A stretch of DNA of 64,000 nt. Source: Nocardia sp. NBC_01730. GTDB lineage: Bacteria; Actinomycetota; Actinomycetes; Mycobacteriales; Mycobacteriaceae. Both the position numbers and the translations under genes were made by a program. A model generated the notes under the pieces. The model searched no databases, had not been told where the DNA came from, and saw nothing but the letters and a program-made list of their open reading frames with translations. The stretch covers positions 4,588,001 through 4,652,000 of the forward strand of contig NZ_CP109162.1 in the NCBI RefSeq assembly GCF_035920445.1, in the 5' to 3' direction. Positions 1 through 64,000 of this stretch are shown in pieces. The number at the start of each line of letters is the position of its first letter. Position 1 is the first letter of the stretch.

Positions 1-712
1 CCAGCCGCTCCAAGCGGACCTTCTCCAGGTGCCAGGACGACTTCAGGCCGCCCCACACGGTGCGCGGCCAGAATGCCCAGAAGGTCTCGCCGACGCGGGA
101 ACTCGCCGGATCCTCCGGCGTCGCGACCCGCACGTGGTGGCCGCGGTTGTGCTCGATATAGAAATGCCCGTAGAACGACTGGGCCAGCGCGATACGGGAC
201 AGCCAGCGCTCCAGGCTCACCTTCTTGTGGCCGAGTTCGTGCGCGGTGTTGATGCCGATACCGCCGATCATGCCGACCGTGATCGCCAGGCCGATCTTGT
301 CCACGATGTGCAGCCCGCCATCGATGCCGAGCCAGCTCACGTTGTCCGCGGTGATCAGGTAGGCCGCGATGAGCAGCGTCGCGTATTGGAACGGCAGGTA
401 CAGGTAGGTGAGGTAGCGGTAGTACTTGTCGTTCTCCAGGTACTCCATCACCTCGTCGGGCGGGTTGTCGCCGTCCGGACCGAAGAAGATGTCGGCCAAC
501 GGGATCAGCACGTAGACCAGGATCGGCCCGAGCCAGAACGGCACCTGAGCCAGGTGGTGCCAGCCGAGTTCGTTCAACACCCAGACGAGCGGGAGGCCGA
601 TTGTGAACAGGCCGGTCGGTGCGAACAAGCCCCACAGCCACATGTATCGCTTGCGGTCACGCCAAGCAGGTGAGTCGACCGGCTGTGCGGACAGGTCAGC
701 GTCTGTCGACAT
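1..712 (-). CDS. alkB: Alkane 1-monooxygenase (AlkB), C-terminus cut by window edge
   Basis: Integral-membrane non-haem di-iron hydroxylase that oxidises terminal methyls of n-alkanes, with electrons from rubredoxin. The first 237 residues are present; the rest lies beyond position 1. Hydrophobic segments near residues 24-50, 57-77, 105-121 and 140-156 fit the membrane topology. Two of the three histidine boxes are visible: HELGH (158-162) and HNRGHH (188-193), the latter followed by the family motif VRVATPEDPASS. The ATG at 712 is preceded by GGAGA on the minus strand. The third box and any downstream rubredoxin gene lie outside. Family identification is firm; substrate chain length cannot be judged. 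Confidence 0.93.
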   Translation of the reverse strand, partial: MSTDADLSAQPVDSPAWRDRKRYMWLWGLFAPTGLFTIGLPLVWVLNELGWHHLAQVPFWLGPILVYVLIPLADIFFGPDGDNPPDEVMEYLENDKYYRYLTYLYLPFQYATLLIAAYLITADNVSWLGIDGGLHIVDKIGLAITVGMIGGIGINTAHELGHKKVSLERWLSRIALAQSFYGHFYIEHNRGHHVRVATPEDPASSRVGETFWAFWPRTVWGGLKSSWHLEKVRLERL

Positions 713-796
713 CGTTGTCTCCATTCAAAGCGGCACATCACGAGCGGCACATCACGTGTGACGTGCGTTACCTCTAATGTTGGACGATACCGTGCC

Positions 797-834
797 ATTT
801 GTCTCATGTCTAGACAAATCAGACAATTTGTAAA
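797..834 (-). promoter_or_regulatory. Putative alkB promoter with operator-like inverted repeat
   Basis: On the minus strand TTTACA (829-834) and TAGACA (807-812) are 16 bp apart, a reasonable -35/-10 pair for alkB. An 8-bp perfect inverted repeat, ATTTGTCT (797-804) and AGACAAAT (812-819) with a 7-bp spacer, overlaps the -10, as expected for a repressor site. No regulator gene is adjacent in this window. The promoter is an inference. Confidence 0.4.
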
Positions 835-842
835 GGACCAGA

Positions 843-1007
843 ATGGCCCCGTCCGCTGCTTATGGGTTACTCGGACGAGACGCAGGCAGCCGAACAGCTC
901 CGCCGGATGCGGCGCGGGCGTCGGGTGAGACGCTCGCGGCACCGTCGGACGATCCACCCCGCAAGCACCCCATCGGCACTGTCCGGGGTGGAGGTCTGTG
1001 GCAGTGA
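843..1007 (+). CDS. Possible small ORF divergent to alkB
   Basis: A 54-codon ATG reading frame preceded by AAAGGA at 8 nt spacing. The product is rich in Ala, Pro, Arg and Gly, has no recognisable domain and could easily be chance in GC-rich DNA. It is listed only because the ribosome site is good and the position between alkB and the NUDIX gene is otherwise empty. It may be a decayed regulator; nothing in the sequence proves that. Confidence 0.2.
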   Translation: MAPSAAYGLLGRDAGSRTAPPDAARASGETLAAPSDDPPRKHPIGTVRGGGLWQ

Positions 1008-1024
1008 GTTTCGGCGGTCGCGCG

Positions 1025-1543
1025 TCAACGCAGCAGGACGTCGGCGTCGGCGGGCAGCGAGTCCACCGGCCACCAGCGCAGATCGGTGGACTCGCTGCTG
1101 CGCACCGGTACCGCGCCGACGGGCGCGGTGATCCGGAACAACAGGTCAAGGTGCCTGGTCGGTAGACCGAGCGAACAGGTGATCGGATGCGCCTGCGCGC
1201 CGTACAGCCCGGGCTCCAGCCGCAGGCCCGCGATGCCGGACTCCTCGGTCGCTTCGCGCAGTGCGGCGCAGGCGACCGTGGCGTCCCCCTCCTCACAGTG
1301 CCCGCCGAGCTGGATCCACCGGCCCACCCGCGGATGCAGGGTCAGCAGCACCTCGCGCTCGTCGTGGGAGAAGACCACTGCCGAGGCGGTGATGTGGCCG
1401 GGTACATGTTCACGTAGGCAGCCCCGTGCAGCCGAGCCGAGGAAAGCCAGCATCGCCTCGCGCAGCGATTGGTCGGAACTCGCTGCGGGACACCAGGATT
1501 CGAGCAGCTCAATGGCCGAGGCATGCAGCGAGGCCGCGGTCAC
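1025..1543 (-). CDS. NUDIX hydrolase, last gene of the F420 cluster
   Basis: 172 residues when started at GTG 1543, which has GGTGGAG just upstream; a longer ATG start at 1666 would overlap the end of fbiB and has no such site. The Nudix box begins with GGHCEEGD and ends with REATEESGI; Asp replaces the usual first Glu of the motif, the REUxEExGU core is intact. Nudix enzymes cleave nucleoside diphosphates linked to another moiety; the substrate here is unknown. It lies 94 bp after fbiB on the same strand, and NUDIX genes are common beside fbiB in actinomycetes, so a role near F420 or GTP chemistry is possible but unproven. Confidence 0.85.
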   Translation of the reverse strand: MTAASLHASAIELLESWCPAASSDQSLREAMLAFLGSAARGCLREHVPGHITASAVVFSHDEREVLLTLHPRVGRWIQLGGHCEEGDATVACAALREATEESGIAGLRLEPGLYGAQAHPITCSLGLPTRHLDLLFRITAPVGAVPVRSSESTDLRWWPVDSLPADADVLLR

Positions 1544-1637
1544 GACTCCACCTCGCCCGCGCTTCGCCCCCGGATGACCGCGCGATGTTCGGCTGTGCCT
1601 GTTGTTCGCTCGCCCACGCCGAGCGGCGCTCGCGCAC

Positions 1638-2984
1638 TCACAGCTCGACCAGGCCGAGGCCTGCACCGCGCACCGGCCGCGGGGTCGGCTCCTCCAGCGG
1701 ATGGCCGATGGCTATCGCGCCCAGAGGGTTCCAGTCGTCGGCAAGGCCGAGGATGTCACGGGTGACCTCCGGAGCGAAGATGGTCGACCCGATCCAGCAG
1801 CTGCCGATCCCCTCGGTGGCCAAGGCGACGAGCAGGCCCTGCACCGCGGCGCCCACCGCGACCGTGAACATGGTGCGCTCGTCGGCGCGCCGCCGCTCGT
1901 CCGGATAGTCGTGCGCGCCGTCTGGCACGCAGAACGGGATGATCACCTCAGGTGCGTCGAACAGGATGCGGCCACGGGCGATGCGGCGCTCGACGCGTTC
2001 CGGCGCGAGGCCATCGGCGGTGAGATCGGCGCGCCACTTCTCCGCCATCGCCTCCAGCAACTGGGCGCGCAGACCCGGCTTGCGCAGCCAGACGAACCGC
2101 ACCGGGCGGGTGTGATGCGGGGCAGGCGCGGTCAATGCGACGGACACCGCCGCACGGATGCGTTCGGGATCGACCTGGGTGTCGGCGAACTGGCGGATCG
2201 ACCGACGCAGCAGAATCGCCTCCCGCCGCCCCTGCTCGATCGCCTCCGCCGTACCGAGCCAGAACAGGTCGTCGGTGCCACTGCGCAGCAGGTCGGCGGC
2301 GTCGGACCCGTCGTCGGTGACCGAAAACCCGCGCACCACGGCGACGGGAACGCCGCCGAGCTTGCCCTTCACCAGGTCCGCCGCGGCGGCCAGCTCGTCG
2401 GCCACCGCGACCTGGGTGACGTGCAGCTCGTTTCCCTGGCCGTCTACAGCACCCGCGTAGTCGTGCAGCACCCGAAGCCCCGCGGCGCCGATCGCCGCGT
2501 CGGTCTGGCCATTGCGCCAGGCGCGGCCCATGGTGTCGGTGACGACCACCGCGACCGTCACGCCCAGTCGCTCGGCCAGCGCCGTCCGCAGCGCCTTGGC
2601 GCTGCCGTCCGGATCGGTGGGCAGCAGAACGAGTTCGCCCTGTTCGACATTCGAGCCGTCGACCCCGGAGGCCGCCTGCACGATGCCGAGCTTGTTCTCG
2701 GTGATCAAGGTGCGGCCCTTGCGCGCGAGCACCCGCACCGCCTCTTGGTCGATGAGCCTGCGCCGGGCGCTGTCCCGTTCCTCGGGGTCCATCGGCGCCT
2801 CCACGACTCGGCCCTCGACCTTCGCGACGATCTTGCTGGTGACTACGAGCACGTCGCCGTCGGCCAGCCAGGGTGCACACCGAGCAAGGTGTTCGGCCAG
2901 GTCGTCACCGGGCCGGAACTCCGGAAGGCCGGTGACGGGCAGGATGCGCAGCTCTCCTGCCGCGTGGTCGGTGGGTGTCGTCAT
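1638..2984 (-). CDS. fbiB: Coenzyme F420:L-glutamate ligase / FMN-dependent reductase (FbiB)
   Basis: Two-domain protein of 448 residues, the usual actinobacterial length. The N-terminal half (about 1-240) is the CofE-type ligase that adds gamma-linked glutamates to F420-0 using GTP. The C-terminal half (about 250-448) is a nitroreductase-fold FMN domain, with RRSIRQF at its start and GIGSCWIGS near the end, which reduces dehydro-F420-0. Its ATG overlaps the fbiA stop by 4 nt (ATGA), so the two are translationally coupled. Same order as M. tuberculosis Rv3261-Rv3262. Cytosolic. Confidence 0.96.
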
Positions 2985-3979
2985 GGCTTCACTCCCGCGA
3001 GATCCAGTGCCTGACGCACCATTTCGGCGGTGGTCGGCGGTTCGGTCATCAGTAGAGGCACGCTACGCACCTCGACGCCGGGCACGTCGGCGGTGTCGGT
3101 GGTGTGGATCAGCCAGCCGTCCAGGATTCCGGTCGCCGAGCGGGCGCCGTAGTAACGACCGATCGCCTCGGCCGTGGTGTCCACCCCGATCACCGACAGG
3201 CACTCGTCGGCCATACCGCGCAACGGCTTTCCGTCGATCACGCCGGACACGCCGATCACCTTGGCCTCGGTCGTGCGCAGGGCGCCCCGAATACCCGGCA
3301 CGGCGAGGATGGCTCCGATGCTCACGACCGGGTTCGACGGAGCGAGGAGCACCGCATCGGCGGACGTTATGATCTCCGTCACATTTGGTGCCGGTTTGGC
3401 GTCATCGGCGCCGATTGTGGCGAATCCATGGGTGTCGACGTTCGCGCGGTAGCGGACCCACCACTCCTGGAAATGGATCGCGCGCCGTTCGCCAGGATTG
3501 TCCGGGTCGGTCACAACGACATGCGTTTCGCAGCGATCGTCGGTTGCCGGGATGAGTTTCACGCCGGGCTGCCACCGGTTGCACAGCGCCTCGGTGACCG
3601 CCGAGAGCGGGTAGCCGGCGCGCAGCATTTCGGTTCGGATCAGATGCGTGGCGATATCACGATCCCCCAAGCCGAACCAGTCGGGCTGGGCATGATATTT
3701 CGCGAGTTCCTCCTTGGCGTGCCAGGTCTCGCCGACCCGGCCCCAGCCGCGCTCGGTATCGATACCGCCACCTAGGGTATACATGCAGGTATCGAGGTCG
3801 GGGCAGATCCGGAGGCCGTGCATCCAGACGTCGTCACCGACGTTCACGATCGCGGAAATGTCGGCCTCGGGCAGCAGTTCGCGGACGCCCTGGAGGAAAC
3901 GCGCGCCACCTACACCGCCGACCAGGACGGCGATCCGGGGCCCGCACCCGGGTACAGCGTCCGCTTGTTGTCCAGTCAC
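2981..3979 (-). CDS. fbiA: 2-phospho-L-lactate (phosphoenolpyruvyl) transferase FbiA
   Basis: Transfers the phospholactyl or phosphoenolpyruvyl group from its guanylylated donor to the deazaflavin Fo, making F420-0 or dehydro-F420-0. 332 residues, the family length. The N-terminus has the glycine-rich [14 protein letters not shown] and NVGDD motifs of the CofD fold. The GTG start at 3979 was chosen because the protein begins a few residues before this motif; it has no Shine-Dalgarno but a TAGGCT box 8 nt upstream. First gene of the fbiA-fbiB-NUDIX unit, divergent from whiB2. Confidence 0.95.
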
Positions 3980-3987
3980 ATCCGCAC

Positions 3988-3993
3988 AGCCTA
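3988..3993 (-). promoter_or_regulatory. -10 box for a leaderless fbiA transcript
   Basis: TAGGCT on the minus strand ends 8 nt before the fbiA GTG. No Shine-Dalgarno is present, so transcription probably starts at or next to the start codon. Confidence 0.45.
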
Positions 3994-4106
3994 TGCGGTA
4001 CCCCGGCGGCCACGACTCGCAGTAAATTTGCTATCTATTTGCTAACGTACATGACAAGATCAATTCGGAATGCGGCTGCGGATAGTAACGGAATAGCGTC
4101 GGCGGC

Positions 4107-4136
4107 TTGACCATCGACACGTCCGGCGTGTCTAAT
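4107..4136 (+). promoter_or_regulatory. Candidate whiB2 promoter
   Basis: TTGACC (4107-4112) and TCTAAT (4131-4136) are separated by 18 bp and point towards whiB2, which would leave a leader of about 180 nt. The -10 is imperfect. The rest of the 340-bp space between fbiA and whiB2 shows no gene. Confidence 0.35.
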
Positions 4137-4322
4137 CACAGTCATGTCATTCCGGGTTCGCGCGAGAGCCCAAGGCGCGAGCAGCTTTTCGAACAGACAT
4201 TCGAGTGAATGACAGGCTCGGGGACGTCCGCGGGACAACGTCGCGGGGTATGGCCGTCGGCATGCGTGTTGGTCCGACGGAACGAATCATTCTGCGCTAA
4301 CACACAGTGAGGAGGCGGAGCG

Positions 4323-4700
4323 ATGGCCAATGAGATGGTCTCGCCGACCGATTCCACAGCAGGCGCAGCACGTGGCGTCTGCGCAGACAACGGCTGGAAG
4401 GACGAAGAGGGGGGTGACGGAGTCTCGGCACCCCGGCTCAGCCTGGTCGTGACCGGCTTCGACGAGATGTTCGAATCCATCGAAGAGCAGTGGCAAGAGC
4501 GTGCCCTGTGCGCGCAGACCGATCCGGAGGCGTTCTTCCCCGAGAAGGGCGGCTCGACCCGTGAGGCGAAACGGATCTGCATGGGCTGCGAAGTACGTGA
4601 CGAGTGCCTGGAGTACGCACTCGCGCACGATGAGCGCTTCGGCATCTGGGGCGGGCTCTCCGAGCGGGAGCGCCGCCGCCTCAAGCGCGGCATCAGCTGA
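4323..4700 (+). CDS. whiB2: WhiB-family iron-sulfur regulator WhiB2/WhmD
   Basis: 125-residue actinobacterial transcription factor that binds a 4Fe-4S cluster; the WhiB2/WhmD orthologue is linked to septation and cell division in mycobacteria. Cluster ligands are Cys63, Cys86, Cys89 and Cys95 (C-x22-CxxC-x5-C). The turn motif GIWGG is at 107-111, followed by the basic tail ERERRRLKRG. The N-terminal 45 residues are extended and poorly conserved. The start at 4323 follows a GAGGAGG stretch. Position between fbiA and the zincin-like gene matches Rv3260c, which supports the WhiB2 assignment over other WhiB types. Confidence 0.96.
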   Translation: MANEMVSPTDSTAGAARGVCADNGWKDEEGGDGVSAPRLSLVVTGFDEMFESIEEQWQERALCAQTDPEAFFPEKGGSTREAKRICMGCEVRDECLEYALAHDERFGIWGGLSERERRRLKRGIS

Positions 4701-4882
4701 GACGTACGCGAGGCCCGGAGTTGCCCACCTCCACCAGGGTGACTCCGGGAACACGCGAGGACAGCCGATCCCGCGCCCGACCGTCGGTTCACGGCAGCAC
4801 CGACGCGACACTCGCCGGCACACTCATCGACACGACGAGACCATCACGCCGCCTCGATGAGCGCGGCGGGAATACACTGGCC

Positions 4883-4888
4883 TAGATT
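4883..4888 (+). promoter_or_regulatory. -10 box for a leaderless transcript of the zincin-like gene
   Basis: TAGATT ends 7 nt before the ATG at 4896; no ribosome site lies between them. Confidence 0.45.
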
Positions 4889-4895
4889 TTGTGTC

Positions 4896-5375
4896 ATGGC
4901 ACGTTCCCGTAAGCGTCGACCGCCCACCGCCCGGTCGGTGATCCGCCGCGGCCGCGGAGTGCGCGGGCCGATGCTGCCACCCACGGTGCCGGCCTGGCGG
5001 ACCCGCGGCCAGAAGTTCGACCGGCTGGTGCTGGAGGCGTTCGCCCCGTTGGACACCCGATGGCACGACCGGCTCACCAAACTCGACATCGCCGTCGACG
5101 ATGTTCCGAAAATCCGTCCGCTGCATCCCGATTCGGTTACCTGGCCGGACGAGGTCGTCGCCGACGGGCCGGTCCCACTGTCCCGGCTCATCCCGGCCGG
5201 CGTCGACCGGCACGGCGCGGCGACCCGGGCGCGGGTCGTGCTGTTCCGCAAGCCGCTCGAGCTGCGGGCCAGCGATCCCGACGACCTGGTCGACCTGCTG
5301 CGCGAGGTCCTGGTCCAGCAGGTCGCGACCTACCTCGGCGTCGACCCGGACGTCATCGACCCGGAAGCCGAGTGA
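4896..5375 (+). CDS. Zincin-like metallopeptidase-family protein without HExxH (Rv3259 type)
   Basis: 159 residues, starting at ATG 4896 directly behind a TAGATT box; an in-frame ATG at 4857 lies upstream of that box and was not used. The N-terminus is basic (ARSRKRRPPTARSV). The fold matches the actinobacterial Rv3259 branch of the small PF06262-type zincins, in which active members carry HExxH in the C-terminal helix. Here that helix reads VLVQQVATYLGV, so both metal-binding histidines are absent and the protein is unlikely to be a protease. Conserved between whiB2 and the DUF3499 gene; function unknown. Confidence 0.82.
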   Translation: MARSRKRRPPTARSVIRRGRGVRGPMLPPTVPAWRTRGQKFDRLVLEAFAPLDTRWHDRLTKLDIAVDDVPKIRPLHPDSVTWPDEVVADGPVPLSRLIPAGVDRHGAATRARVVLFRKPLELRASDPDDLVDLLREVLVQQVATYLGVDPDVIDPEAE

Positions 5376-5595
5376 TCCGCACCCATCCGGACGGGCCCAC
5401 CCCTCGAATGCCATTGCGGGGCGAGCGAAACCGATCCACGGGCGCGTAGGCTGGATGCCCGGGGATCTCCACTGTGGAACACACCGTCGGACGCGCCACG
5501 GGCGCCTCCCGCGGAACGCCGTGCTTCCCGCATTCCGCTGAGAGCAGACTGAGATTCGCCAAGCGTGTCTGTCCCCATCGACGCGCCAGGAGGGT

Positions 5596-5601
5596 TACTC
5601 T
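5596..5601 (+). promoter_or_regulatory. -10 box for a leaderless DUF3499 transcript
   Basis: TACTCT is followed after 7 nt by the GTG at 5609, with no Shine-Dalgarno before it. Confidence 0.4.
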
Positions 5602-5608
5602 CATCGGC

Positions 5609-5998
5609 GTGATCCCCATGCGTCGTTGCTGCCGACCAGGCTGCAAGAATCCGGCCGTCGCGACGCTCACCTATGTGTACTCGGATTCGACGGCAGTGGT
5701 CGGACCACTCGCGACGGTTGCCGAACCGCACTCCTGGGATCTCTGCGAAACACACGGCTCACGGATCACCGCCCCGAAGGGTTGGGAGCTGGTTCGACAC
5801 GAAGGCGGATTCTCCTCGAGCACACCGGACGACGACGATCTGACCGCGCTCGCCGAAGCGGTCCGCGAGGCCGGACTGCGCCGCCGCCCGCCGGAACACG
5901 ACCAGCGCGGCTACCACGACTATGCTCCCCCGCCGCCACGCACCACGCGCACCGGTCGCCGCGGCCATCTGCGCGTCCTCCCTGATCCGCCGTCCTGA
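5609..5998 (+). CDS. DUF3499 family zinc-ribbon-like protein (Rv3258c homologue)
   Basis: 129 residues. The conserved block begins RRCCRPGC and continues with TYVYSDSTAVVGPLA and HSWDLCETH, so Cys7/Cys8/Cys12 and Cys46/His49 could bind a metal. The C-terminal 40 residues are Pro/Arg rich and disordered. GTG 5609 was taken as the start because it sits 7 nt behind a TACTCT box; the ATG at 5618 would remove three residues. It lies between the zincin-like gene and manB, as in M. tuberculosis. Function unknown; the family is restricted to Actinobacteria. Confidence 0.88.
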   Translation: MIPMRRCCRPGCKNPAVATLTYVYSDSTAVVGPLATVAEPHSWDLCETHGSRITAPKGWELVRHEGGFSSSTPDDDDLTALAEAVREAGLRRRPPEHDQRGYHDYAPPPPRTTRTGRRGHLRVLPDPPS

Positions 5999-6037
5999 CC
6001 GGACCAGGACGGTGGCGGACCGACCGGTGGCAACCAC

Positions 6038-6043
6038 TAGGGT
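6038..6043 (+). promoter_or_regulatory. -10 box for a leaderless manB transcript
   Basis: TAGGGT is followed after 7 nt by the manB ATG at 6051; no Shine-Dalgarno is present. Confidence 0.5.
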
Positions 6044-6050
6044 GTTGGGC

Positions 6051-7427
6051 ATGACAGTCCCCCGCTCTGCCGAATTCGTGAACGCGGTGATCAAGGCATA
6101 CGACGTTCGCGGCGTGGTCGGTGAACAGATCGATGCGGAATTCGTCAGGGATGTCGGGGCGTCGTTCGCCCGGTTGATGCGCGCGGAGGGCGCGAACCAG
6201 GTCGTCATCGGACACGACATGCGGGACTCCTCACCGGAGCTGTCCACCGCCTTCGCCGACGGCGTGCTCGCCCAGGGGCTGGACGTCGTGCACATCGGCC
6301 TCGCATCGACCGACCAGCTGTATTTCGCCTCCGGCCACCTGGACTGCCCCGGCGCCATGTTCACCGCCAGCCACAATCCGGCCCGCTACAACGGCATCAA
6401 GCTGTGCCGGGCCAAGGCCCTCCCGGTCGGGCAGGACACCGGCCTCGCCACCATCAAAGACGAGCTGATCGAGGGCGTGCCCGGCCCCGAAGGAGCGCGC
6501 GGCGCCGCGACCCGACTCGACCTGCTCGCCGACTACGCGAACTTCTTGCGCGGCCTCGTCGATCTCGACGACATCCGCCCCCTCACCGTCGTAGTGGACG
6601 CGGGCAATGGCATGGGCGGCCACACCGTGCCCCAGGTGCTCGGCACGCTGCCGCAGGTGACCGTCGTGCCGCTGTACTTCGAGTTGGACGGCAGCTTCCC
6701 GAACCACGAGGCCAACCCGCTGGATCCGGCGAACCTGGTGGACTTGCAGAAGCTGGTCCGCACGTCCGGCGCGGACATCGGCCTCGCCTTCGACGGCGAC
6801 GCCGACCGCTGCTTCGTGGTGGACGAGAACGGCGACCCGATATCGCCGTCGTCGATCACCGCCCTGGTCGCCGAACGCGAGCTTGCCAAGGAGCCGGGCG
6901 CGGTGATCATCCACAACCTGATCACCTCACGTGCGGTGCCGGAACTGGTACACGAGCTGGGCGGAACGCCGGTGCGCACGAGGGTCGGTCATTCGTTCAT
7001 CAAGCAGCAAATGGCCGCCACCGGAGCCGTGTTCGGCGGCGAGCACTCCGCGCACTACTACTTCCGCGACTTCTGGGGCGCCGACTCCGGCATGCTCGCG
7101 GCCCTGCACGTACTTGCCGCGCTCGGCGAGAAAGACCGGCCGGTGTCGGACCTGATGTCGTCGTACGCAACGTATGCGGCCTCCGGAGAGATCAATTCCA
7201 CAGTGGCCGATGCGAAGGAGCGGACGATGGCCGTAGTAGAGGCTTTCGCGGACCGGGCGCACTCGGTGGACCGGCTGGACGGGGTGACTGTGCAGCTGGC
7301 CGACGACGCCTGGTTCAACCTGCGCGCGTCGAATACCGAACCGTTGCTCCGGCTCAACGTCGAGGCCCGATCGGCGGAGGAAGTAGACGTACTCGTAACC
7401 GAGATCCTGAGCATCGTCCGCTCCTGA
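6051..7427 (+). CDS. manB: Phosphomannomutase / phosphoglucomutase (ManB, PmmA)
   Basis: Interconverts mannose-6-phosphate and mannose-1-phosphate for GDP-mannose, hence for phosphatidylinositol mannosides, lipoarabinomannan and glycoproteins. 458 residues with the four-domain alpha-D-phosphohexomutase layout: phosphoserine loop TASHNP (Ser107), Mg-binding DGDADR (248-253), sugar-binding GGEHSAH (329-335) and phosphate-binding RASNTEP (425-431). All key residues are intact. An upstream in-frame ATG at 5922 was rejected because it lies inside the DUF3499 gene. Followed by tobH and manA, matching Rv3257c-Rv3255c. Confidence 0.97.
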   Translation: MTVPRSAEFVNAVIKAYDVRGVVGEQIDAEFVRDVGASFARLMRAEGANQVVIGHDMRDSSPELSTAFADGVLAQGLDVVHIGLASTDQLYFASGHLDCPGAMFTASHNPARYNGIKLCRAKALPVGQDTGLATIKDELIEGVPGPEGARGAATRLDLLADYANFLRGLVDLDDIRPLTVVVDAGNGMGGHTVPQVLGTLPQVTVVPLYFELDGSFPNHEANPLDPANLVDLQKLVRTSGADIGLAFDGDADRCFVVDENGDPISPSSITALVAERELAKEPGAVIIHNLITSRAVPELVHELGGTPVRTRVGHSFIKQQMAATGAVFGGEHSAHYYFRDFWGADSGMLAALHVLAALGEKDRPVSDLMSSYATYAASGEINSTVADAKERTMAVVEAFADRAHSVDRLDGVTVQLADDAWFNLRASNTEPLLRLNVEARSAEEVDVLVTEILSIVRS

Positions 7428-7545
7428 CTGGAATAGTGGAATCACAGGCCTTGGATTCGCCCGACTCGGTCTCGGTGTGGCAGCTGAACCGGGTGGGCGC
7501 GGGGGCGGAAACGACACAGCGCGATGAGGGGAGGTGGGACGCCCG

Positions 7546-8748
7546 ATGATCGCTGGAACACCGGTGCTCGACCTCGACGATGCCGCTTCGCTCGAGGCGG
7601 CCGATACCGGCGGCGCCCTGCGCTCGGCCGCCTCGGGCGGCGCCCAGGTGCGCGCCACCGCGGCGGCCGTCGGTGAGAATGCGCTGGCCCGCCTTGCTGA
7701 CCTGAGACCGCGCAGCGTGGTGCTGGTTGCCGGTTCCGGACGCGCGGCGCGTGCCGCGAGTCTGCTGGTCGCCGCTCTCGGCGATCGCGCAGGCCTACCC
7801 GTCGTGCCCGCGACCGCCTTGCCACCGTGGGTCGGACCGCTGGACGTCGTGCTCGTCTCCGGGGACGACGCGGGCGATCCGCGCCTCATCGACGCCATCG
7901 ACCGGGCGCTGCGCCGCGGCGCCGAGGTGGTCGTCGCCGCGCCGCACGAGGGCCCGCTGCGCGCCGCGGCGGCCGGTCGGGCCGCACTGCTGGAACCGAG
8001 GGTGCAGGTGCTCGATCACAACCGCCTGCTGCGCTTCCTGGCCGCCGGAATCGCGGTACTGCGTGCGATCGACCCCCTCCGCGCCGGCGCCGCAGTCCCC
8101 GATCTCACCGAGCTGGCCGACGTGCTCGACGCGGAGGCGCTGCGCGACGGCCCGCAGAACGAGGTCTTCCACAACCCGGCCAAGACGCTGGCCGCCCGAA
8201 TGCAACAACGCGGCATCGTGCTCGCGGGCGACTCGCCGGCCGCGGCCGAACTCGCCGAGCATGGCGCCGAGGTGCTGCTGCAGTCCGCGGGCCGGGTGTG
8301 TGCCGCGGTGGATCTCGCCGAGGCCGTCGCGGCGAAGGGCCGAATTGCCGAGGCGGCAGGCGGATCGACGCCCGACTTCGATCCACTGTTCCATGACGAG
8401 GAGCTCGACGGGCCCGCGCCGGTCGAGCGCATCCGGGTGTTCATGCTCAGCACCGATCCCGATCAGGCGGCCGCGCGCCGCCGGATCGCGGTGTTCGACG
8501 GCGCGGCGTCGAGCCCGGTGGACGCCGATCTGGTCAATGCCGACGTCGATCTGCTGCGCACCGACCTGACCGACCCCGCCGCGCCCGCGCAGACCCATTC
8601 CGAGGAGTCCGCATCCGGGCACGGCACCGAACTCGAACAGCTCGCCGTGCTCGCGCTGCGACTGGAGATGGCCGCCGCCTACCTGGGGCTGATCGGATCC
8701 CGCCCCGCCGCGGCCGACAGCCAGGGGCAGTACGGGGGAAGCTACTAG
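7546..8748 (+). CDS. TobH family protein with SIS / phosphoglucose-isomerase-like C-terminal domain (Rv3256c homologue)
   Basis: 400 residues, cytosolic. The first half has the alternating beta-alpha pattern of a SIS sugar-phosphate-binding domain (VVLVAGSGRAARAAS near 60-75; DVVLVSGDDAGDPR near 103-116). The C-terminal part resembles the bacterial phospho-glucose/phospho-mannose isomerase C-terminal region. Catalysis is not established. ATG 7546 follows GGGGAGGTGGG; a GTG at 7534 would overlap that ribosome site. Its stop is followed directly by the manA GTG. Always found between manB and manA in mycolata, so a role in mannose metabolism is likely but inferred. Confidence 0.85.
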   Translation: MIAGTPVLDLDDAASLEAADTGGALRSAASGGAQVRATAAAVGENALARLADLRPRSVVLVAGSGRAARAASLLVAALGDRAGLPVVPATALPPWVGPLDVVLVSGDDAGDPRLIDAIDRALRRGAEVVVAAPHEGPLRAAAAGRAALLEPRVQVLDHNRLLRFLAAGIAVLRAIDPLRAGAAVPDLTELADVLDAEALRDGPQNEVFHNPAKTLAARMQQRGIVLAGDSPAAAELAEHGAEVLLQSAGRVCAAVDLAEAVAAKGRIAEAAGGSTPDFDPLFHDEELDGPAPVERIRVFMLSTDPDQAAARRRIAVFDGAASSPVDADLVNADVDLLRTDLTDPAAPAQTHSEESASGHGTELEQLAVLALRLEMAAAYLGLIGSRPAAADSQGQYGGSY

Positions 8749-9968
8749 TGCACGAACTCGTCGGTGCGCTGCGGTCGTATGCCTGGGGATCGCGCACCGC
8801 ACTCGCTCAGCTGTGCGGACGGCCCGTTCCTTCCGCGCACCCGGAGGCCGAACTCTGGTTCGGCGCCCATCCGGCCGACCCCGCGCAGGTACGGATCGGT
8901 GACCACACCATCTCGCTGCTCGAACTCGTCGCAGCCGACCCGGACCGGGAATTGGGCGCCGCCGCACCGGAATTCGGTGGGAAGCTGCCGTTCCTGTTGA
9001 AGGTCCTCGCCGCCGAGGAGCCGCTGTCGCTGCAGGCACACCCCAGCACGGCACAGGCCGAGGCCGGATTCGAACGGGAGAACCGGGCGCGGGTGCCGCT
9101 GGACTCGCCGATGCGCAACTACCGCGACGGCAACCACAAGCCCGAACTGATCGTCGCGCTGGACCGGTTCGAGGCGCTGGCCGGATTCCGTGACCCACGC
9201 CGCACGGTCGAGCTGTTACGCGCGCTGCGCGTGGACGGGCTCGCCTCCTATGCCGATCTGCTTGCCGCCCAACCGGATTCGGCGGGTCTGCGCACCCTGT
9301 TCACCACCTGGATCACGCTGCCGCACCATGTGCTCGCCACACTGCTGCCCGCTGTGCTGGACGGCTGCGTGCGCTATCTGTCCGGCAAGGGCAAGCGCGA
9401 ATTCGTCCCCGAAGCCCGCACCGCGCTCGAACTCGCCGAGGCCTACCCCGGCGACGCCGGCGTGCTCGCTGCACTGCTGCTGAACCGGTTGACATTGGAA
9501 CCGGGCCAGGGCCTGTTCCTCGCGGCCGGAAACCTGCATGCCTACCTACGCGGACTCGGCGTGGAGATCATGGCCAACTCCGACAATGTGCTGCGCGGCG
9601 GTCTCACGCCCAAGCACGTAGACGTGCCGGAACTCTTACGGGTGCTGGACTTCGAGCCGATCAACCTGCCCGTCGTGCTGCCGGAACCGGCAGGCGGCGG
9701 GTCGGTGCGCTACCGCACGCCCGCCCCGGAGTTCGTGCTGCGGCGCTTCGACCTCGTCGCAGGCTCCGCGAAGGTGCCGCTGACCGCGGCGGGGCCGGGC
9801 ATCGTGCTGTGCACGGCGGGCGCGGTGCGACTGTTCCAGAACGGCTCCCTGCTCGAGCTCGAACGTGGCGCCGCCGCATGGATCTCCGCGGCCGACACCG
9901 ATATCCGCGCCCAGGCGGTGAACGGTAATGCCCAGCTGTTCTGCGCGTGTGTGGGCGGAACCAATTGA
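8748..9968 (+). CDS. manA: Mannose-6-phosphate isomerase, type I (ManA)
   Basis: Zinc enzyme that interconverts fructose-6-phosphate and mannose-6-phosphate, the entry to GDP-mannose synthesis. 406 residues. Metal ligands are visible as Gln96 and His98 (QAHPS), Glu133 (NHKPE) and His264 (GNLHAY), within a double-cupin fold. The GTG start at 8748 overlaps the last base of the tobH stop codon (TAGTG), indicating translational coupling. Homologue of Rv3255c. A 4-copy tandem repeat begins 30 bp after its stop. Confidence 0.96.
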   Translation: MHELVGALRSYAWGSRTALAQLCGRPVPSAHPEAELWFGAHPADPAQVRIGDHTISLLELVAADPDRELGAAAPEFGGKLPFLLKVLAAEEPLSLQAHPSTAQAEAGFERENRARVPLDSPMRNYRDGNHKPELIVALDRFEALAGFRDPRRTVELLRALRVDGLASYADLLAAQPDSAGLRTLFTTWITLPHHVLATLLPAVLDGCVRYLSGKGKREFVPEARTALELAEAYPGDAGVLAALLLNRLTLEPGQGLFLAAGNLHAYLRGLGVEIMANSDNVLRGGLTPKHVDVPELLRVLDFEPINLPVVLPEPAGGGSVRYRTPAPEFVLRRFDLVAGSAKVPLTAAGPGIVLCTAGAVRLFQNGSLLELERGAAAWISAADTDIRAQAVNGNAQLFCACVGGTN

Positions 9969-9997
9969 CCGATCCGAATTGTCCGGTCCGGCTGTCA

Positions 9998-10269
9998 TAG
10001 GCGTACCTCCGCATTCGCTCCGGCCATGCGCGGGCTGACGATGGCCTACGTCCGACTGCGCCCATTAGGCGTACCTCCGCATTCGCTCCGGCCATGCGCG
10101 GGCTGACGATGGCCTACGTCCGACTGCGCCCATTAGGCGTACCTCCGCATTCGCTCCGGCCATGCGCGGGCTGACGATGGCCTACGTCCGACTGCGCCCA
10201 TTAGGCGTACCTCCGCATTCGCTCCGGCCATGCGCGGGCTGACGATGGCCTACGTCCGACTGCGCCCAT
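9998..10269 (+). repeat. Four identical 68-bp tandem repeats upstream of the CDF gene
   Basis: Copies start at 9998, 10066, 10134 and 10202 and are identical. Each begins TAGGCGTACC and ends CTGCGCCCAT. A short inverted pair, GGCCAT and ATGGCC, lies in each unit. Only the last copy is followed by TAGTCT, a possible -10 box. No open frame crosses the array convincingly because 68 is not a multiple of three. Confidence 0.97.
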
Positions 10270-10313
10270 TAGTCTGTTCGCGGATAGGTCGAAAACAGAG
10301 AGGACATGCTTCC

Positions 10314-11240
10314 ATGTCAGCTGGTGGTGGCAAGAAGGCGATAATCGCGGCGTTGTCGGCGAACGCGGGGATCGCCGTGGCGAAGTTCGTCGGCGCGGCG
10401 ATCACCGGCTCCGGGTCTATGCTCGCCGAGGCGGTGCACTCCGTGGCCGACACTGGCAACCAGGGACTCCTGCTGCTCGGTCAGCGCCGCGCCGAGCGTG
10501 AGGCCGACGCGCTGCACCCGTTCGGGTACGCGCGCAACCGCTACTTCTATTCGTTCATCGTGGCGCTGGTCCTGTTCACGCTCGGCTCCGGATACGCGAT
10601 CTACGAGGGCATCCACAAGATCCAGCATCCGGAGGAGCTCAGTTCGCCGCTCGTGGCGATCGTCATCTTGGTGATCGCGATCGGGCTGGAGTCCTACAGC
10701 TTCATGACCGCGATCCGGGAATCCAAGCCGCTCAAGGGTGATGCGAGCTGGTGGCGGTTCATTCGCAATTCGCGCAGCCCCGAACTTCCGGTGGTGCTGC
10801 TGGAGGACACCGGCGCGCTGGTCGGTCTGCTCCTCGCGTTCGCGGGCGTCGGCCTGACCATGCTCACTGGCGACGCGGTCTGGGACGGCGTCGGCACCCT
10901 GGCCATCGGCGGGCTGCTCGGCGTGATCGCGATCGTGCTCATCGTGGAGATGCAGAGCCTGCTGATCGGCGAGGGCGCGACCCCCGACGAGGACCGGCTG
11001 ATCCGCGAGAATCTGGTCGACGGTACCCGCATCGACCGGTTGATCCACCTCAAGACCCAGTACCTCGGCCCCGACGAGCTGCTGGTGGCCGCGAAGATCG
11101 GCGTGGTTCCCGGCCTCGACGTCGCCGCCATCGCCACCGCGATCGACGACGCCGAATCCCGCGTGCGCTCCACTGTCCCCGCCGCCCGCGTCATCTACCT
11201 CGAACCCGACCTCTACCGCACCGAACTCGCCAACAGGTAA
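10314..11240 (+). CDS. Cation diffusion facilitator (CDF) family metal transporter
   Basis: 308 residues, probable proton-coupled exporter of Zn2+ or a related divalent metal. Six hydrophobic segments (about 12-30, 36-56, 78-98, 113-131, 160-182, 188-210) precede a cytosolic domain from about 215. The metal site of TM2 is His42-xxx-Asp46 (HSVAD); TM5 carries LLEDTG (Glu164-Asp165), and HPFGYAR follows TM2. It resembles the ZnT9/SLC30A9-like branch. ATG 10314 follows GAGAGGA; an in-frame upstream start would run into the tandem array. Metal specificity cannot be read from the sequence. Confidence 0.9.
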   Translation: MSAGGGKKAIIAALSANAGIAVAKFVGAAITGSGSMLAEAVHSVADTGNQGLLLLGQRRAEREADALHPFGYARNRYFYSFIVALVLFTLGSGYAIYEGIHKIQHPEELSSPLVAIVILVIAIGLESYSFMTAIRESKPLKGDASWWRFIRNSRSPELPVVLLEDTGALVGLLLAFAGVGLTMLTGDAVWDGVGTLAIGGLLGVIAIVLIVEMQSLLIGEGATPDEDRLIRENLVDGTRIDRLIHLKTQYLGPDELLVAAKIGVVPGLDVAAIATAIDDAESRVRSTVPAARVIYLEPDLYRTELANR

Positions 11241-11308
11241 GCCTTCGCGCACCGCCGATAACCGGCATGGCGCAAGCATTCGGGCGAGCTGGTCGGGCGT
11301 GCGCTGGA

Positions 11309-12778
11309 TCAGCGAAGCTGCGGGGTACGGGTCCGGAGGAGGTCCAGGGGGTCGGTGTGGACAGCGAAGCGCCCGCGCAGAGCGTGGCGGGCAGCGTGCA
11401 TGCCGTTCATGCCGTGCACGCCCGGGCCGGGCGGGGTCGCCGACGAGCACAGGTAGACGCCGGGAATGGGTGTGGCGTAAGGGTTCCAACGCACGGCGGG
11501 GCGGAAGGCGAACTGGCGCAGGGACATCGCGCCCGCGGAGATGTCGCCGCCGACATAGTTGGCATTGTGCGCGGGCATCTCGGCCGCGGTGCGGACATTC
11601 TCGGCCACGATCAGGTCGCGGAAACCCGGCGCGAAACGCTCGACCTGGGCGATCACGGCGTCACTGACGTCGCGGGTGGAGCCGTTCGGCACGTGCGCGT
11701 AGGTATAGAACGTGTGGCTGCCCGCGGGTGCCCGGGTCGAATCGACCACGCCGGGTTGGATGGACAGCACATAGGGCCGTTCGGCGTGTCGCCCTGCGGC
11801 GACGGCGTGTTCCGCCGCCATGGCCTCGGCGCGAGTGCCGATGACGTGCACCGTCCCGGCCAGCTCGCAGCCATCGGCCCGCCAAGGCACCGGTCCGGAC
11901 AACGCGAAGTCGACCTTGCACGCCGCGCCACCGTAGCGGAAACGCCGCAGTCGCTCGGCATATCGCGCGGGCAGCCGGTCGCCTGCGATGCGCAGCAGTT
12001 CGGCAGGGGCGAGGTCGAGCATGATCGCGCGGGCGTCGGAGAACTCGTCCAGCGAGTCGACCCGGTGCCCGGTGGATATCCGTCCGCCGAGGCGTTCGAG
12101 TTCGGCGATGAGAGCATCGGGGATCGCCTGGCTACCGCCGCGCGGAACAACCCAGCCTCCGGCGTGGGCCAGGGTGCCGAGCAGCAGTCCGGCGCCCGCG
12201 GCGGTGATGGCGCGCGGCGGGATGATCGCGTGCGTGGCGATGCCGGTGAGCAGGGCGGGCGCGGCCTGGTCACGAAACCTGATGTTCCACAACGGCGTGC
12301 CTTGCTCCAGGGTTCGTAGCCCGAACCGGAAGGCGGTCCCGAGCCCCGGTGGCATCCGGCGCAGATCCGACATGGCGAAATCGACCACGTCCGACCAGTG
12401 CCGTACCAGCGGCGCGAACAGGGAACGCCAGGCCGCACCGTCCCGGCCGAGGCCATCGACGGTCCGCTCCAGATCCCGCCAGGCCAGTCCGGCCACACCG
12501 CCGTCGAGCGGATGCGCGTAGGACACCTCCGGCGCGAGTAGCTCGACACCGTGCGCCTCGAGATCGAACGCGCGAAAGAACGGCGACGCCAACGCCATCG
12601 GATGCGCACCGGCGCACACGTCATGCCGGTATCCGGGCACGGTCAGCTCGGCTGTGCGCGATCCACCCCCGGCCGTCGCCTCGGCTTCGTACACCTCCAC
12701 CGCAAGACCGGCCCTGGCCAGGATTACCGCGGCGGCGAGCCCGTTCGGCCCGGAGCCGACCACCACCACATCAGCCAT
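11309..12778 (-). CDS. FAD-dependent phytoene-desaturase-like oxidoreductase
   Basis: 489 residues. The N-terminus is a classic Rossmann FAD motif (VVVGSGPNGLAAAV, 5-18, followed by VYEAE), typical of the CrtI/COG1233 family. The C-terminus carries LCSSATPPGPGVHGMNG, the second FAD-binding motif. Members include carotenoid desaturases and many uncharacterised actinobacterial enzymes; no carotenoid genes are nearby, so the substrate is open. Start at ATG 12778, 7 nt behind TAGCGT; an upstream ATG at 12862 adds only a low-complexity Arg/Gly stretch. Convergent with the CDF gene. Confidence 0.9.
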   Translation of the reverse strand: MADVVVVGSGPNGLAAAVILARAGLAVEVYEAEATAGGGSRTAELTVPGYRHDVCAGAHPMALASPFFRAFDLEAHGVELLAPEVSYAHPLDGGVAGLAWRDLERTVDGLGRDGAAWRSLFAPLVRHWSDVVDFAMSDLRRMPPGLGTAFRFGLRTLEQGTPLWNIRFRDQAAPALLTGIATHAIIPPRAITAAGAGLLLGTLAHAGGWVVPRGGSQAIPDALIAELERLGGRISTGHRVDSLDEFSDARAIMLDLAPAELLRIAGDRLPARYAERLRRFRYGGAACKVDFALSGPVPWRADGCELAGTVHVIGTRAEAMAAEHAVAAGRHAERPYVLSIQPGVVDSTRAPAGSHTFYTYAHVPNGSTRDVSDAVIAQVERFAPGFRDLIVAENVRTAAEMPAHNANYVGGDISAGAMSLRQFAFRPAVRWNPYATPIPGVYLCSSATPPGPGVHGMNGMHAARHALRGRFAVHTDPLDLLRTRTPQLR

Positions 12779-12785
12779 GCCCCCC

Positions 12786-12791
12786 ACGCTA
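12786..12791 (-). promoter_or_regulatory. -10 box for a leaderless oxidoreductase transcript
   Basis: TAGCGT on the minus strand ends 7 nt before the ATG at 12778, with only a G-run between. Confidence 0.45.
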
Positions 12792-12885
12792 CCGACCTCG
12801 ACGGGCGAGCCGACTCCGCCAGGTCCGGTCGGGTGAGCGGCGCGCCGACGGCGGCGAGCCATTCGGCTACTAGGAACGTGAGGCG

Positions 12886-13158
12886 TTGGTCGCGGAGTTC
12901 GGGGCGGAGGCGTCGGCCACGTTCGAGAGCTCGGCGCGGCGGCGCTACGCGCTCGGCATCGCGACCCTCGTCATCGCGCTCGTCCCGATCGGCGACATGC
13001 TGACCGTGCTGAGCTGGAGCGGTTCCACCGCGACCGCATTCGGCGTCCACGGCCTGACCGCCGTTCTCGTCGCGCTGACCGGCGTGCTGCTCATCCGTGA
13101 GCAGAGTCTCCGGAACCGCACCGTGTCGAGGCCGGACGCGGTTGGTGCTGGCACCTGA
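12886..13158 (+). CDS. Small membrane protein, two TM helices
   Basis: 90 residues. A short charged N-terminus (1-20) is followed by hydrophobic helices at about 22-43 and 49-71 and a polar C-terminus. No family is recognised. The proposed TTG start at 12886 has AGGAA 9 nt upstream and is uncertain. It is divergent from the FAD oxidoreductase. The 200 bp after it, up to the terminator at 13317, contains no frame I can support. Confidence 0.5.
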   Translation: MVAEFGAEASATFESSARRRYALGIATLVIALVPIGDMLTVLSWSGSTATAFGVHGLTAVLVALTGVLLIREQSLRNRTVSRPDAVGAGT

Positions 13159-13316
13159 AGCCAGCCGCCCGGGGCACCACCTCGGCATACCGTGCTGACC
13201 TCGCACAAGGAACTCGTCGAGTGGCTGAAGCCGAGCACGGTTTCGGACACGCCCACGCCTCCGGCAGCACCCAGCACTACCTTCACCCGGAGAAGTGGGC
13301 AGACTGCCCCGGAACG

Positions 13317-13353
13317 CGACGAAGGGCCCGCAGATCCTGCGGGCCCTTCGTCG
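13317..13353. terminator. 17-bp GC-rich hairpin after the dicarboxylate symporter gene
   Basis: Perfect inverted repeat: arms 13317-13333 and 13337-13353 around an ATC loop, stem core GAAGGGCCCGCAG. It starts 12 bp beyond the stop of the minus-strand symporter gene, so it most likely ends that transcript; there is no strong T-run. Confidence 0.8.
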
Positions 13354-13365
13354 TTCACCGTGCGG

Positions 13366-14724
13366 CTAAGCCGTAACCAGGTTCTTGGTTTCGGGTTGCC
13401 GCGGCGGCGGTGGCGTCCCGTGGTCGTCGTCGACCATGGTCCGCTCGTCGAAGGGCAGCTTGCGATCGAGCACGTCCTTCACCCGGTCCACGTTGATGGT
13501 CTTGGTCCAGGTGCCGATCAGCACCGTGGCGACCGCGTTGCCGGAGAAGTTGGTCAGCGCGCGTGCCTCGGACATGAAGCGGTCGATGCCGACGATCAGA
13601 CCGACACCGTCGAGCAGTTCGGGCCGATGACTCTGCAACCCGCCTGCCAGCGTCGCGAGACCGGCGCCCGTGACGCCCGCCGCGCCCTTGGACGCGATGA
13701 TCATGAACAGCAGCAGGCCGACCTGCTCGGCGAGGGCGAGCGGTTTGCCCATCGCGTCGGCGATGAAGATCGACGCCATGGTCAGGTAGATGGCGGTGCC
13801 GTCCAGGTTGAACGAATACCCGGTCGGCACGACCACACCCACCGTGGTGCGCTCCACTCCCATGTGGTCCATCTTCGCGATCAGACGCGGCAGCGCGGAC
13901 TCCGACGACGAGGTCGCGACGATCAGCAGGTACTCCCGCGCCAAGTAGCGGACCAGCTTGAGGATGGACACCCGCGACACCGCCCACAGCAGCACGCCGA
14001 GCACACCGAAGACGAACACCAGGCAGGTCAGGTAGAACGCGGCCATCAGCGTCGCCAGCTTCACCACCGCGTCGAGCCCGGTCTTGCCGACCACGTTCGC
14101 GATCGCGCCGAACGCGCCGATCGGCGCCAGCCACAGGATCATCGCCAGGATCCGGAACACGAGCTTCTGAATGATCGCCACCGCGCGCAGCACCGGCTCC
14201 CCCGTCTTGCCCATGGCCTGCACCGCGAAACCGACCAGCAGCGCGACGAACAGTGCCTGCAGCACGTTGCCCGCGGTGAGCGAGGACAACAGCGTCGTCG
14301 GGACGATGCCCTGGATGAACTCCCAGGTACCACCCGCGCTATGCGCCGTGTTGGCTAGATCGTGACCGGCTTTGACCGACTTGGTGACGTTCAGGCCGGT
14401 ACCCGGCTGCAGCAGATTGCCGACCACGATGCCGATACCGAGGGCGATGGTCGACATGATCAGGAAGTATCCGATGGCCAGACCGCCGACCTTGCCGACG
14501 GTGGCGGCCGCGCGCACCGAGCCGATGCCGAGCACGATGGTGCAGAAGATGACGGGTGCGATCATCATCTTGATCAGGTTGACGAAGATGGTTCCCAGCG
14601 GGGCGAACGACTGCCCGACATCGGGCGCCAGCCAGCCGACGAGGACGCCCCCGACCACCGCCAGGATGACGGCGAAATATAGCCAATGGGTGCGGTCGTG
14701 CCGCGTTGTAATGGGGTCGCTCAT
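13366..14724 (-). CDS. dctA: C4-dicarboxylate:cation symporter (DctA, DAACS family)
   Basis: 452 residues, inner-membrane importer of succinate, fumarate, malate or a similar acid with Na+ or H+. About eight TM helices plus two re-entrant loops are visible. Family motifs are the serine-rich TSSSESALPRL hairpin, GYSFNLDGTAIYLT, and GVTGAG followed by GIDRFMSEAR. ATG 14724 follows AAGGGAA; the ATG at 14772 lacks a ribosome site. It is divergent from a citrate/C4-dicarboxylate-type two-component system, which probably controls it. A glutamate or other organic-acid substrate cannot be excluded. Confidence 0.93.
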   Translation of the reverse strand: MSDPITTRHDRTHWLYFAVILAVVGGVLVGWLAPDVGQSFAPLGTIFVNLIKMMIAPVIFCTIVLGIGSVRAAATVGKVGGLAIGYFLIMSTIALGIGIVVGNLLQPGTGLNVTKSVKAGHDLANTAHSAGGTWEFIQGIVPTTLLSSLTAGNVLQALFVALLVGFAVQAMGKTGEPVLRAVAIIQKLVFRILAMILWLAPIGAFGAIANVVGKTGLDAVVKLATLMAAFYLTCLVFVFGVLGVLLWAVSRVSILKLVRYLAREYLLIVATSSSESALPRLIAKMDHMGVERTTVGVVVPTGYSFNLDGTAIYLTMASIFIADAMGKPLALAEQVGLLLFMIIASKGAAGVTGAGLATLAGGLQSHRPELLDGVGLIVGIDRFMSEARALTNFSGNAVATVLIGTWTKTINVDRVKDVLDRKLPFDERTMVDDDHGTPPPPRQPETKNLVTA

Positions 14725-14847
14725 CGCGATGGGTTCCCTTCGAGTGGTACCGAAGTGAGGTGTCTCATGCACCCCAGGCAGAATGATGACTGGCCGGAGT
14801 GATCCGGGTCACTGTTTGGTGCATTACGTTCAGCGAAGGAAAAGCTT

Positions 14848-16422
14848 GTGAGACGTGGTCGGCTATCCCTGGCCGGTCAGGCATTCGCCCTCCAGTTGGT
14901 CGTGCTCGCGATGATGATCGCCATCGGCGCGGTGCTGGCGGTCTTGGACGCCAGGCACGACAGCGACGTCACCACCACCCGTGAGGTCATCGACGTCGCG
15001 GTGACTGTCTCGGACGCGCCGTCCACCGTCGCCGCACTCCGTACCGTCGATCCGACGGCGCTGCTGCAGCCGGTCACCGAGGAGGTCCGGCGCGAGACGG
15101 GCATGGACTTCATCGTGGTCATGGCGCCGGATCGGACCCGCTACACACACACCAACCCAGCGAACATCGGGCTGCCTTTCAGCGGCAATATCGATCGCGC
15201 GCTGGCGGGCGAGACGTTCACCGAGACCTTCACCGGCACTCTCGGCCCTTCCATCCGTGCGGTCACTCCCATCTACGACGACGGGCGCGTCGTCGGTCTG
15301 GTCTCCGCCGGAGTGACCCGCGCGAAGATCGGCGACCAGGTCGCCACCCAGGTACCGGTGATCCTCGGCGTGGCGAGCGCGGGTCTCGCGGTGTCGGGAG
15401 CGGGCTCGTTTCTGCTGAGCCGTCGACTGCGGCGGCAGACCCACGGCCTCGCGCCCGACGAACTGCGGGTGATGTACGAGCACCACGACGCCGTGCTGCA
15501 CTCCATCCACGAGGGTCTTGTGGTGTTCGGGCCGTCCGGCGAGCACGCGGAGGTGGTCAACGACGAGGCGCGCAGGCTGCTCGACCTCCCCGCCGGCAAG
15601 ATCCGGCGCAGCCACCTTCCGCTCTCGCTGCAGGGGATGAGCTGGGGTGTCGTGCGGGACGAGATGCACGTGACCTCCGATCGGATCCTGCTGGTCAACC
15701 AGGACATCGTGACGTGGGAGGGCCGGTCGATCGGCACTGTGATGACGATCCGCGACCACACCGAACTGCGTGCGGTGATGGGCGAACTCGATACCGTGCG
15801 CAGCTTCGCGCAGTCGCTGCAGGCGCAAGCGCACGAGTCCGCCAACCGGCTGCACACCGTCGTCACCATGGTCGAGCTGGGCCGCCACCGGGAAGCCGTG
15901 GAGTTCGCCACCTCGGAACTCGAACTGTCTCAGGCGCTGATCGACCGGCTGCTCGCCGCGGTCGGTGCGCCCGCGCTCGCCGCACTGCTGCTCGGCAAGG
16001 TGAACCAGGCGACCGAGCGGGGCATCGAACTGACCATCACCGAGGACACCGCACTCGACTCGGTGGACCCGTTGTCGCCGCACGAAACCGTCACGCTGGT
16101 CGGCAATCTCATCGACAACGCGATCGACGCCGCAGCGGGAAGTGCGTCCGGATGGGTGGAGGTCACCATGCGATATCAGGACGCCGACGCAGCGCATCGC
16201 AATTCGGTGCTCTTCGTCCGGGTCGCCGACAGCGGTCCCGGCATGTCGGCGGAAAAGTTCGCGCGCGCTTCCCAGCGTGGCTATTCGACCAAAGCGGACC
16301 ATCACGGGCTCGGTCTCGCACTGGTCCACCGTCTGGTGGCCCGCTACGGGGGAACCATTCGCACCGAACGGGATCCCGAAAGCGCGGTAACCGTGACGAT
16401 TCCACGGAAGGACACAGCATGA
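14848..16422 (+). CDS. DcuS/CitA-type sensor histidine kinase
   Basis: 524 residues. TM1 at 13-33, an extracytoplasmic single-Cache sensor domain at about 36-165, TM2 at 168-190, a cytosolic PAS domain at about 205-305, then the kinase core. The phospho-acceptor is probably His329 in QAHESANRLH. The ATPase part has the N box LIDNAIDA (Asn424), DSGPGM (461-466) and GLGL (487-490). GTG 14848 follows AAGGAAA. The domain plan is that of CitA/DcuS kinases, which sense external carboxylates; the divergent symporter gene fits this. Its stop overlaps the next small ORF. Confidence 0.93.
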   Translation: MRRGRLSLAGQAFALQLVVLAMMIAIGAVLAVLDARHDSDVTTTREVIDVAVTVSDAPSTVAALRTVDPTALLQPVTEEVRRETGMDFIVVMAPDRTRYTHTNPANIGLPFSGNIDRALAGETFTETFTGTLGPSIRAVTPIYDDGRVVGLVSAGVTRAKIGDQVATQVPVILGVASAGLAVSGAGSFLLSRRLRRQTHGLAPDELRVMYEHHDAVLHSIHEGLVVFGPSGEHAEVVNDEARRLLDLPAGKIRRSHLPLSLQGMSWGVVRDEMHVTSDRILLVNQDIVTWEGRSIGTVMTIRDHTELRAVMGELDTVRSFAQSLQAQAHESANRLHTVVTMVELGRHREAVEFATSELELSQALIDRLLAAVGAPALAALLLGKVNQATERGIELTITEDTALDSVDPLSPHETVTLVGNLIDNAIDAAAGSASGWVEVTMRYQDADAAHRNSVLFVRVADSGPGMSAEKFARASQRGYSTKADHHGLGLALVHRLVARYGGTIRTERDPESAVTVTIPRKDTA

Positions 16423-16499
16423 GCGGTCAGGCCCGGAGACGGCAGCGAAGCGTGACCACGAAGAGCCCCGCACATGCCAGAAAGGACACGGCACGATGA
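16419..16499 (+). CDS. 26-codon coupling ORF between kinase and regulator
   Basis: A short frame beginning ATG 16419, inside the ATGA that ends the kinase gene, and stopping at TGA 16497-16499, inside the ATGA that starts the regulator gene. The predicted peptide is very basic (SGQARRRQRS at its start). It may only carry ribosomes from one gene to the next; existence as a stable peptide is doubtful. Confidence 0.3.
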   Translation: MSGQARRRQRSVTTKSPAHARKDTAR

Positions 16500-17203
16500 T
16501 CCGAGTGCTCATCGTCGAGGACGAGCCACTCATCGCCGAGGCGCACCGCGCCTACGTGGAGCGCATCGCCGGGTTCACCCCCGTCGGCGTCGCGCATACC
16601 GGACGCGAGGCGATGCGTGCGGCGGCCGATGCCGCCGCCGAGGGCACGCCGGTCGATTTGGTGCTCATGGACATCGGCCTGCCGGACGCGAGCGGCCTCG
16701 ATGTCGCCGCCGCGCTGACCGGCCTTGCGCCGCGCCCGGACGTCATCGCCATCACCTCCGCGCGCGACCTCGCCCTAGTGCGTACCGCCGTGTCGCACGG
16801 CGTCGTGCTGTATCTGCTGAAGCCGTTCACCTTCGCCGCGTTCCGCGACAAGCTGGACCGCTACCGGGAATTCCGCACCGCTCTCCCCGCGGGCGAGTCC
16901 GCCATCTCCCAGCACGACATCGACCGGGCGCTGAGCGCGCTGCGCACCTCCGACCAGCGCGCCGCCACCCCGAAGGGCGTCGCGCCCCAGACGCTGGACG
17001 AGATCTCCCGCGCCGTGCGCGCCGCCGAGACCCAAGGCATGACGGCCGCCGACACCGCGACCTCGATCGGGGTTTCTCGCATCACCGCGTGGCGCTACCT
17101 GGAGAAGCTGGCCGACGACGGCCTGGTCGTCCGGCGCTCGGACTACGGGAGGGCGGGTCGCCCGAAAACCCGCTACGTCTGGAAGAGCGCGTCCACCGGC
17201 TGA
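16496..17203 (+). CDS. CitB/DcuR-type response regulator
   Basis: 235 residues, cytosolic transcription factor partnered with the preceding kinase. Receiver domain 1-120 with acidic residues Glu8-Asp9, phospho-acceptor Asp59 (LMDIGLP), conserved Thr/Ser at 87-88 and Lys109 (LLKPF). A linker leads to a C-terminal HTH (about 175-225; TATSIGVSRITAWRYLEKL) of the type found in the CitB/DpiA family. GAAAGG lies shortly upstream of the ATG. Probably activates the divergent dctA-like gene; inferred from layout. Confidence 0.93.
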   Translation: MIRVLIVEDEPLIAEAHRAYVERIAGFTPVGVAHTGREAMRAAADAAAEGTPVDLVLMDIGLPDASGLDVAAALTGLAPRPDVIAITSARDLALVRTAVSHGVVLYLLKPFTFAAFRDKLDRYREFRTALPAGESAISQHDIDRALSALRTSDQRAATPKGVAPQTLDEISRAVRAAETQGMTAADTATSIGVSRITAWRYLEKLADDGLVVRRSDYGRAGRPKTRYVWKSASTG

Positions 17204-17215
17204 TCGGTGCTCCGG

Positions 17216-18523
17216 TCACACCGCGGTCGGTTCCGGCGCCGTCGCGCGGCGTCCGAGCCGGACCGGCATCCGCTCGTAGCCGTGCAGCGTGAACAGCTTG
17301 CGGCGTTGCGGCGTACCGTCCAGCCGCAGGTCGGGGAACCGGTCGAACAGGGCTTGTAGCGCGTAGACGCCTTCCATCCTGGCCAGGCTGGCGCCGAGGC
17401 AGACGTGTACGCCGCTGCTGAACGAGAGGTGGTCCTTGGCGTTCTCGCGCCCGACGTCGAAGCGCTCGGGGTCGGGGAAGACCGCGGCGTCACGGTTGGC
17501 GCCCGCCAGCGACAGCACCACCGTGTTGCCCTTGCGTACCCGCACACCCTCGATCTCCACGTCGGTCAACGCGGTCCGTGCCGTGGTCTGCACCGGGGAG
17601 TCGATGCGCAGGATCTCCTCGACGGCGTTCGGCCACAGCTCCGGCTCGGTGCGCAGCCGTTCCAGCTGATCGGGATGGGCGAGCAGCTGCACGACGCCGT
17701 TGCCGATGAGGTTGACCGTCGTCTCGAAACCCGCCCCCATGAGCAGGCTCGCGGAGGCCTTCAGCGCGTTGTCGTCCAGCTCGCCCGCGGTGACCAGGCT
17801 GCTGAGGATGTCTTCGCCCGGCTCGCGGCGCAATCGCTGGATATGCCGGTCGAGGTAGTCGTTCATCACCTCCATGGACCGCAGCGCCCTGCGGTGCACC
17901 CGCCACGAGATGCCGAGGTCGAGCAGTGGCGTCATCCGATCGCCCCAGTCGAGGAACATCGCCTTGTCCTTGTCGGGAAAGCCGAGCATTTCGGAGATGA
18001 TGGCGATCGGCACCTGCGCGGCGAACGACTCGATCAGGTCGGCCGATCCGTCCGAGGGCAACTCGTTCAGCAATTCCGCGGTGACGGACTCGACCCGGTC
18101 GCGCAGCCTGCGGATGGCGCGCGGCGTGAACGCCGAGGCGACCGGCTTGCGCATCAGGGTGTGCTCCGGCGGATCGATCACCAGCATCGACGGCGGTTCG
18201 ACCGGGTTCGGGGGCAGCGGGAAGCGCTCGGCGAGCTTCTGCATCGGCTTGGGGATGTCGAAGCTCTCGGTGGTGCGCACACCGAATCTGTTGTCGCGCA
18301 GGATCGCACGACACAGCTCGTGGTCGAAGGTCGCCCACGAGATCGAAGTGCGGATGAGCTTGCCCTTGCCGCGCAGCTGCTCGATCAGCGGGTAGGGGTC
18401 GGCGCAGCCGGTCGGCCCGCCGACCAGCTCGGCGAACGGGTCACCGCGGCGAGCCTGCGCACGCAGGACGAGACGCGGCGCGCCCTGAACCGACAACCAG
18501 CGGAACCAATACCGCGGCTTCAT
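17216..18523 (-). CDS. Cytochrome P450
   Basis: 435 residues, haem-thiolate mono-oxygenase. I-helix AGFETT (264-269), K-helix EEILR (302-306), and the haem loop FSSGVHVCLG with Cys375. The start at ATG 18523 has GAGGA 6 nt upstream. No ferredoxin or reductase gene is adjacent, so electrons must come from elsewhere. It sits between the TIGR03089 gene and the two-component system, a place where M. tuberculosis has no P450, so it is a local insertion into the conserved block. Substrate unknown. Confidence 0.95.
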   Translation of the reverse strand: MKPRYWFRWLSVQGAPRLVLRAQARRGDPFAELVGGPTGCADPYPLIEQLRGKGKLIRTSISWATFDHELCRAILRDNRFGVRTTESFDIPKPMQKLAERFPLPPNPVEPPSMLVIDPPEHTLMRKPVASAFTPRAIRRLRDRVESVTAELLNELPSDGSADLIESFAAQVPIAIISEMLGFPDKDKAMFLDWGDRMTPLLDLGISWRVHRRALRSMEVMNDYLDRHIQRLRREPGEDILSSLVTAGELDDNALKASASLLMGAGFETTVNLIGNGVVQLLAHPDQLERLRTEPELWPNAVEEILRIDSPVQTTARTALTDVEIEGVRVRKGNTVVLSLAGANRDAAVFPDPERFDVGRENAKDHLSFSSGVHVCLGASLARMEGVYALQALFDRFPDLRLDGTPQRRKLFTLHGYERMPVRLGRRATAPEPTAV

Positions 18524-18660
18524 ATGTCCTCGACCCCCATCGTTGTACGATCGACTCCACCGTACGGAATCCGGCCGAGTTGTGGAACATCCCCTGGTCG
18601 GACTCCGGCCTATACCGCGGTAGGAGCAGGCAAACGCTCGCTCGCGATGCCGGGTCCTAC

Positions 18661-19383
18661 TCATCCGCGCTGCGCGGTCACCCGTTCCGACGCAATCCGC
18701 CGGTCACGCAGCTCCGGATCGGGATTGACCACCTGCACCAGCGAGGCACCCGCGGCGAGCACCGCGACGTACCCGTCGATCAGCTCCGCAGGGGTCTCCC
18801 ACGGCGTGCTCGACAGGACCCGGTCGCCCTCGGAGAAGCCTTGCCGCATGGCCGATTTCCTCGCCTCGGCGAGCACCTCCGCGACCGGCATACCGTCCAG
18901 CGCGACACCTGCCCCGCGGGGCAGGAATTGGTCGCCGTGCACACGCACCGCGGTGGCGAAATCGGTGATCCCGACGGGTAGGTCGCGCACCGGGGCGCCC
19001 ATCGTGTCGAGCGACAGCGCGGCGACCTCGCCGACGCCGTCGGCATCGTCCAGGCGGTCGGGGGTCACCAGGGCCAGGTCGGCGTCCTCGTCCGGGCGCA
19101 GCACCACCTCGGTGCCCGCCCACCAGCAGCCGAGCAGCACCGCGGCGGTCTGCCAGTGCGCGGGCAGCAGCACGGCGACCCTGGCGCCGGGGCTCAGGCC
19201 GAACTCGTCTCGAATCAAATTGGCGGTCTTGGCCGCCCAGTTCGCCAGCGTCAGACCGGACAGCTCGATCCGCGCGCCGGTAGCGTCGTCGTAGTAGGTG
19301 ACGCGCGGGCCCGCGGGTTCGCGGGCAAGGATCGGATCGAGTACCGCTTCGGTGAGGGTGTGGGCCTGGTCGATGTCACGCAT
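18661..19383 (-). CDS. TIGR03089 family protein (Rv3268 homologue)
   Basis: 240 residues. The region ELSGLTLANWAAKTANLI and ARVAVLLPAHWQTAAVLLGCWWAG resembles the start of the AMP-binding (acyl-CoA synthetase) fold, but the ATP-binding and catalytic core is absent, so it is not expected to adenylate a substrate. Separated by 3 bp from the LCP gene upstream, the same arrangement as Rv3267-Rv3268. Function unknown; restricted to Actinobacteria. Confidence 0.87.
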   Translation of the reverse strand: MRDIDQAHTLTEAVLDPILAREPAGPRVTYYDDATGARIELSGLTLANWAAKTANLIRDEFGLSPGARVAVLLPAHWQTAAVLLGCWWAGTEVVLRPDEDADLALVTPDRLDDADGVGEVAALSLDTMGAPVRDLPVGITDFATAVRVHGDQFLPRGAGVALDGMPVAEVLAEARKSAMRQGFSEGDRVLSSTPWETPAELIDGYVAVLAAGASLVQVVNPDPELRDRRIASERVTAQRG

Positions 19384-19386
19384 GGT

Positions 19387-20880
19387 TCAATTCACGCATT
19401 TCGGTCCGTTCTGGCCTGCGTCGATCGGTGGGGCGGGCGGCACGGGCGTGGCGGAGGTCGACGTTCCGGAGAAGTCGAACACACTGCTGGCCGCCGAGCC
19501 CGGACCAGAATAGTCGCTCGCCAGCACGACGCTCACCGAACCCGCCGCCAGTGTCGAATCAGCGACGACCGACAGCCCGCCAAGCGCCTTCGCCACCGCC
19601 TTGGCCTTCGGGTCCGCGGCGTCCGCGGCGAGCACCCGGCTGCTCGTGACGCTCCGGCCGGTGTAGTTGGTCACCGTGCCTTCCCGAAAACCCTTGGCGT
19701 CCAGCGCCTGCGCCACTTGAGCCGCGAGTCCTCCGACGCCGCCCGCGTTGTAGACGCTGACGGTCACCGTCGCCGGGTCGACCCCGAGATCGGAGTTCTG
19801 CGCGGATTCGCCGTCGGCGACCAGCGCGGCGACGTAGGTCTTGACCGCCTTGGGATCCACCTTCACCACCGACTCGCCATTGCGGGTCTCACCGTTGAGA
19901 TCCTTGACGGGGATCGTCTCGAACTTCACCTCCCCGCCGGACAGATCCTCGAGCTGCTGCAAGAACGCGACCACATCCCAGGCGTCGTCCAGCACGACCG
20001 TCCGCCCCACCGCGTCGCTGAGCTGTTTCAGTCTGCCCGGATTCCGCAGCGTCTTCGCGCTGAGTACCTGCCGCACCAGCTGCGCCATGAACACCTGCTG
20101 GCGCACGATGCGATCGAGGTCGCCGCGCAACAGATCGTGTCGCTGGCGTACAAAGCTCAGCGCCTGCGGACCGTCCAGGCGCTGGCGGCCCGCGGGGAAG
20201 TCGGCGCCGGACATCCATTCGTCGACCGGCCGGTTCAGGCACACCTCGACGCCACCGACGGCATCGGTGAGCAGCACGAAGCCCAGCAGACTCACTTCGG
20301 CGTAGTGGTCGACGGTGATGCCGGTCAGGTTGGCCACGGTTTTGATCAGCGCCTGTCTGCCCGCCTTCGTGGACTGCTGCTCCGCGTCGGCGTCCGAGAC
20401 GCCCTCGTCGAGCAACTTCGTCTGCTGCGTCGCCTTGGTCACGCCGTAGGCCGAGTTGATCTTGCCCATGCCGATACCGGGAATGTCGACATAGGAGTCG
20501 CGCGGAAGGGAGATGGCGGTCGCGGAGCGGCCGTCGTTCGGTACCCGCAGCAGCACGATGGTGTCGGTGTTGGTGCCGACCTCGTCGCCCGCGTGCAGCA
20601 TGGCACGCTCTCCGACCGACAGCGGGTTACCGTGCGCGTCGGCGCGACTGTCCACGCCGACGAGCAGGATGTCCACCGCGCCGTCGCGGCCACCGCCGAG
20701 ACCGAGGTCGCCGATGCGCTCGATGTCCGCGATCAGCGAGTCGACACTGCGCCAGGCGAAACCGGTGAGCACGAGCACAATCACGGAGGCGACCGCGACG
20801 ACCAGACGCAGTGGCCCGAACGACTGCGCGCCTGCCCCGGCCGACCGCGACGGGATCGATGTGCCCCTCCGCTGCGACAA
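19387..20880 (-). CDS. LytR-CpsA-Psr (LCP) family ligase with LytR_C domain
   Basis: 497 residues. One TM helix (about 25-48), then the extracellular LCP domain with DILLVGVDSR, NTDTIVLLRVP and SLPRDSYVDIPG, and FVRQRHDLLRGDLDRIVRQQ; the Arg/Asp residues bind the pyrophosphate of a lipid-linked glycan. The C-terminal LytR_C domain begins near VTVSVYNAGG. In mycolata these enzymes join arabinogalactan to peptidoglycan. TTG 20880 was chosen because AGGAGG lies 8 nt upstream; a TTG at 20928 would add 16 residues. Homologue of Rv3267, divergent from rmlD. Confidence 0.92.
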   Translation of the reverse strand: MSQRRGTSIPSRSAGAGAQSFGPLRLVVAVASVIVLVLTGFAWRSVDSLIADIERIGDLGLGGGRDGAVDILLVGVDSRADAHGNPLSVGERAMLHAGDEVGTNTDTIVLLRVPNDGRSATAISLPRDSYVDIPGIGMGKINSAYGVTKATQQTKLLDEGVSDADAEQQSTKAGRQALIKTVANLTGITVDHYAEVSLLGFVLLTDAVGGVEVCLNRPVDEWMSGADFPAGRQRLDGPQALSFVRQRHDLLRGDLDRIVRQQVFMAQLVRQVLSAKTLRNPGRLKQLSDAVGRTVVLDDAWDVVAFLQQLEDLSGGEVKFETIPVKDLNGETRNGESVVKVDPKAVKTYVAALVADGESAQNSDLGVDPATVTVSVYNAGGVGGLAAQVAQALDAKGFREGTVTNYTGRSVTSSRVLAADAADPKAKAVAKALGGLSVVADSTLAAGSVSVVLASDYSGPGSAASSVFDFSGTSTSATPVPPAPPIDAGQNGPKCVN

Positions 20881-21042
20881 CTCTGCATCCTCCTGCCGAA
20901 AGTTGGTGTCCTCGCGTCGCTTGCGCAATTGCCCCCGTCACCCCGGTTCCCACCCTGCCCCGCCCGGTCCGGGAAGCCCCGATACTCCAAGGCTAACGAA
21001 CGGTTACCGGGAAGGACCTCAACCACCGGTATGACGGCGTGC

Positions 21043-21048
21043 CAGACT
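21043..21048 (+). promoter_or_regulatory. -10-like box for leaderless rmlD
   Basis: CAGACT ends 7 nt before the rmlD GTG at 21056; no Shine-Dalgarno is present. Confidence 0.35.
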
Positions 21049-21055
21049 TGCGCCC

Positions 21056-21925
21056 GTGACCGCCCCAACCGCGCCCGACTCCGCCGTATCCACACACCTC
21101 GTTGTCACCGGGGCGCGCGGGCAGGTGGGCCGGGAACTGCTGCGTCTCGCTCCGGCTGCCCGCGGCTATGGACGCGCCGAACTGGACATCACCGATCCGT
21201 CCGCGGTACGCGCGGTGCTCGCACCGGGTGACGTGGTGCTGAACTGCGCCGCGTACACCGCCGTCGACCGCGCCGAAACCGAAATCGAGGCGGCGTACGT
21301 GGGAAACGAGACGGGACCCGCCGTGCTCGCCGCCGCCTGCGCCGACCTCGGCGCCCGCCTGATCCATCTGTCCACCGACTACGTCTTTCCAGGTACCCAC
21401 GATCGGCCGTACGACACCACCGATCCGACCGGTCCCGCAACCGTCTACGGCAAGTCCAAGCTTGCGGGCGAACAGGCGTTGCTCGCGCGATGCCCTGACG
21501 CGCACGTGGTGCGCACCGCGTGGGTATACGCCGGGCGCGGCGGCGATTTCGTCGCGACAATGCTGCGTCTCGAACGGGAACGTGACACCGTCGACGTGGT
21601 CGACGACCAGCTCGGCTCGCCCACCTACGCCGCCGACTTGGCCGCGGCCCTGCTGGAATTGGCGGGGCGACCGGACGCGCCACGTGTGCTGCACGCCACC
21701 AATGCCGGGCAGGCCAGTTGGTTCGAACTCGCGCGCGCGGTGTTCGCCGGGGTCGGCGCCGACCAAGGGCGCGTCCGCCCGTGTGACTCGTCCGCACATC
21801 CGAGACCCGCACGGCGCCCGGCATATTCGGTGCTGTCGCCTCGTTCCTGGAACGAGGCCGGGCTGACCCCGCTGCGCGATTGGCGGACGGCACTGGAGGA
21901 CGCGCTGGTGCGGGTGTCCGACTAG
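21056..21925 (+). CDS. rmlD: dTDP-4-dehydrorhamnose reductase (RmlD)
   Basis: Last step of dTDP-L-rhamnose synthesis, NAD(P)H-dependent reduction of dTDP-4-keto-L-rhamnose. 289 residues, extended-SDR fold: TGARGQVG (18-25), LSTDYVF (105-111) and the catalytic Tyr131-xxx-Lys135 (YGKSK). The GTG at 21056 was kept because it lies behind a -10-like box. Rhamnose is part of the linker between arabinogalactan and peptidoglycan, so this and wbbL serve one pathway. Homologue of Rv3266c. Confidence 0.96.
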   Translation: MTAPTAPDSAVSTHLVVTGARGQVGRELLRLAPAARGYGRAELDITDPSAVRAVLAPGDVVLNCAAYTAVDRAETEIEAAYVGNETGPAVLAAACADLGARLIHLSTDYVFPGTHDRPYDTTDPTGPATVYGKSKLAGEQALLARCPDAHVVRTAWVYAGRGGDFVATMLRLERERDTVDVVDDQLGSPTYAADLAAALLELAGRPDAPRVLHATNAGQASWFELARAVFAGVGADQGRVRPCDSSAHPRPARRPAYSVLSPRSWNEAGLTPLRDWRTALEDALVRVSD

Positions 21926-21928
21926 GGT
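21923..21928 (+). promoter_or_regulatory. -10 box for leaderless wbbL
   Basis: TAGGGT, overlapping the rmlD stop codon, is followed after 8 nt by GTG 21937. Confidence 0.4.
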
Positions 21929-21936
21929 TGGCAACT

Positions 21937-22863
21937 GTGAGTGAGCGCAGCGAGCGAACCGAAGACACAGCAGCTTCTGATTCCGTCACCCCCACGGGCG
22001 TGGCCGTCGTCACGGTGACCTATTCGCCGGGTGAGCACCTAGAGCACTTCATCACCACCCTGGCCGCGGCCACTACCGAGAAACCACAGGTGATCCTCGC
22101 CGACAACGGGTCTGTGGACGGCGTGCCGGAGCTGGTCGCCGAGGCCAATTCGCACGTGCGGCTGCTGCGTACCGGCGGCAACATCGGTTACGGCGGCGCG
22201 ATCAACCGGGCGGTCGCGGAGATCGATCCGGACATCGAGTTCGTCGTGATCTCCAATCCGGACATCCGCTGGAGCACCGATTCCATCGACAAGCTGCTCG
22301 CCGCCGCCAAGCGCTGGCCACGAGCCGGCGCGCTCGGGCCGATGGTGCGGGAGCCGGACGGCAGCGTGTACCCATCCGCCCGCCGGGTGCCCGGGCTGCT
22401 CGACGGCGCGGGGCACGCGATCCTCGGCACGGTGTGGAAGTCCAATCCGTGGAGCCGCCGGTACCGGCAGGAGAACGAGGAGATCTCCGAGCGGGCCGTC
22501 GGCTGGCTGTCCGGGTCGTGCCTGCTGGTGCGGCGCGCGGCCTTCGACTCGATCGACGGTTTCGACTCGCGCTACTTCATGTATATGGAAGACGTCGACT
22601 TCGGCGACCGCATGGGCAAGGCGGGCTGGCACAACGTGTTCGTGCCGGACGCCGAGGTCACCCACGCCAAGGGCCACGCGGCGGGCCGCCATCCCGAGGT
22701 GATGCTGCCCGCGCACCACGCCAGCGCCTACCGTTTCCAGGCTGACCGGCATCCGCACTGGTGGCAGGCGCCGTTGCGGCTGGCGTTGCGGGCCGGACTT
22801 GCGGTGCGCTCGCGGATTGCGGTTCGATCTGCCCTGCGCCAACAGGCGCAGAGCGCCGGGTAA
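21937..22863 (+). CDS. wbbL: Rhamnosyltransferase WbbL (GT2 family)
   Basis: Transfers L-rhamnose from dTDP-rhamnose to decaprenyl-PP-GlcNAc to make the arabinogalactan linker. 308 residues, GT-A fold at the cytosolic membrane face: ADNGSVDG (55-62), SNPD (106-109, DXD-like), WLSGSCLLVRR (190-200) and EDVDFGDR (218-225, catalytic acidic motif). GTG 21937 was chosen over an ATG at 21880 that lies within rmlD. The first residues VSERSERTED are encoded by a GAGCG-rich string common in Nocardia DNA, so the N-terminus may be a recent low-complexity extension. Homologue of Rv3265c. Confidence 0.93.
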   Translation: MSERSERTEDTAASDSVTPTGVAVVTVTYSPGEHLEHFITTLAAATTEKPQVILADNGSVDGVPELVAEANSHVRLLRTGGNIGYGGAINRAVAEIDPDIEFVVISNPDIRWSTDSIDKLLAAAKRWPRAGALGPMVREPDGSVYPSARRVPGLLDGAGHAILGTVWKSNPWSRRYRQENEEISERAVGWLSGSCLLVRRAAFDSIDGFDSRYFMYMEDVDFGDRMGKAGWHNVFVPDAEVTHAKGHAAGRHPEVMLPAHHASAYRFQADRHPHWWQAPLRLALRAGLAVRSRIAVRSALRQQAQSAG

Positions 22864-22909
22864 CCGGCGCATGAGCGAATAACGACCCACTGTGAACAGG
22901 GGAAGCTTG

Positions 22910-23989
22910 ATGGCAGGAAATGCGGGCACCGACGCCGTGATTTTGGTCGGCGGCCAGGGGACGCGGCTGCGTCCGCTGACCCTTTCGGCACCCAAGCCGA
23001 TGCTGCCGACGGCGGGGCTGCCGTTCCTGACCCATCTGCTCGCCCGCATCGCGGAGGCCGGGATCACGCATGTGGTGCTGGGCACCTCGTTCAAGGCGGA
23101 GGTGTTCGAGGAGCACTTCGGCGACGGGGCCGATCTCGGGCTGGAGCTCGAGTACGTCACCGAGACCGAGCCGCTCGGCACCGGCGGCGGCATCCGGAAC
23201 GTGCTCGCCAAGCTGCGCGCGGACAACGTGATGGTGTTCAACGGTGACGTACTCGGCGGCACCGACCTCGGCTCGGTGCTGGACACGCACGAGTCGACCA
23301 ACGCCGACGTCACGCTGCACCTGGTCCGGGTGAGCGATCCGCGCGCGTTCGGCTGTGTGCCGACCGACGAGAACGGCCGGGTCACCGCGTTCCTGGAGAA
23401 GACCCAGGACCCGCCGACCGACCAGATCAACGCCGGGTGCTACGTCTTCCGCCGCGAATACATCGAGAAGATCCCGGCCGGACGTCCGGTCTCGGTGGAG
23501 CGCGAGGTGTTCCCGTCGCTGCTAGCAGAGGGCGCCCGCGTCCAGGGCCACGTCGATGCCTCGTACTGGCGCGATATGGGCACCCCCGAGGACTTCGTCC
23601 GCGGCTCCGCGGACCTGGTGCGTGGTATCGCACCCTCGCCCGCCCTGCCTGGTCAGCGCGGCGAATCGCTGGTCCATCCTGGTGCGGGCGTCGCGCCAGG
23701 AGCGTTGCTCATCGGCGGCACGGTCGTCGGTCGCGGCGCCGAGATCGGCGCGGGCGCGCGGCTGGACGGCGCGGTCGTCTTCGACGGCGCCGTGATCGAA
23801 GCGGGCGCCACGGTCGAACGCACCATCATCGGCTTCGGTGCGCGCATCGGCCCCCGCGCGCTCGTTCGCGACGGCGTCATCGGCGACGGCGCGAACATCG
23901 GTGCGCGGTGTGAGCTGCTGCGCGGGGCGCGAGTCTGGCCCGGCGTCGTTATTCCCGACGGCGGCATCCGCTTCTCGACGGACGTCTAG
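22910..23989 (+). CDS. manC: Mannose-1-phosphate guanylyltransferase (GDP-mannose pyrophosphorylase)
   Basis: 359 residues. The N-terminal nucleotidyltransferase domain has LVGGQGTRLRPLT (12-24), KPMLPTAG and FNGDVLGG; the C-terminal half is a left-handed beta-helix of hexapeptide repeats (about 265-355). It forms GDP-mannose from mannose-1-phosphate and GTP. ATG 22910 follows GGGGAAG; the ATG at 22892 is too close to that site. Corresponds to Rv3264c, called manB in older M. tuberculosis annotation, so names differ between databases. Glucose-1-phosphate specificity is a less likely alternative. Confidence 0.92.
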   Translation: MAGNAGTDAVILVGGQGTRLRPLTLSAPKPMLPTAGLPFLTHLLARIAEAGITHVVLGTSFKAEVFEEHFGDGADLGLELEYVTETEPLGTGGGIRNVLAKLRADNVMVFNGDVLGGTDLGSVLDTHESTNADVTLHLVRVSDPRAFGCVPTDENGRVTAFLEKTQDPPTDQINAGCYVFRREYIEKIPAGRPVSVEREVFPSLLAEGARVQGHVDASYWRDMGTPEDFVRGSADLVRGIAPSPALPGQRGESLVHPGAGVAPGALLIGGTVVGRGAEIGAGARLDGAVVFDGAVIEAGATVERTIIGFGARIGPRALVRDGVIGDGANIGARCELLRGARVWPGVVIPDGGIRFSTDV

Positions 23990-24097
23990 CCCATCACCTT
24001 TCACGGTATCGAGTTGCCAGAACTGGGTTATGAACGGTGAATGATGCTCTGAGCTACGGTGATACGGCTTTTAGTCGCAGTTCCTCAGAGGACAAGG

Positions 24098-24493
24098 ATG
24101 CGGATGAACATCAACACCGAACTCCTCGCGCGGATCGCCGCGCTCACCGCGATGGCCGGCGCCGCGCTTCTGATCGGTGCGGGCACCGCCGCCGCCGACG
24201 ACTGGCCCACGGACGGCGGGGGCGCGTTCGAGGTTTATGAGACCAAGAATTTCGCCGTCCCGAGCGACCCCGACTACTGGAATCCACTTTCCGACCGGAA
24301 CCGGTTGACCTCACCGTTCGGCACGAGCACCCGCATCGTGTGCACCAGTTTCCATGGCGTCCAACAGGGTTGCTGGCAAGCAGACCTCGACGGCAACCCA
24401 CACAAGCTCAACACGGCCCCCCTCGACATGCCCTATGCCGGCTCCAGCAAAACTGGCAACTTCGGGCCCCGTCATTACGTCTACCCGGGCTGA
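24098..24493 (+). CDS. Small secreted protein
   Basis: 131 residues. A signal peptide is clear: short polar N-terminus, hydrophobic core IAALTAMAGAALLIGAG and the cleavage site TAAA-DDW around residue 33-34. The mature part has two cysteines (82 and 92) that could form one disulfide, and many aromatic residues. No family recognised. ATG 24098 follows AGAGGA; ATG 24104 is an alternative. Stands alone between manC and the convergent esterase gene. Confidence 0.75.
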   Translation: MRMNINTELLARIAALTAMAGAALLIGAGTAAADDWPTDGGGAFEVYETKNFAVPSDPDYWNPLSDRNRLTSPFGTSTRIVCTSFHGVQQGCWQADLDGNPHKLNTAPLDMPYAGSSKTGNFGPRHYVYPG

Positions 24494-24547
24494 TTCCACC
24501 AGGCTCGCAAGGGGCGCGGCGGCGCTGGTCACGGTCGCGGCAGCGTC

Positions 24548-26146
24548 CTAACTGAACCCCACTGCCTGTTCGCCCCAGGCGCTGTGCAATTCGCGGTCAG
24601 GGTCGTCGACAACTCGGTCGGCGGTGTCGATGACCAGGGTGGTTCGGGCGGCCAGGCGGTAGGGGGGCCAGTGTTTGGAGCCGTCGAGGGCAGCGGGAAC
24701 GCTGTGTGCCGCAAAGGCCAGCCAGCGGCGCATCATGCGACCGGACACTTCCATGGCCACCTTGCGTCCGCCGAGCCAGAACGTCGGGTCGTGGTTGAAG
24801 GTGCCGAAATTACCGAACACGTACGGTAATTCGGTGGCGTGCCCCGCGCCGACCCGAGCCGCCCGCAACATGGGCGTCGCATAGTCGAAGCGGTACATCC
24901 AGGTCGGTGAGTGCTGGGCGTGCGCGTCGGCCACCCAGTGCGCGGGCATCCGGAAGGCAGCGTCGGTGGACATGGCCATCGCGCCGCGGGTTTTGGTGAG
25001 ATCCGGGTAGGCCGACGTGATTTCGGCGATCCGCTCCGGCGACATCTCCGGGTGGTTGGCCGCGACGTCACGAAGCATCGCGTTCACCGCGTCCGGGGTC
25101 ACCGGCATGATCGGCGAGCGGAACACCCGGAACAGCGACGCCTCGTCCTTATTGGTGCCGATGATCAGCGGCACCTGGTGCGAGCGCCCGTGCTGGAACC
25201 GGTCGATCGGGTAGGTCGGCAGCAGGTCGCCGTCGACCACCGGCGCGGCGGCCAGCCTGCCCGGCTCCTTCAGCGGGATCTCGTCGAGCAGCACGCCCGC
25301 TGCCGCGACGATCCGGTCGAGGGGGCATTCCAACAGTTCCTTGGCGCGCGACGCGGGCAGCTCCATCAGCTCCAGGAAGCGCCGCGCCACCGTCGCCGCC
25401 CGCTCCTGCCCGAACACCGTGGTCGCGGGTGGACTCTGTGCGATCGCCTTGTGGAACAGGCCGGTGGCACGTGGCGAGGTCAGCAGCGCGGTGACGCAGC
25501 CGGCGCCGGACGACTCGCCGAACAGCGTGACATTGCCGGGGTCGCCGCCGAACGCGGCGATGTTGTCGCGCACCCACTCCAGCGCGGCGATCTGGTCGTG
25601 CAGGCCGAGGTTGGGCACGAAGTCGTCGCCGAGCGAGGACAGGTCGAGGAAGCCGAGCGCGCCGAGCCGGTAGTTCACCGCGACCACCACGACGTCGCCG
25701 GTCGCGGCCAGCTTGCGCCCGTCGTAGATCTCCTGCGCGGCGGTGCCGAGGCAGTACGCACCGCCGTGCAGCCAGACCATGACCGGCCGAGACTCGCCGG
25801 TTTCCACGCTGTGCACCGGGGCGCCGATGTCGTGCTGCGGCGACCAGACGTTCAGCCAGAGACAGTCCTCGCCGATCTTCAGGTGCGAATCGACCGGCAC
25901 CATGTTGCCCATCGTCTGCGGGGCGATCCGGCCGAAGGCGGTGCAGTCGCGCACTCCCGCCCAGGACGGTGGCGGCTGCGGCGGCGCGAATCGGGCGGTT
26001 CCGGTCGGGGCGGCCGCGTAGGGAATACTGCGCCAGACGCGAACCGATCCTTGGTGCACGCCGCGCACGTCACCGTACGACGTGCGGACGATCGGCTCGG
26101 CAAGGTCATCGGGACCGGGCGCCATCTCGAAGAACTGAGCGCTCAT
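24548..26146 (-). CDS. Type-B carboxylesterase / lipase
   Basis: 532 residues, alpha/beta-hydrolase of the cholinesterase-like family. Oxyanion motif HGG (127-129), nucleophile elbow GESSG with Ser212, EDCLWLNVW (93-101) and a late GAGHATELPYVFGN carrying the probable catalytic His. No signal peptide, so probably cytosolic. ATG 26146 is preceded by GAGGAGGT at 6 nt. Hydrolyses carboxylic esters; p-nitrobenzyl esterase-like enzymes are the closest well-known relatives. The 280 bp upstream hold no gene. Confidence 0.92.
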   Translation of the reverse strand: MSAQFFEMAPGPDDLAEPIVRTSYGDVRGVHQGSVRVWRSIPYAAAPTGTARFAPPQPPPSWAGVRDCTAFGRIAPQTMGNMVPVDSHLKIGEDCLWLNVWSPQHDIGAPVHSVETGESRPVMVWLHGGAYCLGTAAQEIYDGRKLAATGDVVVVAVNYRLGALGFLDLSSLGDDFVPNLGLHDQIAALEWVRDNIAAFGGDPGNVTLFGESSGAGCVTALLTSPRATGLFHKAIAQSPPATTVFGQERAATVARRFLELMELPASRAKELLECPLDRIVAAAGVLLDEIPLKEPGRLAAAPVVDGDLLPTYPIDRFQHGRSHQVPLIIGTNKDEASLFRVFRSPIMPVTPDAVNAMLRDVAANHPEMSPERIAEITSAYPDLTKTRGAMAMSTDAAFRMPAHWVADAHAQHSPTWMYRFDYATPMLRAARVGAGHATELPYVFGNFGTFNHDPTFWLGGRKVAMEVSGRMMRRWLAFAAHSVPAALDGSKHWPPYRLAARTTLVIDTADRVVDDPDRELHSAWGEQAVGFS

Positions 26147-26418
26147 CTCAGACCTCCTCATACTTCTCTCTCGAGAGTACGTCGAAGATCAGGACGACAA
26201 CGTTTCGATGCCGAGACATTGCTGCGTCGGATCACATTCATCCGCTGTTCAGGCCGGTGCTGGTGCCGTCGTGTCGAATCGGTCACGGTAGCGAGGTCTC
26301 GGCGGAAGCCTTCAGATAGCTGGCAAGGTGCTGACATCTGTCAGGAACGACGAACCGGGATCTGGCCGGCGACCGGTTGGTACCGCAGGCCGATCCGAAC
26401 GGCCCTGCGGCGCGGCCC

Positions 26419-26424
26419 TACACT
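26419..26424 (+). promoter_or_regulatory. -10 box for leaderless FmdB-type gene
   Basis: TACACT ends 6 nt before ATG 26431; no Shine-Dalgarno. Confidence 0.45.
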
Positions 26425-26430
26425 GTGCGA

Positions 26431-26655
26431 ATGCCGAGTTACAGCTATCGGTGCCGCAGCTGCGGCGACACCTTCGAGATGGCCCGTCCGATGGCGGAGT
26501 CGTCGGCGCCCGCGACCTGTCCGAGCGGGCACGACGACACGGTCAAACTGCTGACCACCTTCGCCACGGTCACCAGGGGCGGCAGCACACCTGCGCCGAG
26601 CCCCGCGGCGCGGCCGGCGGGCGGCGGCTGCTGCGGTGGCGGCTGCTGCGGCTGA
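26431..26655 (+). CDS. FmdB-family zinc-ribbon protein
   Basis: 74 residues. The start MPSYSYRCRSCGDTFE is the FmdB/CxxC_CXXC_SSSS signature (Cys8, Cys11). The second half of the ribbon has Cys30 but His34 replaces the usual second cysteine (CPSGH). The tail is rich in Gly and Cys (GGGCCGGGCCG), as in many actinobacterial members. Once tied to formamidase regulation in methylotrophs, but the role in actinomycetes is unknown. ATG 26431 sits 6 nt behind TACACT. Confidence 0.85.
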   Translation: MPSYSYRCRSCGDTFEMARPMAESSAPATCPSGHDDTVKLLTTFATVTRGGSTPAPSPAARPAGGGCCGGGCCG

Positions 26656-26678
26656 CTCCGCTTCGGCCGGTCCGGGTT

Positions 26679-26954
26679 TCAGTCGCGCCGGTCGGCGTGG
26701 CCGAGGTCGCGTTCCGGTGCCACCCGGTCGCGCACCCGCTGCTTGAGCACCGCGATATCGGGGAACCCGCCGTCGGCCTTGCGCTCCCAGATCTGCTCGC
26801 CGTCGACAGTGATCCGGAAGACGCCGCCCGAACCCGGGATGAGCGAGACCTCGCCCAGCTCGGTGGCGAAGGTGCTCAGCAACTCCTGCGCCATCCAGCT
26901 CGCGCGCAGCAGCCAGCGGCATTGGGTGCAGTACTCGATCGCGACGCGGGCCAT
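26679..26954 (-). CDS. SelT/SelW/SelH-family (Rdx) thioredoxin-like protein
   Basis: 91 residues. Begins VAIEYCTQCRW, with the redox CxxC at Cys9 and Cys12 where selenoprotein W has C-x-x-U, and continues with LLRASWMAQEL, GEVSLIPGSGGVFRITVDG, the conserved Rdx core. Probably a small cytosolic thiol redox protein; its partner is unknown. The last ten residues (ERDLGHADRRD) are charged. Separated by 18 bp from the YchJ-type gene on the same strand. Confidence 0.9.
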   Translation of the reverse strand: MARVAIEYCTQCRWLLRASWMAQELLSTFATELGEVSLIPGSGGVFRITVDGEQIWERKADGGFPDIAVLKQRVRDRVAPERDLGHADRRD

Positions 26955-26972
26955 GCCCGCTGACGCTACCGG

Positions 26973-27362
26973 TCAGGCTTTGTGCGTGCCGTCCAGGTAG
27001 ACCCACGCGCCATCGGACCGGGCGAATCTGCTCACCTCGTGCAACATGCCGCGACCGTCCGCGTCCCGGTAGTGCGCGACGAACTCCACGGTGCCGGTGT
27101 CATCGAACAGGCCACCGCGTTCGGTCGCGCGAATCTCCAGGAACAGCCAGCGCTGCGCCGGATCGAGCACCACCTCCGGCGGACGGGTGCGCGGATGCCA
27201 GGACCGCAGCAGGTAATCCATGTCCCTCACCGCGAACGCGGTGTAGCGCGACCGCATCAGCGCCTCCGCCGTCGCGGCGCCACGTTCGCCGCGCAGCACC
27301 GGGCCACAGCAGTCGTCGAATGCCTCGCCCCGCCCACACGGGCACCTGCGCGATCCGCTCAT
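26973..27362 (-). CDS. YchJ-family protein (SEC-C-like metal-binding motif)
   Basis: 129 residues. The N-terminus CPCGRGEAFDDCCG (Cys7, Cys9, Cys18, Cys19) is the SEC-C-like zinc motif of the UPF0225/YchJ family; the rest (TAEALMRSRYTAFAVRD, FLEIRATERGG, VEFVAHYRD) is an NTF2/cystatin-like domain. Function unknown. It probably forms a short transcript with the SelT-type gene. Full length compared with the family. Confidence 0.9.
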   Translation of the reverse strand: MSGSRRCPCGRGEAFDDCCGPVLRGERGAATAEALMRSRYTAFAVRDMDYLLRSWHPRTRPPEVVLDPAQRWLFLEIRATERGGLFDDTGTVEFVAHYRDADGRGMLHEVSRFARSDGAWVYLDGTHKA

Positions 27363-27654
27363 GACTGCGCCTCGCGCTCGGCTTCGTCATGCGCGATGCG
27401 CGCTGTGTCGATGATTCGCTCGATGCACTCGCTCATGACTGCGCATCACTGGCGCTCGACTCCACCATGACCGAGAACTCGGCTGTGTTCATTGCTCGCT
27501 CGCCCATGCCACCGATCTTGCCGCCGGGCGAACGACTCAGCTCCGCCGGGCTCGCCTTATACCCCGGCAAACCCGAAATGAAGACTGAATTATGTTCGCT
27601 AGCAGCGGAATTCGCTGATGGTGAACTTCCGTTCCGGTATGCTCGGCAAACTTC
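27363..27654. other. Intergenic region between ychJ-type gene and clpP
   Basis: About 300 bp holding no convincing gene. A 90-codon frame on the minus strand (27433-27705) would run over the clpP start and has no family signature. Several CGCTCG and GATGCGC words recur, in line with decayed intergenic repeats. Confidence 0.5.
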
Positions 27655-27660
27655 TACGCT
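27655..27660 (+). promoter_or_regulatory. -10 box for leaderless clpP transcript
   Basis: TACGCT ends 6 nt before the clpP ATG at 27667; there is no Shine-Dalgarno. Confidence 0.45.
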
Positions 27661-27666
27661 CGTGCC

Positions 27667-28239
27667 ATGGCTACCAGCGGACGCACCCTCGACGATTCGG
27701 TACACGAACGACTCCTGCGCGAACGCGTCATCTTTCTCGGCCAGCAGGTCGACGACGACATCGCCAACCGGCTGTGCGCACAGTTGCTGTTACTCGCCGC
27801 CGAAGACCCGGACCGCGAGATCAGTTTCTACATCAACTCTCCCGGCGGCTCGGTCGACGCGGGCATGGCCATCTACGACACGATGACCTACGTGGGCTGC
27901 GACATCGCCACCTACGCCATGGGTTTGGCCGGTTCGATGGCGCAGGTTCTGCTCACCTGCGGCACCAAGGGCAAACGCCACGCGCTGGCGCACACCCGCA
28001 TCCTGATGCACCAACCTTCCGCCGGGCTCGGCGGCTCCGCGGCCGACATCCTCATCCTCGCCGAGCAGCAGGCTCTTATGAAGCGCCAACTCGCCGGGCT
28101 GGTCGCCGAGCACACCGGCCAGACCGATGAGCAGATCCTGACCGACTGGGACCGCGACCGGTGGTTCACGCCGGCCGAGGCGAAGGACTACGGGATCATC
28201 GACCACATCGTCAGCGGCCCACGGCAGCCGGCGTCCTAG
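27667..28239 (+). CDS. Solitary ClpP-type serine protease subunit
   Basis: 190 residues. Catalytic triad is complete: Ser90 in GLAGSMAQ, His115 in RILMHQPSAG, Asp164 in DRDRWF. ClpP proteases form tetradecamers that degrade proteins unfolded by ClpX or ClpC. It is alone, without a second clpP or clpX next to it, whereas actinobacteria normally carry the housekeeping pair clpP1-clpP2 ahead of clpX. It is therefore best read as an extra paralogue, possibly serving a special substrate or partner. The oligomer partner cannot be deduced. Confidence 0.93.
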   Translation: MATSGRTLDDSVHERLLRERVIFLGQQVDDDIANRLCAQLLLLAAEDPDREISFYINSPGGSVDAGMAIYDTMTYVGCDIATYAMGLAGSMAQVLLTCGTKGKRHALAHTRILMHQPSAGLGGSAADILILAEQQALMKRQLAGLVAEHTGQTDEQILTDWDRDRWFTPAEAKDYGIIDHIVSGPRQPAS

Positions 28240-28263
28240 CCGCCGTATCCGGCACCGACCGGG

Positions 28264-28722
28264 CTACCTCCGGTGCGCGTCGACGGCCGCCAGCTCCGCG
28301 GCGAGGGCTACGGTCTGTTCCCGCCAGCGCCGTAGATCGGTGACGCTCGGCGCGAGTTCGTAATCGTGGTGGTGCGCGGCCCGTGACAGCGCCGCCCACA
28401 GCGCCGCGACCCGCGCCGCGACCTCCGGTCCTGCGAAGGCGCGCAACGCGATCAGCTGCGCCCGCATCGGACAGCGGATCAGAGCGGGCGCCAGCCGCAT
28501 CCACAGTTCGTCGACGCACTGCTCCAGAGCGATCCGCAGAATCCACACGGTCGCCCGGGACCAAAGCCCGCCCGCGTCGGTCACCGAACCGGCGAGCAGC
28601 CGATCCACGGTGTCCAGCCGCTCGGCCACCGACGGACGATTCGCGGGCAGCCGCCGCGAGCCGTTCTTCGGCCCGCGCCCAGGTCCGCGGCGCGCGCCGG
28701 TGCGCGGACGCCGCCCGCTCAC
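28264..28722 (-). CDS. Small helical partner of the Rad50-like ATPase, HEPN-like Rx4H motif
   Basis: 152 residues, starting at GTG 28722, 7 bp after the stop of the large ATPase gene, so the two surely form one operon. A basic, disordered N-terminus (1-30) precedes an all-helical domain. Near the end of that domain is LSRAAHHHDYEL, in which Arg-x4-His matches the active-site pattern of HEPN RNases. The match is short and the family was not recognised, so this is only a hint. Alternatives are a structural subunit or regulator of the ATPase. Confidence 0.75.
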   Translation of the reverse strand: MSGRRPRTGARRGPGRGPKNGSRRLPANRPSVAERLDTVDRLLAGSVTDAGGLWSRATVWILRIALEQCVDELWMRLAPALIRCPMRAQLIALRAFAGPEVAARVAALWAALSRAAHHHDYELAPSVTDLRRWREQTVALAAELAAVDAHRR

Positions 28723-28729
28723 CGGCGCC

Positions 28730-31282
28730 TCACCGGGCCAGCCACGCGACGAACTTCTCGGTCTCGCCGATCAGCTCGCGCATCGTGCGCCCGATCGGCA
28801 CATGCGCGCCCGCCGTGGCATCGCGCAGCGCGTTCACCACCCACTGCCCTTCGCGCGCGACCAGGTTCTTGTTCAAGTCGTCGACCTTGCTGCCAACACC
28901 GAACACCGCGAGCGCGATCTTGGCCCTGGTCGACTGCGCGGCGTCGATGTGGCGTTCGACCTCGTAGTGGTTCATGCCCGCGGCGAGCAGGGTGCGTCGA
29001 GCCCTCGCCAGACCAGCCGCCTCGACCGCGGAACGACAGCAGGTGGCCACGAGTTCGTTGGCGATCGCGGCGGGCAGCTGCGGGGTGCGCACGAGCGCAC
29101 GGGCGTCATCGAGGTAGCGGCGGATCGGATCGCTCGACACCCGCACCTCGACCACCGAACGATCGCGGCGCTGCACTTCGAGCACGGTCGCGTCGAGCTC
29201 CATCCGCCGCACCGCCTCGGCGAGGCGCTCGTCGTGGGTGAAGACCACCACCTGGCGGGTCCACGCCACCATGGCGAGCACCTGGGCCAGGCCGTCCACC
29301 TTCGCCGGGTCCATCGCCTGCACCGGGTCGTCGATCATGACGAAGCGGAACGGGCTCTCCTCGACCGTGGCGCGCGGCAGGAACAGCGAGAGCCCCAGCG
29401 CGTGCAGCTCACCCTGGCTCATCACGCCGAGCGCGGCGCCGTCCACCTCGTCCACCGTGACGTCGAGCAGCACCCGGCGCGCGGTTCCCGCGTTGCCCTG
29501 CAGGCGGATCGCGCCCAGTTCGACACTGCTCTGCTGGCGCAGCGTCTGCCACACCCAGCGCGCCGTCGTCTCCAGCGGCGTCATGCGCTCGCCGCGCAGA
29601 CCCGCGGTCGCCGACTTCAACCAATCCTCGGCCTTCTTCACCGTGCGCAGTTCGGCGGCACGCGCGGCGACCTCGCGCGCCCCCTTCAGCCAAGTCGCGA
29701 TCCGCGGGACCAGCGGCGTCCACACCTCGTCGAGGCGGTCGAGTTCCTTGCGGGTGCCCTGCTGCAGCAGGTCCAGTTCGTCGACCAGCCGCGCGTGCGC
29801 GCCGCGCAGCCGGTCGGCAAGGTCGGGGGTGTATTCGGCACTGGTCAACGCGGCCCAGTCGGACCAAGCGCCGCGTACCGCGGAGGTGTCCACCGACGGC
29901 GGGTTGCGCGGATCGAATTCCAATTCCGCCGGAACGAGATCCGGCAGCGCCCGCGCCGCCCGTATGGCATGGCCCAGTTCGGCGCGCGCGGTGGTGAGCG
30001 CGTCGACTCGGGCGGCGAGCTGATCGATGGCGGCCTCGGTGTCGCGGGCCCAGGCGTCGTCGAGGGCGCCGCTTCCACAGACCGGGCACGGACATGTCCC
30101 GCGCGCCGCTCGGTGATCGCGCGCCTTGCGCAACAGCTCGAGCACCCGCAGATCGGCCTCGGCGTCGGCGGTGGCGCCCCTGGCCAGCGCCTCGCCGCAG
30201 TGCTCCAGGCGAGCGGCCACCTCTTCCACTTCGGTGTCGGTCGGCAGCGCGAGCCGCACGATCGCCCGCAGCCCGTCCGGCCCGGCCGGGTCGTCGACGG
30301 CGCCGAGCACCTCGCGCCCGATCGCGGTGAGATCCGGCTGGGCAGGGCGTAGCAGACCCGTCACCCGGACCGCACGGTCGTCTGCCACCGACGCGAGCAG
30401 CTCGAGCAGCTCGAGTCGTTCCTGGCGCGAATCACGCACGGCGCGTTCCAGTTCCAGCCGACGCATTCGGATTCGTTCCTGCGCCATGGTGAGTTCGTCG
30501 AGACCTAGCAGCTGGTGTAGCGCATCGAACAGATCGCTCGGCTTGCCGTCGACCAGGGCACCGAGCTCACTGTAAGACAGGAACGGGCGGTAGAGCTCCA
30601 GCTGAGCCGCCCACCGGTCCACGTCGAATTCCGTTGGCGAGGCGGGCGGATACTGCTGAGTCCAGTCCGCGTCGGCCAGATCCGCGGCGGGAGTCCACTC
30701 CTTGGCGATGGTCAACTGTGTGTCTGCCGAGGCTTCGCTCGGCCGAGCACTCCTTGTGTCTGCCGAGGCTTCGCTCGGCCGAGCACTCCTTGTGTCTGCC
30801 GAGGCTTCGCTCGGCCGAGCACTCCTTGGCGCACCGCCCGCGGTGAGCAGCGCCAGCTCGATGCGCGGCGCGTCACCGTCGTGCAAGTTGCGCCAGCCCT
30901 CGCGCCAAGCGGCCGACCGCCCGTCCCACCGGCGATTTCCACCGGTCAGGGCCAGTTCGGCGGCCTCGGCGAAACTGGACTTTCCGCTGCCGTTGCGGCC
31001 GACCACCAGGGTGAGTCCGGGCCCGGGTGGCAGGTCCAGCGTCGTCTCCGGCCCGATGCCGCGGAAGCCGCGCACCCGGATGGAGCGCAAGAAGATGCCG
31101 GAGTGGCCGAATGCCGTTGTCGGATCACCAGGTTCGGCGCCGCCGAGCGCACGCAGCACGGTCCGCGTCACCGACGGCGGCACCGCGGGATCCTCGGCGA
31201 GGCGCCTGGTCACCACCGCGGACAGCCGGGGCGCCGCGTCCGCTGGCCCGTCGACCTGGACAGCGTCGGGATCCAGGCGCAT
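28730..31282 (-). CDS. Rad50/RecF-like ABC ATPase with CPxC zinc hook
   Basis: 850 residues. Head part 1: Walker A GRNGSGKS (95-102) after FRGIGPETTLDLPPG. A central helical stretch contains CPCPVCG, a Rad50-type hook. Head part 2: the ABC signature is MSQGELHALGLS, Walker B is FVMIDDPVQAMD, then VVVFTHDER with the H-loop. This is the SMC/Rad50/RecF class, which act on DNA ends, recombination intermediates or foreign nucleic acid; it is not RecF, RecN, SbcC or SMC itself. ATG 31282 follows GGAGGGGG. Residues 153-188 are three perfect 12-residue repeats placed between head motifs, probably a surface loop. Confidence 0.9.
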   Translation of the reverse strand: MRLDPDAVQVDGPADAAPRLSAVVTRRLAEDPAVPPSVTRTVLRALGGAEPGDPTTAFGHSGIFLRSIRVRGFRGIGPETTLDLPPGPGLTLVVGRNGSGKSSFAEAAELALTGGNRRWDGRSAAWREGWRNLHDGDAPRIELALLTAGGAPRSARPSEASADTRSARPSEASADTRSARPSEASADTQLTIAKEWTPAADLADADWTQQYPPASPTEFDVDRWAAQLELYRPFLSYSELGALVDGKPSDLFDALHQLLGLDELTMAQERIRMRRLELERAVRDSRQERLELLELLASVADDRAVRVTGLLRPAQPDLTAIGREVLGAVDDPAGPDGLRAIVRLALPTDTEVEEVAARLEHCGEALARGATADAEADLRVLELLRKARDHRAARGTCPCPVCGSGALDDAWARDTEAAIDQLAARVDALTTARAELGHAIRAARALPDLVPAELEFDPRNPPSVDTSAVRGAWSDWAALTSAEYTPDLADRLRGAHARLVDELDLLQQGTRKELDRLDEVWTPLVPRIATWLKGAREVAARAAELRTVKKAEDWLKSATAGLRGERMTPLETTARWVWQTLRQQSSVELGAIRLQGNAGTARRVLLDVTVDEVDGAALGVMSQGELHALGLSLFLPRATVEESPFRFVMIDDPVQAMDPAKVDGLAQVLAMVAWTRQVVVFTHDERLAEAVRRMELDATVLEVQRRDRSVVEVRVSSDPIRRYLDDARALVRTPQLPAAIANELVATCCRSAVEAAGLARARRTLLAAGMNHYEVERHIDAAQSTRAKIALAVFGVGSKVDDLNKNLVAREGQWVVNALRDATAGAHVPIGRTMRELIGETEKFVAWLAR
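30719..30826 (-). repeat. Three 36-bp tandem repeats inside the ATPase gene
   Basis: Copies start at 30719, 30755 and 30791 and are identical. Read with the gene they encode RSARPSEASADT three times. Each copy contains the palindrome GCTCGGCCGAGC and the stem-loop GCCGAG-GCTTCG-CTCGGC. The same unit is found inverted at 31387-31494, just upstream of the gene. Confidence 0.97.
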
Positions 31283-31386
31283 GCGAAAACCCCCTCCACC
31301 ACCGAGCCGCCACACGTCCTCCGACCCCGTGCACGGCGCCTTTGTCGAAGCTGTGCGAAACGGTACCCGATCGCGCCGTATTCGCA

Positions 31387-31494
31387 AGGAGTGCTCGGCC
31401 GAGCGAAGCCTCGGCAGACACAAAAAGTGCTCGGCCGAGCGAAGCCTCGGCAGACACCAAAAGTGCTCGGCCGAGCGAAGCCTCGGCAGACACC
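31387..31494 (+). repeat. Three 36-bp tandem repeats upstream of the ATPase gene, inverted relative to the intragenic set
   Basis: Copies start at 31387, 31423 and 31459. The core GTGCTCGGCCGAGCGAAGCC is identical; only the first bases (AGGA or AAAA) differ. The orientation is opposite to the array at 30719-30826, so the two could pair as a long hairpin. Confidence 0.96.
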
Positions 31495-31822
31495 CACCGT
31501 GCCGGTGCGAATCTGCCCGCGGGGATGGATATGGTCATCGAAACGGCTCGGCTGCGTCTCGATGTCCACCCCTCGCCAACCCCGGCGGGCAGCTCGATGG
31601 TGTCAACACCCGTTCCGGGTGGCTCGGTCGAGCCGAACAGCACAGAATGCCAGAGCGCATCGATCGGCGCAAGATCAGCTCGGTCGGCGAATGTGGCACG
31701 GCGACAAGAATTTCCGTGCGAACACACCGGCGGCGTCGGCACCTGTCGGTGTGCTGCGGTAGAAATCCGGTCAACCGAGGAATGGGGAAGGCGATGAGGC
31801 ACCACCGAGCTGGAACCGTCCG
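31495..31822. other. Intergenic region before the SWIM operon
   Basis: No gene is supported. A plus-strand reading near 31533 begins MVIETARLRL, like some GNAT proteins, but loses all similarity after ten residues. TAGAAA near 31760 is a weak -10 candidate for the SWIM operon. Confidence 0.45.
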
Positions 31823-34693
31823 ATGACGACGCCCTGGACGGAAGACCAGGTCAGGGCGCTCGCACCGGACGCGGGTTCGCTGTCGGCGGCGCGCAAGTTT
31901 ACGGACCGTTGGCGTGGCGCCGGGCAGCACGGCGTCGCGCTGTGGGGGCAGTGCCAGGGCAGCGGCGCGGTGCCGTACCAGACGGTGGTCGATCTGTCCG
32001 GCCCGGCGTACAGCTGCTCCTGTCCGAGCCGCAAGTTCCCCTGCAAACACGCACTGTCGCTGTTGCTGGCCTGGGCCGTGGGCGAGGTTCCCGCGGTCCC
32101 GGAGACCGCGGACTACGCGGCGGCCTGGATCGGCGGCCGCGCGGCGCGGTCGGCGTCCACCACGGGGCGCGTGGCCCGCACACCGAACCCTGCCACCGCC
32201 GAGCAGCGCAGGGTGCGGGTGACCGCGGGACTGGAAGAACTCGACATCTGGCTCGGAGACCAGGTACGCACCGGGCTCGCGCAGACGGAACGCTCGTTCC
32301 GCGCCTTCGAGGCCATCGCCGCCAGGATGGTCGACGCACAGGCGCCTGGCCTCGCTTCGGCCCTGCGCCGACTGCCGACCACGGTGGTCACCAGGACCGA
32401 CTGGCCGGATCTCGTGCTGCGCGAGTATGCGCGGATGCACCTCCTGGTCGCCGCGCACCGGCAGCTCGACGACGTGGAGCCCGCGCTGCGTGCGAGTATC
32501 CGCACTCACATCGGCTACCCGAATCCGGCCGAGGCGGTGCGCGGCGAACCCGCGGTGCGGGACCGGTGGATGGTGTTCGGTGTGCGGGTCTCCGATGAGG
32601 AGCGGCTGCACACCAGGCGCACTTGGCTGTACGGGCGAGCGAGCAAGCGCTGGGCGCTGATCGTCGACCACTCCTTCGGCTCCCCCAGCTTTCCCGCCGA
32701 CGTTCCCGCGCTCGGTCAACTCGCCGATGTCGAACTGCACTACTACCCCGGCACCGCGCCGCTGCGGGCGCTCTGGGGCGAACGGCGCGGCCCCGCCGAA
32801 CCCTTCACCACGCTGCCCGCCGACAAGGACCGGCCGAAAACCATCGCGGCCGCACTGGCCGACCACGCCGCGGCGCTCGGCGCCGATCCGTGGCTGCGCA
32901 CATGGCCGATGCTGCTCGTCGACGTGATTCCCGCGCTGACCGAACAGGGTTGGTACCTCACCGAATCCGACGGCACGGCGCTGCCGATCGCCGCGGCCGA
33001 GCAACCGTGGCGACTGCTGGCCGTCTCCGGTGGCCACCCGGTGACGGTGGCCGCCGAATGGGGCACCGACGGGCTGGCTCCGATCTCGGTGTTCACCGCG
33101 GGCGAGGTCATCGACCTGGCGCCAACGGACCCCGTCGGCCGCCCGCCGAATTCGCCTGCCGTACAGACCTCGAGCGCGGATTTGACTTCCGTCGCGCTGC
33201 TCGGTACCGCGCGCCGGACACCGGATCTCGACCGGCTGGCGCCTCCGGTGGCGCGCGCCGCGGTCCGGTTGCCGACCGACCCGGCGCTGCGGCTTCTCGA
33301 AACCGCCGCGTTGCAGGATGTTTTCACGCGCGGCGCGGTCATGCCCGCCACCGCGACCGCGACCGAACCCGCGGCGGATGACGACCGCCGCCTGCTGCCG
33401 CGCCCGGCTGCGGCACGACTGACGCGCATGGTGCAGGAGCACTCGGCCTTCCTCCCGGAATGGTTCGAAGCAGCGGCGCCGCACGACTATCGGGCCCCGG
33501 GCGCGCTGAGCGTGCGACTACTGGAGCAGGCGAAGATCAACGCCGCGCTGCGCGAGCCACTGCTGCGCCTGGCCGGCGCCCGCGGCAGCTGGCTGGCCGC
33601 GCAGCACCCGGAGTGGCGGAACCTGGTGCGGCAGCAGCCCATCGCGTCCGACCTTTCCGTGGAAACCTGGCAGTTCGGGCAGCCGCCCGAGCGGCGCGAC
33701 TGGCTTGCCGCGCTCCGTCGTCGCGACGCCGACGCCGCCGGAAAGCGGCTCGTCGCGGCATGGCCGAAGGAATCCGGTCCGCTGAAGGCGGAGCTGCTGG
33801 CCGTGCTCGCCGAGGGCATCGGGCCGGATGACGAACCGCTGTTGGAGACGGCGCTGGACGATCGGCGCGCCGATGTGCGGCGCACCGCGGCGGGGCTGCT
33901 CGCGCTGCTGCCGAATTCGGCGTTCGCGCAGCGCATGCGGAACCGGGCGACCACGTGGATCCGCGCCGAGCACCGGATGCGGCACACGAATCTGGTGCCC
34001 GCTCTGCCCGACGCGCTCGACGCCGCCACACAGCGCGACGGAATCACCGACCGCACGGTCGAATTCGCCTACCGCTGGAACGGCGCGCCCGATGTTCAGG
34101 CCGCCCGTTTGCGGCAGGTGGTCGCGGCGACACCGCTGGCGCACTGGTCGAGTCTGCTGAACACACCGGAGCAGGCGGTGCGCACCACGATCGAGGACCG
34201 ATTCCGGCAGCCGATCTTCGATGGCTGGGTGGATGCCGCACTCGCACAACATGATTCGCCGTGGGCGCGCGCGCTGTTCGAGGCGGGCGTGCCGACCGAT
34301 CTGGCTATGCTGCGCCGGCGTGAGCTGTTCGCGCTGCTCCCGCTGCCCGACCGGACCTCGCATCTGTTGCGGCTGGACGGCTCCTGGCTCTCCGAGATCG
34401 AGGCACTGCTGCCCGCGATGGGCCACCCATGGCCGGACGCGCTGGCGCAGCATCTGATCCTGCTGCTGTTCGAGCGGGCACGGGCAGCGGCCCGCCGCCC
34501 GGACGCACACGGCGCCTCCCCGAACGCGCACCGGTCGCTGCTGGCCACGGCCGCTGTCCATCTCCCCGTCGCCGTCGCGGACGCCGTCGCCGCGGTGGCC
34601 CACCGGTGCGACGATCCCGCTTGGGAGCGCGCCTTCGACCAGCTCGCCCACGACCTCAACCACCGCTCGATCATGCTCGAGGAGTTGCAGTGA
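31823..34693 (+). CDS. SWIM zinc-finger protein, first gene of MoxR-VWA operon
   Basis: 956 residues. The SWIM finger is near the N-terminus: Cys65-x-Cys67-x6-Cys74-x-His76 (YSCSCPSRKFPCKHA), a module that binds DNA or protein. The remainder is helical, with HEAT-like stretches in the C-terminal half (for example ALDDRRADVRRTAAGLLALLPN). No enzymatic motif was found. Its stop overlaps the GTG of the MoxR gene (GTGA), so the operon is translationally coupled. SWIM proteins of this size recur beside MoxR, DUF5682 and VWA genes in actinobacteria. Confidence 0.92.
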   Translation: MTTPWTEDQVRALAPDAGSLSAARKFTDRWRGAGQHGVALWGQCQGSGAVPYQTVVDLSGPAYSCSCPSRKFPCKHALSLLLAWAVGEVPAVPETADYAAAWIGGRAARSASTTGRVARTPNPATAEQRRVRVTAGLEELDIWLGDQVRTGLAQTERSFRAFEAIAARMVDAQAPGLASALRRLPTTVVTRTDWPDLVLREYARMHLLVAAHRQLDDVEPALRASIRTHIGYPNPAEAVRGEPAVRDRWMVFGVRVSDEERLHTRRTWLYGRASKRWALIVDHSFGSPSFPADVPALGQLADVELHYYPGTAPLRALWGERRGPAEPFTTLPADKDRPKTIAAALADHAAALGADPWLRTWPMLLVDVIPALTEQGWYLTESDGTALPIAAAEQPWRLLAVSGGHPVTVAAEWGTDGLAPISVFTAGEVIDLAPTDPVGRPPNSPAVQTSSADLTSVALLGTARRTPDLDRLAPPVARAAVRLPTDPALRLLETAALQDVFTRGAVMPATATATEPAADDDRRLLPRPAAARLTRMVQEHSAFLPEWFEAAAPHDYRAPGALSVRLLEQAKINAALREPLLRLAGARGSWLAAQHPEWRNLVRQQPIASDLSVETWQFGQPPERRDWLAALRRRDADAAGKRLVAAWPKESGPLKAELLAVLAEGIGPDDEPLLETALDDRRADVRRTAAGLLALLPNSAFAQRMRNRATTWIRAEHRMRHTNLVPALPDALDAATQRDGITDRTVEFAYRWNGAPDVQAARLRQVVAATPLAHWSSLLNTPEQAVRTTIEDRFRQPIFDGWVDAALAQHDSPWARALFEAGVPTDLAMLRRRELFALLPLPDRTSHLLRLDGSWLSEIEALLPAMGHPWPDALAQHLILLLFERARAAARRPDAHGASPNAHRSLLATAAVHLPVAVADAVAAVAHRCDDPAWERAFDQLAHDLNHRSIMLEELQ

Positions 34694-35790
34694 CCACAAT
34701 CGACCCCACGCCGAACCTCCTGCGCCCGCACGCGGAACAGGCGTACGCCGACGAGTTGCGTGCCCTCGCCGCCGACGACGAACGGCCCCGGCCGCCGTCC
34801 TGGCGGTTGTCACCCTGGGCGGTGGTCACCTACCTGCTCGGCGGAACTCTCGACGACGGCACCGTGATCACCCCGAAGTACGTCGGGCCCCGCAGGCTGA
34901 TGGAGGTGGCGGTTTCGACGCTGGCAACTGATCGCGCGCTACTCCTGCTCGGCGTGCCGGGAACTGCCAAAACCTGGGTCTCGGAACATCTTTCGGCGGC
35001 GATCAGCGGTGCGTCGACGCTGCTCGTGCAGGGGACTTCGGGCACGGCCGAGGAAGCGATCCGGTACGGCTGGAACTACGCGCGACTGCTCGCCGAAGGG
35101 CCGAGTAAAAGCGCACTGGTGCCCTCGCCGGTGCTGACCGCGATGCGCACCGGTGCGATCGCCAGGATCGAGGAGCTCACCCGCATCCCCTCGGACGTGC
35201 AGGACGCGCTGATCACCGTGCTGTCGGAGAAGACGCTCCCGGTACCGGAACTCGGCATGGAGGTGCAGGCGAGCAAAGGGTTCAACGTGATCGCCACCGC
35301 GAACAACCGCGACCGGGGCGTCAACGATCTGTCCTCCGCGCTGCGCCGCCGGTTCAACACGGTGGTACTTCCGCTACCCGCCAGCGAGGACGAGGAGGTC
35401 GCCATCGTCAGCAAGCGGGTCGAGCAGCTCGGGTCCGCCCTGGAACTGCCCACGGTGCCCGCCGCGGCCGAGGAGGTGCGGCGGGTGGTGCGGGTCTTCC
35501 GTGAGCTGCGCTCCGGCAGCACCGCCGATGGGCGGACCAAGCTCAAGTCGCCGTCGGGAACGCTGTCCACCGCCGAGGCGATCTCAGTGATCACCAACGG
35601 GATCGCGCTGTCGGCCCACTTCGGCGACGGGGTGCTGCGCGCCTCCGACATCGCCGGCGCCGTGCTCGGCTCGGTGATCAAGGACCCGGTGGCCGATGCG
35701 GTGGTCTGGACCGAGTACCTGGAGGCCGTGGTCCGGGAGCGGCCGGACTGGTCGGACTTCTACCGTGCCTGCCGTGAGATCACCGGGTGA
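34690..35790 (+). CDS. MoxR-type AAA+ ATPase
   Basis: 366 residues. Walker A is GVPGTAKT (88-95). The Walker B place reads AIARIEELTRI, with Glu where Asp is usual, sensor 1 is IATANNRD and the arginine-finger stretch is ALRRRF. MoxR ATPases remodel protein complexes, usually with a VWA protein to deliver metal or a client; the VWA gene is third downstream. Starts with GTG overlapping the SWIM stop and ends overlapping the DUF5682 start by 4 nt. Cytosolic. Confidence 0.94.
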   Translation: MTTIDPTPNLLRPHAEQAYADELRALAADDERPRPPSWRLSPWAVVTYLLGGTLDDGTVITPKYVGPRRLMEVAVSTLATDRALLLLGVPGTAKTWVSEHLSAAISGASTLLVQGTSGTAEEAIRYGWNYARLLAEGPSKSALVPSPVLTAMRTGAIARIEELTRIPSDVQDALITVLSEKTLPVPELGMEVQASKGFNVIATANNRDRGVNDLSSALRRRFNTVVLPLPASEDEEVAIVSKRVEQLGSALELPTVPAAAEEVRRVVRVFRELRSGSTADGRTKLKSPSGTLSTAEAISVITNGIALSAHFGDGVLRASDIAGAVLGSVIKDPVADAVVWTEYLEAVVRERPDWSDFYRACREITG

Positions 35791-38516
35791 ACTCCTGCAC
35801 CGGAGCCAAGCCGGTGACCAGGGTGTTCGGTATTCGCCACCATGGTCCCGGCTCGGCGCGCTCATTGCGGCTGGCCCTGGAGGCATTTCGTCCCGACATG
35901 ATCCTCATCGAAGGTCCCGCCGACGCCGACCCGCTGGTGGGCTACGTCGCGGCCGAAGGGATGGCGCCACCGGTCGCGCTGCTGGCCTATGTCCCGGACG
36001 CACCGGCCAAGGCCGCGTTCTGGCCGTACGCGGTGTTCTCCCCCGAGTGGCAGGCGCTGCGATACGCCGTGCGGAACTCCGTGCCTGTCCGGTTCTGCGA
36101 TCTGCCCGCGACGGTCGTCCTCGCGGCGGAGGACGAGCCCGGCGATCGATTCGATCCACTGACCGCCCTGGCCGAGGCGGGCGGCTACGACGACGCCGAG
36201 CGCTGGTGGGACGCGGTCGTCGAATCCGCCCCCGACGCCGACGCGTTCGACCCCATCACCGAGGCGATGGGCGCACTACGGGATTCCGCCGAGCAGACCG
36301 CGCGCGAACAACAGCCTGTGCCTGGCACCACCGAGCACGCACCGGCAAACACCGAAACGCGCAACGAGCCAGCGCACAGCAAACCACCACAAACCGCATC
36401 GGCCCACGGCCGACCCGGGCACGGCGAACCAACACACAGCGAATCGACGCGAAGCGCGCACGACCAACCAGCGCACGGCGCACCGGCCCCCGGCCAACCG
36501 GGGCACGGCGAACCAACACGCGGCGAAGCGACGCGAGGCGTACGAGCGCACGACCAAACAGCGCAAGGCGCACCAGCTCACAGACCGGCGACAGGCGAAC
36601 GGGCGCACAACGAGTCAGCACGAGGCGAACCAGCACGAGGCGGACGGACGGACAACGAATCAGCGCACGACCGAGCAGCAGGCGAACCAGCGCACGACAG
36701 TCACGCACACCACGAACCCATACCCGGCGAATCCACGGATACCGAAGCACTGGAGGCGAATTCGGTTGCCGAAGCGCTCTCCGACGCCGACATCAGCCGA
36801 CCGGCACCACCTGATCCGATCACCATTGACGCGAACACGCTGCGGCGTGAGGCCTACATGCGGCAGACCATGCGCAAGGCGCTGAAGGACGGGGCGGTCC
36901 GGCTGGCGGTCGTGTGCGGCGCATGGCACGCGCCCGCACTCACGGGCAAGCTCGGCCCCGCCGCCCCTGATACCCGTCTGCTGAAAGGGCTTCCGAAGAC
37001 CAAGACCCGACTCACCTGGGTGCCTTGGACACATTCGCGGCTGTCCACGACCTCCGGATACGGTGCGGGCGTCACCTCGCCGGGCTGGTACCACCACCTG
37101 TTCACCGAGACCGAGCAGCCGATCGTCCGGTGGCTGACGAAAGTCGCCGGCGTGCTGCGCGCCCACGATCTGCCCGTCTCCAGCGCGCACATCATCGAAT
37201 CTGTCCGGCTCGCCGACACTCTCGCCGCGCTGCGCGGCCGCCCACTCGCGGGGCTGTCGGAGGTCACCGAGGCGACCAGGTCGGTGATGTGCGCGGGCGA
37301 CGAGACGATGCTGCGTCTGGTGGTCGGCGAGCTCGTCGTCGGCGAGGCGCTCGGCAGCGTTCCCGAGGGGACACCGACCGTCCCGCTGGACGCGGACCTA
37401 CGCGCCAAGATCCGGTCACTACGTGTGAAACAGGAACCTCATGCCCGCACCATAGACTTGGACCTGCGCAAGCAGCGCGAAGTCGAACGGTCGCGGCTCC
37501 TGCACCGGCTGCGCGTGCTCGAAATCGGGTGGGGCACGCTCACCACAAGCGAGGTACGCGGCTCCGGCACCTTCCGGGAGACCTGGACGCTGGAATGGCG
37601 GCCCGAGTACGCGATCTCGATCATCGAGGCCTCCCGCTGGGGCACCACCATCCGTACCGCCGCCGAGGCGAAGATCCTCGACACCGCGAGCCGGGCGGAG
37701 AGCACCGTCGTCGAGTTGACCGCCGCGCTGGAGGTGGCCCTGCTCGCTGATCTCGGCGGTGCCACCGACGGGCTGATCGCCCGGCTGGAATCCGCCGCCG
37801 CGCTCGACCACGACGTCACCCACCTGCTCGCCGCCCTGCCAGGGCTGATCAGAACGCTGCGCTACGGCGACGTGCGCGGCACCGACACCAAGGCACTCGG
37901 ACACGTCGCCGACGGACTGCTCGTGCGCATCTGCGCGGGCCTGCCCGCGGCAGTGACGGGACTGGACACCGATGCCGCCGCCGAGCTGTGCACCCTGCTC
38001 GACGCGGCACACACCGCCATCCATACCAGGGACGACAGCTGGGCGACCGACGAGTGGCTGGCCGTGCTCGGCCGCCTCGCCGACCGAGACGACGTGCACG
38101 GCGCCTTGGTCGGCCGGGCCGTTCGGCTACTCGCCGACGCCGGCCGCATCGGCGACGCCGAGTCCGCGCGTCGGCTCGCCGCCGCCCTGTCGGTCGGTAA
38201 CACGGCCGCGGCCAAGGCGGCGTGGATCGACGGGTTCCTCGGCGGCCACGGCTTGCTGCTCGTGCACGATCGAGAGTTGTTGCGGCTCATCGACGATTGG
38301 CTGCGCAAACTCGGCGACGACGCGTTCGTCGAAACACTACCGCTGCTGCGCCGGACCTTCGGCGCGTTCGAATCCGGCGAGCGCCGCGCGATCGGGCAGG
38401 CGGTGCGCGACGGCGGATCCGTCGTCGCGGCAGCGGGCACCGCGGCGGAATTCGATGTGGAGCGCGGAAGGATCGCGGTGCGCACTGCCGCGGAGATCCT
38501 GGGGGTGACGGTATGA
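35787..38516 (+). CDS. DUF5682 family protein (TIKI/EreA/ChaN-like fold)
   Basis: 909 residues. The N-terminal GIRHHGPGSARSL (15-27), LIEGPADADPLV (40-51) and the later LAVVCGAWHAPAL (His381) are the conserved blocks of DUF5682, related to the TraB/TIKI/EreA/ChaN hydrolase-like superfamily. Residues 172-320 form a low-complexity insert of degenerate HGEPTRGEA-like repeats, probably a flexible linker splitting the domain. The C-terminal 500 residues are mostly helical. GTG 35787 overlaps the MoxR stop (GTGA); the stop overlaps the VWA ATG. Activity unknown. Confidence 0.9.
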   Translation: MNSCTGAKPVTRVFGIRHHGPGSARSLRLALEAFRPDMILIEGPADADPLVGYVAAEGMAPPVALLAYVPDAPAKAAFWPYAVFSPEWQALRYAVRNSVPVRFCDLPATVVLAAEDEPGDRFDPLTALAEAGGYDDAERWWDAVVESAPDADAFDPITEAMGALRDSAEQTAREQQPVPGTTEHAPANTETRNEPAHSKPPQTASAHGRPGHGEPTHSESTRSAHDQPAHGAPAPGQPGHGEPTRGEATRGVRAHDQTAQGAPAHRPATGERAHNESARGEPARGGRTDNESAHDRAAGEPAHDSHAHHEPIPGESTDTEALEANSVAEALSDADISRPAPPDPITIDANTLRREAYMRQTMRKALKDGAVRLAVVCGAWHAPALTGKLGPAAPDTRLLKGLPKTKTRLTWVPWTHSRLSTTSGYGAGVTSPGWYHHLFTETEQPIVRWLTKVAGVLRAHDLPVSSAHIIESVRLADTLAALRGRPLAGLSEVTEATRSVMCAGDETMLRLVVGELVVGEALGSVPEGTPTVPLDADLRAKIRSLRVKQEPHARTIDLDLRKQREVERSRLLHRLRVLEIGWGTLTTSEVRGSGTFRETWTLEWRPEYAISIIEASRWGTTIRTAAEAKILDTASRAESTVVELTAALEVALLADLGGATDGLIARLESAAALDHDVTHLLAALPGLIRTLRYGDVRGTDTKALGHVADGLLVRICAGLPAAVTGLDTDAAAELCTLLDAAHTAIHTRDDSWATDEWLAVLGRLADRDDVHGALVGRAVRLLADAGRIGDAESARRLAAALSVGNTAAAKAAWIDGFLGGHGLLLVHDRELLRLIDDWLRKLGDDAFVETLPLLRRTFGAFESGERRAIGQAVRDGGSVVAAAGTAAEFDVERGRIAVRTAAEILGVTV
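36300..36746 (+). repeat. Degenerate coding repeats in the DUF5682 gene
   Basis: About 450 bp of irregular, diverged repeats built from GCGCACGGCGAACC-like words; they encode a linker rich in His, Gly, Ala, Glu, Pro and Thr. The unit length is variable, unlike the perfect arrays elsewhere, so this is probably an older expansion. Confidence 0.75.
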
Positions 38517-39673
38517 CTGCCGACGAAACACAGGCGCGGCGTTGGCGTTTGGTGCTCGGCGCGGCGGCCGAGGAGGGTCTCGGCGGGCTCGGCTCCGCTG
38601 AGGACGTGGCCATGGACCGGGCGTTGTCGACGCTGTACAACACCCACGACCACCAGTCGCCGGGCAAGCGCACCGGCGGGCTGCAGGGCTCGGCGCCGCG
38701 CGTGGCCCGCTGGCTGGGCGACATTCGCGGCTACTTCCCCGGCACTGTCGTCGAGGTGATGCAGCGCGACGCCGTGCAGCGGCTGAACCTCACCCAGCTG
38801 CTGTTGGAGCCGGAGTTGCTCGAGGCGGTCGAGCCGGACGTGCACTTGGTAGGCACTTTGCTGAGCCTCAACCGGGTGATGCCCGAGACCACCAAGGCGA
38901 CCGCGCGCATGGTGGTGGAAAAAGTGGTCCGCGAGATCGAGCAGCGCATCGCAGCGCAGACTGTCGCCGCGGTCAACGGTGCGCTGAACCGCGCGGCCCG
39001 TGTCACGCGCCCACGCCTGCGAGATATCGACTGGGACCGCACCATTCGCAAGAACCTCGCGACGTATCTGCCCGAGCACCGCACCGTGGTGCCGGAACGC
39101 CTCGTCGGCTACGGCCGCAAGGCACAGGCGGTGCGTCGCGACGTCGTGCTCGCCATCGATCAATCCGGGTCGATGGCCACCAGCGTCGTGTATGCGTCGG
39201 TGTTCGGCGCGGTGCTCGCGTCCATGCGGTCGCTGCGAACCTCGCTGGTGGTCTTCGACACCGAAATCGTCGATCTCACCGACAAACTCGACGACCCGGT
39301 GGAGGTGCTGTTCGGCACCCAGCTCGGTGGCGGCACCGACATCAACCGAGCTCTCGCCTACTGTCAGTCCCTCGTCACCCAGCCCGCCGACACACTGTTC
39401 GTCCTCATCTCCGATCTGTACGAGGGCGGCATACGCGACGACATGCTCCGCCGTGTGAACGCGATGAAGGAGTCCGGCGTCCAGATCGTCGTCCTGCTCG
39501 CCCTCTCCGACGACGGCGCCCCCGCCTTCGACCACGATAATGCCGCCGCCCTCGCGGCCCTCGACATTCCCACCTTCGCCTGCACCCCCGACAAATTTCC
39601 CACCCTCCTGGCCTTGGCCCTCGACCGCGGCGACATCCAATCCTGGGCCAACACCGATGCCGCCCACCGCTGA
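38513..39673 (+). CDS. VWA domain protein, partner of MoxR ATPase
   Basis: 386 residues. The C-terminal half is a von Willebrand factor A domain with a complete MIDAS: DQSGS (Asp216, Ser218, Ser220), Thr275 in GGGTDIN and Asp301 in ISDLYEGG. The N-terminal half is helical. No signal peptide or TM, so it acts in the cytosol. ATG overlaps the DUF5682 stop (ATGA). A MoxR-VWA pair usually forms a metal-dependent chaperone; SWIM and DUF5682 proteins would give targeting and effector parts. Last gene of the operon. Confidence 0.94.
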   Translation: MTADETQARRWRLVLGAAAEEGLGGLGSAEDVAMDRALSTLYNTHDHQSPGKRTGGLQGSAPRVARWLGDIRGYFPGTVVEVMQRDAVQRLNLTQLLLEPELLEAVEPDVHLVGTLLSLNRVMPETTKATARMVVEKVVREIEQRIAAQTVAAVNGALNRAARVTRPRLRDIDWDRTIRKNLATYLPEHRTVVPERLVGYGRKAQAVRRDVVLAIDQSGSMATSVVYASVFGAVLASMRSLRTSLVVFDTEIVDLTDKLDDPVEVLFGTQLGGGTDINRALAYCQSLVTQPADTLFVLISDLYEGGIRDDMLRRVNAMKESGVQIVVLLALSDDGAPAFDHDNAAALAALDIPTFACTPDKFPTLLALALDRGDIQSWANTDAAHR

Positions 39674-39749
39674 CCCATCACCGCACCGCGCTACCTGCCC
39701 TGGCACCGAGCCGCCTCGACACCACAGGGGCAGCGCCGAGGCGACTCGC

Positions 39750-39845
39750 TCAGCTACCTGCCGAGAAGCTGCTGTCCCCCTGGACCAGGGAAAAGATCTG
39801 GACGGCAAGCGAGAGCAACGTATTCAGGATGGCAAGCGGATCCAC
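39750..39845 (-). CDS. Candidate 31-residue hydrophobic peptide
   Basis: GTG 39845 is preceded by AAGGAG at 5 nt, an excellent ribosome site. The peptide begins VDPLAILNTLLSLAVQIF and ends polar (GDSSFSAGS); the first 22 residues could form an amphipathic or membrane helix. It lies antisense in the 425-bp space between the VWA and PAP2 genes, which otherwise holds nothing I can support. No homologue recognised. Confidence 0.4.
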   Translation of the reverse strand: MDPLAILNTLLSLAVQIFSLVQGDSSFSAGS

Positions 39846-40098
39846 GGCGACTCCTTGTCCGAACTGGCAAACAAGATGGGCCCCGTGATCGTACTGGTGA
39901 ATGGAACCCCCTCCGGGTGACCGCCGCGCGGCGTGTATCGACCACTGACCTACCCAACCGCCGACAACGCGGCGTACCGCCTCGCCCGAAGTGCGACCAG
40001 CGCCCTCACACCCAGTGCCGGTTGCCTGGCTGCGCATCGAAACGCACACCGAACGTAGCCCAATGGTGGTTCTGCTTCGCCCCGAAGCCACCATTTCA

Positions 40099-40935
40099 CT
40101 ACCGTCGATGACGGCTTCCCTGCGGCCGATAGGGAGCAGGACCCATGACGCCCCACGCGGTGGACGACGCGGGCACTACGAGTGGGTGCAGCGTGGCGGA
40201 TATGGCAAGCAACACCACGGCGACAATGATGTCGAGCCAGTAGTGGTTGGCCGTGCCGACCACGACGAGCGTGGTCAGGACGGGGTGGGCAAGGGCGAGC
40301 CAGCGCCAGCGGGTGCGGTTCGCGGCGACCACCGCGAAGGCGAGCAGTAGTGCCCAGCCGACGTGCAGCGAGGGCATGGCGGCGAACTGATTGGACAGTC
40401 CGCCGGAATCGGCCGCACCGTAGACGGATTGGCCGTGCATTGCGGCCAGATCGACGAAGCCTTGGTCAGGGAGCATCCGTGGCGGTGCGAGCGGGACCAG
40501 CATGTGCACCACGAGCGCCGCTCCGGTAAGGGCCACCATGAGGTTTCTGGTCCAGCGGTAGTGCTCCGGCCGGAACATCCACAGCCACAGCAGGACACCG
40601 ACGGCGGCGGTGAAATGAGCTGTGGCGTAATAGAAATTGGCCGGAACCGCGAAGAGATCATGGTGGACGAAGATCGCCTGGACCGTCGTCTCCTCCGGCA
40701 GGCCGAGCCGGTCCTCGACACCGAGCAGGTCATGCGCGTTGTCCATGGCGCGGCCCATGTCGTCGGCGGAGACCATGCGACCTGCCCGATAGCCGAGGTA
40801 CAGGACCGTGATCAGGGCGAGTTGCCGAATCGCCTCACCGCCGCGGCCGTGCACGGCCGCCCGCACCCGTTCGACGACTCCACCGGGCGTGAACTCGAGT
40901 TCGACGCCAGGGCCGCCAAGACCCACTGCGACCAT
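40099..40935 (-). CDS. PAP2-family membrane phosphatase (inositolphosphotransferase-like)
   Basis: 278 residues with about five to six TM helices between 35 and 250. Catalytic motifs of the PAP2_3/AUR1-like branch: MPSLHVGWAL (His191) and GTANHYWLDIIV (His231, Asp235). Such proteins hydrolyse or transfer lipid-linked phosphate, in some relatives phosphoinositol. ATG 40935 follows AAGGAGG at 7 nt. Substrate unknown. Confidence 0.9.
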   Translation of the reverse strand: MVAVGLGGPGVELEFTPGGVVERVRAAVHGRGGEAIRQLALITVLYLGYRAGRMVSADDMGRAMDNAHDLLGVEDRLGLPEETTVQAIFVHHDLFAVPANFYYATAHFTAAVGVLLWLWMFRPEHYRWTRNLMVALTGAALVVHMLVPLAPPRMLPDQGFVDLAAMHGQSVYGAADSGGLSNQFAAMPSLHVGWALLLAFAVVAANRTRWRWLALAHPVLTTLVVVGTANHYWLDIIVAVVLLAISATLHPLVVPASSTAWGVMGPAPYRPQGSRHRR

Positions 40936-41194
40936 CGCGCGGCCTCCTTCCCCGTTGAACCAGGCCGTTACCCAAAAATTAAGCGGAGTGGCAACCTCCG
41001 TTTAAATTAGCATCACCGAGCCGACAACTTCAGCAGAATGTGACGGGGCAGACACGCGAACGCACTGAGACGGATTCGCTTGCACAAGAAGCGGATTCGC
41101 GACAGTTGCTGCTACCCGCACACGGGACGGGACAGGTGGCCACGCTCGAAAACTCATCCGGCACCAGACGCCGCGAAAGTTCCTCCACCGCAAC

Positions 41195-41480
41195 ATGCCA
41201 ACCATCGCGAATGAGGCAGTTGCGTCGGTCGAGCCCGACCTGTTCTGGTCGTTGTGTGGTGGCGGTGACTATGCGCCGGTCACGGCGATCGAGTTCGACC
41301 TGCATCTGGTCCCGACACTGTATGGCGGGGCCAGATGCTCAGGCCAGCCGACCGCGCCCTGCAGGTCATGTCCGCATTCCAGGAGATCACCGCGACAGCG
41401 CCGCAGGAGTTGCCGCTCTGGGGGAATGCGATCGAACTACCTTCCCGTCCAGCCATCCGGACAGCGGTCAGCTCAGCTCG
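41195..41480 (+). pseudogene. Decayed FAD-linked (BBE-type) oxidase
   Basis: The frame through 41216-41320 reads VEPDLFWSLCGGGDYAPVTA followed by IEFDLHLVPTLYGG, the centre of berberine-bridge-type FAD oxidases. After that the similarity shifts by one frame: MLRPADRALQVMSAFQEITA continues from about 41325 to 41450. The FAD-binding N-terminus and the C-terminus are gone. So this is a remnant with at least one frameshift and both ends lost. The 280 bp before it show no gene. Confidence 0.75.
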
Positions 41481-41980
41481 TACCGCATGAACACGTCCGC
41501 GCGCTGGTACGGCATCGGCCCGATCTGATCGCTCGGCACGTGCACGAAACCGATTGATTCGTACAGATGCACCGCGTTGGGCAGTTTGGTGCTGCTGCCG
41601 AGGAACAGCGCTGTGGCGCCGCGCCGACGGGCATGGTCGATGGCCGCCCGCAGGATGAGCCGACCGAGGCCACGGCCACGGCAGTCCCGCGCCACGGCCA
41701 TCTTCGACAGCTCGAACACACCGTCGCCCTCCGGCACCAGCGCCACACATCCGACGATGTCCTCGCCGTCGCGGGCGATCAGCACCTGCCCGCCTTTGGC
41801 GACGATCTCATGCTCCGGGTCGTCCAGTGTGGCGGAGTCGGCGGGCTCGAGGGAGAACAGCTCGACAATCCAGTCCTCGTTGAGGTTCTTGAACGCCTGG
41901 GCGTCAGCCGGGCTCGACATCGGCTCGATGACGATGCTGCCGGCCTGCTCGGCGGCTGCGCATTCGGTCTCCTGTAACAC
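41468..41980 (-). CDS. GNAT-family N-acetyltransferase
   Basis: 170 residues. Acetyl-CoA-binding motif A is VARDCRGRGLGRLILRAAID, followed by ARRRGATALFLGS and AVHLYESIGFVHV, typical of GNAT motifs A and B. The acceptor is unknown. GTG 41980 is taken as start; the domain proper begins at IVIEPMSSPADA. Divergent from the LysR gene, 69 bp away, which may regulate it. Confidence 0.92.
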   Translation of the reverse strand: MLQETECAAAEQAGSIVIEPMSSPADAQAFKNLNEDWIVELFSLEPADSATLDDPEHEIVAKGGQVLIARDGEDIVGCVALVPEGDGVFELSKMAVARDCRGRGLGRLILRAAIDHARRRGATALFLGSSTKLPNAVHLYESIGFVHVPSDQIGPMPYQRADVFMRYELS

Positions 41981-42049
41981 ATCGTCAGCATGCCCGGCAT
42001 GGAACCATCATGTCCAATACTTGATAGGTCCGATTGATATGTTGAACTT

Positions 42050-43006
42050 ATGAATAATGGGGTGGAGCTACGGCACCTGCGCTACTTCCTGGCCGTCGCC
42101 GAGGAATTGCATTTCGGCCGGGCGGCTGCGCGGCTGCACATCGCTCAGCCCGCGCTGACCCAGCAGATTCAGCGCCTGGAAATGTTGCTGGGAACTCGCC
42201 TGCTCGACCGCACCTCGCGCAGCGTCGCCCTCACGCCGGCAGGGGAAGTCCTGCGCGAGCGCGCTGCGGCGATCCTCGGTCACGCGGCCCGCGACCTCGA
42301 CGAGGTCGCTGGTATCGGTCAGGGCAGTCAGGGGCGGCTCTACCTGGGCTTCGTCCCGTCGGTGCTGCCGCTGAAACCGCTGCGGAGCGTCCGGCAGTTC
42401 CGGGACCGCTATCCGCTGGTCCACATTGAACTCATCGAGGGCTACACCACCCACATGATGGCTCAGCTCGGTCATGGCGCGCTCGACATGGCAATCGTGC
42501 GCGATCCCGACAGTGAGCCGGGTATCGTCGTGTTCCCGCTGGTCACCGAGCCGTTCATGGCGGTACTTCCGGTCGACCACCCGCAGGCGGACCGCGCCGT
42601 CCTCACCGGCCCCGAACTCGCCGACGACCCGTTGGTGTTCTTCCCGCGGGCCGCCGGCGCCCATGCCCACGACAAGAACCTGCGGCCCCTGGTGGAGGCC
42701 GGCTGCCGGCCCCGCATCGTGCAGGAGGGCAACAACTGGACCACCATCCTCTACCTCGTGGGTGAGGGCCTGGGCGTCACCATCGCGCCACGCAGCGCGA
42801 CGTTCACCGCACCGAAGTCGGTGCGCATCGTGCCGCTCGCCGAAACCGAGGCCACGACAACGGTTTATGTGGCGCACCGGGTGGATGACGATCGGCCTCT
42901 CGTGCGCAACTTCCTGGCGCTGCTGCCGAACGGCGAGGCTCAGCCGCGCGGCAGGGAGGCTCGAACGGCAGGCGCCACAGCACATCTCGCCACGGTGGTC
43001 GAGTAG
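42050..43006 (+). CDS. LysR-family transcriptional regulator
   Basis: 318 residues. N-terminal winged HTH (ELRHLRYFLAVAEELHFGRA then LHIAQPALTQQIQRLE) and a periplasmic-binding-like effector domain (about 92-295). LysR proteins usually control the divergent gene, here the GNAT. The 70-bp gap has TTGAT words at 42022 and 42033 that may be half-sites. The effector is unknown. Confidence 0.95.
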   Translation: MNNGVELRHLRYFLAVAEELHFGRAAARLHIAQPALTQQIQRLEMLLGTRLLDRTSRSVALTPAGEVLRERAAAILGHAARDLDEVAGIGQGSQGRLYLGFVPSVLPLKPLRSVRQFRDRYPLVHIELIEGYTTHMMAQLGHGALDMAIVRDPDSEPGIVVFPLVTEPFMAVLPVDHPQADRAVLTGPELADDPLVFFPRAAGAHAHDKNLRPLVEAGCRPRIVQEGNNWTTILYLVGEGLGVTIAPRSATFTAPKSVRIVPLAETEATTTVYVAHRVDDDRPLVRNFLALLPNGEAQPRGREARTAGATAHLATVVE

Positions 43007-43102
43007 TCGGCCGAACACACATAATGCCGACGAGCGGGTGTTCGTTCGGTTGGAGTGATTTTCTGGTCACGCCACGTCGATCGCATCGAACAAAGGAGAT
43101 CC

Positions 43103-43453
43103 ATGGCAATTACCTCGTACCACGGAACTTTCTATACGGATAGCCCGGAAATCGTGGAGCAGATGCTGAGGTCATGGCTGTCGATCGACGATTTGCAGAT
43201 GAGGCCGCGCCGCGGGTTCCAGGTGTACTACGAGACCGACGGATTCGAACTCTTGTGTCATGATGCAGGGGGATTGGGTACGCCCACATACTTTCTTCTC
43301 GAAGGACATATCGATGGCGTGCCCGAGGTGGCGGTTGGTAGGCTCCGGGATCTTGCCGAGCACTGCAGAAGCACTGGTCTCGAGTTCAGCATCGACTACG
43401 AAGAAGTCGACGCTGACGGAAATTCGCTGAGTGCTGAGAAGACGATCAGCTGA
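43103..43453 (+). CDS. Hypothetical protein, 116 residues
   Basis: ATG 43103 is preceded by AAAGGAGAT, one of the best ribosome sites here. The protein (starting AITSYHGTFYTDSPEIVEQM) is acidic, has mixed alpha/beta character and no signal peptide or TM. GC content is visibly lower than in the neighbours, with codons such as ATT, TAC and GAT, which suggests recent acquisition. No family recognised. It lies between LysR and the convergent ABC permease. Confidence 0.75.
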   Translation: MAITSYHGTFYTDSPEIVEQMLRSWLSIDDLQMRPRRGFQVYYETDGFELLCHDAGGLGTPTYFLLEGHIDGVPEVAVGRLRDLAEHCRSTGLEFSIDYEEVDADGNSLSAEKTIS

Positions 43454-43483
43454 TCGGGATGGTGAATTGCGCCGCACGGGTTT

Positions 43484-46012
43484 TCAGAGATCGGCAATGG
43501 CCGCGAGTGGGGGTGTACGCGCAGCGCGCACCGCGGGCCAGAGCGCGGCGAGTACCCCGACGACTGCCGAGCTGATCAGGACGAGCACCAGCTGCGTCCA
43601 CGGGATGGCGATCTGGTCGAGTCCGAGATCGCGCAGCGTCCGCAGGAATCCCACGCCCAGCCCGAGCCCAAGCGCCATGCCGACGACGGCGCCGAATACC
43701 GCGATCAGCATCGATTCCAGATAGATCGTCCTGCGCACCTGGGCGCGCTGCATGCCGACGGCGCGCAACATGCCGATCTCGCGTCGCCGCTCCACCACCG
43801 ACAGCGCGAGCGTGTTCACGATGCCGAGGATCGCGATCACCACCGCCAGAGCGAGCAGCCCGTAGAGGATGGCCAGTAGCGTGTTGATCTGCCGACCCTG
43901 CGCGCCCTTGAACTCTTCGCGGTCCTGCACCTGCACCACGACGTACTGCTCGGTCGCCTTCTCCAGGTCGGTGCGCATCTCGGTGAGGTTCGCGCCCGGC
44001 TTCGCCTTGATCAGCACCAGGTAGTTGGTCCGGAAGTTGAGCGGCACCAGTTCCTCGAAGAGACTCTTCGACACCACCATCGGGCCGAGCAACGGTGTCT
44101 TCTTGTACACGCCGACCACCGTCAGCGGAATCTTCTTGCCGTCGAAACCGGTCACGGTAACTTGCCGGCCGACCTGCCAACCACGATCGTCGGCCTCGTC
44201 CTCCGAGACCAGCACGTCGTGGCCACCGACGGTGTTGCTGCCGCGCACGATGTCGTAGCTCAGCACCCGGTCCAGCGGTCCGTCCGCCGAGGTGCCTATG
44301 ACCTGTTCGTCATCGATCTTGAACCCGACGCCGCGGACCCCGACCACGTCGGCCACACCAGGCACCGACGTGCGGACCGCGTCGGCGGCGCCGAACGGCA
44401 CCCCGAGCAGCTGCGGACCCGCCAGCACGTAATCGGCCCGCACACCCTTGTCCACCAGAACGCCGACGCTGGCCTTCGCCGACGCGCCGAGCATGCCGAT
44501 CGCCGACACCAGCATCAGCCCGAGGGTGAGCGCGAAAGCCGTCGCGGCGGTGCGGCGGGGGTTGCGCGTCGCGTTGTTACGCGCCATCCGGCCGATCGAC
44601 CCGAAGGGTCGCACCAGCGCACCGAGCACGGACACCACCGGCCGCGACAGCGCGGGTGCGGCGAGCAACACGGCGAAGATCAGGCCGAGCGCGCCGACCC
44701 CGACGGTCGCGGCCGCGGTTCCCCCGGCCGATCGCGCACCCACCACGACGAATCCGACACCGAGCACGGCCAGCACCGCACCGATCGCGGTACGCAGCCG
44801 CAGCGATTCACCGGCGGATGCGAACTCCTCGCGCATGGCCTCCACGGGCGGAATCCTCGACGCCCGGCGCGCGGGCGCGTAGGCACTGACCATCGTCACC
44901 GCGAGACCGACGAGCAGGCCGACCAGAATGGTGCGCGGCAGCACCGCCATCGACCCGGTCGGCAGACCGAGGTCGAACGCGTTCAGCAGCGCCGACAATC
45001 CGAACGCCAATCCGACGCCACCCGCGAGACCGATCGCACTGCCGATCAGCCCGATGACGAATGCCTCGGCCACCACCGACCAGCCGACCTGCTGACGGCT
45101 CGCACCGACCGCGCGCAATAGCGCCAGCTCACGCAATCGCTGCGCGACGATCATCGAGAAGGTGTTGTAGATGATGAACGTGCCGACGATCAGCGCGATC
45201 GCGCCGAACGCGAGCAGGAAGTAGTTGATGAAGTTGAGCGCGTTGGAGACTTCCTTTTTCAGGTCCGCGCGGACCTGTTCGCCGTTCTGCACCTTGTAGT
45301 TCGGCAGCGCCTCGGCCAGATTGTCGCGCAGCTCGTCGCCAGGTATCCCGGACGCCGCCAGATCCACATAGGCGACGTGCATGCCGTCGGTGAACAATTT
45401 GCGCGCCTGCGCGTCGTCGAACAGTACGGCGATGAAACCGCCGGTGTCCGAAGGGACTTCGTAGATGCCGGTCAGGGTCACCTCGATGGGGTCGGGTAGC
45501 GACGGGATCAGGATCTTGGTCCGATCACCGATTTTCAGCCCGGCCCGCTCGGCCCCACCGGTGTTCAGCGCGATCTCACCGGGCCGGGCGGGCGGGACGC
45601 CCTGCACGAACTTGTCCGGCTCCGCGACCGCCTTCTCCGGCGGCAGGTACGACTGGCCGATGCTGGGCGCTCCGCCGGTCTGCACCGCTTTCTTGCCCGC
45701 GGGATCGAGCAGCACCACCGGTCCGTTCACACTGGGCGCTACCGTGCGGACGCCGGGGTACTTCGCGAGCTCGTCCACCACATTGTTCGGAATGCCTTGC
45801 GCCTGGCGCTCTTTCGGGCCCACTCGGACATCGACACCCTTGGCCTGGTTCGCGAAGATCCCGTCGAAGGTGCGCTGCAGCGTGTCGGTGAACACGAACG
45901 AGCCGGCGATGAAGGCGGTGCCGAGCACCACCGACAGCAGGGTCAGGGCCAGGCGGACTTTGTGTGCGGCGAGATTGCGCAGCGCCACCTTGCGCATCGG
46001 ACTACCGGCCAT
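43484..46012 (-). CDS. ABC transporter permease, FtsX/MacB type (two FtsX domains)
   Basis: 842 residues. TM1 near 20-40, a large extracytoplasmic MacB-like domain (about 45-250), three TM helices with the first FtsX domain (about 260-400), two more helices, a second extracytoplasmic domain (about 500-700) and a C-terminal FtsX domain with three TM helices (about 715-835). Such exporters move lipoproteins, peptides or lipids or act as mechanotransmitters. ATG 46012 is 6 bp past the ATPase stop; GTG 46021, overlapping that stop by 3 nt, is an alternative. Confidence 0.93.
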   Translation of the reverse strand: MAGSPMRKVALRNLAAHKVRLALTLLSVVLGTAFIAGSFVFTDTLQRTFDGIFANQAKGVDVRVGPKERQAQGIPNNVVDELAKYPGVRTVAPSVNGPVVLLDPAGKKAVQTGGAPSIGQSYLPPEKAVAEPDKFVQGVPPARPGEIALNTGGAERAGLKIGDRTKILIPSLPDPIEVTLTGIYEVPSDTGGFIAVLFDDAQARKLFTDGMHVAYVDLAASGIPGDELRDNLAEALPNYKVQNGEQVRADLKKEVSNALNFINYFLLAFGAIALIVGTFIIYNTFSMIVAQRLRELALLRAVGASRQQVGWSVVAEAFVIGLIGSAIGLAGGVGLAFGLSALLNAFDLGLPTGSMAVLPRTILVGLLVGLAVTMVSAYAPARRASRIPPVEAMREEFASAGESLRLRTAIGAVLAVLGVGFVVVGARSAGGTAAATVGVGALGLIFAVLLAAPALSRPVVSVLGALVRPFGSIGRMARNNATRNPRRTAATAFALTLGLMLVSAIGMLGASAKASVGVLVDKGVRADYVLAGPQLLGVPFGAADAVRTSVPGVADVVGVRGVGFKIDDEQVIGTSADGPLDRVLSYDIVRGSNTVGGHDVLVSEDEADDRGWQVGRQVTVTGFDGKKIPLTVVGVYKKTPLLGPMVVSKSLFEELVPLNFRTNYLVLIKAKPGANLTEMRTDLEKATEQYVVVQVQDREEFKGAQGRQINTLLAILYGLLALAVVIAILGIVNTLALSVVERRREIGMLRAVGMQRAQVRRTIYLESMLIAVFGAVVGMALGLGLGVGFLRTLRDLGLDQIAIPWTQLVLVLISSAVVGVLAALWPAVRAARTPPLAAIADL

Positions 46013-46017
46013 CACTA

Positions 46018-46794
46018 TCACGCCTGCTCCAGCGACTTCATCCGGTCGAGTACGGTGTCCGCGGTCGGATCGCGCATCTCGTCCACGATGCGTCCGTCGG
46101 CGAGGAAGACCACCCGGTCGGCGAACCCGGCCGCGTGCGGCTCGTGCGTGACGATGACCACCGTCTGCCCGAACTCGTCCACCGCGGCGCGGAGGATTGT
46201 CAGCACCTCCTCCGAGGCACGCGAGTCCAGGTTGCCGGTCGGCTCGTCGCCGAAGATGATTTCCGGCTTGCCCGCGAGTGCCCGCGCGCACGCCACCCGC
46301 TGCTGCTGTCCGCCGGACAGTTCACTGGGACGGTGGGTGAGCCGATCGGTCAGCCCGAGCCGTGTCAGGACGGTGTCCAGCCAGTCCTGGTCCGGCTTGC
46401 GCCCCGCGATGTCCAGCGGCAGCGTGATGTTCTCCAGCGCCGTGAGCGTCGGGACCAGGTTGAACGCCTGGAAAACGAACCCGATCCGGTCCCTGCGCAG
46501 GAACGTCATCTGCTTGTCGGACAAGGTGGTGAGGTCGGTGTCCCCGATACGCACGGTCCCGGAGCTGGCGCTGTCGAGCCCGGCCAAGCAGTGCATCAGG
46601 GTCGACTTACCCGATCCGGACGGGCCCATGATCGCGGTGAACTCCCCCTTCGCGAACTCGGCCGATACTCCATCCAATGCCCTGACCTGGGTATCTCCCG
46701 AACCGTAGACCTTGGTCAGTTCGATAGCACGGGCCGCGACATCGGGCTGAGCCACTTTCTCGGCGGTGTCGGCAGGCATGGCTTGCGAAGTCAT
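46018..46794 (-). CDS. ABC transporter ATP-binding protein (MacB/LolD type)
   Basis: 258 residues. Walker A GPSGSGKST, Q-loop VFQAFNLVP, signature LSGGQQQR, Walker B IIFGDEPTG and the H-loop VTHEPH are all intact. It powers the permease encoded next. ATG 46794 begins MTSQAMPADT and follows an AAGACT box by 7 nt; a longer frame upstream is repeat DNA. Substrate unknown. Confidence 0.96.
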   Translation of the reverse strand: MTSQAMPADTAEKVAQPDVAARAIELTKVYGSGDTQVRALDGVSAEFAKGEFTAIMGPSGSGKSTLMHCLAGLDSASSGTVRIGDTDLTTLSDKQMTFLRRDRIGFVFQAFNLVPTLTALENITLPLDIAGRKPDQDWLDTVLTRLGLTDRLTHRPSELSGGQQQRVACARALAGKPEIIFGDEPTGNLDSRASEEVLTILRAAVDEFGQTVVIVTHEPHAAGFADRVVFLADGRIVDEMRDPTADTVLDRMKSLEQA

Positions 46795-46801
46795 GCCGTC
46801 C

Positions 46802-46807
46802 AGTCTT
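46802..46807 (-). promoter_or_regulatory. -10-like box for leaderless ABC operon
   Basis: AAGACT on the minus strand ends 7 nt before ATG 46794; the box is imperfect and no Shine-Dalgarno is seen. Confidence 0.3.
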
Positions 46808-46857
46808 ACCGGGTTCGCGCCCATGTGCCATGTTTGTTGGCCGCGCGGGCGCGGCGG

Positions 46858-46952
46858 GTTCGCGGCCCCCTTGTGGCTCGCGTCCGAGCGACCGACGCTG
46901 GCGACTTCGTCGCGGACGCGTCGGCCGCTCGGACGCGAGCTGGGCCGCGAAC
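46858..46952. repeat. 95-bp long imperfect palindrome
   Basis: Nested inverted repeats: 46858-46868 with 46942-46952 (11 bp), 46876-46890 with 46926-46940 (15 bp), 46892-46898 with 46918-46924 (7 bp), and a GCGAC/GTCGC tip. The RNA or single strand would fold into one long rod. It is too far from a stop codon to be a simple terminator. Confidence 0.85.
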
Positions 46953-46956
46953 AGGG

Positions 46957-47147
46957 AATGCTCGGTCTCGCTTCGCTCGGAAACGGGAGTCTGGCCGATG
47001 TGGTTACGCAGGTTGTGATCCCGGCATCGGGGTTCGCCATCTATTGATGTTTCGGGCTGTGTTTGTAGTGCGGCGCCTGCCGCGCTATTGTTCGCCGCCA
47101 TGCTTGGTCTCGCTCCGCTCGGAAGCAGGGGCCGATGTGGTTGTGTG
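46957..47147. repeat. Two diverged direct repeats of about 50 bp
   Basis: 46957-47008 and 47099-47147 share the words TCGGTCTCGCTTCGCTCGG / TTGGTCTCGCTCCGCTCGG and GGCCGATGTGGTT. They belong to the GC-rich dispersed repeats of this genome. No gene is supported between the ABC operon and the HMG-CoA lyase gene. Confidence 0.6.
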
Positions 47148-47170
47148 TGTGGGGGGGGCGACCGATCAGG

Positions 47171-48097
47171 TTAGGTGCGGGCTCGCTCGACGACCCACTC
47201 GAAGGCCGACGCCTTCGATCGTGCGCCCTCGGCGGCACGGGAACGGTTGGGTTCGCCGAGTTCGACGAGCAGTTCCTCCGACAGCGCGACCAGCGCGGCC
47301 AGCGCCGCGGGGTCGAACCACTCCGGCCGCGTCGCGAAGAGGATGTCCTCGGAAGAAGTGTTGCCGCTCGCGCCCGGGGCGAACGGGCAACCGCCGAGGC
47401 CGCCGAGCGCCCCGTCGACCATGTCCGCGCCCGCCGCGACGGCGGCCAGGGTGTTGGCCACGCCCATCCCCCAGGTGTCGTGGCCGTGGAAGACGATGCG
47501 CCGCTGCGGGGTTCGCTCCCGCACCGCCGTGACAAGCGCCGCGACCTGTCCCGGATACGCCTGTCCGAGCGTGTCGGCGATGACGATATCTTCCGTGCCC
47601 TCGGTGCGCGGGTCGCGGGCGATGGCAAGCACCCGCTCCGGATCGACCGGCCCGTCGAACGGACAAGTGAAAGCCGTTGCCAGACACAGCTGAATCGACC
47701 CGTCCACCGCCCTGGCCAGCCGCACCGCGTCCGGCAGCACGGCGACACTGTCCTCGGTGTCACGCCCGATGTTCGCCCTGTTGTGCGCGTCCGACACCGA
47801 GAAGCAGTACTGGAAGTTGCGCATCCCCGCCGCCGCCGCCTTCTCGACGTGTCTCGGCGTGGCCACCCACACCCAACAGCGTTGCAGCTCTTCGGGAGTC
47901 AACTCGGCGACGAGCTCCATCGTGTTCGCCATCGGCGCGACCAGGTCCGGCCGCGCCATGGAGCCGATCTCCAACGCGGGCACCCCGAGCGCGAGCAGGC
48001 GGCGCACCACCTCCACCTTCCGCTCGACCGGCAGCAGTTTGCCGGTGAGCTGCAACCCGTCGCGCAGCGTCACGTCGCGTAGAACCGGCGCGGTCAT
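47171..48097 (-). CDS. Hydroxymethylglutaryl-CoA lyase
   Basis: 308 residues, TIM-barrel enzyme cleaving HMG-CoA to acetyl-CoA and acetoacetate, last step of leucine degradation. Catalytic RDVTLRDG (7-14), metal ligands in HGHD (204-207) and the signature GGLGGCPFAPGASGN (232-246, Cys237). ATG 48097 follows GGGAGGA at 5 nt. Other acyl-CoA lyases of the same family, such as citramalyl-CoA or hydroxyglutaryl-CoA types, remain possible. Same strand as the upstream CaiB gene, linked by a chain of tiny overlapping frames. Confidence 0.92.
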   Translation of the reverse strand: MTAPVLRDVTLRDGLQLTGKLLPVERKVEVVRRLLALGVPALEIGSMARPDLVAPMANTMELVAELTPEELQRCWVWVATPRHVEKAAAAGMRNFQYCFSVSDAHNRANIGRDTEDSVAVLPDAVRLARAVDGSIQLCLATAFTCPFDGPVDPERVLAIARDPRTEGTEDIVIADTLGQAYPGQVAALVTAVRERTPQRRIVFHGHDTWGMGVANTLAAVAAGADMVDGALGGLGGCPFAPGASGNTSSEDILFATRPEWFDPAALAALVALSEELLVELGEPNRSRAAEGARSKASAFEWVVERART

Positions 48098-48261
48098 CGC
48101 GGTCCTCCCGCCTGGCGGCGTCCACACATCACGCCGCCCCACGGCTTCTCGCCCGCCCCGGTCGGATTCGGCTGCACCGCGGGCCTGCTGCTGCCCGGCG
48201 AACGCAGTTCTCGTGCTCCGCGCCCCTGGGGTCGCCTGCGATCTTGTGGCTGCGTGCTCAT
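48094..48261 (-). CDS. 55-codon ORF coupled to HMG-CoA lyase
   Basis: Begins with ATG 48261, which overlaps the stop of the last mini-ORF by 4 nt, and ends with a TGA that overlaps the HMG-CoA lyase ATG (ATGA). The product is rich in Arg, Pro and Gly (MSTQPQDRRRPQGRGA) and not recognisable. Its geometry suggests a coupling frame; a functional peptide is unproven. Confidence 0.35.
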   Translation of the reverse strand: MSTQPQDRRRPQGRGARELRSPGSSRPAVQPNPTGAGEKPWGGVMCGRRQAGGPR

Positions 48262-48474
48262 GGCGACTCCGGTATCTTGCGGGACACCCGCACCCGGTCG
48301 GCGCCGATGAGCGCTGCGCGATTATGTCTCATCACGCCTCCAGTATCTTGCGGGACACCCGCACCCGGTCGGCGCCGATGAGCGCTGCGCGATTATGTCT
48401 CATCACGCCTCCAGTATCTTGCGGGACACCCGCACCCGGTCGGCGCCGATGAGCGCTGCGCGATTATGTCTCAT
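48258..48474 (-). other. Three coupled mini-ORFs made by the 71-bp repeats
   Basis: Frames 48403-48474, 48332-48403 and 48258-48332. The first two are identical (MRHNRAALIGADRVRVSRKI then LEA and stop), the third differs in its last codons. Each ATG shares one base with the preceding stop (TGATG), and each copy has GGAGG just before it. Whether they are translated is unknown. Confidence 0.45.
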
Positions 48475-48484
48475 CACGCCTCCA
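48272..48484 (-). repeat. Three 71-bp tandem repeats at the 3' end of the CaiB gene
   Basis: Copies start at 48272, 48343 and 48414; identical except where the array meets unique DNA. On the gene's strand each unit starts with TGGAGGCGTGATGAGACATA and so duplicates the last codons (LEA), the stop codon and the following 60 bp of the CaiB gene. Confidence 0.97.
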
Positions 48485-49691
48485 GCTCGTCGATCTCGGC
48501 CTCGCTCATGCCGAGCAACTCGGAGAGCACCTCTCGGGTGTGCTCTCCCAGATCGGGCCCGACATTGCGGATGGGCAAGGACTGTTCACCGATCACCGGG
48601 ACGATGCCGGGGAAGCCGACCATCTTCGGTTCCGGCGCACCGACATCCACCGCGAACGGCTGGATCATGTTGCGCGCCCGGTACTGCTCGTCGGCCACGA
48701 TGTCGGCGGCGGTATAGATAGGGCCGCACGGAATGGCCGCGGCCTCCAGCAGCTTCAGCGCCTCGGCGCGGGTGTGCCGGATCGTCCACTCGCCGATCGC
48801 CGCGTCGAGTCGCTCGCGGTGACGCCAGCGGCCCGCGTTGTCTTGGAGCTCCGGGTCGGCGGCCAGGTCCGGGCGCTCGATGACCGCCATATAGCGCTGG
48901 AAAATGGCATCGCCGTTGCCGCCGATGATGATGCTGGCTCCGTCGCCGCACGGGTAGGCGTTACTCGGCGCGATGCCCTCCATCCGGCCGCCGACGCGTT
49001 CACGCTGGATGCCGTAGGCGAGGTAGTCCGGCACCAGCGATTCCATCACGGACAGGATCGCCTCGTTGAGCGCCACGTCGACAACCCGCTCAGACAGGGG
49101 TATCGGCGCGTCTTGCGCGGTTCGGCGTTCGCGCTGGAACAGCATCATCACGGTGCCGAAGGCGGCATAGATGCCCGCGATCGAATCACCGATCGAGACC
49201 CCGGTGCGCACCGGAGGACGATCCGGGTCGCCGACCAGCTCACGCAGGCCGCCGACCGCTTCGGCCACGGCGGCGAACCCGGGACGCGCGGACAGCGGCC
49301 CGGTCTGCCCATAGGCCGAGATTCTGGTGATCACGAGGTCCGGATTCGCCTCGTTCAGCACCTCCGGCCCCAGACCCCACTTCTCCAGCATGCCGGGCCG
49401 GAAGTTCTCCAGCAGCACGTCACACCGCCGGATCAGATCGAGCACGATGCCGCGCCCCGCCTTGCTGCGCAGATCCAGCGTGATGGACTTCTTGTTGCGG
49501 TTGACGGTCCGATAGAGCATCGAGGTGTCGCCGCCGTAGAGTCGCCAGTTGCGCAGCTCGTCACCGACTTTCGGCCGTTCCACCTTGATCACCTCGGCGC
49601 CGAAGTCACCGAGGATCCGCCCTGCGGTCGGCGCGGCGATGTAGTTGCCGAGTTCCAGGACGCGCACCCCGTCCAGCGGCCGAATACTCAT
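48474..49691 (-). CDS. CaiB/BaiF-type CoA transferase (class III)
   Basis: 405 residues. N-terminal LDGVRVLELGNYIAAPTAGRIL and FGAEVIKVERP, then RNKKSITLDL, with the catalytic Asp169 in SIGDSIAG. Class III enzymes move CoA between carboxylic acids through a mixed anhydride on this Asp. The neighbour HMG-CoA lyase suggests a branched-chain or dicarboxylic acid pathway. ATG 49691 was chosen over ATG 49700 because the family begins MxxxPLDGVRVLE. Confidence 0.93.
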   Translation of the reverse strand: MSIRPLDGVRVLELGNYIAAPTAGRILGDFGAEVIKVERPKVGDELRNWRLYGGDTSMLYRTVNRNKKSITLDLRSKAGRGIVLDLIRRCDVLLENFRPGMLEKWGLGPEVLNEANPDLVITRISAYGQTGPLSARPGFAAVAEAVGGLRELVGDPDRPPVRTGVSIGDSIAGIYAAFGTVMMLFQRERRTAQDAPIPLSERVVDVALNEAILSVMESLVPDYLAYGIQRERVGGRMEGIAPSNAYPCGDGASIIIGGNGDAIFQRYMAVIERPDLAADPELQDNAGRWRHRERLDAAIGEWTIRHTRAEALKLLEAAAIPCGPIYTAADIVADEQYRARNMIQPFAVDVGAPEPKMVGFPGIVPVIGEQSLPIRNVGPDLGEHTREVLSELLGMSEAEIDELEA

Positions 49692-49774
49692 GATCACCAA
49701 GTAAACGTAGCGCGGATACTCCGCCGTTCACGGCGAGGGAGGAAGCGCGTCAGCTGCGCAGTCGACGTAACTTG

Positions 49775-49884
49775 TCACACGGTAGGGCGGTTCTGTTGTT
49801 CGATGTACTGGCGCAGGATCGACAATGGGCCGCCGCCGACCGACCCGGCGAAGTACGAACCCGACCACAAACGGACTCCTTTCC
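49775..49884 (-). pseudogene. IS200/IS605-type transposase TnpA, C-terminal remnant
   Basis: The frame ends RLWSGSYFAGSVGGG then PLSILRQYIEQQNRP and a TGA at 49775-49777. This is the usual C-terminus of actinobacterial Y1 (TnpA) transposases. The catalytic HUH part and Tyr are missing. It joins the decayed TauD frame at about 49885, so it marks an old insertion and deletion. Confidence 0.7.
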
Positions 49885-49885
49885 A

Positions 49886-50068
49886 CTACGCGAAGCGCCC
49901 CCTGGGATGCGGGGTGGTCGGCGTGCCAAGCAGTTGGGCGAACTCGTACAGCACGTCCTCGGTGAGGTGGTCCTGCCCGCGGAAGAAGATGACCTTGTGC
50001 TCCAGCAGGGCGCGATCGATCACGTCGAGGTTGGTCGGGGCCAGGTCGCCGCCGAGCCGGACGTTGTC
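49886..50068 (-). pseudogene. TauD/TfdA dioxygenase, N-terminal remnant
   Basis: Reads VRLGGDLAPTNLDVIDRALL then EHKVIFFRGQDHLT and FAQLLGTPTTPHP, the first segment of alpha-ketoglutarate-dependent TauD dioxygenases. It stops at TAG before any metal-binding HxD, so no enzyme can be made. It abuts the TnpA remnant, suggesting an IS-associated deletion removed the rest. Confidence 0.7.
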
Positions 50069-50114
50069 GACCCTCGAACACGCGGCGCCGCAAGCGCTGC
50101 AAAACAAACACAGA

Positions 50115-50885
50115 TCAGCCCACGTGTTCACGCAGGTAGGCCAGATCGTCCGCGACGCCTTCGGCGGGGGTCTCCAGAATCACCGGGGCGTCCGCCGTCC
50201 TGCACACCTCGGCGAGCAGCTGCGGGTCGATGGTGCCGTCGGCGAAATTGGCGTGCTGGTCGGCACCGGAGTTGAACGCGTCGCGCGAGGAGTTCAGGTG
50301 CACCAGGTCGATCCGCCCGGTGATCGCCTTGATTCGGTCGACGACGCCGACCAGTTCCTCACCGCCCGCCCAGGCGTGGCAGGTGTCGAGGCAGAAACCG
50401 GCGCCGTAGTCTCCGACGGCGTCCCACAGCCGGGCGATGGAATCGAAGTGCCGCGCCATGGCGTGGCTGCCGCCCGCGGTGTTCTCGATCAGGATCGGGA
50501 CCGCGAAGCCGCCCTTGTCCTGCTGGCGTTCGAACAGCTTGCGCCAGTTGTCGATTCCGGTCTCCAGCTCGGCGTCGGAGCGCACGTGCCCGCCGTGCAC
50601 CACGAGGCCGAACGCGCCGAGCTCCGCGGCCGCCTTCGCCTGCTGCGCGACCGCGTTGCGCGAGGGCATGCGCAGCCGGTTGTTCAGACTTGCCACGTTG
50701 ATCTGGTAGGAGGAGTGCACCACCACGTCGATCGGGCTAGCGAGGATCTCTTCGGTGCGCGGATGCGGGGTGGGTTTGTCCCAGCCCCGGGGATCGACGA
50801 CGAACAGCTGGATGACGTCGGCGCCCAGTTTTTCACCGAAGCCGATCGGATCGCTGTCGAGCCGGACATGTGCTCCAATGCGCAT
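50115..50885 (-). CDS. nfo: Endonuclease IV (deoxyribonuclease IV, Nfo)
   Basis: 256 residues, TIM-barrel AP endonuclease of base-excision repair, with three Zn ions. Conserved ligand blocks: VVHSSYQINVAS, LVVHGGHV, ILIENTAGG (Glu), FCLDTCHAWAGG (Asp, His), VHLNSSRDAFNSG and DQHANFADGTID, and the final Glu in ILETPAEG. In M. tuberculosis the orthologue (end, Rv0670) lies just after rpoB-rpoC; here an rpoB occurs 12 kb away with no rpoC between. Confidence 0.95.
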   Translation of the reverse strand: MRIGAHVRLDSDPIGFGEKLGADVIQLFVVDPRGWDKPTPHPRTEEILASPIDVVVHSSYQINVASLNNRLRMPSRNAVAQQAKAAAELGAFGLVVHGGHVRSDAELETGIDNWRKLFERQQDKGGFAVPILIENTAGGSHAMARHFDSIARLWDAVGDYGAGFCLDTCHAWAGGEELVGVVDRIKAITGRIDLVHLNSSRDAFNSGADQHANFADGTIDPQLLAEVCRTADAPVILETPAEGVADDLAYLREHVG

Positions 50886-51058
50886 AGCGGTCAGCCTAAT
50901 GGGCGCAGCCGGACGAAGTCCGTGACCGAACGGGAGCTGCGCGATAGCTGCTATGGTTTCGATGTTTTCCGTGGTCGGGCCCGTCCCGGATCGCGCGTTC
51001 TTATGCTGTACGCCTGTTCGCCGGTGGGTCCCGGCGGGCGGCGGGAAGTGGAGCAGTC

Positions 51059-52861
51059 ATGCTGGCCAGCGGTGACGTTTTCGCCGGCTATGTCATCGAG
51101 CGGCAACTGGGTCGCGGTGGCATGGGTTCGGTATACCTGGCGAAACATCCGCGGCTGCCGCGGATGACAGCGCTGAAGCTGCTGAACCGGGAGATGTTCT
51201 TCGATAAGGAGGTGCGGGCGCGATTCGAACGGGAGGCGGATCTGGTCGCCCAGCTCGATCACCCGAACATCGTCACGGTCTACGACCGCGGGCTCGAGGA
51301 CGAGCAGCTGTGGATCTCGATGCAGTACATCGATGGCATCGACGCCGCCTCGGTGGAGGCGAAGTCGCTGCCGCCCGAACGTGCGGTGCAGATCATCAAG
51401 GAGACCGCGGACGCGCTGGACTATGCGCACGGCAGCGGCGTGCTGCACCGCGACGTGAAGCCCGCGAACATCCTGCTGGCCCGTTCCGGCGCGGGCCGCG
51501 GTGAGCGGGTGTATCTCACGGACTTCGGCATCGCGCGGCTGCGCGACGACACCGGGCATCTCACCCAGACCGGCACCTTCACCGCGACCCTCGCCTACGC
51601 ATCGCCCGAACAGCTCACCGGCGCCGCGCTCGACCACCGGTCCGACCAGTACTCGCTGGCCTGCTCGCTGTTCTGGCTGCTCACCGGCACCGGCCCGTTC
51701 AAGGCGACGAACCCCGCCGCGGTGATCCAGGGGCATCTGCAAGGCGCTCCGCCCGCGCTGAGCAGCGTCCGCGCCGGCCTGTCGTACGCGCTGGACGGCG
51801 TGCTGGCCAGGGCGATGGCCAAGCGTCCCGACGACAGGTACGCCAGCTGCGCGGAGTTCGCCGCGGCCGCCAAGCAGGCGCTGACCACTCCGAGTGTGCC
51901 GTCGATGCCGGTGGTGGGTGGTCCCCGCCCGATCACCGGACCGCCTCAGCCGGTCACCGGTGGACCGCGCCCGACGACCGCGCGACCGATCAGCGGACCG
52001 CATATCCCGGTCACCGGCACGCCTTTCCCGGTGGCGCACGGCCCCGGCCCACAAGCCGGCGGACCGAATCAGCTCTCCGCATCGATATCGTCGCCGATGC
52101 CGCCGCCCGCGCCGGTGAACCAGTCGCCGCGCACCGGCCCCGCGCCACAGCCGACGCCCACCAACCCCTATGCCCAGCATTCCGGGTTCTCCGCGTTCAC
52201 CGCGCCACCCGCTCCACCGCGCGGCGTGCCCACGCATCTGGCGGCCGGACCGCCGCGCAAGAACACCGGTTTGGTCGTCGGCGTCTCGGTGGGCGTCATC
52301 GTGCTGATCTTGGTGGTACTCGGCATCATCGGCGTGGTCACCAACTCGAGCTCCAGCAACGGCGGCAGCACCACCACCTCGGCAGTGCAGCCGAACATCG
52401 TCGGCGCGACCGCGGAGTCGATCAGCGCGGAGTTCCCCAGGATGGTGCCCCCGTCCAAGACCGAAGAAGTCGGATACAACGGCGCCGAGTGCTGGCTGGC
52501 CTCGCCGAGCTCGCCGCCGTCGCCGTCCAAGGGCGAACCGAACTTCGGCGACTGGGCCGCGCAGTGGCGCTGCTTCAAGGGTGGCAACAACGAGGACCCG
52601 TACTACCGCATTTACGCCTACAAGACACCCGCCGACGTGCAGAACGTGCTGAAGGGCCTGCCCTCGCAGGCCACCAAGTCGACGGACAGCAACGCCGGAA
52701 AGTCCTACACCAACTACAAATACGTGGACGACGGCGCCAAGATGGTCACCGCGTTCACCGGGGACCCGGATCGGACCCAGTTCCTGATGTACACCGACGG
52801 CTTCAGCTCCACCACGGTCGACGAGTTGTTGCGGTGGTGGCGCTCGGCGCCGCTGCACTGA
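51059..52861 (+). CDS. Membrane Ser/Thr protein kinase (Pkn type) with secreted C-terminal domain
   Basis: 600 residues. Kinase domain 8-275: glycine loop GRGGMG (18-23), Lys40, HRDVKPAN with catalytic Asp132, and DFG (155-157). Then a Pro-rich juxtamembrane linker (280-400) made of PITGPPQPVTG-like repeats, one TM at 404-427, and an extracellular domain of about 170 residues with three cysteines. Such kinases sense external signals and phosphorylate cell-wall and regulatory proteins. The extracellular part is not a PASTA or NHL domain. ATG 51059 follows GTGGAG. Confidence 0.94.
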   Translation: MLASGDVFAGYVIERQLGRGGMGSVYLAKHPRLPRMTALKLLNREMFFDKEVRARFEREADLVAQLDHPNIVTVYDRGLEDEQLWISMQYIDGIDAASVEAKSLPPERAVQIIKETADALDYAHGSGVLHRDVKPANILLARSGAGRGERVYLTDFGIARLRDDTGHLTQTGTFTATLAYASPEQLTGAALDHRSDQYSLACSLFWLLTGTGPFKATNPAAVIQGHLQGAPPALSSVRAGLSYALDGVLARAMAKRPDDRYASCAEFAAAAKQALTTPSVPSMPVVGGPRPITGPPQPVTGGPRPTTARPISGPHIPVTGTPFPVAHGPGPQAGGPNQLSASISSPMPPPAPVNQSPRTGPAPQPTPTNPYAQHSGFSAFTAPPAPPRGVPTHLAAGPPRKNTGLVVGVSVGVIVLILVVLGIIGVVTNSSSSNGGSTTTSAVQPNIVGATAESISAEFPRMVPPSKTEEVGYNGAECWLASPSSPPSPSKGEPNFGDWAAQWRCFKGGNNEDPYYRIYAYKTPADVQNVLKGLPSQATKSTDSNAGKSYTNYKYVDDGAKMVTAFTGDPDRTQFLMYTDGFSSTTVDELLRWWRSAPLH

Positions 52862-53090
52862 CGCGTGCCGCACCGGTGAGATGTCGCCGGGTACATCATC
52901 GAAAGCCTGCTCGATAAATGCGACCAGGTTCCAGCCGCTTGACATCTATCGGAGCATCATCGCGGCTGTTGGCGACGCGCCAGCACGTCTCCGGCCCATC
53001 AGAAACCGGGACCAGGCGTCGCATCCGGATGCAGCGACCCACCCACGGGTGCTACCGCAGGTCCTGGGTCGGACGCCTCGTCCGGCCGGA

Positions 53091-54068
53091 TCAGAGCTTG
53101 TCGAGCTCGCCGTCGATCAGCGCTTCCAGCTGGTCCCGACCTTGGACGCCAAGCGCACCGCCGAGCGCCGTAGCAAGTCGATCGAACGGATCCTCCACCG
53201 TCAGCGTCGTGAAACTCTGCGCCAGTTCCGGCACGGTCCACAGTTCGTCGTCCTTGTCGATCTGACCGCCACGCGCCCATCCGTGATTCACCGCGATCGA
53301 ACCGCCGCGCACCGAGAGCACCTGTCCGGTCAACGGACATGCCTCGTCGAGGAGGTAGGCAACCAGCGGAGCCACGGTGATCGGATCCTTCGGGTCCAGG
53401 CGGTCGGGCGGAAGGGTTCGATCCATGCCTGGCACCTGCTCTGTCAAGCGGGTACGGACCATCGACGGGCTGACGCAGTTCACTCGCACGCCCAGTCGCC
53501 GCAGCTCCAGGGCGTGCACGGTGGTCATCGCCGCGATTCCGGCATTGGCCGCGGCGTAATTGGTTTGCAGTGGAAGTGGATTCAGCAGGCCGGAACCCGA
53601 GGCGGTATTGACGATTGCCCGGTCCGTTCGCACACCCTCGTCGAATCGCCGCCGCCAGAACGCCGCCGCCCACCGGCTGACCGCGAACGTTCCCTTCAAC
53701 TTCACGGCGACCACATCGTCGAATTCACCTTCGGTCAACCGCTCTAGCCCTTTATTGACCTCGATGGTGGCATTGTTCACCACCGCATGGAGGTCGCCGA
53801 ATTCGACGACGGCACGCTCGACCATTATCCGGGCGTCGTTCCAATCGGTGACACTTCCGGTGTCTGCCACCGCCCGTCCGCCGAGTGCCCGGATCTCATC
53901 GACCACCGTGGACGCGATTCCGCTATCGCCACCGGAACCGTCGGTCTGCACGCCGGGATCATTCACCACGACGTTTGCCCCGACGGCCGCACAGTACAGC
54001 GCTTCTGCCCGGCCGATCCCTCGCCCAGCTCCCGTTATCAGGACGGTTCGTCCCTCCAGGTTCGCCAT
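53091..54068 (-). CDS. SDR-family protein with Asn at the catalytic Lys position
   Basis: 325 residues. NAD(P)-binding TGAGRGIG (13-20), NNAT-type motif VNNATIEVN and a Ser in NTASGSGLL. The Tyr motif reads NYAAANAG, where YxxxK is expected, so the catalytic lysine is replaced by Asn (codon AAT). A C-terminal extension of about 60 residues follows the fold (GQIDKDDELWTVPELAQ). Probably descended from hydroxyacyl-CoA or steroid dehydrogenases. Divergent from a TetR gene, whose operator lies between them. Confidence 0.9.
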   Translation of the reverse strand: MANLEGRTVLITGAGRGIGRAEALYCAAVGANVVVNDPGVQTDGSGGDSGIASTVVDEIRALGGRAVADTGSVTDWNDARIMVERAVVEFGDLHAVVNNATIEVNKGLERLTEGEFDDVVAVKLKGTFAVSRWAAAFWRRRFDEGVRTDRAIVNTASGSGLLNPLPLQTNYAAANAGIAAMTTVHALELRRLGVRVNCVSPSMVRTRLTEQVPGMDRTLPPDRLDPKDPITVAPLVAYLLDEACPLTGQVLSVRGGSIAVNHGWARGGQIDKDDELWTVPELAQSFTTLTVEDPFDRLATALGGALGVQGRDQLEALIDGELDKL

Positions 54069-54192
54069 CTTCCTACCTCACTCTCGTTGTCGCGTACAGC
54101 CACACGCGTGAACTGCGGTTCAACGGTCTTCCGCTGTCGCCGCACGGGAGGCGATGCCGACTCGGGATTGCCACGCCGACACCGACACAAGC

Positions 54193-54230
54193 TTAAGTGC
54201 ACTAGTGCAGTTATACACTAGTGCACTTAA
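54193..54230. promoter_or_regulatory. TetR operator: 15-bp perfect inverted repeat
   Basis: TTAAGTGCACTAGTG (54193-54207) and CACTAGTGCACTTAA (54216-54230) are exact reverse complements around an 8-bp AT-rich spacer. Each arm also holds small palindromes (AGTGCACT and CACTAGTG), so there may be two dimer sites. It lies 27 bp before the TetR start and 125 bp from the SDR gene, right for control of both. Confidence 0.8.
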
Positions 54231-54243
54231 TTCCCTCTGGTAT

Positions 54244-54249
54244 TAGGCT
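54244..54249 (+). promoter_or_regulatory. -10 box for leaderless tetR transcript
   Basis: TAGGCT ends 7 nt before GTG 54257, just behind the operator; no Shine-Dalgarno. Confidence 0.5.
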
Positions 54250-54256
54250 ACGAGTT

Positions 54257-54850
54257 GTGACCGCAGCGACCGGACTCCGCGAACAGAAGAGGCGGGCGAC
54301 ACGGGAGGCGATCGTCCGAGCCGCGACAACTCTGTTCCTGCGGCAGGGCTTCGTCGCGACTTCGGTTTCGGATATCGCCGCGGCTGCCGGGGTGTCGCGC
54401 CGGACATTCTTCCTGCACTTTCCGTCCAAGGAAGACGTTCTGTTCCACCACATCGAGGGGCACATTCAGGTCGCGCTCGACATCTTGTCCCGGCTCGACC
54501 CCGAGACAACCGCCTGGGATGCCACGCAAGCCGCCATGTACGCACTCGTAGACGCTTTCGATGTCACCGCCGCGAACGGTGACGAGCTCGCGGATCTGCG
54601 TCGCCAGTTCGTCGGCAGCGCACGAGGATTGCCCGGATCGCTCATGATTCGGCTGCAGTCCGTGCACGCGGCGCTTCTGCTCGCGCTCGAGGAACGCTTC
54701 CCCGATCGGACGAGATGGCCGATCATCTCCACGCACCTCGGTGCATGCATGGGTGCGGTGACAGCCGCGGCCGGTTCGGATTCCGGTACGCGGCACTCCT
54801 CGATGCGGACTGCGATAAGCCGCGCAAGCGAAGGCTTCCGCCCCGTTTAG
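54257..54850 (+). CDS. TetR-family regulator
   Basis: 197 residues. N-terminal HTH (about 12-60): TREAIVRAATTLFLRQGF, then VSDIAAAAGVSRRTFFLHFPSKEDVL. The ligand-binding half is helical and unrecognised. GTG 54257 was chosen because of the TAGGCT box; an in-frame ATG at 54221 lies within the operator. Likely represses itself and the divergent SDR gene. Confidence 0.92.
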   Translation: MTAATGLREQKRRATREAIVRAATTLFLRQGFVATSVSDIAAAAGVSRRTFFLHFPSKEDVLFHHIEGHIQVALDILSRLDPETTAWDATQAAMYALVDAFDVTAANGDELADLRRQFVGSARGLPGSLMIRLQSVHAALLLALEERFPDRTRWPIISTHLGACMGAVTAAAGSDSGTRHSSMRTAISRASEGFRPV

Positions 54851-54969
54851 ATCGAGACCGACCCGTGAGCAAGCTTCAGCGAGTGAACCGAGCGCACAGT
54901 GCGCAATAGCGCACGACGGAGCCGAGCGCCATCGAGGCGAAGCCGTGAGCGAACACCACGGCCCCGCGG

Positions 54970-55212
54970 GCCCTACTCACCACCCGCCGCTCCGCGGTCA
55001 AGGCCCGCACCGCCGTGATCAACCAGATCAAGGCACTGCTGGCCACCGCCGGCACCAACCCCCACCGGCTACACAGCGATGCGGCATTCGCCGCGTCGCG
55101 CGGGACATCGCCGGTCCCAGCGTCGTGCGGGAAGACCCGCCGCCACAGGCTTTCCCGCGGAGGAGACCGAGCACCGAAAACAACGCACTACACCCCGTTC
55201 GGACAACGGTAG
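54970..55212 (+). pseudogene. IS110-family transposase remnant
   Basis: ALLTTRRSAVKARTAVINQI, KALLATAG, then SPVPASCGKTRRHRLSRGGD are IS110 transposase segments from the linker and the C-terminal Transposase_20 part, brought together by an internal deletion. After GGDRA the frame slips and NNALHPVRT continues in another frame. The DEDD domain and most of the protein are missing. The 120 bp before it and 70 bp after it hold nothing clear. Confidence 0.75.
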
Positions 55213-55284
55213 GTGCCTAAATGTATTGCGTGCGCGAGTTTTCCGGGAACGGCATGCGTGCCCACGCGCGACCGACCGGTCGTT

Positions 55285-55569
55285 TCAGTCGGCTTCGCTG
55301 CCACCCGTGCGGAGTTTGAGCAGGACCAGCCCCGCGGTGCACGCGAGAATGAGACCGGCAACGGTGATTTCGACGTGCAGGCCGGCGATGCCGAGGACCG
55401 CCCCGACGATTCCGCCGACAAAGATCAACCAGGCAAGGGTCCGCGACACAGTCGTGGACAGCGCACGCGCCGGCTGGTTCGACTCCAGATGCTGCGCAGT
55501 TGCCAACACCGCATCCTCCGCGGCGCGGGACGACCTGCGCCGCGATGTTGTCGAGTAAGCTCCCATCAT
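55285..55569 (-). CDS. Small membrane protein, two TM helices
   Basis: 94 residues. A polar, Ser/Arg-rich N-terminus (1-42) precedes TM helices at about 44-62 and 66-86 and a short C-terminus. GAGGAG lies just before ATG 55569; the next codon is also ATG and has better spacing. No family recognised. Confidence 0.6.
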   Translation of the reverse strand: MMGAYSTTSRRRSSRAAEDAVLATAQHLESNQPARALSTTVSRTLAWLIFVGGIVGAVLGIAGLHVEITVAGLILACTAGLVLLKLRTGGSEAD

Positions 55570-55856
55570 CTACTCCTCGATGACGCCGGTCAGAGAACCG
55601 CTTTCACGTTCTCACACAACGTGTCTCTCATCCTGAAACAGGCGTCTCACGCGTAACTTTGCTCACACACGCTACGACTCCGGCACGTCGGATGACAGCG
55701 ACACGTGCCCGCGACACGCCGACGAGACCAATTCGATATCTGAATTAGAACTGTTTTAAAGCGCCATACGGCGCCTTCCAGCGACCACTTACCTCGCCTG
55801 GCCGACCGGCCTCGAGTAAGGTAAGGCCACTCGATACCCACGAGGAGTTGTTACCG

Positions 55857-56267
55857 ATGGAGAACAGCAGGGCCAAGATCGCCGGTCCGGCGATCGCCGC
55901 GGGAGCAGTTTCCATCGGACTCGTTCTCATCGGCGCGTGCGGCGTAGGCAGGCATGACACCTATGTCCCGCCGCCGCCGCTGAAGGCGGGTGAGTACGTC
56001 GAGCCCGCTGCCCACGAGGGCACCACCGGCCCGACGACGCCCAAGGTGATCATCCCGCCCTCGCCGACCTGGAAGATCGCGCCGTACCAGCAACGCCCTG
56101 CCACGCCGTTCTCCGGCTTCAGCAGCAGCACCACCTCTGCCGAGTCCTCGCCGCGGATTCTGCACGAAGGCGTGGCACCCGAGGACGCGAGGCCGCCGAT
56201 GAGCACACGACCGGCCGCGGTCGAGCCGCCCGTCATGACGCCGAGTGAGCCGACCGCGAACGAGTGA
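55857..56267 (+). CDS. Putative lipoprotein or membrane-anchored Pro-rich protein
   Basis: 136 residues. Hydrophobic segment 9-27 ends in LIGAC (Cys28), a plausible lipobox, followed by a Pro/Thr/Ser-rich extracytoplasmic region. If not lipidated, segment 9-27 would be a single anchor. ATG 55857 follows GAGGAG at 9 nt. No domain recognised. Confidence 0.65.
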   Translation: MENSRAKIAGPAIAAGAVSIGLVLIGACGVGRHDTYVPPPPLKAGEYVEPAAHEGTTGPTTPKVIIPPSPTWKIAPYQQRPATPFSGFSSSTTSAESSPRILHEGVAPEDARPPMSTRPAAVEPPVMTPSEPTANE

Positions 56268-56270
56268 CCC

Positions 56271-56299
56271 GCGGTGGCGCGCGGCGCGCGCACCACCGC
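56271..56299. terminator. Hairpin between convergent genes
   Basis: GCGGTGG (56271-56277) pairs with CCACCGC (56293-56299) and the inside is extended by GCGCG pairs with one bulge. It sits between the lipoprotein gene and the end of the acyl-CoA dehydrogenase pair and could stop both. Confidence 0.5.
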
Positions 56300-56306
56300 A
56301 TCGGCC

Positions 56307-57650
56307 CTACAGTTCAGCCAGTTCGTAGTCGCCGACCCGAGCGCTGAGCACTCGCAGATGCTCGAGCCCGCCACCCAGGGTGCGCTCGATCGCAGTCAAC
56401 CGGGCCACGTAGTGGCCGACCGGGTATTCGGCGGTGACGCCGATACCACCGTGCATCTGAATCGCTTCCTGCCCGATGTGCCGCGCGGCGCGGCTGACCT
56501 GCAAGCGCGCACGGGACGCGATCACCGGGTCGTAGGCTCCGTCCACCAGCGACGCCGTGGCGTACAGGCTCATGCTGCGCGCCAGCTCCAGCGAAACGTA
56601 CATGTTGGCCGCCCGCTGGGTGAGCGTCTGGAACTTCGACAGCGTGACACCGAACTGCTTGCGCTGCTTGAGGTATTCGGTGGTCAGCCGGAGCGCCTCC
56701 GCCATAGCGCCGACCGATTCCGCGCACAGGCCGGCCTGTGCGTGCCCGAGCACCGACGCGATCGCCTCCGCGGCGTCCGCGGCGCCGAGACGCTCGGCGG
56801 GCGCGTTGTCCAGTTCCAGCTGCGCACCGCGCTGACCGTCCACCGTGCGGTAGGGCTTACGGACCACACCGGTGGCGTTCGGCGCGACCAAGAACAGCCC
56901 GACCCCGCCATCCGGCAGCGCGGCGCTGACCACGAGCTCGTCGGCACTGTCGCCGTGCGGGACCGGGTTCTTGACGCCGGTCAGCGTGTAGGAATCCCCC
57001 CCGGCGGTAGCGACGGGCCCGGAGGCGGCAGCCTGCGTAACCACAGAGGGCCCCGCGGACGCCGCATCGAACACAGCGGTAGCGACGGGCCCGGAGGCGG
57101 CGGCCTGCGTAACCCCAGAGGGCCCCGCGGACGCCGCATCGAACACAGCGGTAGCGACGGGCCCGGAGGCGGCAGCCTGCGTAACCACAGAGGGCCCCGC
57201 GGACGACACCGAAGGCACGGCCGCCGCAGCGGTGGTCGCCGGCTCGGTGGACGGCCAGCGCACACCGGGCTCGGCGTGCGCGAAGGCGAGCAGCTTCGCG
57301 CCCGCGGCGACCTCCGGCAGGATCCGCTGACGCTGTTCAGCGCTGCCTGCCGTGGCGACGAGCCCGCCCGGCACGAGCACCGCGTCCAGGATCGGCTCCG
57401 GCGCGAGCCTGCGGCCGACCTCTTCCAGCACGACCATCGTTTCCACCGGACCAGCGCCGACACCGCCGTCCTCTTCGCTGAAGCTCAGCCCGAGCACGCC
57501 GAGATCGGCGAGCTGACGCCATACGTCGCGGCTCCAGCCGAGCTCGGAATCGGTGATCTTCAGCCGCGATTCGGCGTCGTAGTTGCGCGCGAGCAGGTCA
57601 CGAACCGTGTCGCGGAGCATGACCTGCTCATCGGTGAGATCGAAATCCAT
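56307..57650 (-). CDS. Acyl-CoA dehydrogenase, second subunit type, with tandem-repeat insert
   Basis: 447 residues; about 70 come from a repeat insert. N-terminal helices 1-115, then LLAFAHAEPGVRWPST, the C-terminal domain with QMHGGIGVTAEYPVGHY. The YxGxxE(V/I)QR motif of the partner is missing, as in the beta chains of actinobacterial heteromeric enzymes, so it probably pairs with the product of the gene upstream. The insert at 149-216 (AGPSVVTQAAASGPVATAVF repeated) sits in the middle-domain loop before KNPVPHGDSAD. Start ATG 57650, 9 bp after its partner. Confidence 0.93.
   Translation of the reverse strand: MDFDLTDEQVMLRDTVRDLLARNYDAESRLKITDSELGWSRDVWRQLADLGVLGLSFSEEDGGVGAGPVETMVVLEEVGRRLAPEPILDAVLVPGGLVATAGSAEQRQRILPEVAAGAKLLAFAHAEPGVRWPSTEPATTAAAAVPSVSSAGPSVVTQAAASGPVATAVFDAASAGPSGVTQAAASGPVATAVFDAASAGPSVVTQAAASGPVATAGGDSYTLTGVKNPVPHGDSADELVVSAALPDGGVGLFLVAPNATGVVRKPYRTVDGQRGAQLELDNAPAERLGAADAAEAIASVLGHAQAGLCAESVGAMAEALRLTTEYLKQRKQFGVTLSKFQTLTQRAANMYVSLELARSMSLYATASLVDGAYDPVIASRARLQVSRAARHIGQEAIQMHGGIGVTAEYPVGHYVARLTAIERTLGGGLEHLRVLSARVGDYELAEL
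57004..57204 (-). repeat. 72-bp tandem repeats (2.8 copies) inside the acyl-CoA dehydrogenase gene
   Basis: Copies start at 57004, 57076 and 57148; the last is cut at 57 bp. They differ only at two or three bases. 72 bp is 24 codons, so the frame is kept. The core word is GTAGCGACGGGCCCGGAGGC. Confidence 0.96.
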
Positions 57651-57659
57651 GGTGTCGCC

Positions 57660-58832
57660 TCACAATCCGAGGATCGTGGAGGCGATGATGGTGCGCTGCA
57701 CCTCGCTGGAGCCTCCGTAGATGGTTGTCTTGCGGTAGTTCAGGTAAGCGGGGCCGCTACGCTGCGCCCAGGCCGGCGAGGCGATGTCGTCCGCGTCCAC
57801 CGGAATCGCATCCGGTCCAGCGATGTCGACCAGCAGCTCGGTGGCCGCCTGCTGCAGCTCGGAGCCGCGCAGCTTGAGTACCGACGAGGCCGGATTCGGC
57901 TTGCCGTCCGAGGAGTTGGAGACCACACGCAGCTGGGTGAGCTCCAGCGCGAGCAGCTCGTTCTCCAGCTCGGCGACCCGCGCCGCGAACACCGGATCCT
58001 CCAGCAGCGTGCCGCTGCCCGACCTGGTCTGCGCCGCGTACTGTTTCGCGACGCCGATCTTGACCTTGGTGCGGCCGACGCCGGTGATACCGGTGCGCTC
58101 GTTGCCGAGCAGGAACTTGGCGTACGTCCAGCCCATGTTCTCCTCGCCGACCAGCTGATCGGCGGGCACCCGGACATTTTCGAAGAAGACCTCGTTCACC
58201 TCGTACCCGCCGTCGATCAGCTTGATCGGGCGGATGGTGACACCGGGCGACTTCACGTCGAACAGCAGGAACGAGATGCCCGCCTGCTTCTTCGGCGCGT
58301 TCGGGTCGGTGCGGACCAGGCAGAAGATCCAGTCCGCGTACTGGGCCAGCGTGGTCCAGATCTTCTGACCGTTGACGATGTAGGAGTCGCCGTCGCGGAC
58401 CGCGGTGGTGCGCAGTGCGGCCAGGTCGGAGCCGGCGTCAGGCTCGGAGAAGCCCTGGCACCACCAGATGTCCAACGCGGCGGTGGCCGGGAGGAATCGC
58501 TCTTTCAACTCCTGCGAGCCGAACTGGGCGATCACCGGGCCGACCATCTGCGCGTTGAACGTCAGCGGCTCTGGCACCGAGGCGAGCTGCATCTCGTCCT
58601 GCCAGATGTGCCGCTGCATCGGCGTCCAGTCCTTGCCACCCCACTCGACGGGCCAGTTCGGCACCGCGAGGCCGTGGTCGTTGAGGATCTTGTTCGCGGT
58701 GACGACGTCGTCGCGGGACAGCTCATGGCCGTTCCGGACGCGCTCGCGGATGTCGGCCGGGATCTCGGTCCGATAGAAATTACGCAGTTCGTCGCGGAAG
58801 GCGACGTCTTCGGGGGACAAGGATAGTTTCAT
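57660..58832 (-). CDS. Acyl-CoA dehydrogenase, first subunit type
   Basis: 390 residues, FAD enzyme for alpha,beta-dehydrogenation of an acyl-CoA. WWCQGFSEPDAGSDLA and IVNGQKIWTTLAQYADW (FAD and substrate loops), NERTGI, and the end YGGSSEVQRTIIA. ATG 58832 lies 6 nt behind GGGAG; ATG 58838 is an alternative. Adjacent pairs like this often form alpha2beta2 enzymes for CoA esters of steroids or other large substrates in actinobacteria. The true substrate is unknown. Confidence 0.95.
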   Translation of the reverse strand: MKLSLSPEDVAFRDELRNFYRTEIPADIRERVRNGHELSRDDVVTANKILNDHGLAVPNWPVEWGGKDWTPMQRHIWQDEMQLASVPEPLTFNAQMVGPVIAQFGSQELKERFLPATAALDIWWCQGFSEPDAGSDLAALRTTAVRDGDSYIVNGQKIWTTLAQYADWIFCLVRTDPNAPKKQAGISFLLFDVKSPGVTIRPIKLIDGGYEVNEVFFENVRVPADQLVGEENMGWTYAKFLLGNERTGITGVGRTKVKIGVAKQYAAQTRSGSGTLLEDPVFAARVAELENELLALELTQLRVVSNSSDGKPNPASSVLKLRGSELQQAATELLVDIAGPDAIPVDADDIASPAWAQRSGPAYLNYRKTTIYGGSSEVQRTIIASTILGL

Positions 58833-59058
58833 ACGCATCTCCCAGCGTGTCTCGTACTTCCTGCTCCAAACTACCCCTCGGTAATCCCACCTCGGCGACT
58901 GGATCGCATCGAGAGGTCCCGCGTATTCGCTCCCGTGGTGGACCGGGTTCTGCCGTCAGCTACCGACGCCCGTCACCCTCGGGCGACAGAACCGGTGAGC
59001 TGGTACGTTGCTGGTCATGGGTCGATGACCCCGAAAGGTTCGGTATCGAGGAGAACGA

Positions 59059-59832
59059 GTGAACGGCAGAACCATCGCACGTGCCATCACGGCCGCGACA
59101 GCTCTCGGCATCGGCGCCGTTCTGACCTTCTCCGGCACGGCCTTCGCCGACGAAACCCGGTCACCGCTGGACTCGAGCCTCGGCCGCCTCACCGAGAGGG
59201 CCCGACCCGACCCAGCCACGCAGGCGGGCGTCGACGCGCTCTCGCGTTACACCGCTCTGGTCGACGTCGCGGAGCTGCGCCACGTCTCGAGCGTGTTCAC
59301 ACCGTTCGCCTACGCCGCGCCCACGTTCGGCTGCGGCAGCAACGGCCCCATCACCACGATCATCGCCGCCGCGACCACCGACGGGCCGGGCACCAGCCCG
59401 GACCTGAATGTTGCGGCGGGCACACTGCGGTTCAGCGCCACCCCCTCGCACTCCGGCGCGCCGCTGGCCTCGGGCCTCGTCGTCGCGTGGGTGAACGTGA
59501 ACACCGGCGCCAGCGGCATCACCCCGCTCAACGACCTGACCGAGTACCACCAGCCGTCGCTGTCCAAGACGGTCATCAGCGGTCCGGGCACGGTCATCGC
59601 CTCGATGTGGGGCATCATCGACTACCCGTTCGCGCACTGCGTGATGACGCCGACGGTGGGCCTTTTCGTGGTGCCGGACAAGCCGGTCGGCGTCCCCGCG
59701 GCGCCGCCGCCTCCCACACCGGGTTTGATCACACCGGGTCGCAACGGCACCGAGGTCGGACCCGCCCTCGCACCGGAAGCCGCACCGAGTGTGCCCGCGG
59801 GCGCGGAGGCGCAGGCAGAACCCGCTCGCTGA
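59059..59832 (+). CDS. Secreted protein of unknown function
   Basis: 257 residues. Signal peptide with cleavage near AFA-DE (residue 30). The mature domain (about 50-205) is beta-rich with two cysteines (FGCGSNGP and AHCVMTP) that may pair; the last 50 residues are Pro/Ala-rich. GTG 59059 follows GAGGAGAACGA. The family seems limited to Nocardia and relatives; none recognised by name. Confidence 0.8.
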   Translation: MNGRTIARAITAATALGIGAVLTFSGTAFADETRSPLDSSLGRLTERARPDPATQAGVDALSRYTALVDVAELRHVSSVFTPFAYAAPTFGCGSNGPITTIIAAATTDGPGTSPDLNVAAGTLRFSATPSHSGAPLASGLVVAWVNVNTGASGITPLNDLTEYHQPSLSKTVISGPGTVIASMWGIIDYPFAHCVMTPTVGLFVVPDKPVGVPAAPPPPTPGLITPGRNGTEVGPALAPEAAPSVPAGAEAQAEPAR

Positions 59833-59884
59833 CGACGACTCGGCACACTCCGGGATCATCGCGGGCGGCCTCGCTCACGCGTGC

Positions 59885-61030
59885 TCACCGAAGATCGGCG
59901 AAGAACGCGCGGATGTCGGCAACGTGCGCGTCCGGAAGTTCCATCGCGACGAAGTGATTGCCGGTGTTGCCCTCCGGCCAGTGCACGATGGTGTTGTCCC
60001 GCTCGGCCAGTCGGCGCATCAGCGCGGAGCCACCGCCGTAGGTGCCGGTAGGGACCAGCTTCTGCCCCTTCGGCCACACGAAACCGCCGTCACCGAGACC
60101 GTTGTACATCGGCCAGGACGATGAGGCTGCGGTGTTGGCGAACCAATACAGGCTGATATTGGTCAACAGGTGGTCGCGGTCTATCGCGTCCTCGGCGCGG
60201 TCGGCCAGTGGGGTGAACTCGGTGAACTTGTGCATCAGCCAGGCGAGCAGACCCACCGGCGAGTCGGTCCAGGCGTGCGCGAAAGTCTGCGGTGCGGCGT
60301 GCAGCAGCACGTGGTGGTTCACACCGGTCATCCACTTCTGCATGAGGTCCCACTCGGCGCGTTCGTCCGGCGTCATGGTGGGTACGTCGGCCTCGGTCGG
60401 CATCCCGACGCCGCCGTCGAGGTGCACGCCGATCACGCGGTCCGGCGCGGCGATGGCCAGTTCCGGTGCGACGTACGCGCCGAGGTCCCCGCCCTGCGCG
60501 CCGAAACGCCGGTACCCGAGCCGGTCCATCAGTTCCAACCACATCTCCGCCACTTTGTGCGGTGTCATGCCGGGTTCGTGCGGGCCCTCGGAGAAGCCGA
60601 ACCCGGGGACGGACGGCACCACCACGTGGAACGCCTGCGCGGGGTCGAGTCCGTGCGCCCGCGGATCGGCCAGCAGGCCGATGGTCTTGGTGAATTCGAC
60701 GAACGAATTCGGCCAGCCGTGGGTCAGGATCAGCGGCGTCGCGTCCGGCTCCGGCGAGCGCACGTGCAGGAAATGCACGTCGAGACCGTCGATCCGCGTC
60801 ATGAACTGAGGAAACTCGTTGAGCGCCGCTTCCTGTGCACGCCAATCGAATTCGGTCCGCCAGTACTCGGCCAGCTCCTTCAGGTAGCCGACCGGGATGC
60901 CGCGATCCCAGCCCGCGCCGGGCAACTGCGCCGACCAGCGGGTGCGTGCGAGCCGGTCGCGCAGGTCGTCCAGATCGGCTTGCGGGATCTGGATGCGGAA
61001 CGGGCGAACGTCGGTGGACTTGCTGGTCAT
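59885..61030 (-). CDS. Epoxide hydrolase (EHN / alpha-beta hydrolase)
   Basis: 381 residues. An N-terminal EHN domain ([20 protein letters not shown]) precedes the hydrolase core: HGWPNSF (104-110, oxyanion), nucleophile Asp182 in [10 protein letters not shown], and the late His359 in TGNHFVAME. The enzyme class opens epoxides to diols. ATG 61030 follows AAGGAG at 8 nt; ATG 61072 would span the promoter. Divergent from a WYL regulator with a palindromic site between them. Confidence 0.94.
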
Positions 61031-61085
61031 CGTTGGGGCTCCTTGCTGGTAAGTCCTGCGATCCAGAACCACGGTAGGGAGTATC

Positions 61086-61104
61086 TAGGACTGTTTGTGT
61101 CCTA
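61086..61104. promoter_or_regulatory. Operator-like palindrome TAGGAC-N7-GTCCTA
   Basis: TAGGAC (61086-61091) and GTCCTA (61099-61104) are perfect inverted repeats, placed between the epoxide hydrolase and the WYL regulator starts, as expected for the binding site of the WYL protein. Confidence 0.65.
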
Positions 61105-61126
61105 CTTATCTGGCATCCTCGAAATC

Positions 61127-62125
61127 GTGAACGACACCCCCGCTCGTCTGCTGCGGCTGCTGTCGCTGCTGCAGACTCCGCGCGAATGGCCGGGCAGCGA
61201 GCTTGCCGAACGCCTCGGCGTCACCGATCGCACAGTGCGCCGCGACATCGACCGGCTGCGCGAGCTCGGGTATCCGGTCACGGCGACGATGGGCGCGACG
61301 GGCGGCTACCGGCTGGTTGCCGGGTCGGCCCTGCCGCCGCTGCTGGTCGAGGACGACGAGGCGGTCGCCATCGCGGTCGGGCTACGCGCCGCGGCCGGGA
61401 TCGCCGTGGCCGGGATCGAAGAAGCGTCGGTGCGGGCACTTGCCAAGCTGGAGCAGGTGCTACCTGCGAAGTTGCGGCGCAAGGTGCGGGTATTCGGCAC
61501 CGCACTGAGCACGCCGACCGCCGACGGGCCCGCCGTGGACCCAGAAGTGCTCGCCACGCTCGCCACGACCGTAACCAACCGCGAGCGGGTGCGCTTCGCC
61601 TACCACGACGAGTCCGGCGCCGAAAGCAGGCGCAACGCCGAGCCGGTGGGCCTGGTGCCCGTCCGGCGGCGCTGGTACCTGGTCGGCTACGACATCGACC
61701 GCGACAACTGGCGGGTCTACCGCGTCGACCGGATCGACCGGCCACAGCCCACCGCCGCCCGCTTCACCCCGCGTGCCCTGCCTGCCGCCGACGCCGCCGC
61801 CTATGTCGCAGGCCAACGGACCGACTGGGACACACCAACATTCCGACTGCGACTGACCATCGATGCCCCTGCCGAGCAGATCGCGGGGCGGCTGGGCGAC
61901 GACCCCGGTGAGATCGGCGCGATCGATGCGCACTCCTGCCGGATCGATACCGTTCGGGACGACTCGCCCGAATGGTTGGCGCACCGGCTGCTCGGGCTCG
62001 GCGTCGACTTCCAGGTACACGAGCCACCGGAGCTGGTTACCCACTTGCGCACCCTTGCGCACCGCATCGAACACGCGGTCACCACGAACCCAGGGCCGAG
62101 CACCGGCGCCGGCCGAACTCGATGA
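61127..62125 (+). CDS. WYL-domain transcriptional regulator (YafY/YobV type)
   Basis: 332 residues. N-terminal HTH_11 ([20 protein letters not shown], about 25-45), then the WYL domain with RRRWYLVGYDIDRDNWRVYR (WYL at 183-185) and a C-terminal WCX region. WYL domains bind nucleotides or nucleic acid and regulate neighbouring genes. GTG 61127 has only weak upstream signals (CATCCTCGAAATC); it begins the usual VNDTPARLLRLL. Likely controls the epoxide hydrolase gene. Confidence 0.93.
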   Translation: MNDTPARLLRLLSLLQTPREWPGSELAERLGVTDRTVRRDIDRLRELGYPVTATMGATGGYRLVAGSALPPLLVEDDEAVAIAVGLRAAAGIAVAGIEEASVRALAKLEQVLPAKLRRKVRVFGTALSTPTADGPAVDPEVLATLATTVTNRERVRFAYHDESGAESRRNAEPVGLVPVRRRWYLVGYDIDRDNWRVYRVDRIDRPQPTAARFTPRALPAADAAAYVAGQRTDWDTPTFRLRLTIDAPAEQIAGRLGDDPGEIGAIDAHSCRIDTVRDDSPEWLAHRLLGLGVDFQVHEPPELVTHLRTLAHRIEHAVTTNPGPSTGAGRTR

Positions 62126-62338
62126 CTCCGCGTATGTCCGGATCTGTGGGTAGGAAGTCCTCGACGAGTCACGCGGGCGGGAAGACACGTGTGCTTGTGG
62201 CGTCCGGACAGCTCGCGAATCGGCGGTCGCGCACGGCCGCGTTGTGATCTTCGTTCTGGCACAAGTCGTTCCGGTTCGGACGCAGGCGCTCGGACACATC
62301 ACGCCGCATGACCACCGAACCCGCGCACGTCTCGGAGT

Positions 62339-62366
62339 GCCGCGCACCGAGGATCCGGTGCGCGGC
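62339..62366. terminator. 11-bp hairpin after the rpoB gene
   Basis: GCCGCGCACCG (62339-62349) and CGGTGCGCGGC (62356-62366) around AGGATC. It lies 16 bp past the rpoB stop (minus strand), so rpoB is probably transcribed alone. The other 210 bp up to the WYL gene hold nothing clear. Confidence 0.75.
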
Positions 62367-62382
62367 AGCTCTGACACGCGGA

Positions 62383-64000
62383 TCAGCTCGGAAGGTCGTC
62401 GATTGATGCGGATTCGGTGCGGGACAGCGTGATTCCGAGATTGGCAGCGGTCCGATCGAGCTCGTCGTCATCGCCGTGGTGCAATTCGACGGCGGAGCCG
62501 GCGGAGAGGACCTCGACGTTGAGGCACAGCGATTGGAGTTCCTTGAGCAGAACCTTGAACGATTCCGGAATGCCCGGCTCCGGAATGTTCTCGCCCTTGA
62601 CGATCGCCTCGTAGACCTTCACACGGCCGACCACGTCGTCGGACTTGATGGTCAGCAACTCCTGCAGCGTGTACGCCGCACCGTAGGCCTGCATGGCCCA
62701 GCACTCCATCTCACCGAACCGCTGGCCACCGAACTGCGCCTTACCACCCAGCGGCTGCTGGGTGATCATCGAGTACGGGCCGGTCGAACGGGCGTGGATC
62801 TTGTCGTCGACCAAGTGGTGCAGCTTGAGGATGTACATGTAACCGACGGCGACGGGGTACGGAAAGGGTTCACCGCTGCGGCCGTCGAATAATGTCGACT
62901 TACCGTCTGCCCCGACCATGACATCGCCGTCGCGGTTGGGCAGTGTCGACGCCAGCATCCCGGCGAGTTCTTCCTCGCGGGCACCGTCGAAGACCGGTGT
63001 CGCGAGATTCGTATCCGGGCCCGCCGACAACAACTCCTCGGGCAATCGCTTGGCCCAGTCCGGGCGGCTGCCGTCGGCGATGTCGACCTGCCAACCCGCC
63101 TTACCGATCCAGCCCAGATGGGTCTCCAAGATCTGACCGATATTCATACGACGCGGCACACCGTGCGTGTTCAGGATGATGTCGACCGGGGTGCCATCAG
63201 GCATGAACGGCATGTCCTCGGTAGGCAGGATCTTGCCGATCACACCCTTGTTACCGTGCCGACCCGCCAGCTTGTCACCATCCTGGATCTTGCGCTTCTG
63301 CGCCACATACACACGCACCAGCTCATTGACACCCGGAGGCAGATCGTCATCGTCCTCACGCGAGAACACGCGGATACCGATAACCTTGCCGGACTCACCA
63401 TGCGGCACCTTCAACGAAGTGTCCCGCACCTCGCGCGCCTTCTCACCGAAGATCGCCCGCAACAACCGCTCCTCCGGAGTCAGCTCGGTCTCACCCTTCG
63501 GCGTGACCTTGCCGACCAGGATGTCACCATCCCGAACCTCCGCACCGATACGCACGATGCCACGCTCGTCCAGATCGGCCAGCACCTCATCGGACACATT
63601 CGGGATATCCCGCGTGATCTCCTCGGCACCCAGCTTGGTGTCACGAGCATCGATCTCGTGCTCTTCGATGTGGATCGAGGTGAGAACATCCTCTTCCACC
63701 AGGCGCTGCGACAGGATAATCGCGTCCTCGTAGTTGTGGCCCTCCCACGGCATGATCGCCACGAGCAGGTTCTTACCCAGAGCCATCTCACCGTTCTCGG
63801 TGCACGGACCATCAGCCAGAACCTGACCATGCTCGACCCGCTGACCCTCGTCCACGATCGGACGCTGGTTGGAGCAGGTGCCCTGGTTGGAGCGGTTGAA
63901 CTTCCGCATCCGATAGGACTTGCGAGTACCGTCATCGGCCATCACGGTGACATAGTCGGCCGAAACCTCCTCGACCACACCAGCCTTCTCGTTCACCACG
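62383..64000 (-). CDS. rpoB2: RNA polymerase beta subunit, C-terminal 538 residues; probable RpoB2 duplicate
   Basis: Partial; the N-terminal half with the rifampicin region lies beyond 64000. Seen: [73 protein letters not shown] and a C-terminus [20 protein letters not shown]. In my memory of mycobacterial RpoB that place reads nearer to VEVLSSDGAAI, so this copy has diverged. rpoC, which normally follows within about 100 bp, is absent; a hairpin and a WYL gene follow instead. Hence it is likely the extra rpoB2 of Nocardia, linked to rifampicin resistance, not the housekeeping gene. Not proven without the rest of the gene. Confidence 0.9.

What the first reader, a model, noticed from the sequence alone, without database searches (positions are those of the whole stretch)
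31823..39673. Fully coupled SWIM-MoxR-DUF5682-VWA operon: candidate conflict or chaperone system
Four genes overlap by 4 nt at every junction (GTGA, GTGA, ATGA), so their products are made together. Seen: SWIM finger C-x-C-x6-C-x-H, MoxR Walker A, DUF5682 HHGPGS and GAWHAP blocks, complete VWA MIDAS. Known: MoxR-VWA pairs are metal-dependent remodelling machines, and related sets have been proposed as NTP-driven biological conflict systems. Inference: SWIM targets nucleic acid or protein, DUF5682 is the effector.
Basis: partly seen in the sequence, partly recalled or inferred. Interest (0 to 1): 0.75.

Follow-up and report, generated by a model that had tools for sequence, protein, structure and literature searches.

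The report
Nocardia version of E. coli yehLMPQ
A four-gene operon that probably builds an ATP-driven machine around an unstudied hydrolase is really there, but it belongs to a stable, widespread bacterial gene set with an uncharacterised cousin in ordinary laboratory E. coli, and does not look like an anti-virus weapon.

Summary
In detail: four genes, 31823-39673, each pair overlapping by 4 nt. E. coli K-12 yehL-yehM-yehP-yehQ has the same four components. Three types emerge: A (this one, with DUF5691), B (yeh-like, DUF4132 nearby instead) and C (VWA-MoxR-divergent DUF5682; also in this genome). All 80 Nocardia-type loci keep the gene order, 35 of 36 genus genomes carry it, yehLMPQ is in 5301 of 5426 E. 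coli genomes, and relatives are rare on plasmids and in 1 of 50,697 phage records. That speaks against the conflict reading. DUF5682's N-terminal domain resembles TraB/TIKI proteins (score 34, shuffle maximum 24, but probability only 30%), with invariant H18, E42, H381. Best reading: a MoxR-VWA motor that remodels or activates a TIKI-like hydrolase, aimed by the SWIM/solenoid protein. Substrate and activity are unknown.

The parts
31823..34693 (+). SWIM zinc finger protein fused to DUF5691 (956 aa)
   Evidence: ORF; PF04434 1.3e-6 and PF18944 8.7e-132; AF2 model mean pLDDT 87, pTM 0.68
32015..32050 (+). SWIM finger CSCPSRKFPCKH (aa 65-76)
   Evidence: Sequence; the four ligand positions are CCCH in 43 of 46 aligned sequences, gapped in 2, other letters in 1
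33179..34687 (+). DUF5691 domain (aa 453-955), predicted helical-repeat (HEAT/ARM-like) solenoid
   Evidence: Pfam; structure matches over aa 603-956 are mostly helical-repeat proteins
34690..34693 (+). GTGA stop/start overlap SWIM>MoxR
   Evidence: Sequence; such an overlap kept in 77 of 80 loci
34690..35790 (+). MoxR AAA+ ATPase (366 aa); Walker A GVPGTAKT, Walker B region IARIEELTR
   Evidence: PF07728 2.5e-38; sequence; motif survey
35787..35790 (+). GTGA stop/start overlap MoxR>DUF5682
   Evidence: Sequence
35787..38516 (+). DUF5682 protein (909 aa): TraB/TIKI-like N-terminal alpha/beta domain plus C-terminal helical part
   Evidence: PF18934 2.3e-253; AF2 model; hhalign to TraB
35838..35843 (+). 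H18-H19 of GIRHH, first GxxH motif
   Evidence: H18 in 83 of 83 sequences, H19 in 79 of 83
35910..35912 (+). E42 of IEGP near the end of strand 2
   Evidence: 83 of 83; strand 38-44 in the model
36282..36845 (+). Low-complexity A/P/E/T/G/H linker (188 aa between R165 and R354), partly tandem-repeated DNA
   Evidence: tandem repeat at 36395-36581; pLDDT under 50 over aa 189-337
36918..36929 (+). GAWH (G378 to H381), second GxxH motif
   Evidence: G378 and H381 in 83 of 83
38513..38516 (+). ATGA stop/start overlap DUF5682>VWA
   Evidence: Sequence
38513..39673 (+). VWA_CoxE protein (386 aa) with complete MIDAS
   Evidence: PF05762 1.3e-52; DQSGSM, GTDI, ISD
28730..31423 (-). Divergent RecF/SMC-type ATPase (true start uncertain), frequent neighbour in Nocardia; not part of the cassette elsewhere
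   Evidence: PF02463 4e-14; on this side in 61 of 80 Nocardia-type loci (10 of the 19 others have under 3 kb of upstream sequence), 0 of 33 other loci

Best explanation
The operon encodes a YehL-type MoxR-VWA machine. The MoxR AAA+ ring and the MIDAS-bearing VWA protein form an ATP- and metal-dependent motor/adaptor pair. It docks on and remodels (activates, loads or releases) DUF5682, a two-part protein with an N-terminal TraB/TIKI-like hydrolase domain and a C-terminal helical part. The SWIM protein, with its DUF5691 solenoid, is the recognition subunit that chooses the substrate; in E. coli-like sets a DUF4132 gene stands near the set instead of DUF5691. The cellular role is more likely chromosomal stress or quality control than phage defence. 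Shown by sequence: gene order, domains, motif conservation, DUF5691/DUF4132 exclusivity in the loci sampled, a TraB-like local profile match. Inferred: complex formation, hydrolysis, direction of action, substrate, stress role.
For: Same four components in E. coli yehLMPQ; SWIM-DUF5691-MoxR-DUF5682-VWA order in Rhizobium and Deinococcus, in Hymenobacter with SWIM (below cut-off) and DUF5691 in one gene, and the first four genes in Methylosinus with no VWA gene listed. Order kept in 80 of 80 Nocardia-type loci, one cut by its contig end before the VWA. DUF5691 just upstream of DUF5682 in 38 of the 38 genomes with a strong DUF5691 match among 60 searched. A MIDAS-like D-x-SGSM...D pattern in 96 of 99 loci, six-frame search. 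DUF5682 N-domain against 9 TraB/GumN proteins: local score 34.1, E 5e-4; 100 column shuffles mean 13.9, SD 2.7, maximum 24.3; reversed 12.8; six other family pairs E 0.18 or worse; in a permissive alignment GIRHH/GSIH, IEGP/VEAD and R...GAWHAP/R...GALHLyG fall in register. H18, E42, E87, D105, R354, E355, H381 invariant in 83 sequences 23-94% identical to the window protein. Closest solved MoxR relatives Midasin and NorQ. Core-gene behaviour.
Against: hhalign probability for TraB is only 30% (34% in the first set); the confident core is about 31 columns around GAWH; the 202-column alignment needs a very permissive setting, and in global mode the match is weak (score 12.5, probability 1.2%). 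One of the nine TraB rows has no GxxH. The structure searches were filled by helical repeats and did not test the N-domain. The first Glu of the TIKI 2His/2Glu set (PMC6254334, passages) is not at the matching place (I or V at 16). No complex was modelled. No biochemical or phenotypic data were found in the papers searched. In three class relatives SWIM/DUF5691 are not in the same transcript.
Confidence: 0.45

Rival explanations
1. Cofactor or metal insertion machine: MoxR plus VWA_CoxE matures DUF5682 or an unlinked metalloenzyme, as proposed for NorQ/NorD, CbbQ/CbbO and CoxD/CoxE (recalled); DUF5682 is a scaffold or metal-site holder rather than a hydrolase.
For: The VWA matches PF05762 VWA_CoxE; NorQ is the second closest solved MoxR relative; ChaN, a haem-linked protein (recalled), is listed as a TIKI-fold protein in PMC6254334 (passage).
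Against: No shared oxidoreductase or metalloenzyme gene stands out in the annotated cassettes inspected (E. coli; seven plasmid records; two further records, carry no annotation). Solenoid and SWIM parts are not typical of those systems (recalled).
Confidence: 0.2
2. Biological conflict (anti-phage or abortive) system: the SWIM/solenoid protein senses an invader and the MoxR-VWA pair triggers DUF5682 as a toxic hydrolase.
For: Patchy at phylum scale: DUF5682 in 10 of 149 genomes. Several paralogous sets in one genome. Plasmid copies near a nuclease/recombinase gene, IS elements with a toxin-antitoxin pair, or a type I restriction system. Related vWA-MoxR ternary systems are proposed conflict systems (PMC7159879, passages) and some lie near CRISPR loci (PMC10910872, passages). 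PHROGs holds families matching DUF5682 (2.9e-35) and the VWA (1.1e-67).
Against: 0 PADLOC matches at E 0.01 for the four proteins and for nine relatives. In 35 of 36 genomes of the genus and 5301 of 5426 E. coli. MoxR median best-segment identity 90%. Ordinary neighbours. 1 of 50,697 phage records, an unverified contig, and no confirmed viral contigs locus. Only VWA-type domains matched in the VWA protein and in YehP.
Confidence: 0.15
3. Genotoxic-stress machine: the SWIM protein (with WGR-DUF4132 or DUF5691) marks damaged nucleoprotein and the MoxR-VWA-DUF5682 complex strips or cleaves it.
For: DUF4132 gene drA0166 and the WGR gene dr2173 rise on DdrO depletion, and the same passage says E. 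coli MolR was described as in the LexA regulon (PMC8533742, passage). The Agrobacterium cassette DUF4132 protein carries a WGR domain. In Nocardia a RecF/SMC-type ATPase gene is divergent from the operon in 61 of 80 loci. Midasin, which strips assembly factors from pre-ribosomes (recalled), is the closest solved MoxR relative.
Against: [quoted passage not shown] No LexA-type box between 31424 and 31823: the nearest hit downstream, at 31865, lies inside the gene with 3 mismatches, and the window holds 68 such hits against 35 expected. No match near yehL with a strict pattern (both consensus sequences recalled, so inconclusive). The SMC-type neighbour is absent from 33 other loci.
Confidence: 0.12

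Closest known systems
Escherichia coli K-12 yehL-yehM-yehP-yehQ (MoxR YehL subfamily)
   Same: MoxR, DUF5682, VWA_CoxE and SWIM proteins encoded together; MoxR with the hRhEE[LI]TR Walker B region
   Different: Order MoxR-DUF5682-VWA-SWIM; no DUF5691; DUF4132 gene yehI upstream; separate MoxR clade. YehL is named as a MoxR subfamily in print (PMC3893208, PMC11432383, passages); those passages give it no function
TraB/GumN (TIKI superfamily) proteins such as E. coli YbaP
   Same: GxxH, E and R...GxxH blocks in the same order; local profile score above all 100 shuffles
   Different: DUF5682 has a large C-terminal helical part and, in Nocardia, a variable disordered linker; about 14% identity in the long permissive alignment; weak in global mode
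MoxR-vWA ternary conflict systems (Kaur et al. 2020, PMC7159879, passages)
   Same: MoxR and vWA co-encoded with further conserved proteins
   Different: No Pfam match to a ternary-system third component; PF20030 bpMoxR 19.7 bits against a 27-bit cut-off; no fused effector domain matched
RavA-ViaA, NorQ-NorD and Midasin
   Same: AAA+ ring with a MIDAS/VWA partner or domain
   Different: ViaA model 16.7 bits against a cut-off of 500; NorQ E 2.7e-7 and Midasin E 6e-19 are distant

Membership tests
YehL-type MoxR cassette (yehLMPQ-like) | MoxR AAA+ ATPase homologous to YehL | tested here: met
   40% identity over 361 aa, E 4e-69; shared hRhEE[LI]TR signature
YehL-type MoxR cassette (yehLMPQ-like) | DUF5682 protein | tested here: met
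   PF18934 2.3e-253 in the window, 2.4e-98 in YehM
YehL-type MoxR cassette (yehLMPQ-like) | VWA_CoxE protein with MIDAS | tested here: met
   PF05762 in both; MIDAS residues in the window protein
YehL-type MoxR cassette (yehLMPQ-like) | SWIM protein homologous to YehQ | tested here: inconclusive
   Both carry PF04434; profile score 30.3 against a maximum of 19.8 in 40 shuffles, but E 0.013, probability 3% and only the SWIM end aligned
YehL-type MoxR cassette (yehLMPQ-like) | DUF4132 gene nearby | tested here: not met
   Own genome has no DUF4132 match at E 0.001; DUF5691 instead. 0 of 45 type A loci have DUF4132 within 15 kb on the contig held, 10 of 10 type B loci do; some contigs are shorter than that. 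So the window set is a sister type, not a yeh operon proper
YehL-type MoxR cassette (yehLMPQ-like) | Published definition of the YehL subfamily | not testable with these tools
   The defining review was not read; only its subfamily names were seen, quoted in other papers
TIKI/TraB superfamily | GxxH after strand 1, Glu after strand 2, second GxxH after a later strand | tested here: met
   H18, E42, G378, H381 in 83 of 83, G15 in 82 of 83, at strand ends in the model
TIKI/TraB superfamily | Profile similarity to a member family | tested here: inconclusive
   hhalign local score 34.1 against shuffle maximum 24.3 and E 5e-4, but probability 30%, about 31 confident columns, and weak in global mode
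TIKI/TraB superfamily | Parallel beta-sheet TIKI fold | tested here: inconclusive
   Search lists filled by the helical part; N-domain not tested alone
TIKI/TraB superfamily | 2His/2Glu, first Glu two residues before the first His (as in RRSP) | tested here: not met
   Position 16 is I or V; YbaP has S there too (GSIH), so it is not universal in the superfamily. I claim TraB/TIKI-like, not the 2His/2Glu subgroup
MoxR-vWA ternary conflict systems | bpMoxR-type MoxR or a further ternary-system component | tested here: not met
   PF20030 below cut-off and no other such Pfam match in the four proteins
MoxR-vWA ternary conflict systems | Variable effector domains fused to the vWA protein | tested here: not met
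   Only VWA-type domains matched in the window VWA protein and in YehP
Known anti-phage defence system | Match to a PADLOC model | tested here: not met
   0 families at E 0.01 for the four window proteins and for nine relatives

The most novel reading that the evidence does not exclude
The set is a new class of ATP-dependent, substrate-guided proteolytic machine in bacteria, unrelated to Clp, Lon, FtsH, HslUV or the proteasome: a MoxR ring and VWA adaptor drive a TIKI-type peptidase (DUF5682) that carries its own helical scaffold, while exchangeable receptors (SWIM with DUF5691, or with DUF4132 in the E. coli type) choose the targets.
Probability: 0.15. Interest if true: 0.85.

Novelty: new variant of a known kind. 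Interest (0 to 1): 0.45.

Why it matters
A core but uncharacterised E. coli K-12 operon (yehLMPQ) and its actinobacterial sister become one testable problem. The comparison names candidate catalytic residues (H18, E42, H381 of the window DUF5682), predicts a receptor slot filled by two families that are not detectably related (DUF5691 or DUF4132), and gives a harmless laboratory strain in which to test them. If DUF5682 is a hydrolase driven by a MoxR ring, the orphan YehL subfamily of MoxR ATPases would gain a function.

Tried and rejected
Conflict-system reading: rejected as the leading one (see rivals).

DUF5691 as a distant DUF4132 homologue: not supported (score 20.1; maximum of 40 shuffles 20.3).

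PDB sequence search with the DUF5682 profile gave only chance-level hits (best E 0.022, ATP synthase b subunits) and with the SWIM-DUF5691 profile none. PF04187 (ChaN-type) gave no match in 100 genomes, so no ChaN profile could be built. LexA-box scans led nowhere. Promoter-like sites: 0 found; terminator-like sites: 4, none on the + strand, mean 2.9 in shuffles. A first MIDAS pattern found nothing because its spacing was wrong and was redone.

Dropped rows: an L151 reading of 78 aa was left out of the first TraB set by length; a 283-aa reading without a GxxH motif was used, where the near-duplicate L156 was dropped. In one search, 42 MoxR sequences were prepared and 41 entered the tree. In one search a linker length was measured 52 times over 80 loci. 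The structure alignment of DUF5682 used 82 of the 360 proteins listed; that of SWIM-DUF5691 used 45 of the 61 readings that passed a length filter.


Full report
What is there. Junction bases were read directly: GTGA at 34690, GTGA at 35787, ATGA at 38513. Pfam gives SWIM plus DUF5691 for the first protein, AAA_5 for the second, DUF5682 for the third and VWA_CoxE for the fourth. No NCBIfam model reaches its cut-off for any of the four and no PADLOC model matches at E 0.01.

How conserved is it. All 80 keep SWIM-DUF5691, MoxR, DUF5682, VWA in that order; one is cut by its contig end before the VWA. Median best-segment identity to the window is 90% for MoxR, 81% for VWA, 74% for DUF5682 and 56% for SWIM-DUF5691, so the putative recognition subunit changes fastest. 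Four-nt overlaps are kept at the first junction in 77 of 80 loci, at the second in 47 of 80 and at the third in 31 of 79. Among 60 genomes (own, genus and order), 38 have a strong DUF5691 match and in all 38 it lies upstream of DUF5682 on the same strand; 35 of the 36 genomes of the genus, own included, are among them, and the exception (G006) has only a divergent DUF5682. In a spread of 149 genomes of the phylum DUF5682 occurs in 10 and, by DUF5691 nearby, type A in 9, three of them with a weak, partial DUF5691.

Outside the phylum. Rhizobium and Deinococcus have SWIM, DUF5691, MoxR, DUF5682, VWA as separate genes, Deinococcus with a small extra gene; Hymenobacter has DUF5691 and a SWIM match below cut-off in one gene; Methylosinus has the first four genes, with no VWA gene listed in a gene table known to be incomplete. 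E. coli K-12 yehL, yehM, yehP and yehQ are MoxR, DUF5682 (E 2.4e-98), VWA_CoxE (2.3e-72) and SWIM (1.2e-7), with the DUF4132 gene yehI upstream. Iodobacter and Agrobacterium also have DUF4132 genes in or beside the set.

In print. YehL is known as a MoxR subfamily (PMC3893208 and PMC11432383, passages). Searches for DUF5682 and for DUF5691 found no paper in the held library. SWIM+MoxR+VWA found two papers whose passages do not describe this set. Two or more of the yeh gene names found two papers: one opened, a deletion list, the other seen as a listing only. yehM alone found 27 papers, most unrelated by title; of three opened, one names yehM among genes mutated under copper, one among genes expressed in one condition, and in the third the word was not found. 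SWIM zinc finger with AAA, VWA and operon found none. DUF4132 found three, two of them opened as passages. Most subscription papers are not in the library, so a description there is not excluded.

Three types. A MoxR tree of 41 sequences separates a clade with the DUF5691 sets (24 tips, support 0.99; 19 tips labelled DUF5691) from a clade holding E. coli and the DUF4132 sets (14 tips, 0.95; 8 with DUF4132 detected by tblastn) and a third group (3 tips) of VWA-MoxR-divergent DUF5682. By position, 45 of 45 type A loci have DUF5691 within 5 kb and 0 of 45 have DUF4132 within 15 kb; 10 of 10 type B loci have DUF4132 within 15 kb and no DUF5691; of 17 type C loci 1 has DUF4132 nearby. Limits: some contigs are shorter than 15 kb; types A and B were sorted partly by the presence of DUF5691, so the tree is the independent check. 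Of the five tips in the DUF5691 clade without a tblastn label, three (L135-L137) have a weak DUF5691 by profile, and two (Fusobacterium L141 and the unverified 'phage' contig L150) have none detected, against a strict rule. DUF5691 and DUF4132 are not detectably related. This genome carries type A (window) and type C (4.19 Mb).

DUF5682. In 83 sequences 23-94% identical to the window protein, R17, H18, P21, E42, G43, P86, E87, W88, D105, W141, E146, R354, E355, M358, G378 and H381 are invariant. The AlphaFold2 model has mean pLDDT 80 and pTM 0.75, with 506 of 909 residues at 90 or more and 162 under 50, mostly the linker: an alpha/beta N-terminal part, then a largely helical one. Against nine TraB/GumN proteins the N-domain profile scores 34.1 (E 5e-4, probability 30%); 100 column shuffles reach at most 24.3, and the reversed profile 12.8; in global mode the pair scores 12.5 with probability 1.2%. 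Six other family pairs gave E 0.18 or worse. In a permissive local alignment GIRHH stands over GSIH, IEGP over VEAD, and the R...GAWHAP block over R...GALHLyG; only the last block is confidently aligned. The TIKI set in print uses 2His/2Glu (PMC6254334, passages); DUF5682 keeps two His and one Glu. This is suggestive of, but does not prove, a TIKI-type fold, and does not show activity. In Nocardia the link between the two halves of this domain is stretched by a low-complexity segment: 188 aa here, 9 to 177 aa in the 52 measurements made over 80 loci, but 11 to 19 aa in 70 sequences of the other two search sets.

MoxR and VWA. The Walker A is GVPGTAKT; the Walker B region reads hRhEE[LI]TR in the window and in relatives of types A, B and C, while the usual MoxR form is hhhhDE (recalled). 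A MIDAS-like D-x-SGSM pattern is found in 96 of 99 loci in a six-frame scan not restricted to the VWA gene. Closest solved relatives of the MoxR are Midasin (6e-19) and NorQ (2.7e-7); the VWA has none at E 0.01.

Is it defence. Against: no PADLOC match for these or nine relatives; yehLMPQ in 5301 of 5426 E. coli genomes, 5162 with 80% or more of it, 5320 of 5322 places on chromosomes; DUF5682 relatives in 31 (YehM query) and 35 (window query) of 72,556 plasmid records, several of them chromosome-sized, and in 1 of 50,697 phage records, unannotated and marked unverified; no confirmed locus in viral contigs. Neighbours with Pfam matches are a carboxylesterase, a ClpP-type protein, an FtsX/ABC transporter pair, PAP2, GNAT, LysR and a protein kinase; the esterase is found near 52, the transporter genes near 68 and 64, the kinase near 47 and the ClpP near 1 of the 80 loci, whose flanks are at most 10 kb. 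For: patchiness at phylum level, paralogues, a few copies beside nuclease, IS, toxin-antitoxin or restriction genes, and two PHROGs families that match DUF5682 and the VWA.

Most likely working. MoxR plus VWA captures and remodels a partner with ATP; the partner encoded with it in all three types is DUF5682, whose conserved residues and TraB-like domain suggest a hydrolase; the SWIM protein and its solenoid, the fastest-changing part, choose the target. Steps shown: composition, linkage, motifs, local profile similarity. Steps inferred: complex formation, hydrolysis, target choice, stress role. I put 0.45 on this, 0.2 on cofactor or metal insertion, 0.15 on conflict and 0.12 on a genotoxic-stress form.

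Noticed in passing
window 30719-30828 and 31390-31494: Two arrays of three 36-bp hairpin-forming units in inverted orientation, about 560 bp apart; a 30-base core is found six times in the whole genome at up to one mismatch, all here, and a 23-base core in none of 160 fetched loci. One array sits in frame in the RecF/SMC-type ATPase gene and adds 36 residues (SARPSEASADT-type) that its best-matching relative lacks exactly; the other lies at or just before the start of that gene, whose start codon is uncertain. It could be a small mobile or recombining element, or mark an invertible segment at a divergent promoter.
   Followed up: partly
window 28730-31423 and 28264-28722, minus strand: RecF/SMC-type ATPase and a small gene without Pfam match, divergent from the operon; the ATPase is on this side in 61 of 80 Nocardia-type loci and in none of 33 others.
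   Followed up: partly
L035 (own genome 4186000-4204000), about 6425-11344: Second, divergent set VWA-MoxR-DUF5682 (type C) in the same genome.
   Followed up: partly
window 36395-36581: 84-bp tandem repeat inside DUF5682 coding for part of the His/Pro/Ala-rich linker; linker length varies widely between Nocardia species.
   Followed up: partly
window 9998-10272, 48267-48485, 57004-57205: Near-perfect tandem repeats of 68, 71 and 72 bp units, possible VNTR loci.
   Followed up: no
L142 8374-8985 and L145 8759-8995: Small genes without Pfam match between MoxR and DUF5682 in Hymenobacter and Deinococcus sets.
   Followed up: no
MoxR, window 34690-35790 and relatives: Walker B region reads hRhEE[LI]TR in types A, B and C instead of the usual D-E (the usual form is recalled).
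   Followed up: partly
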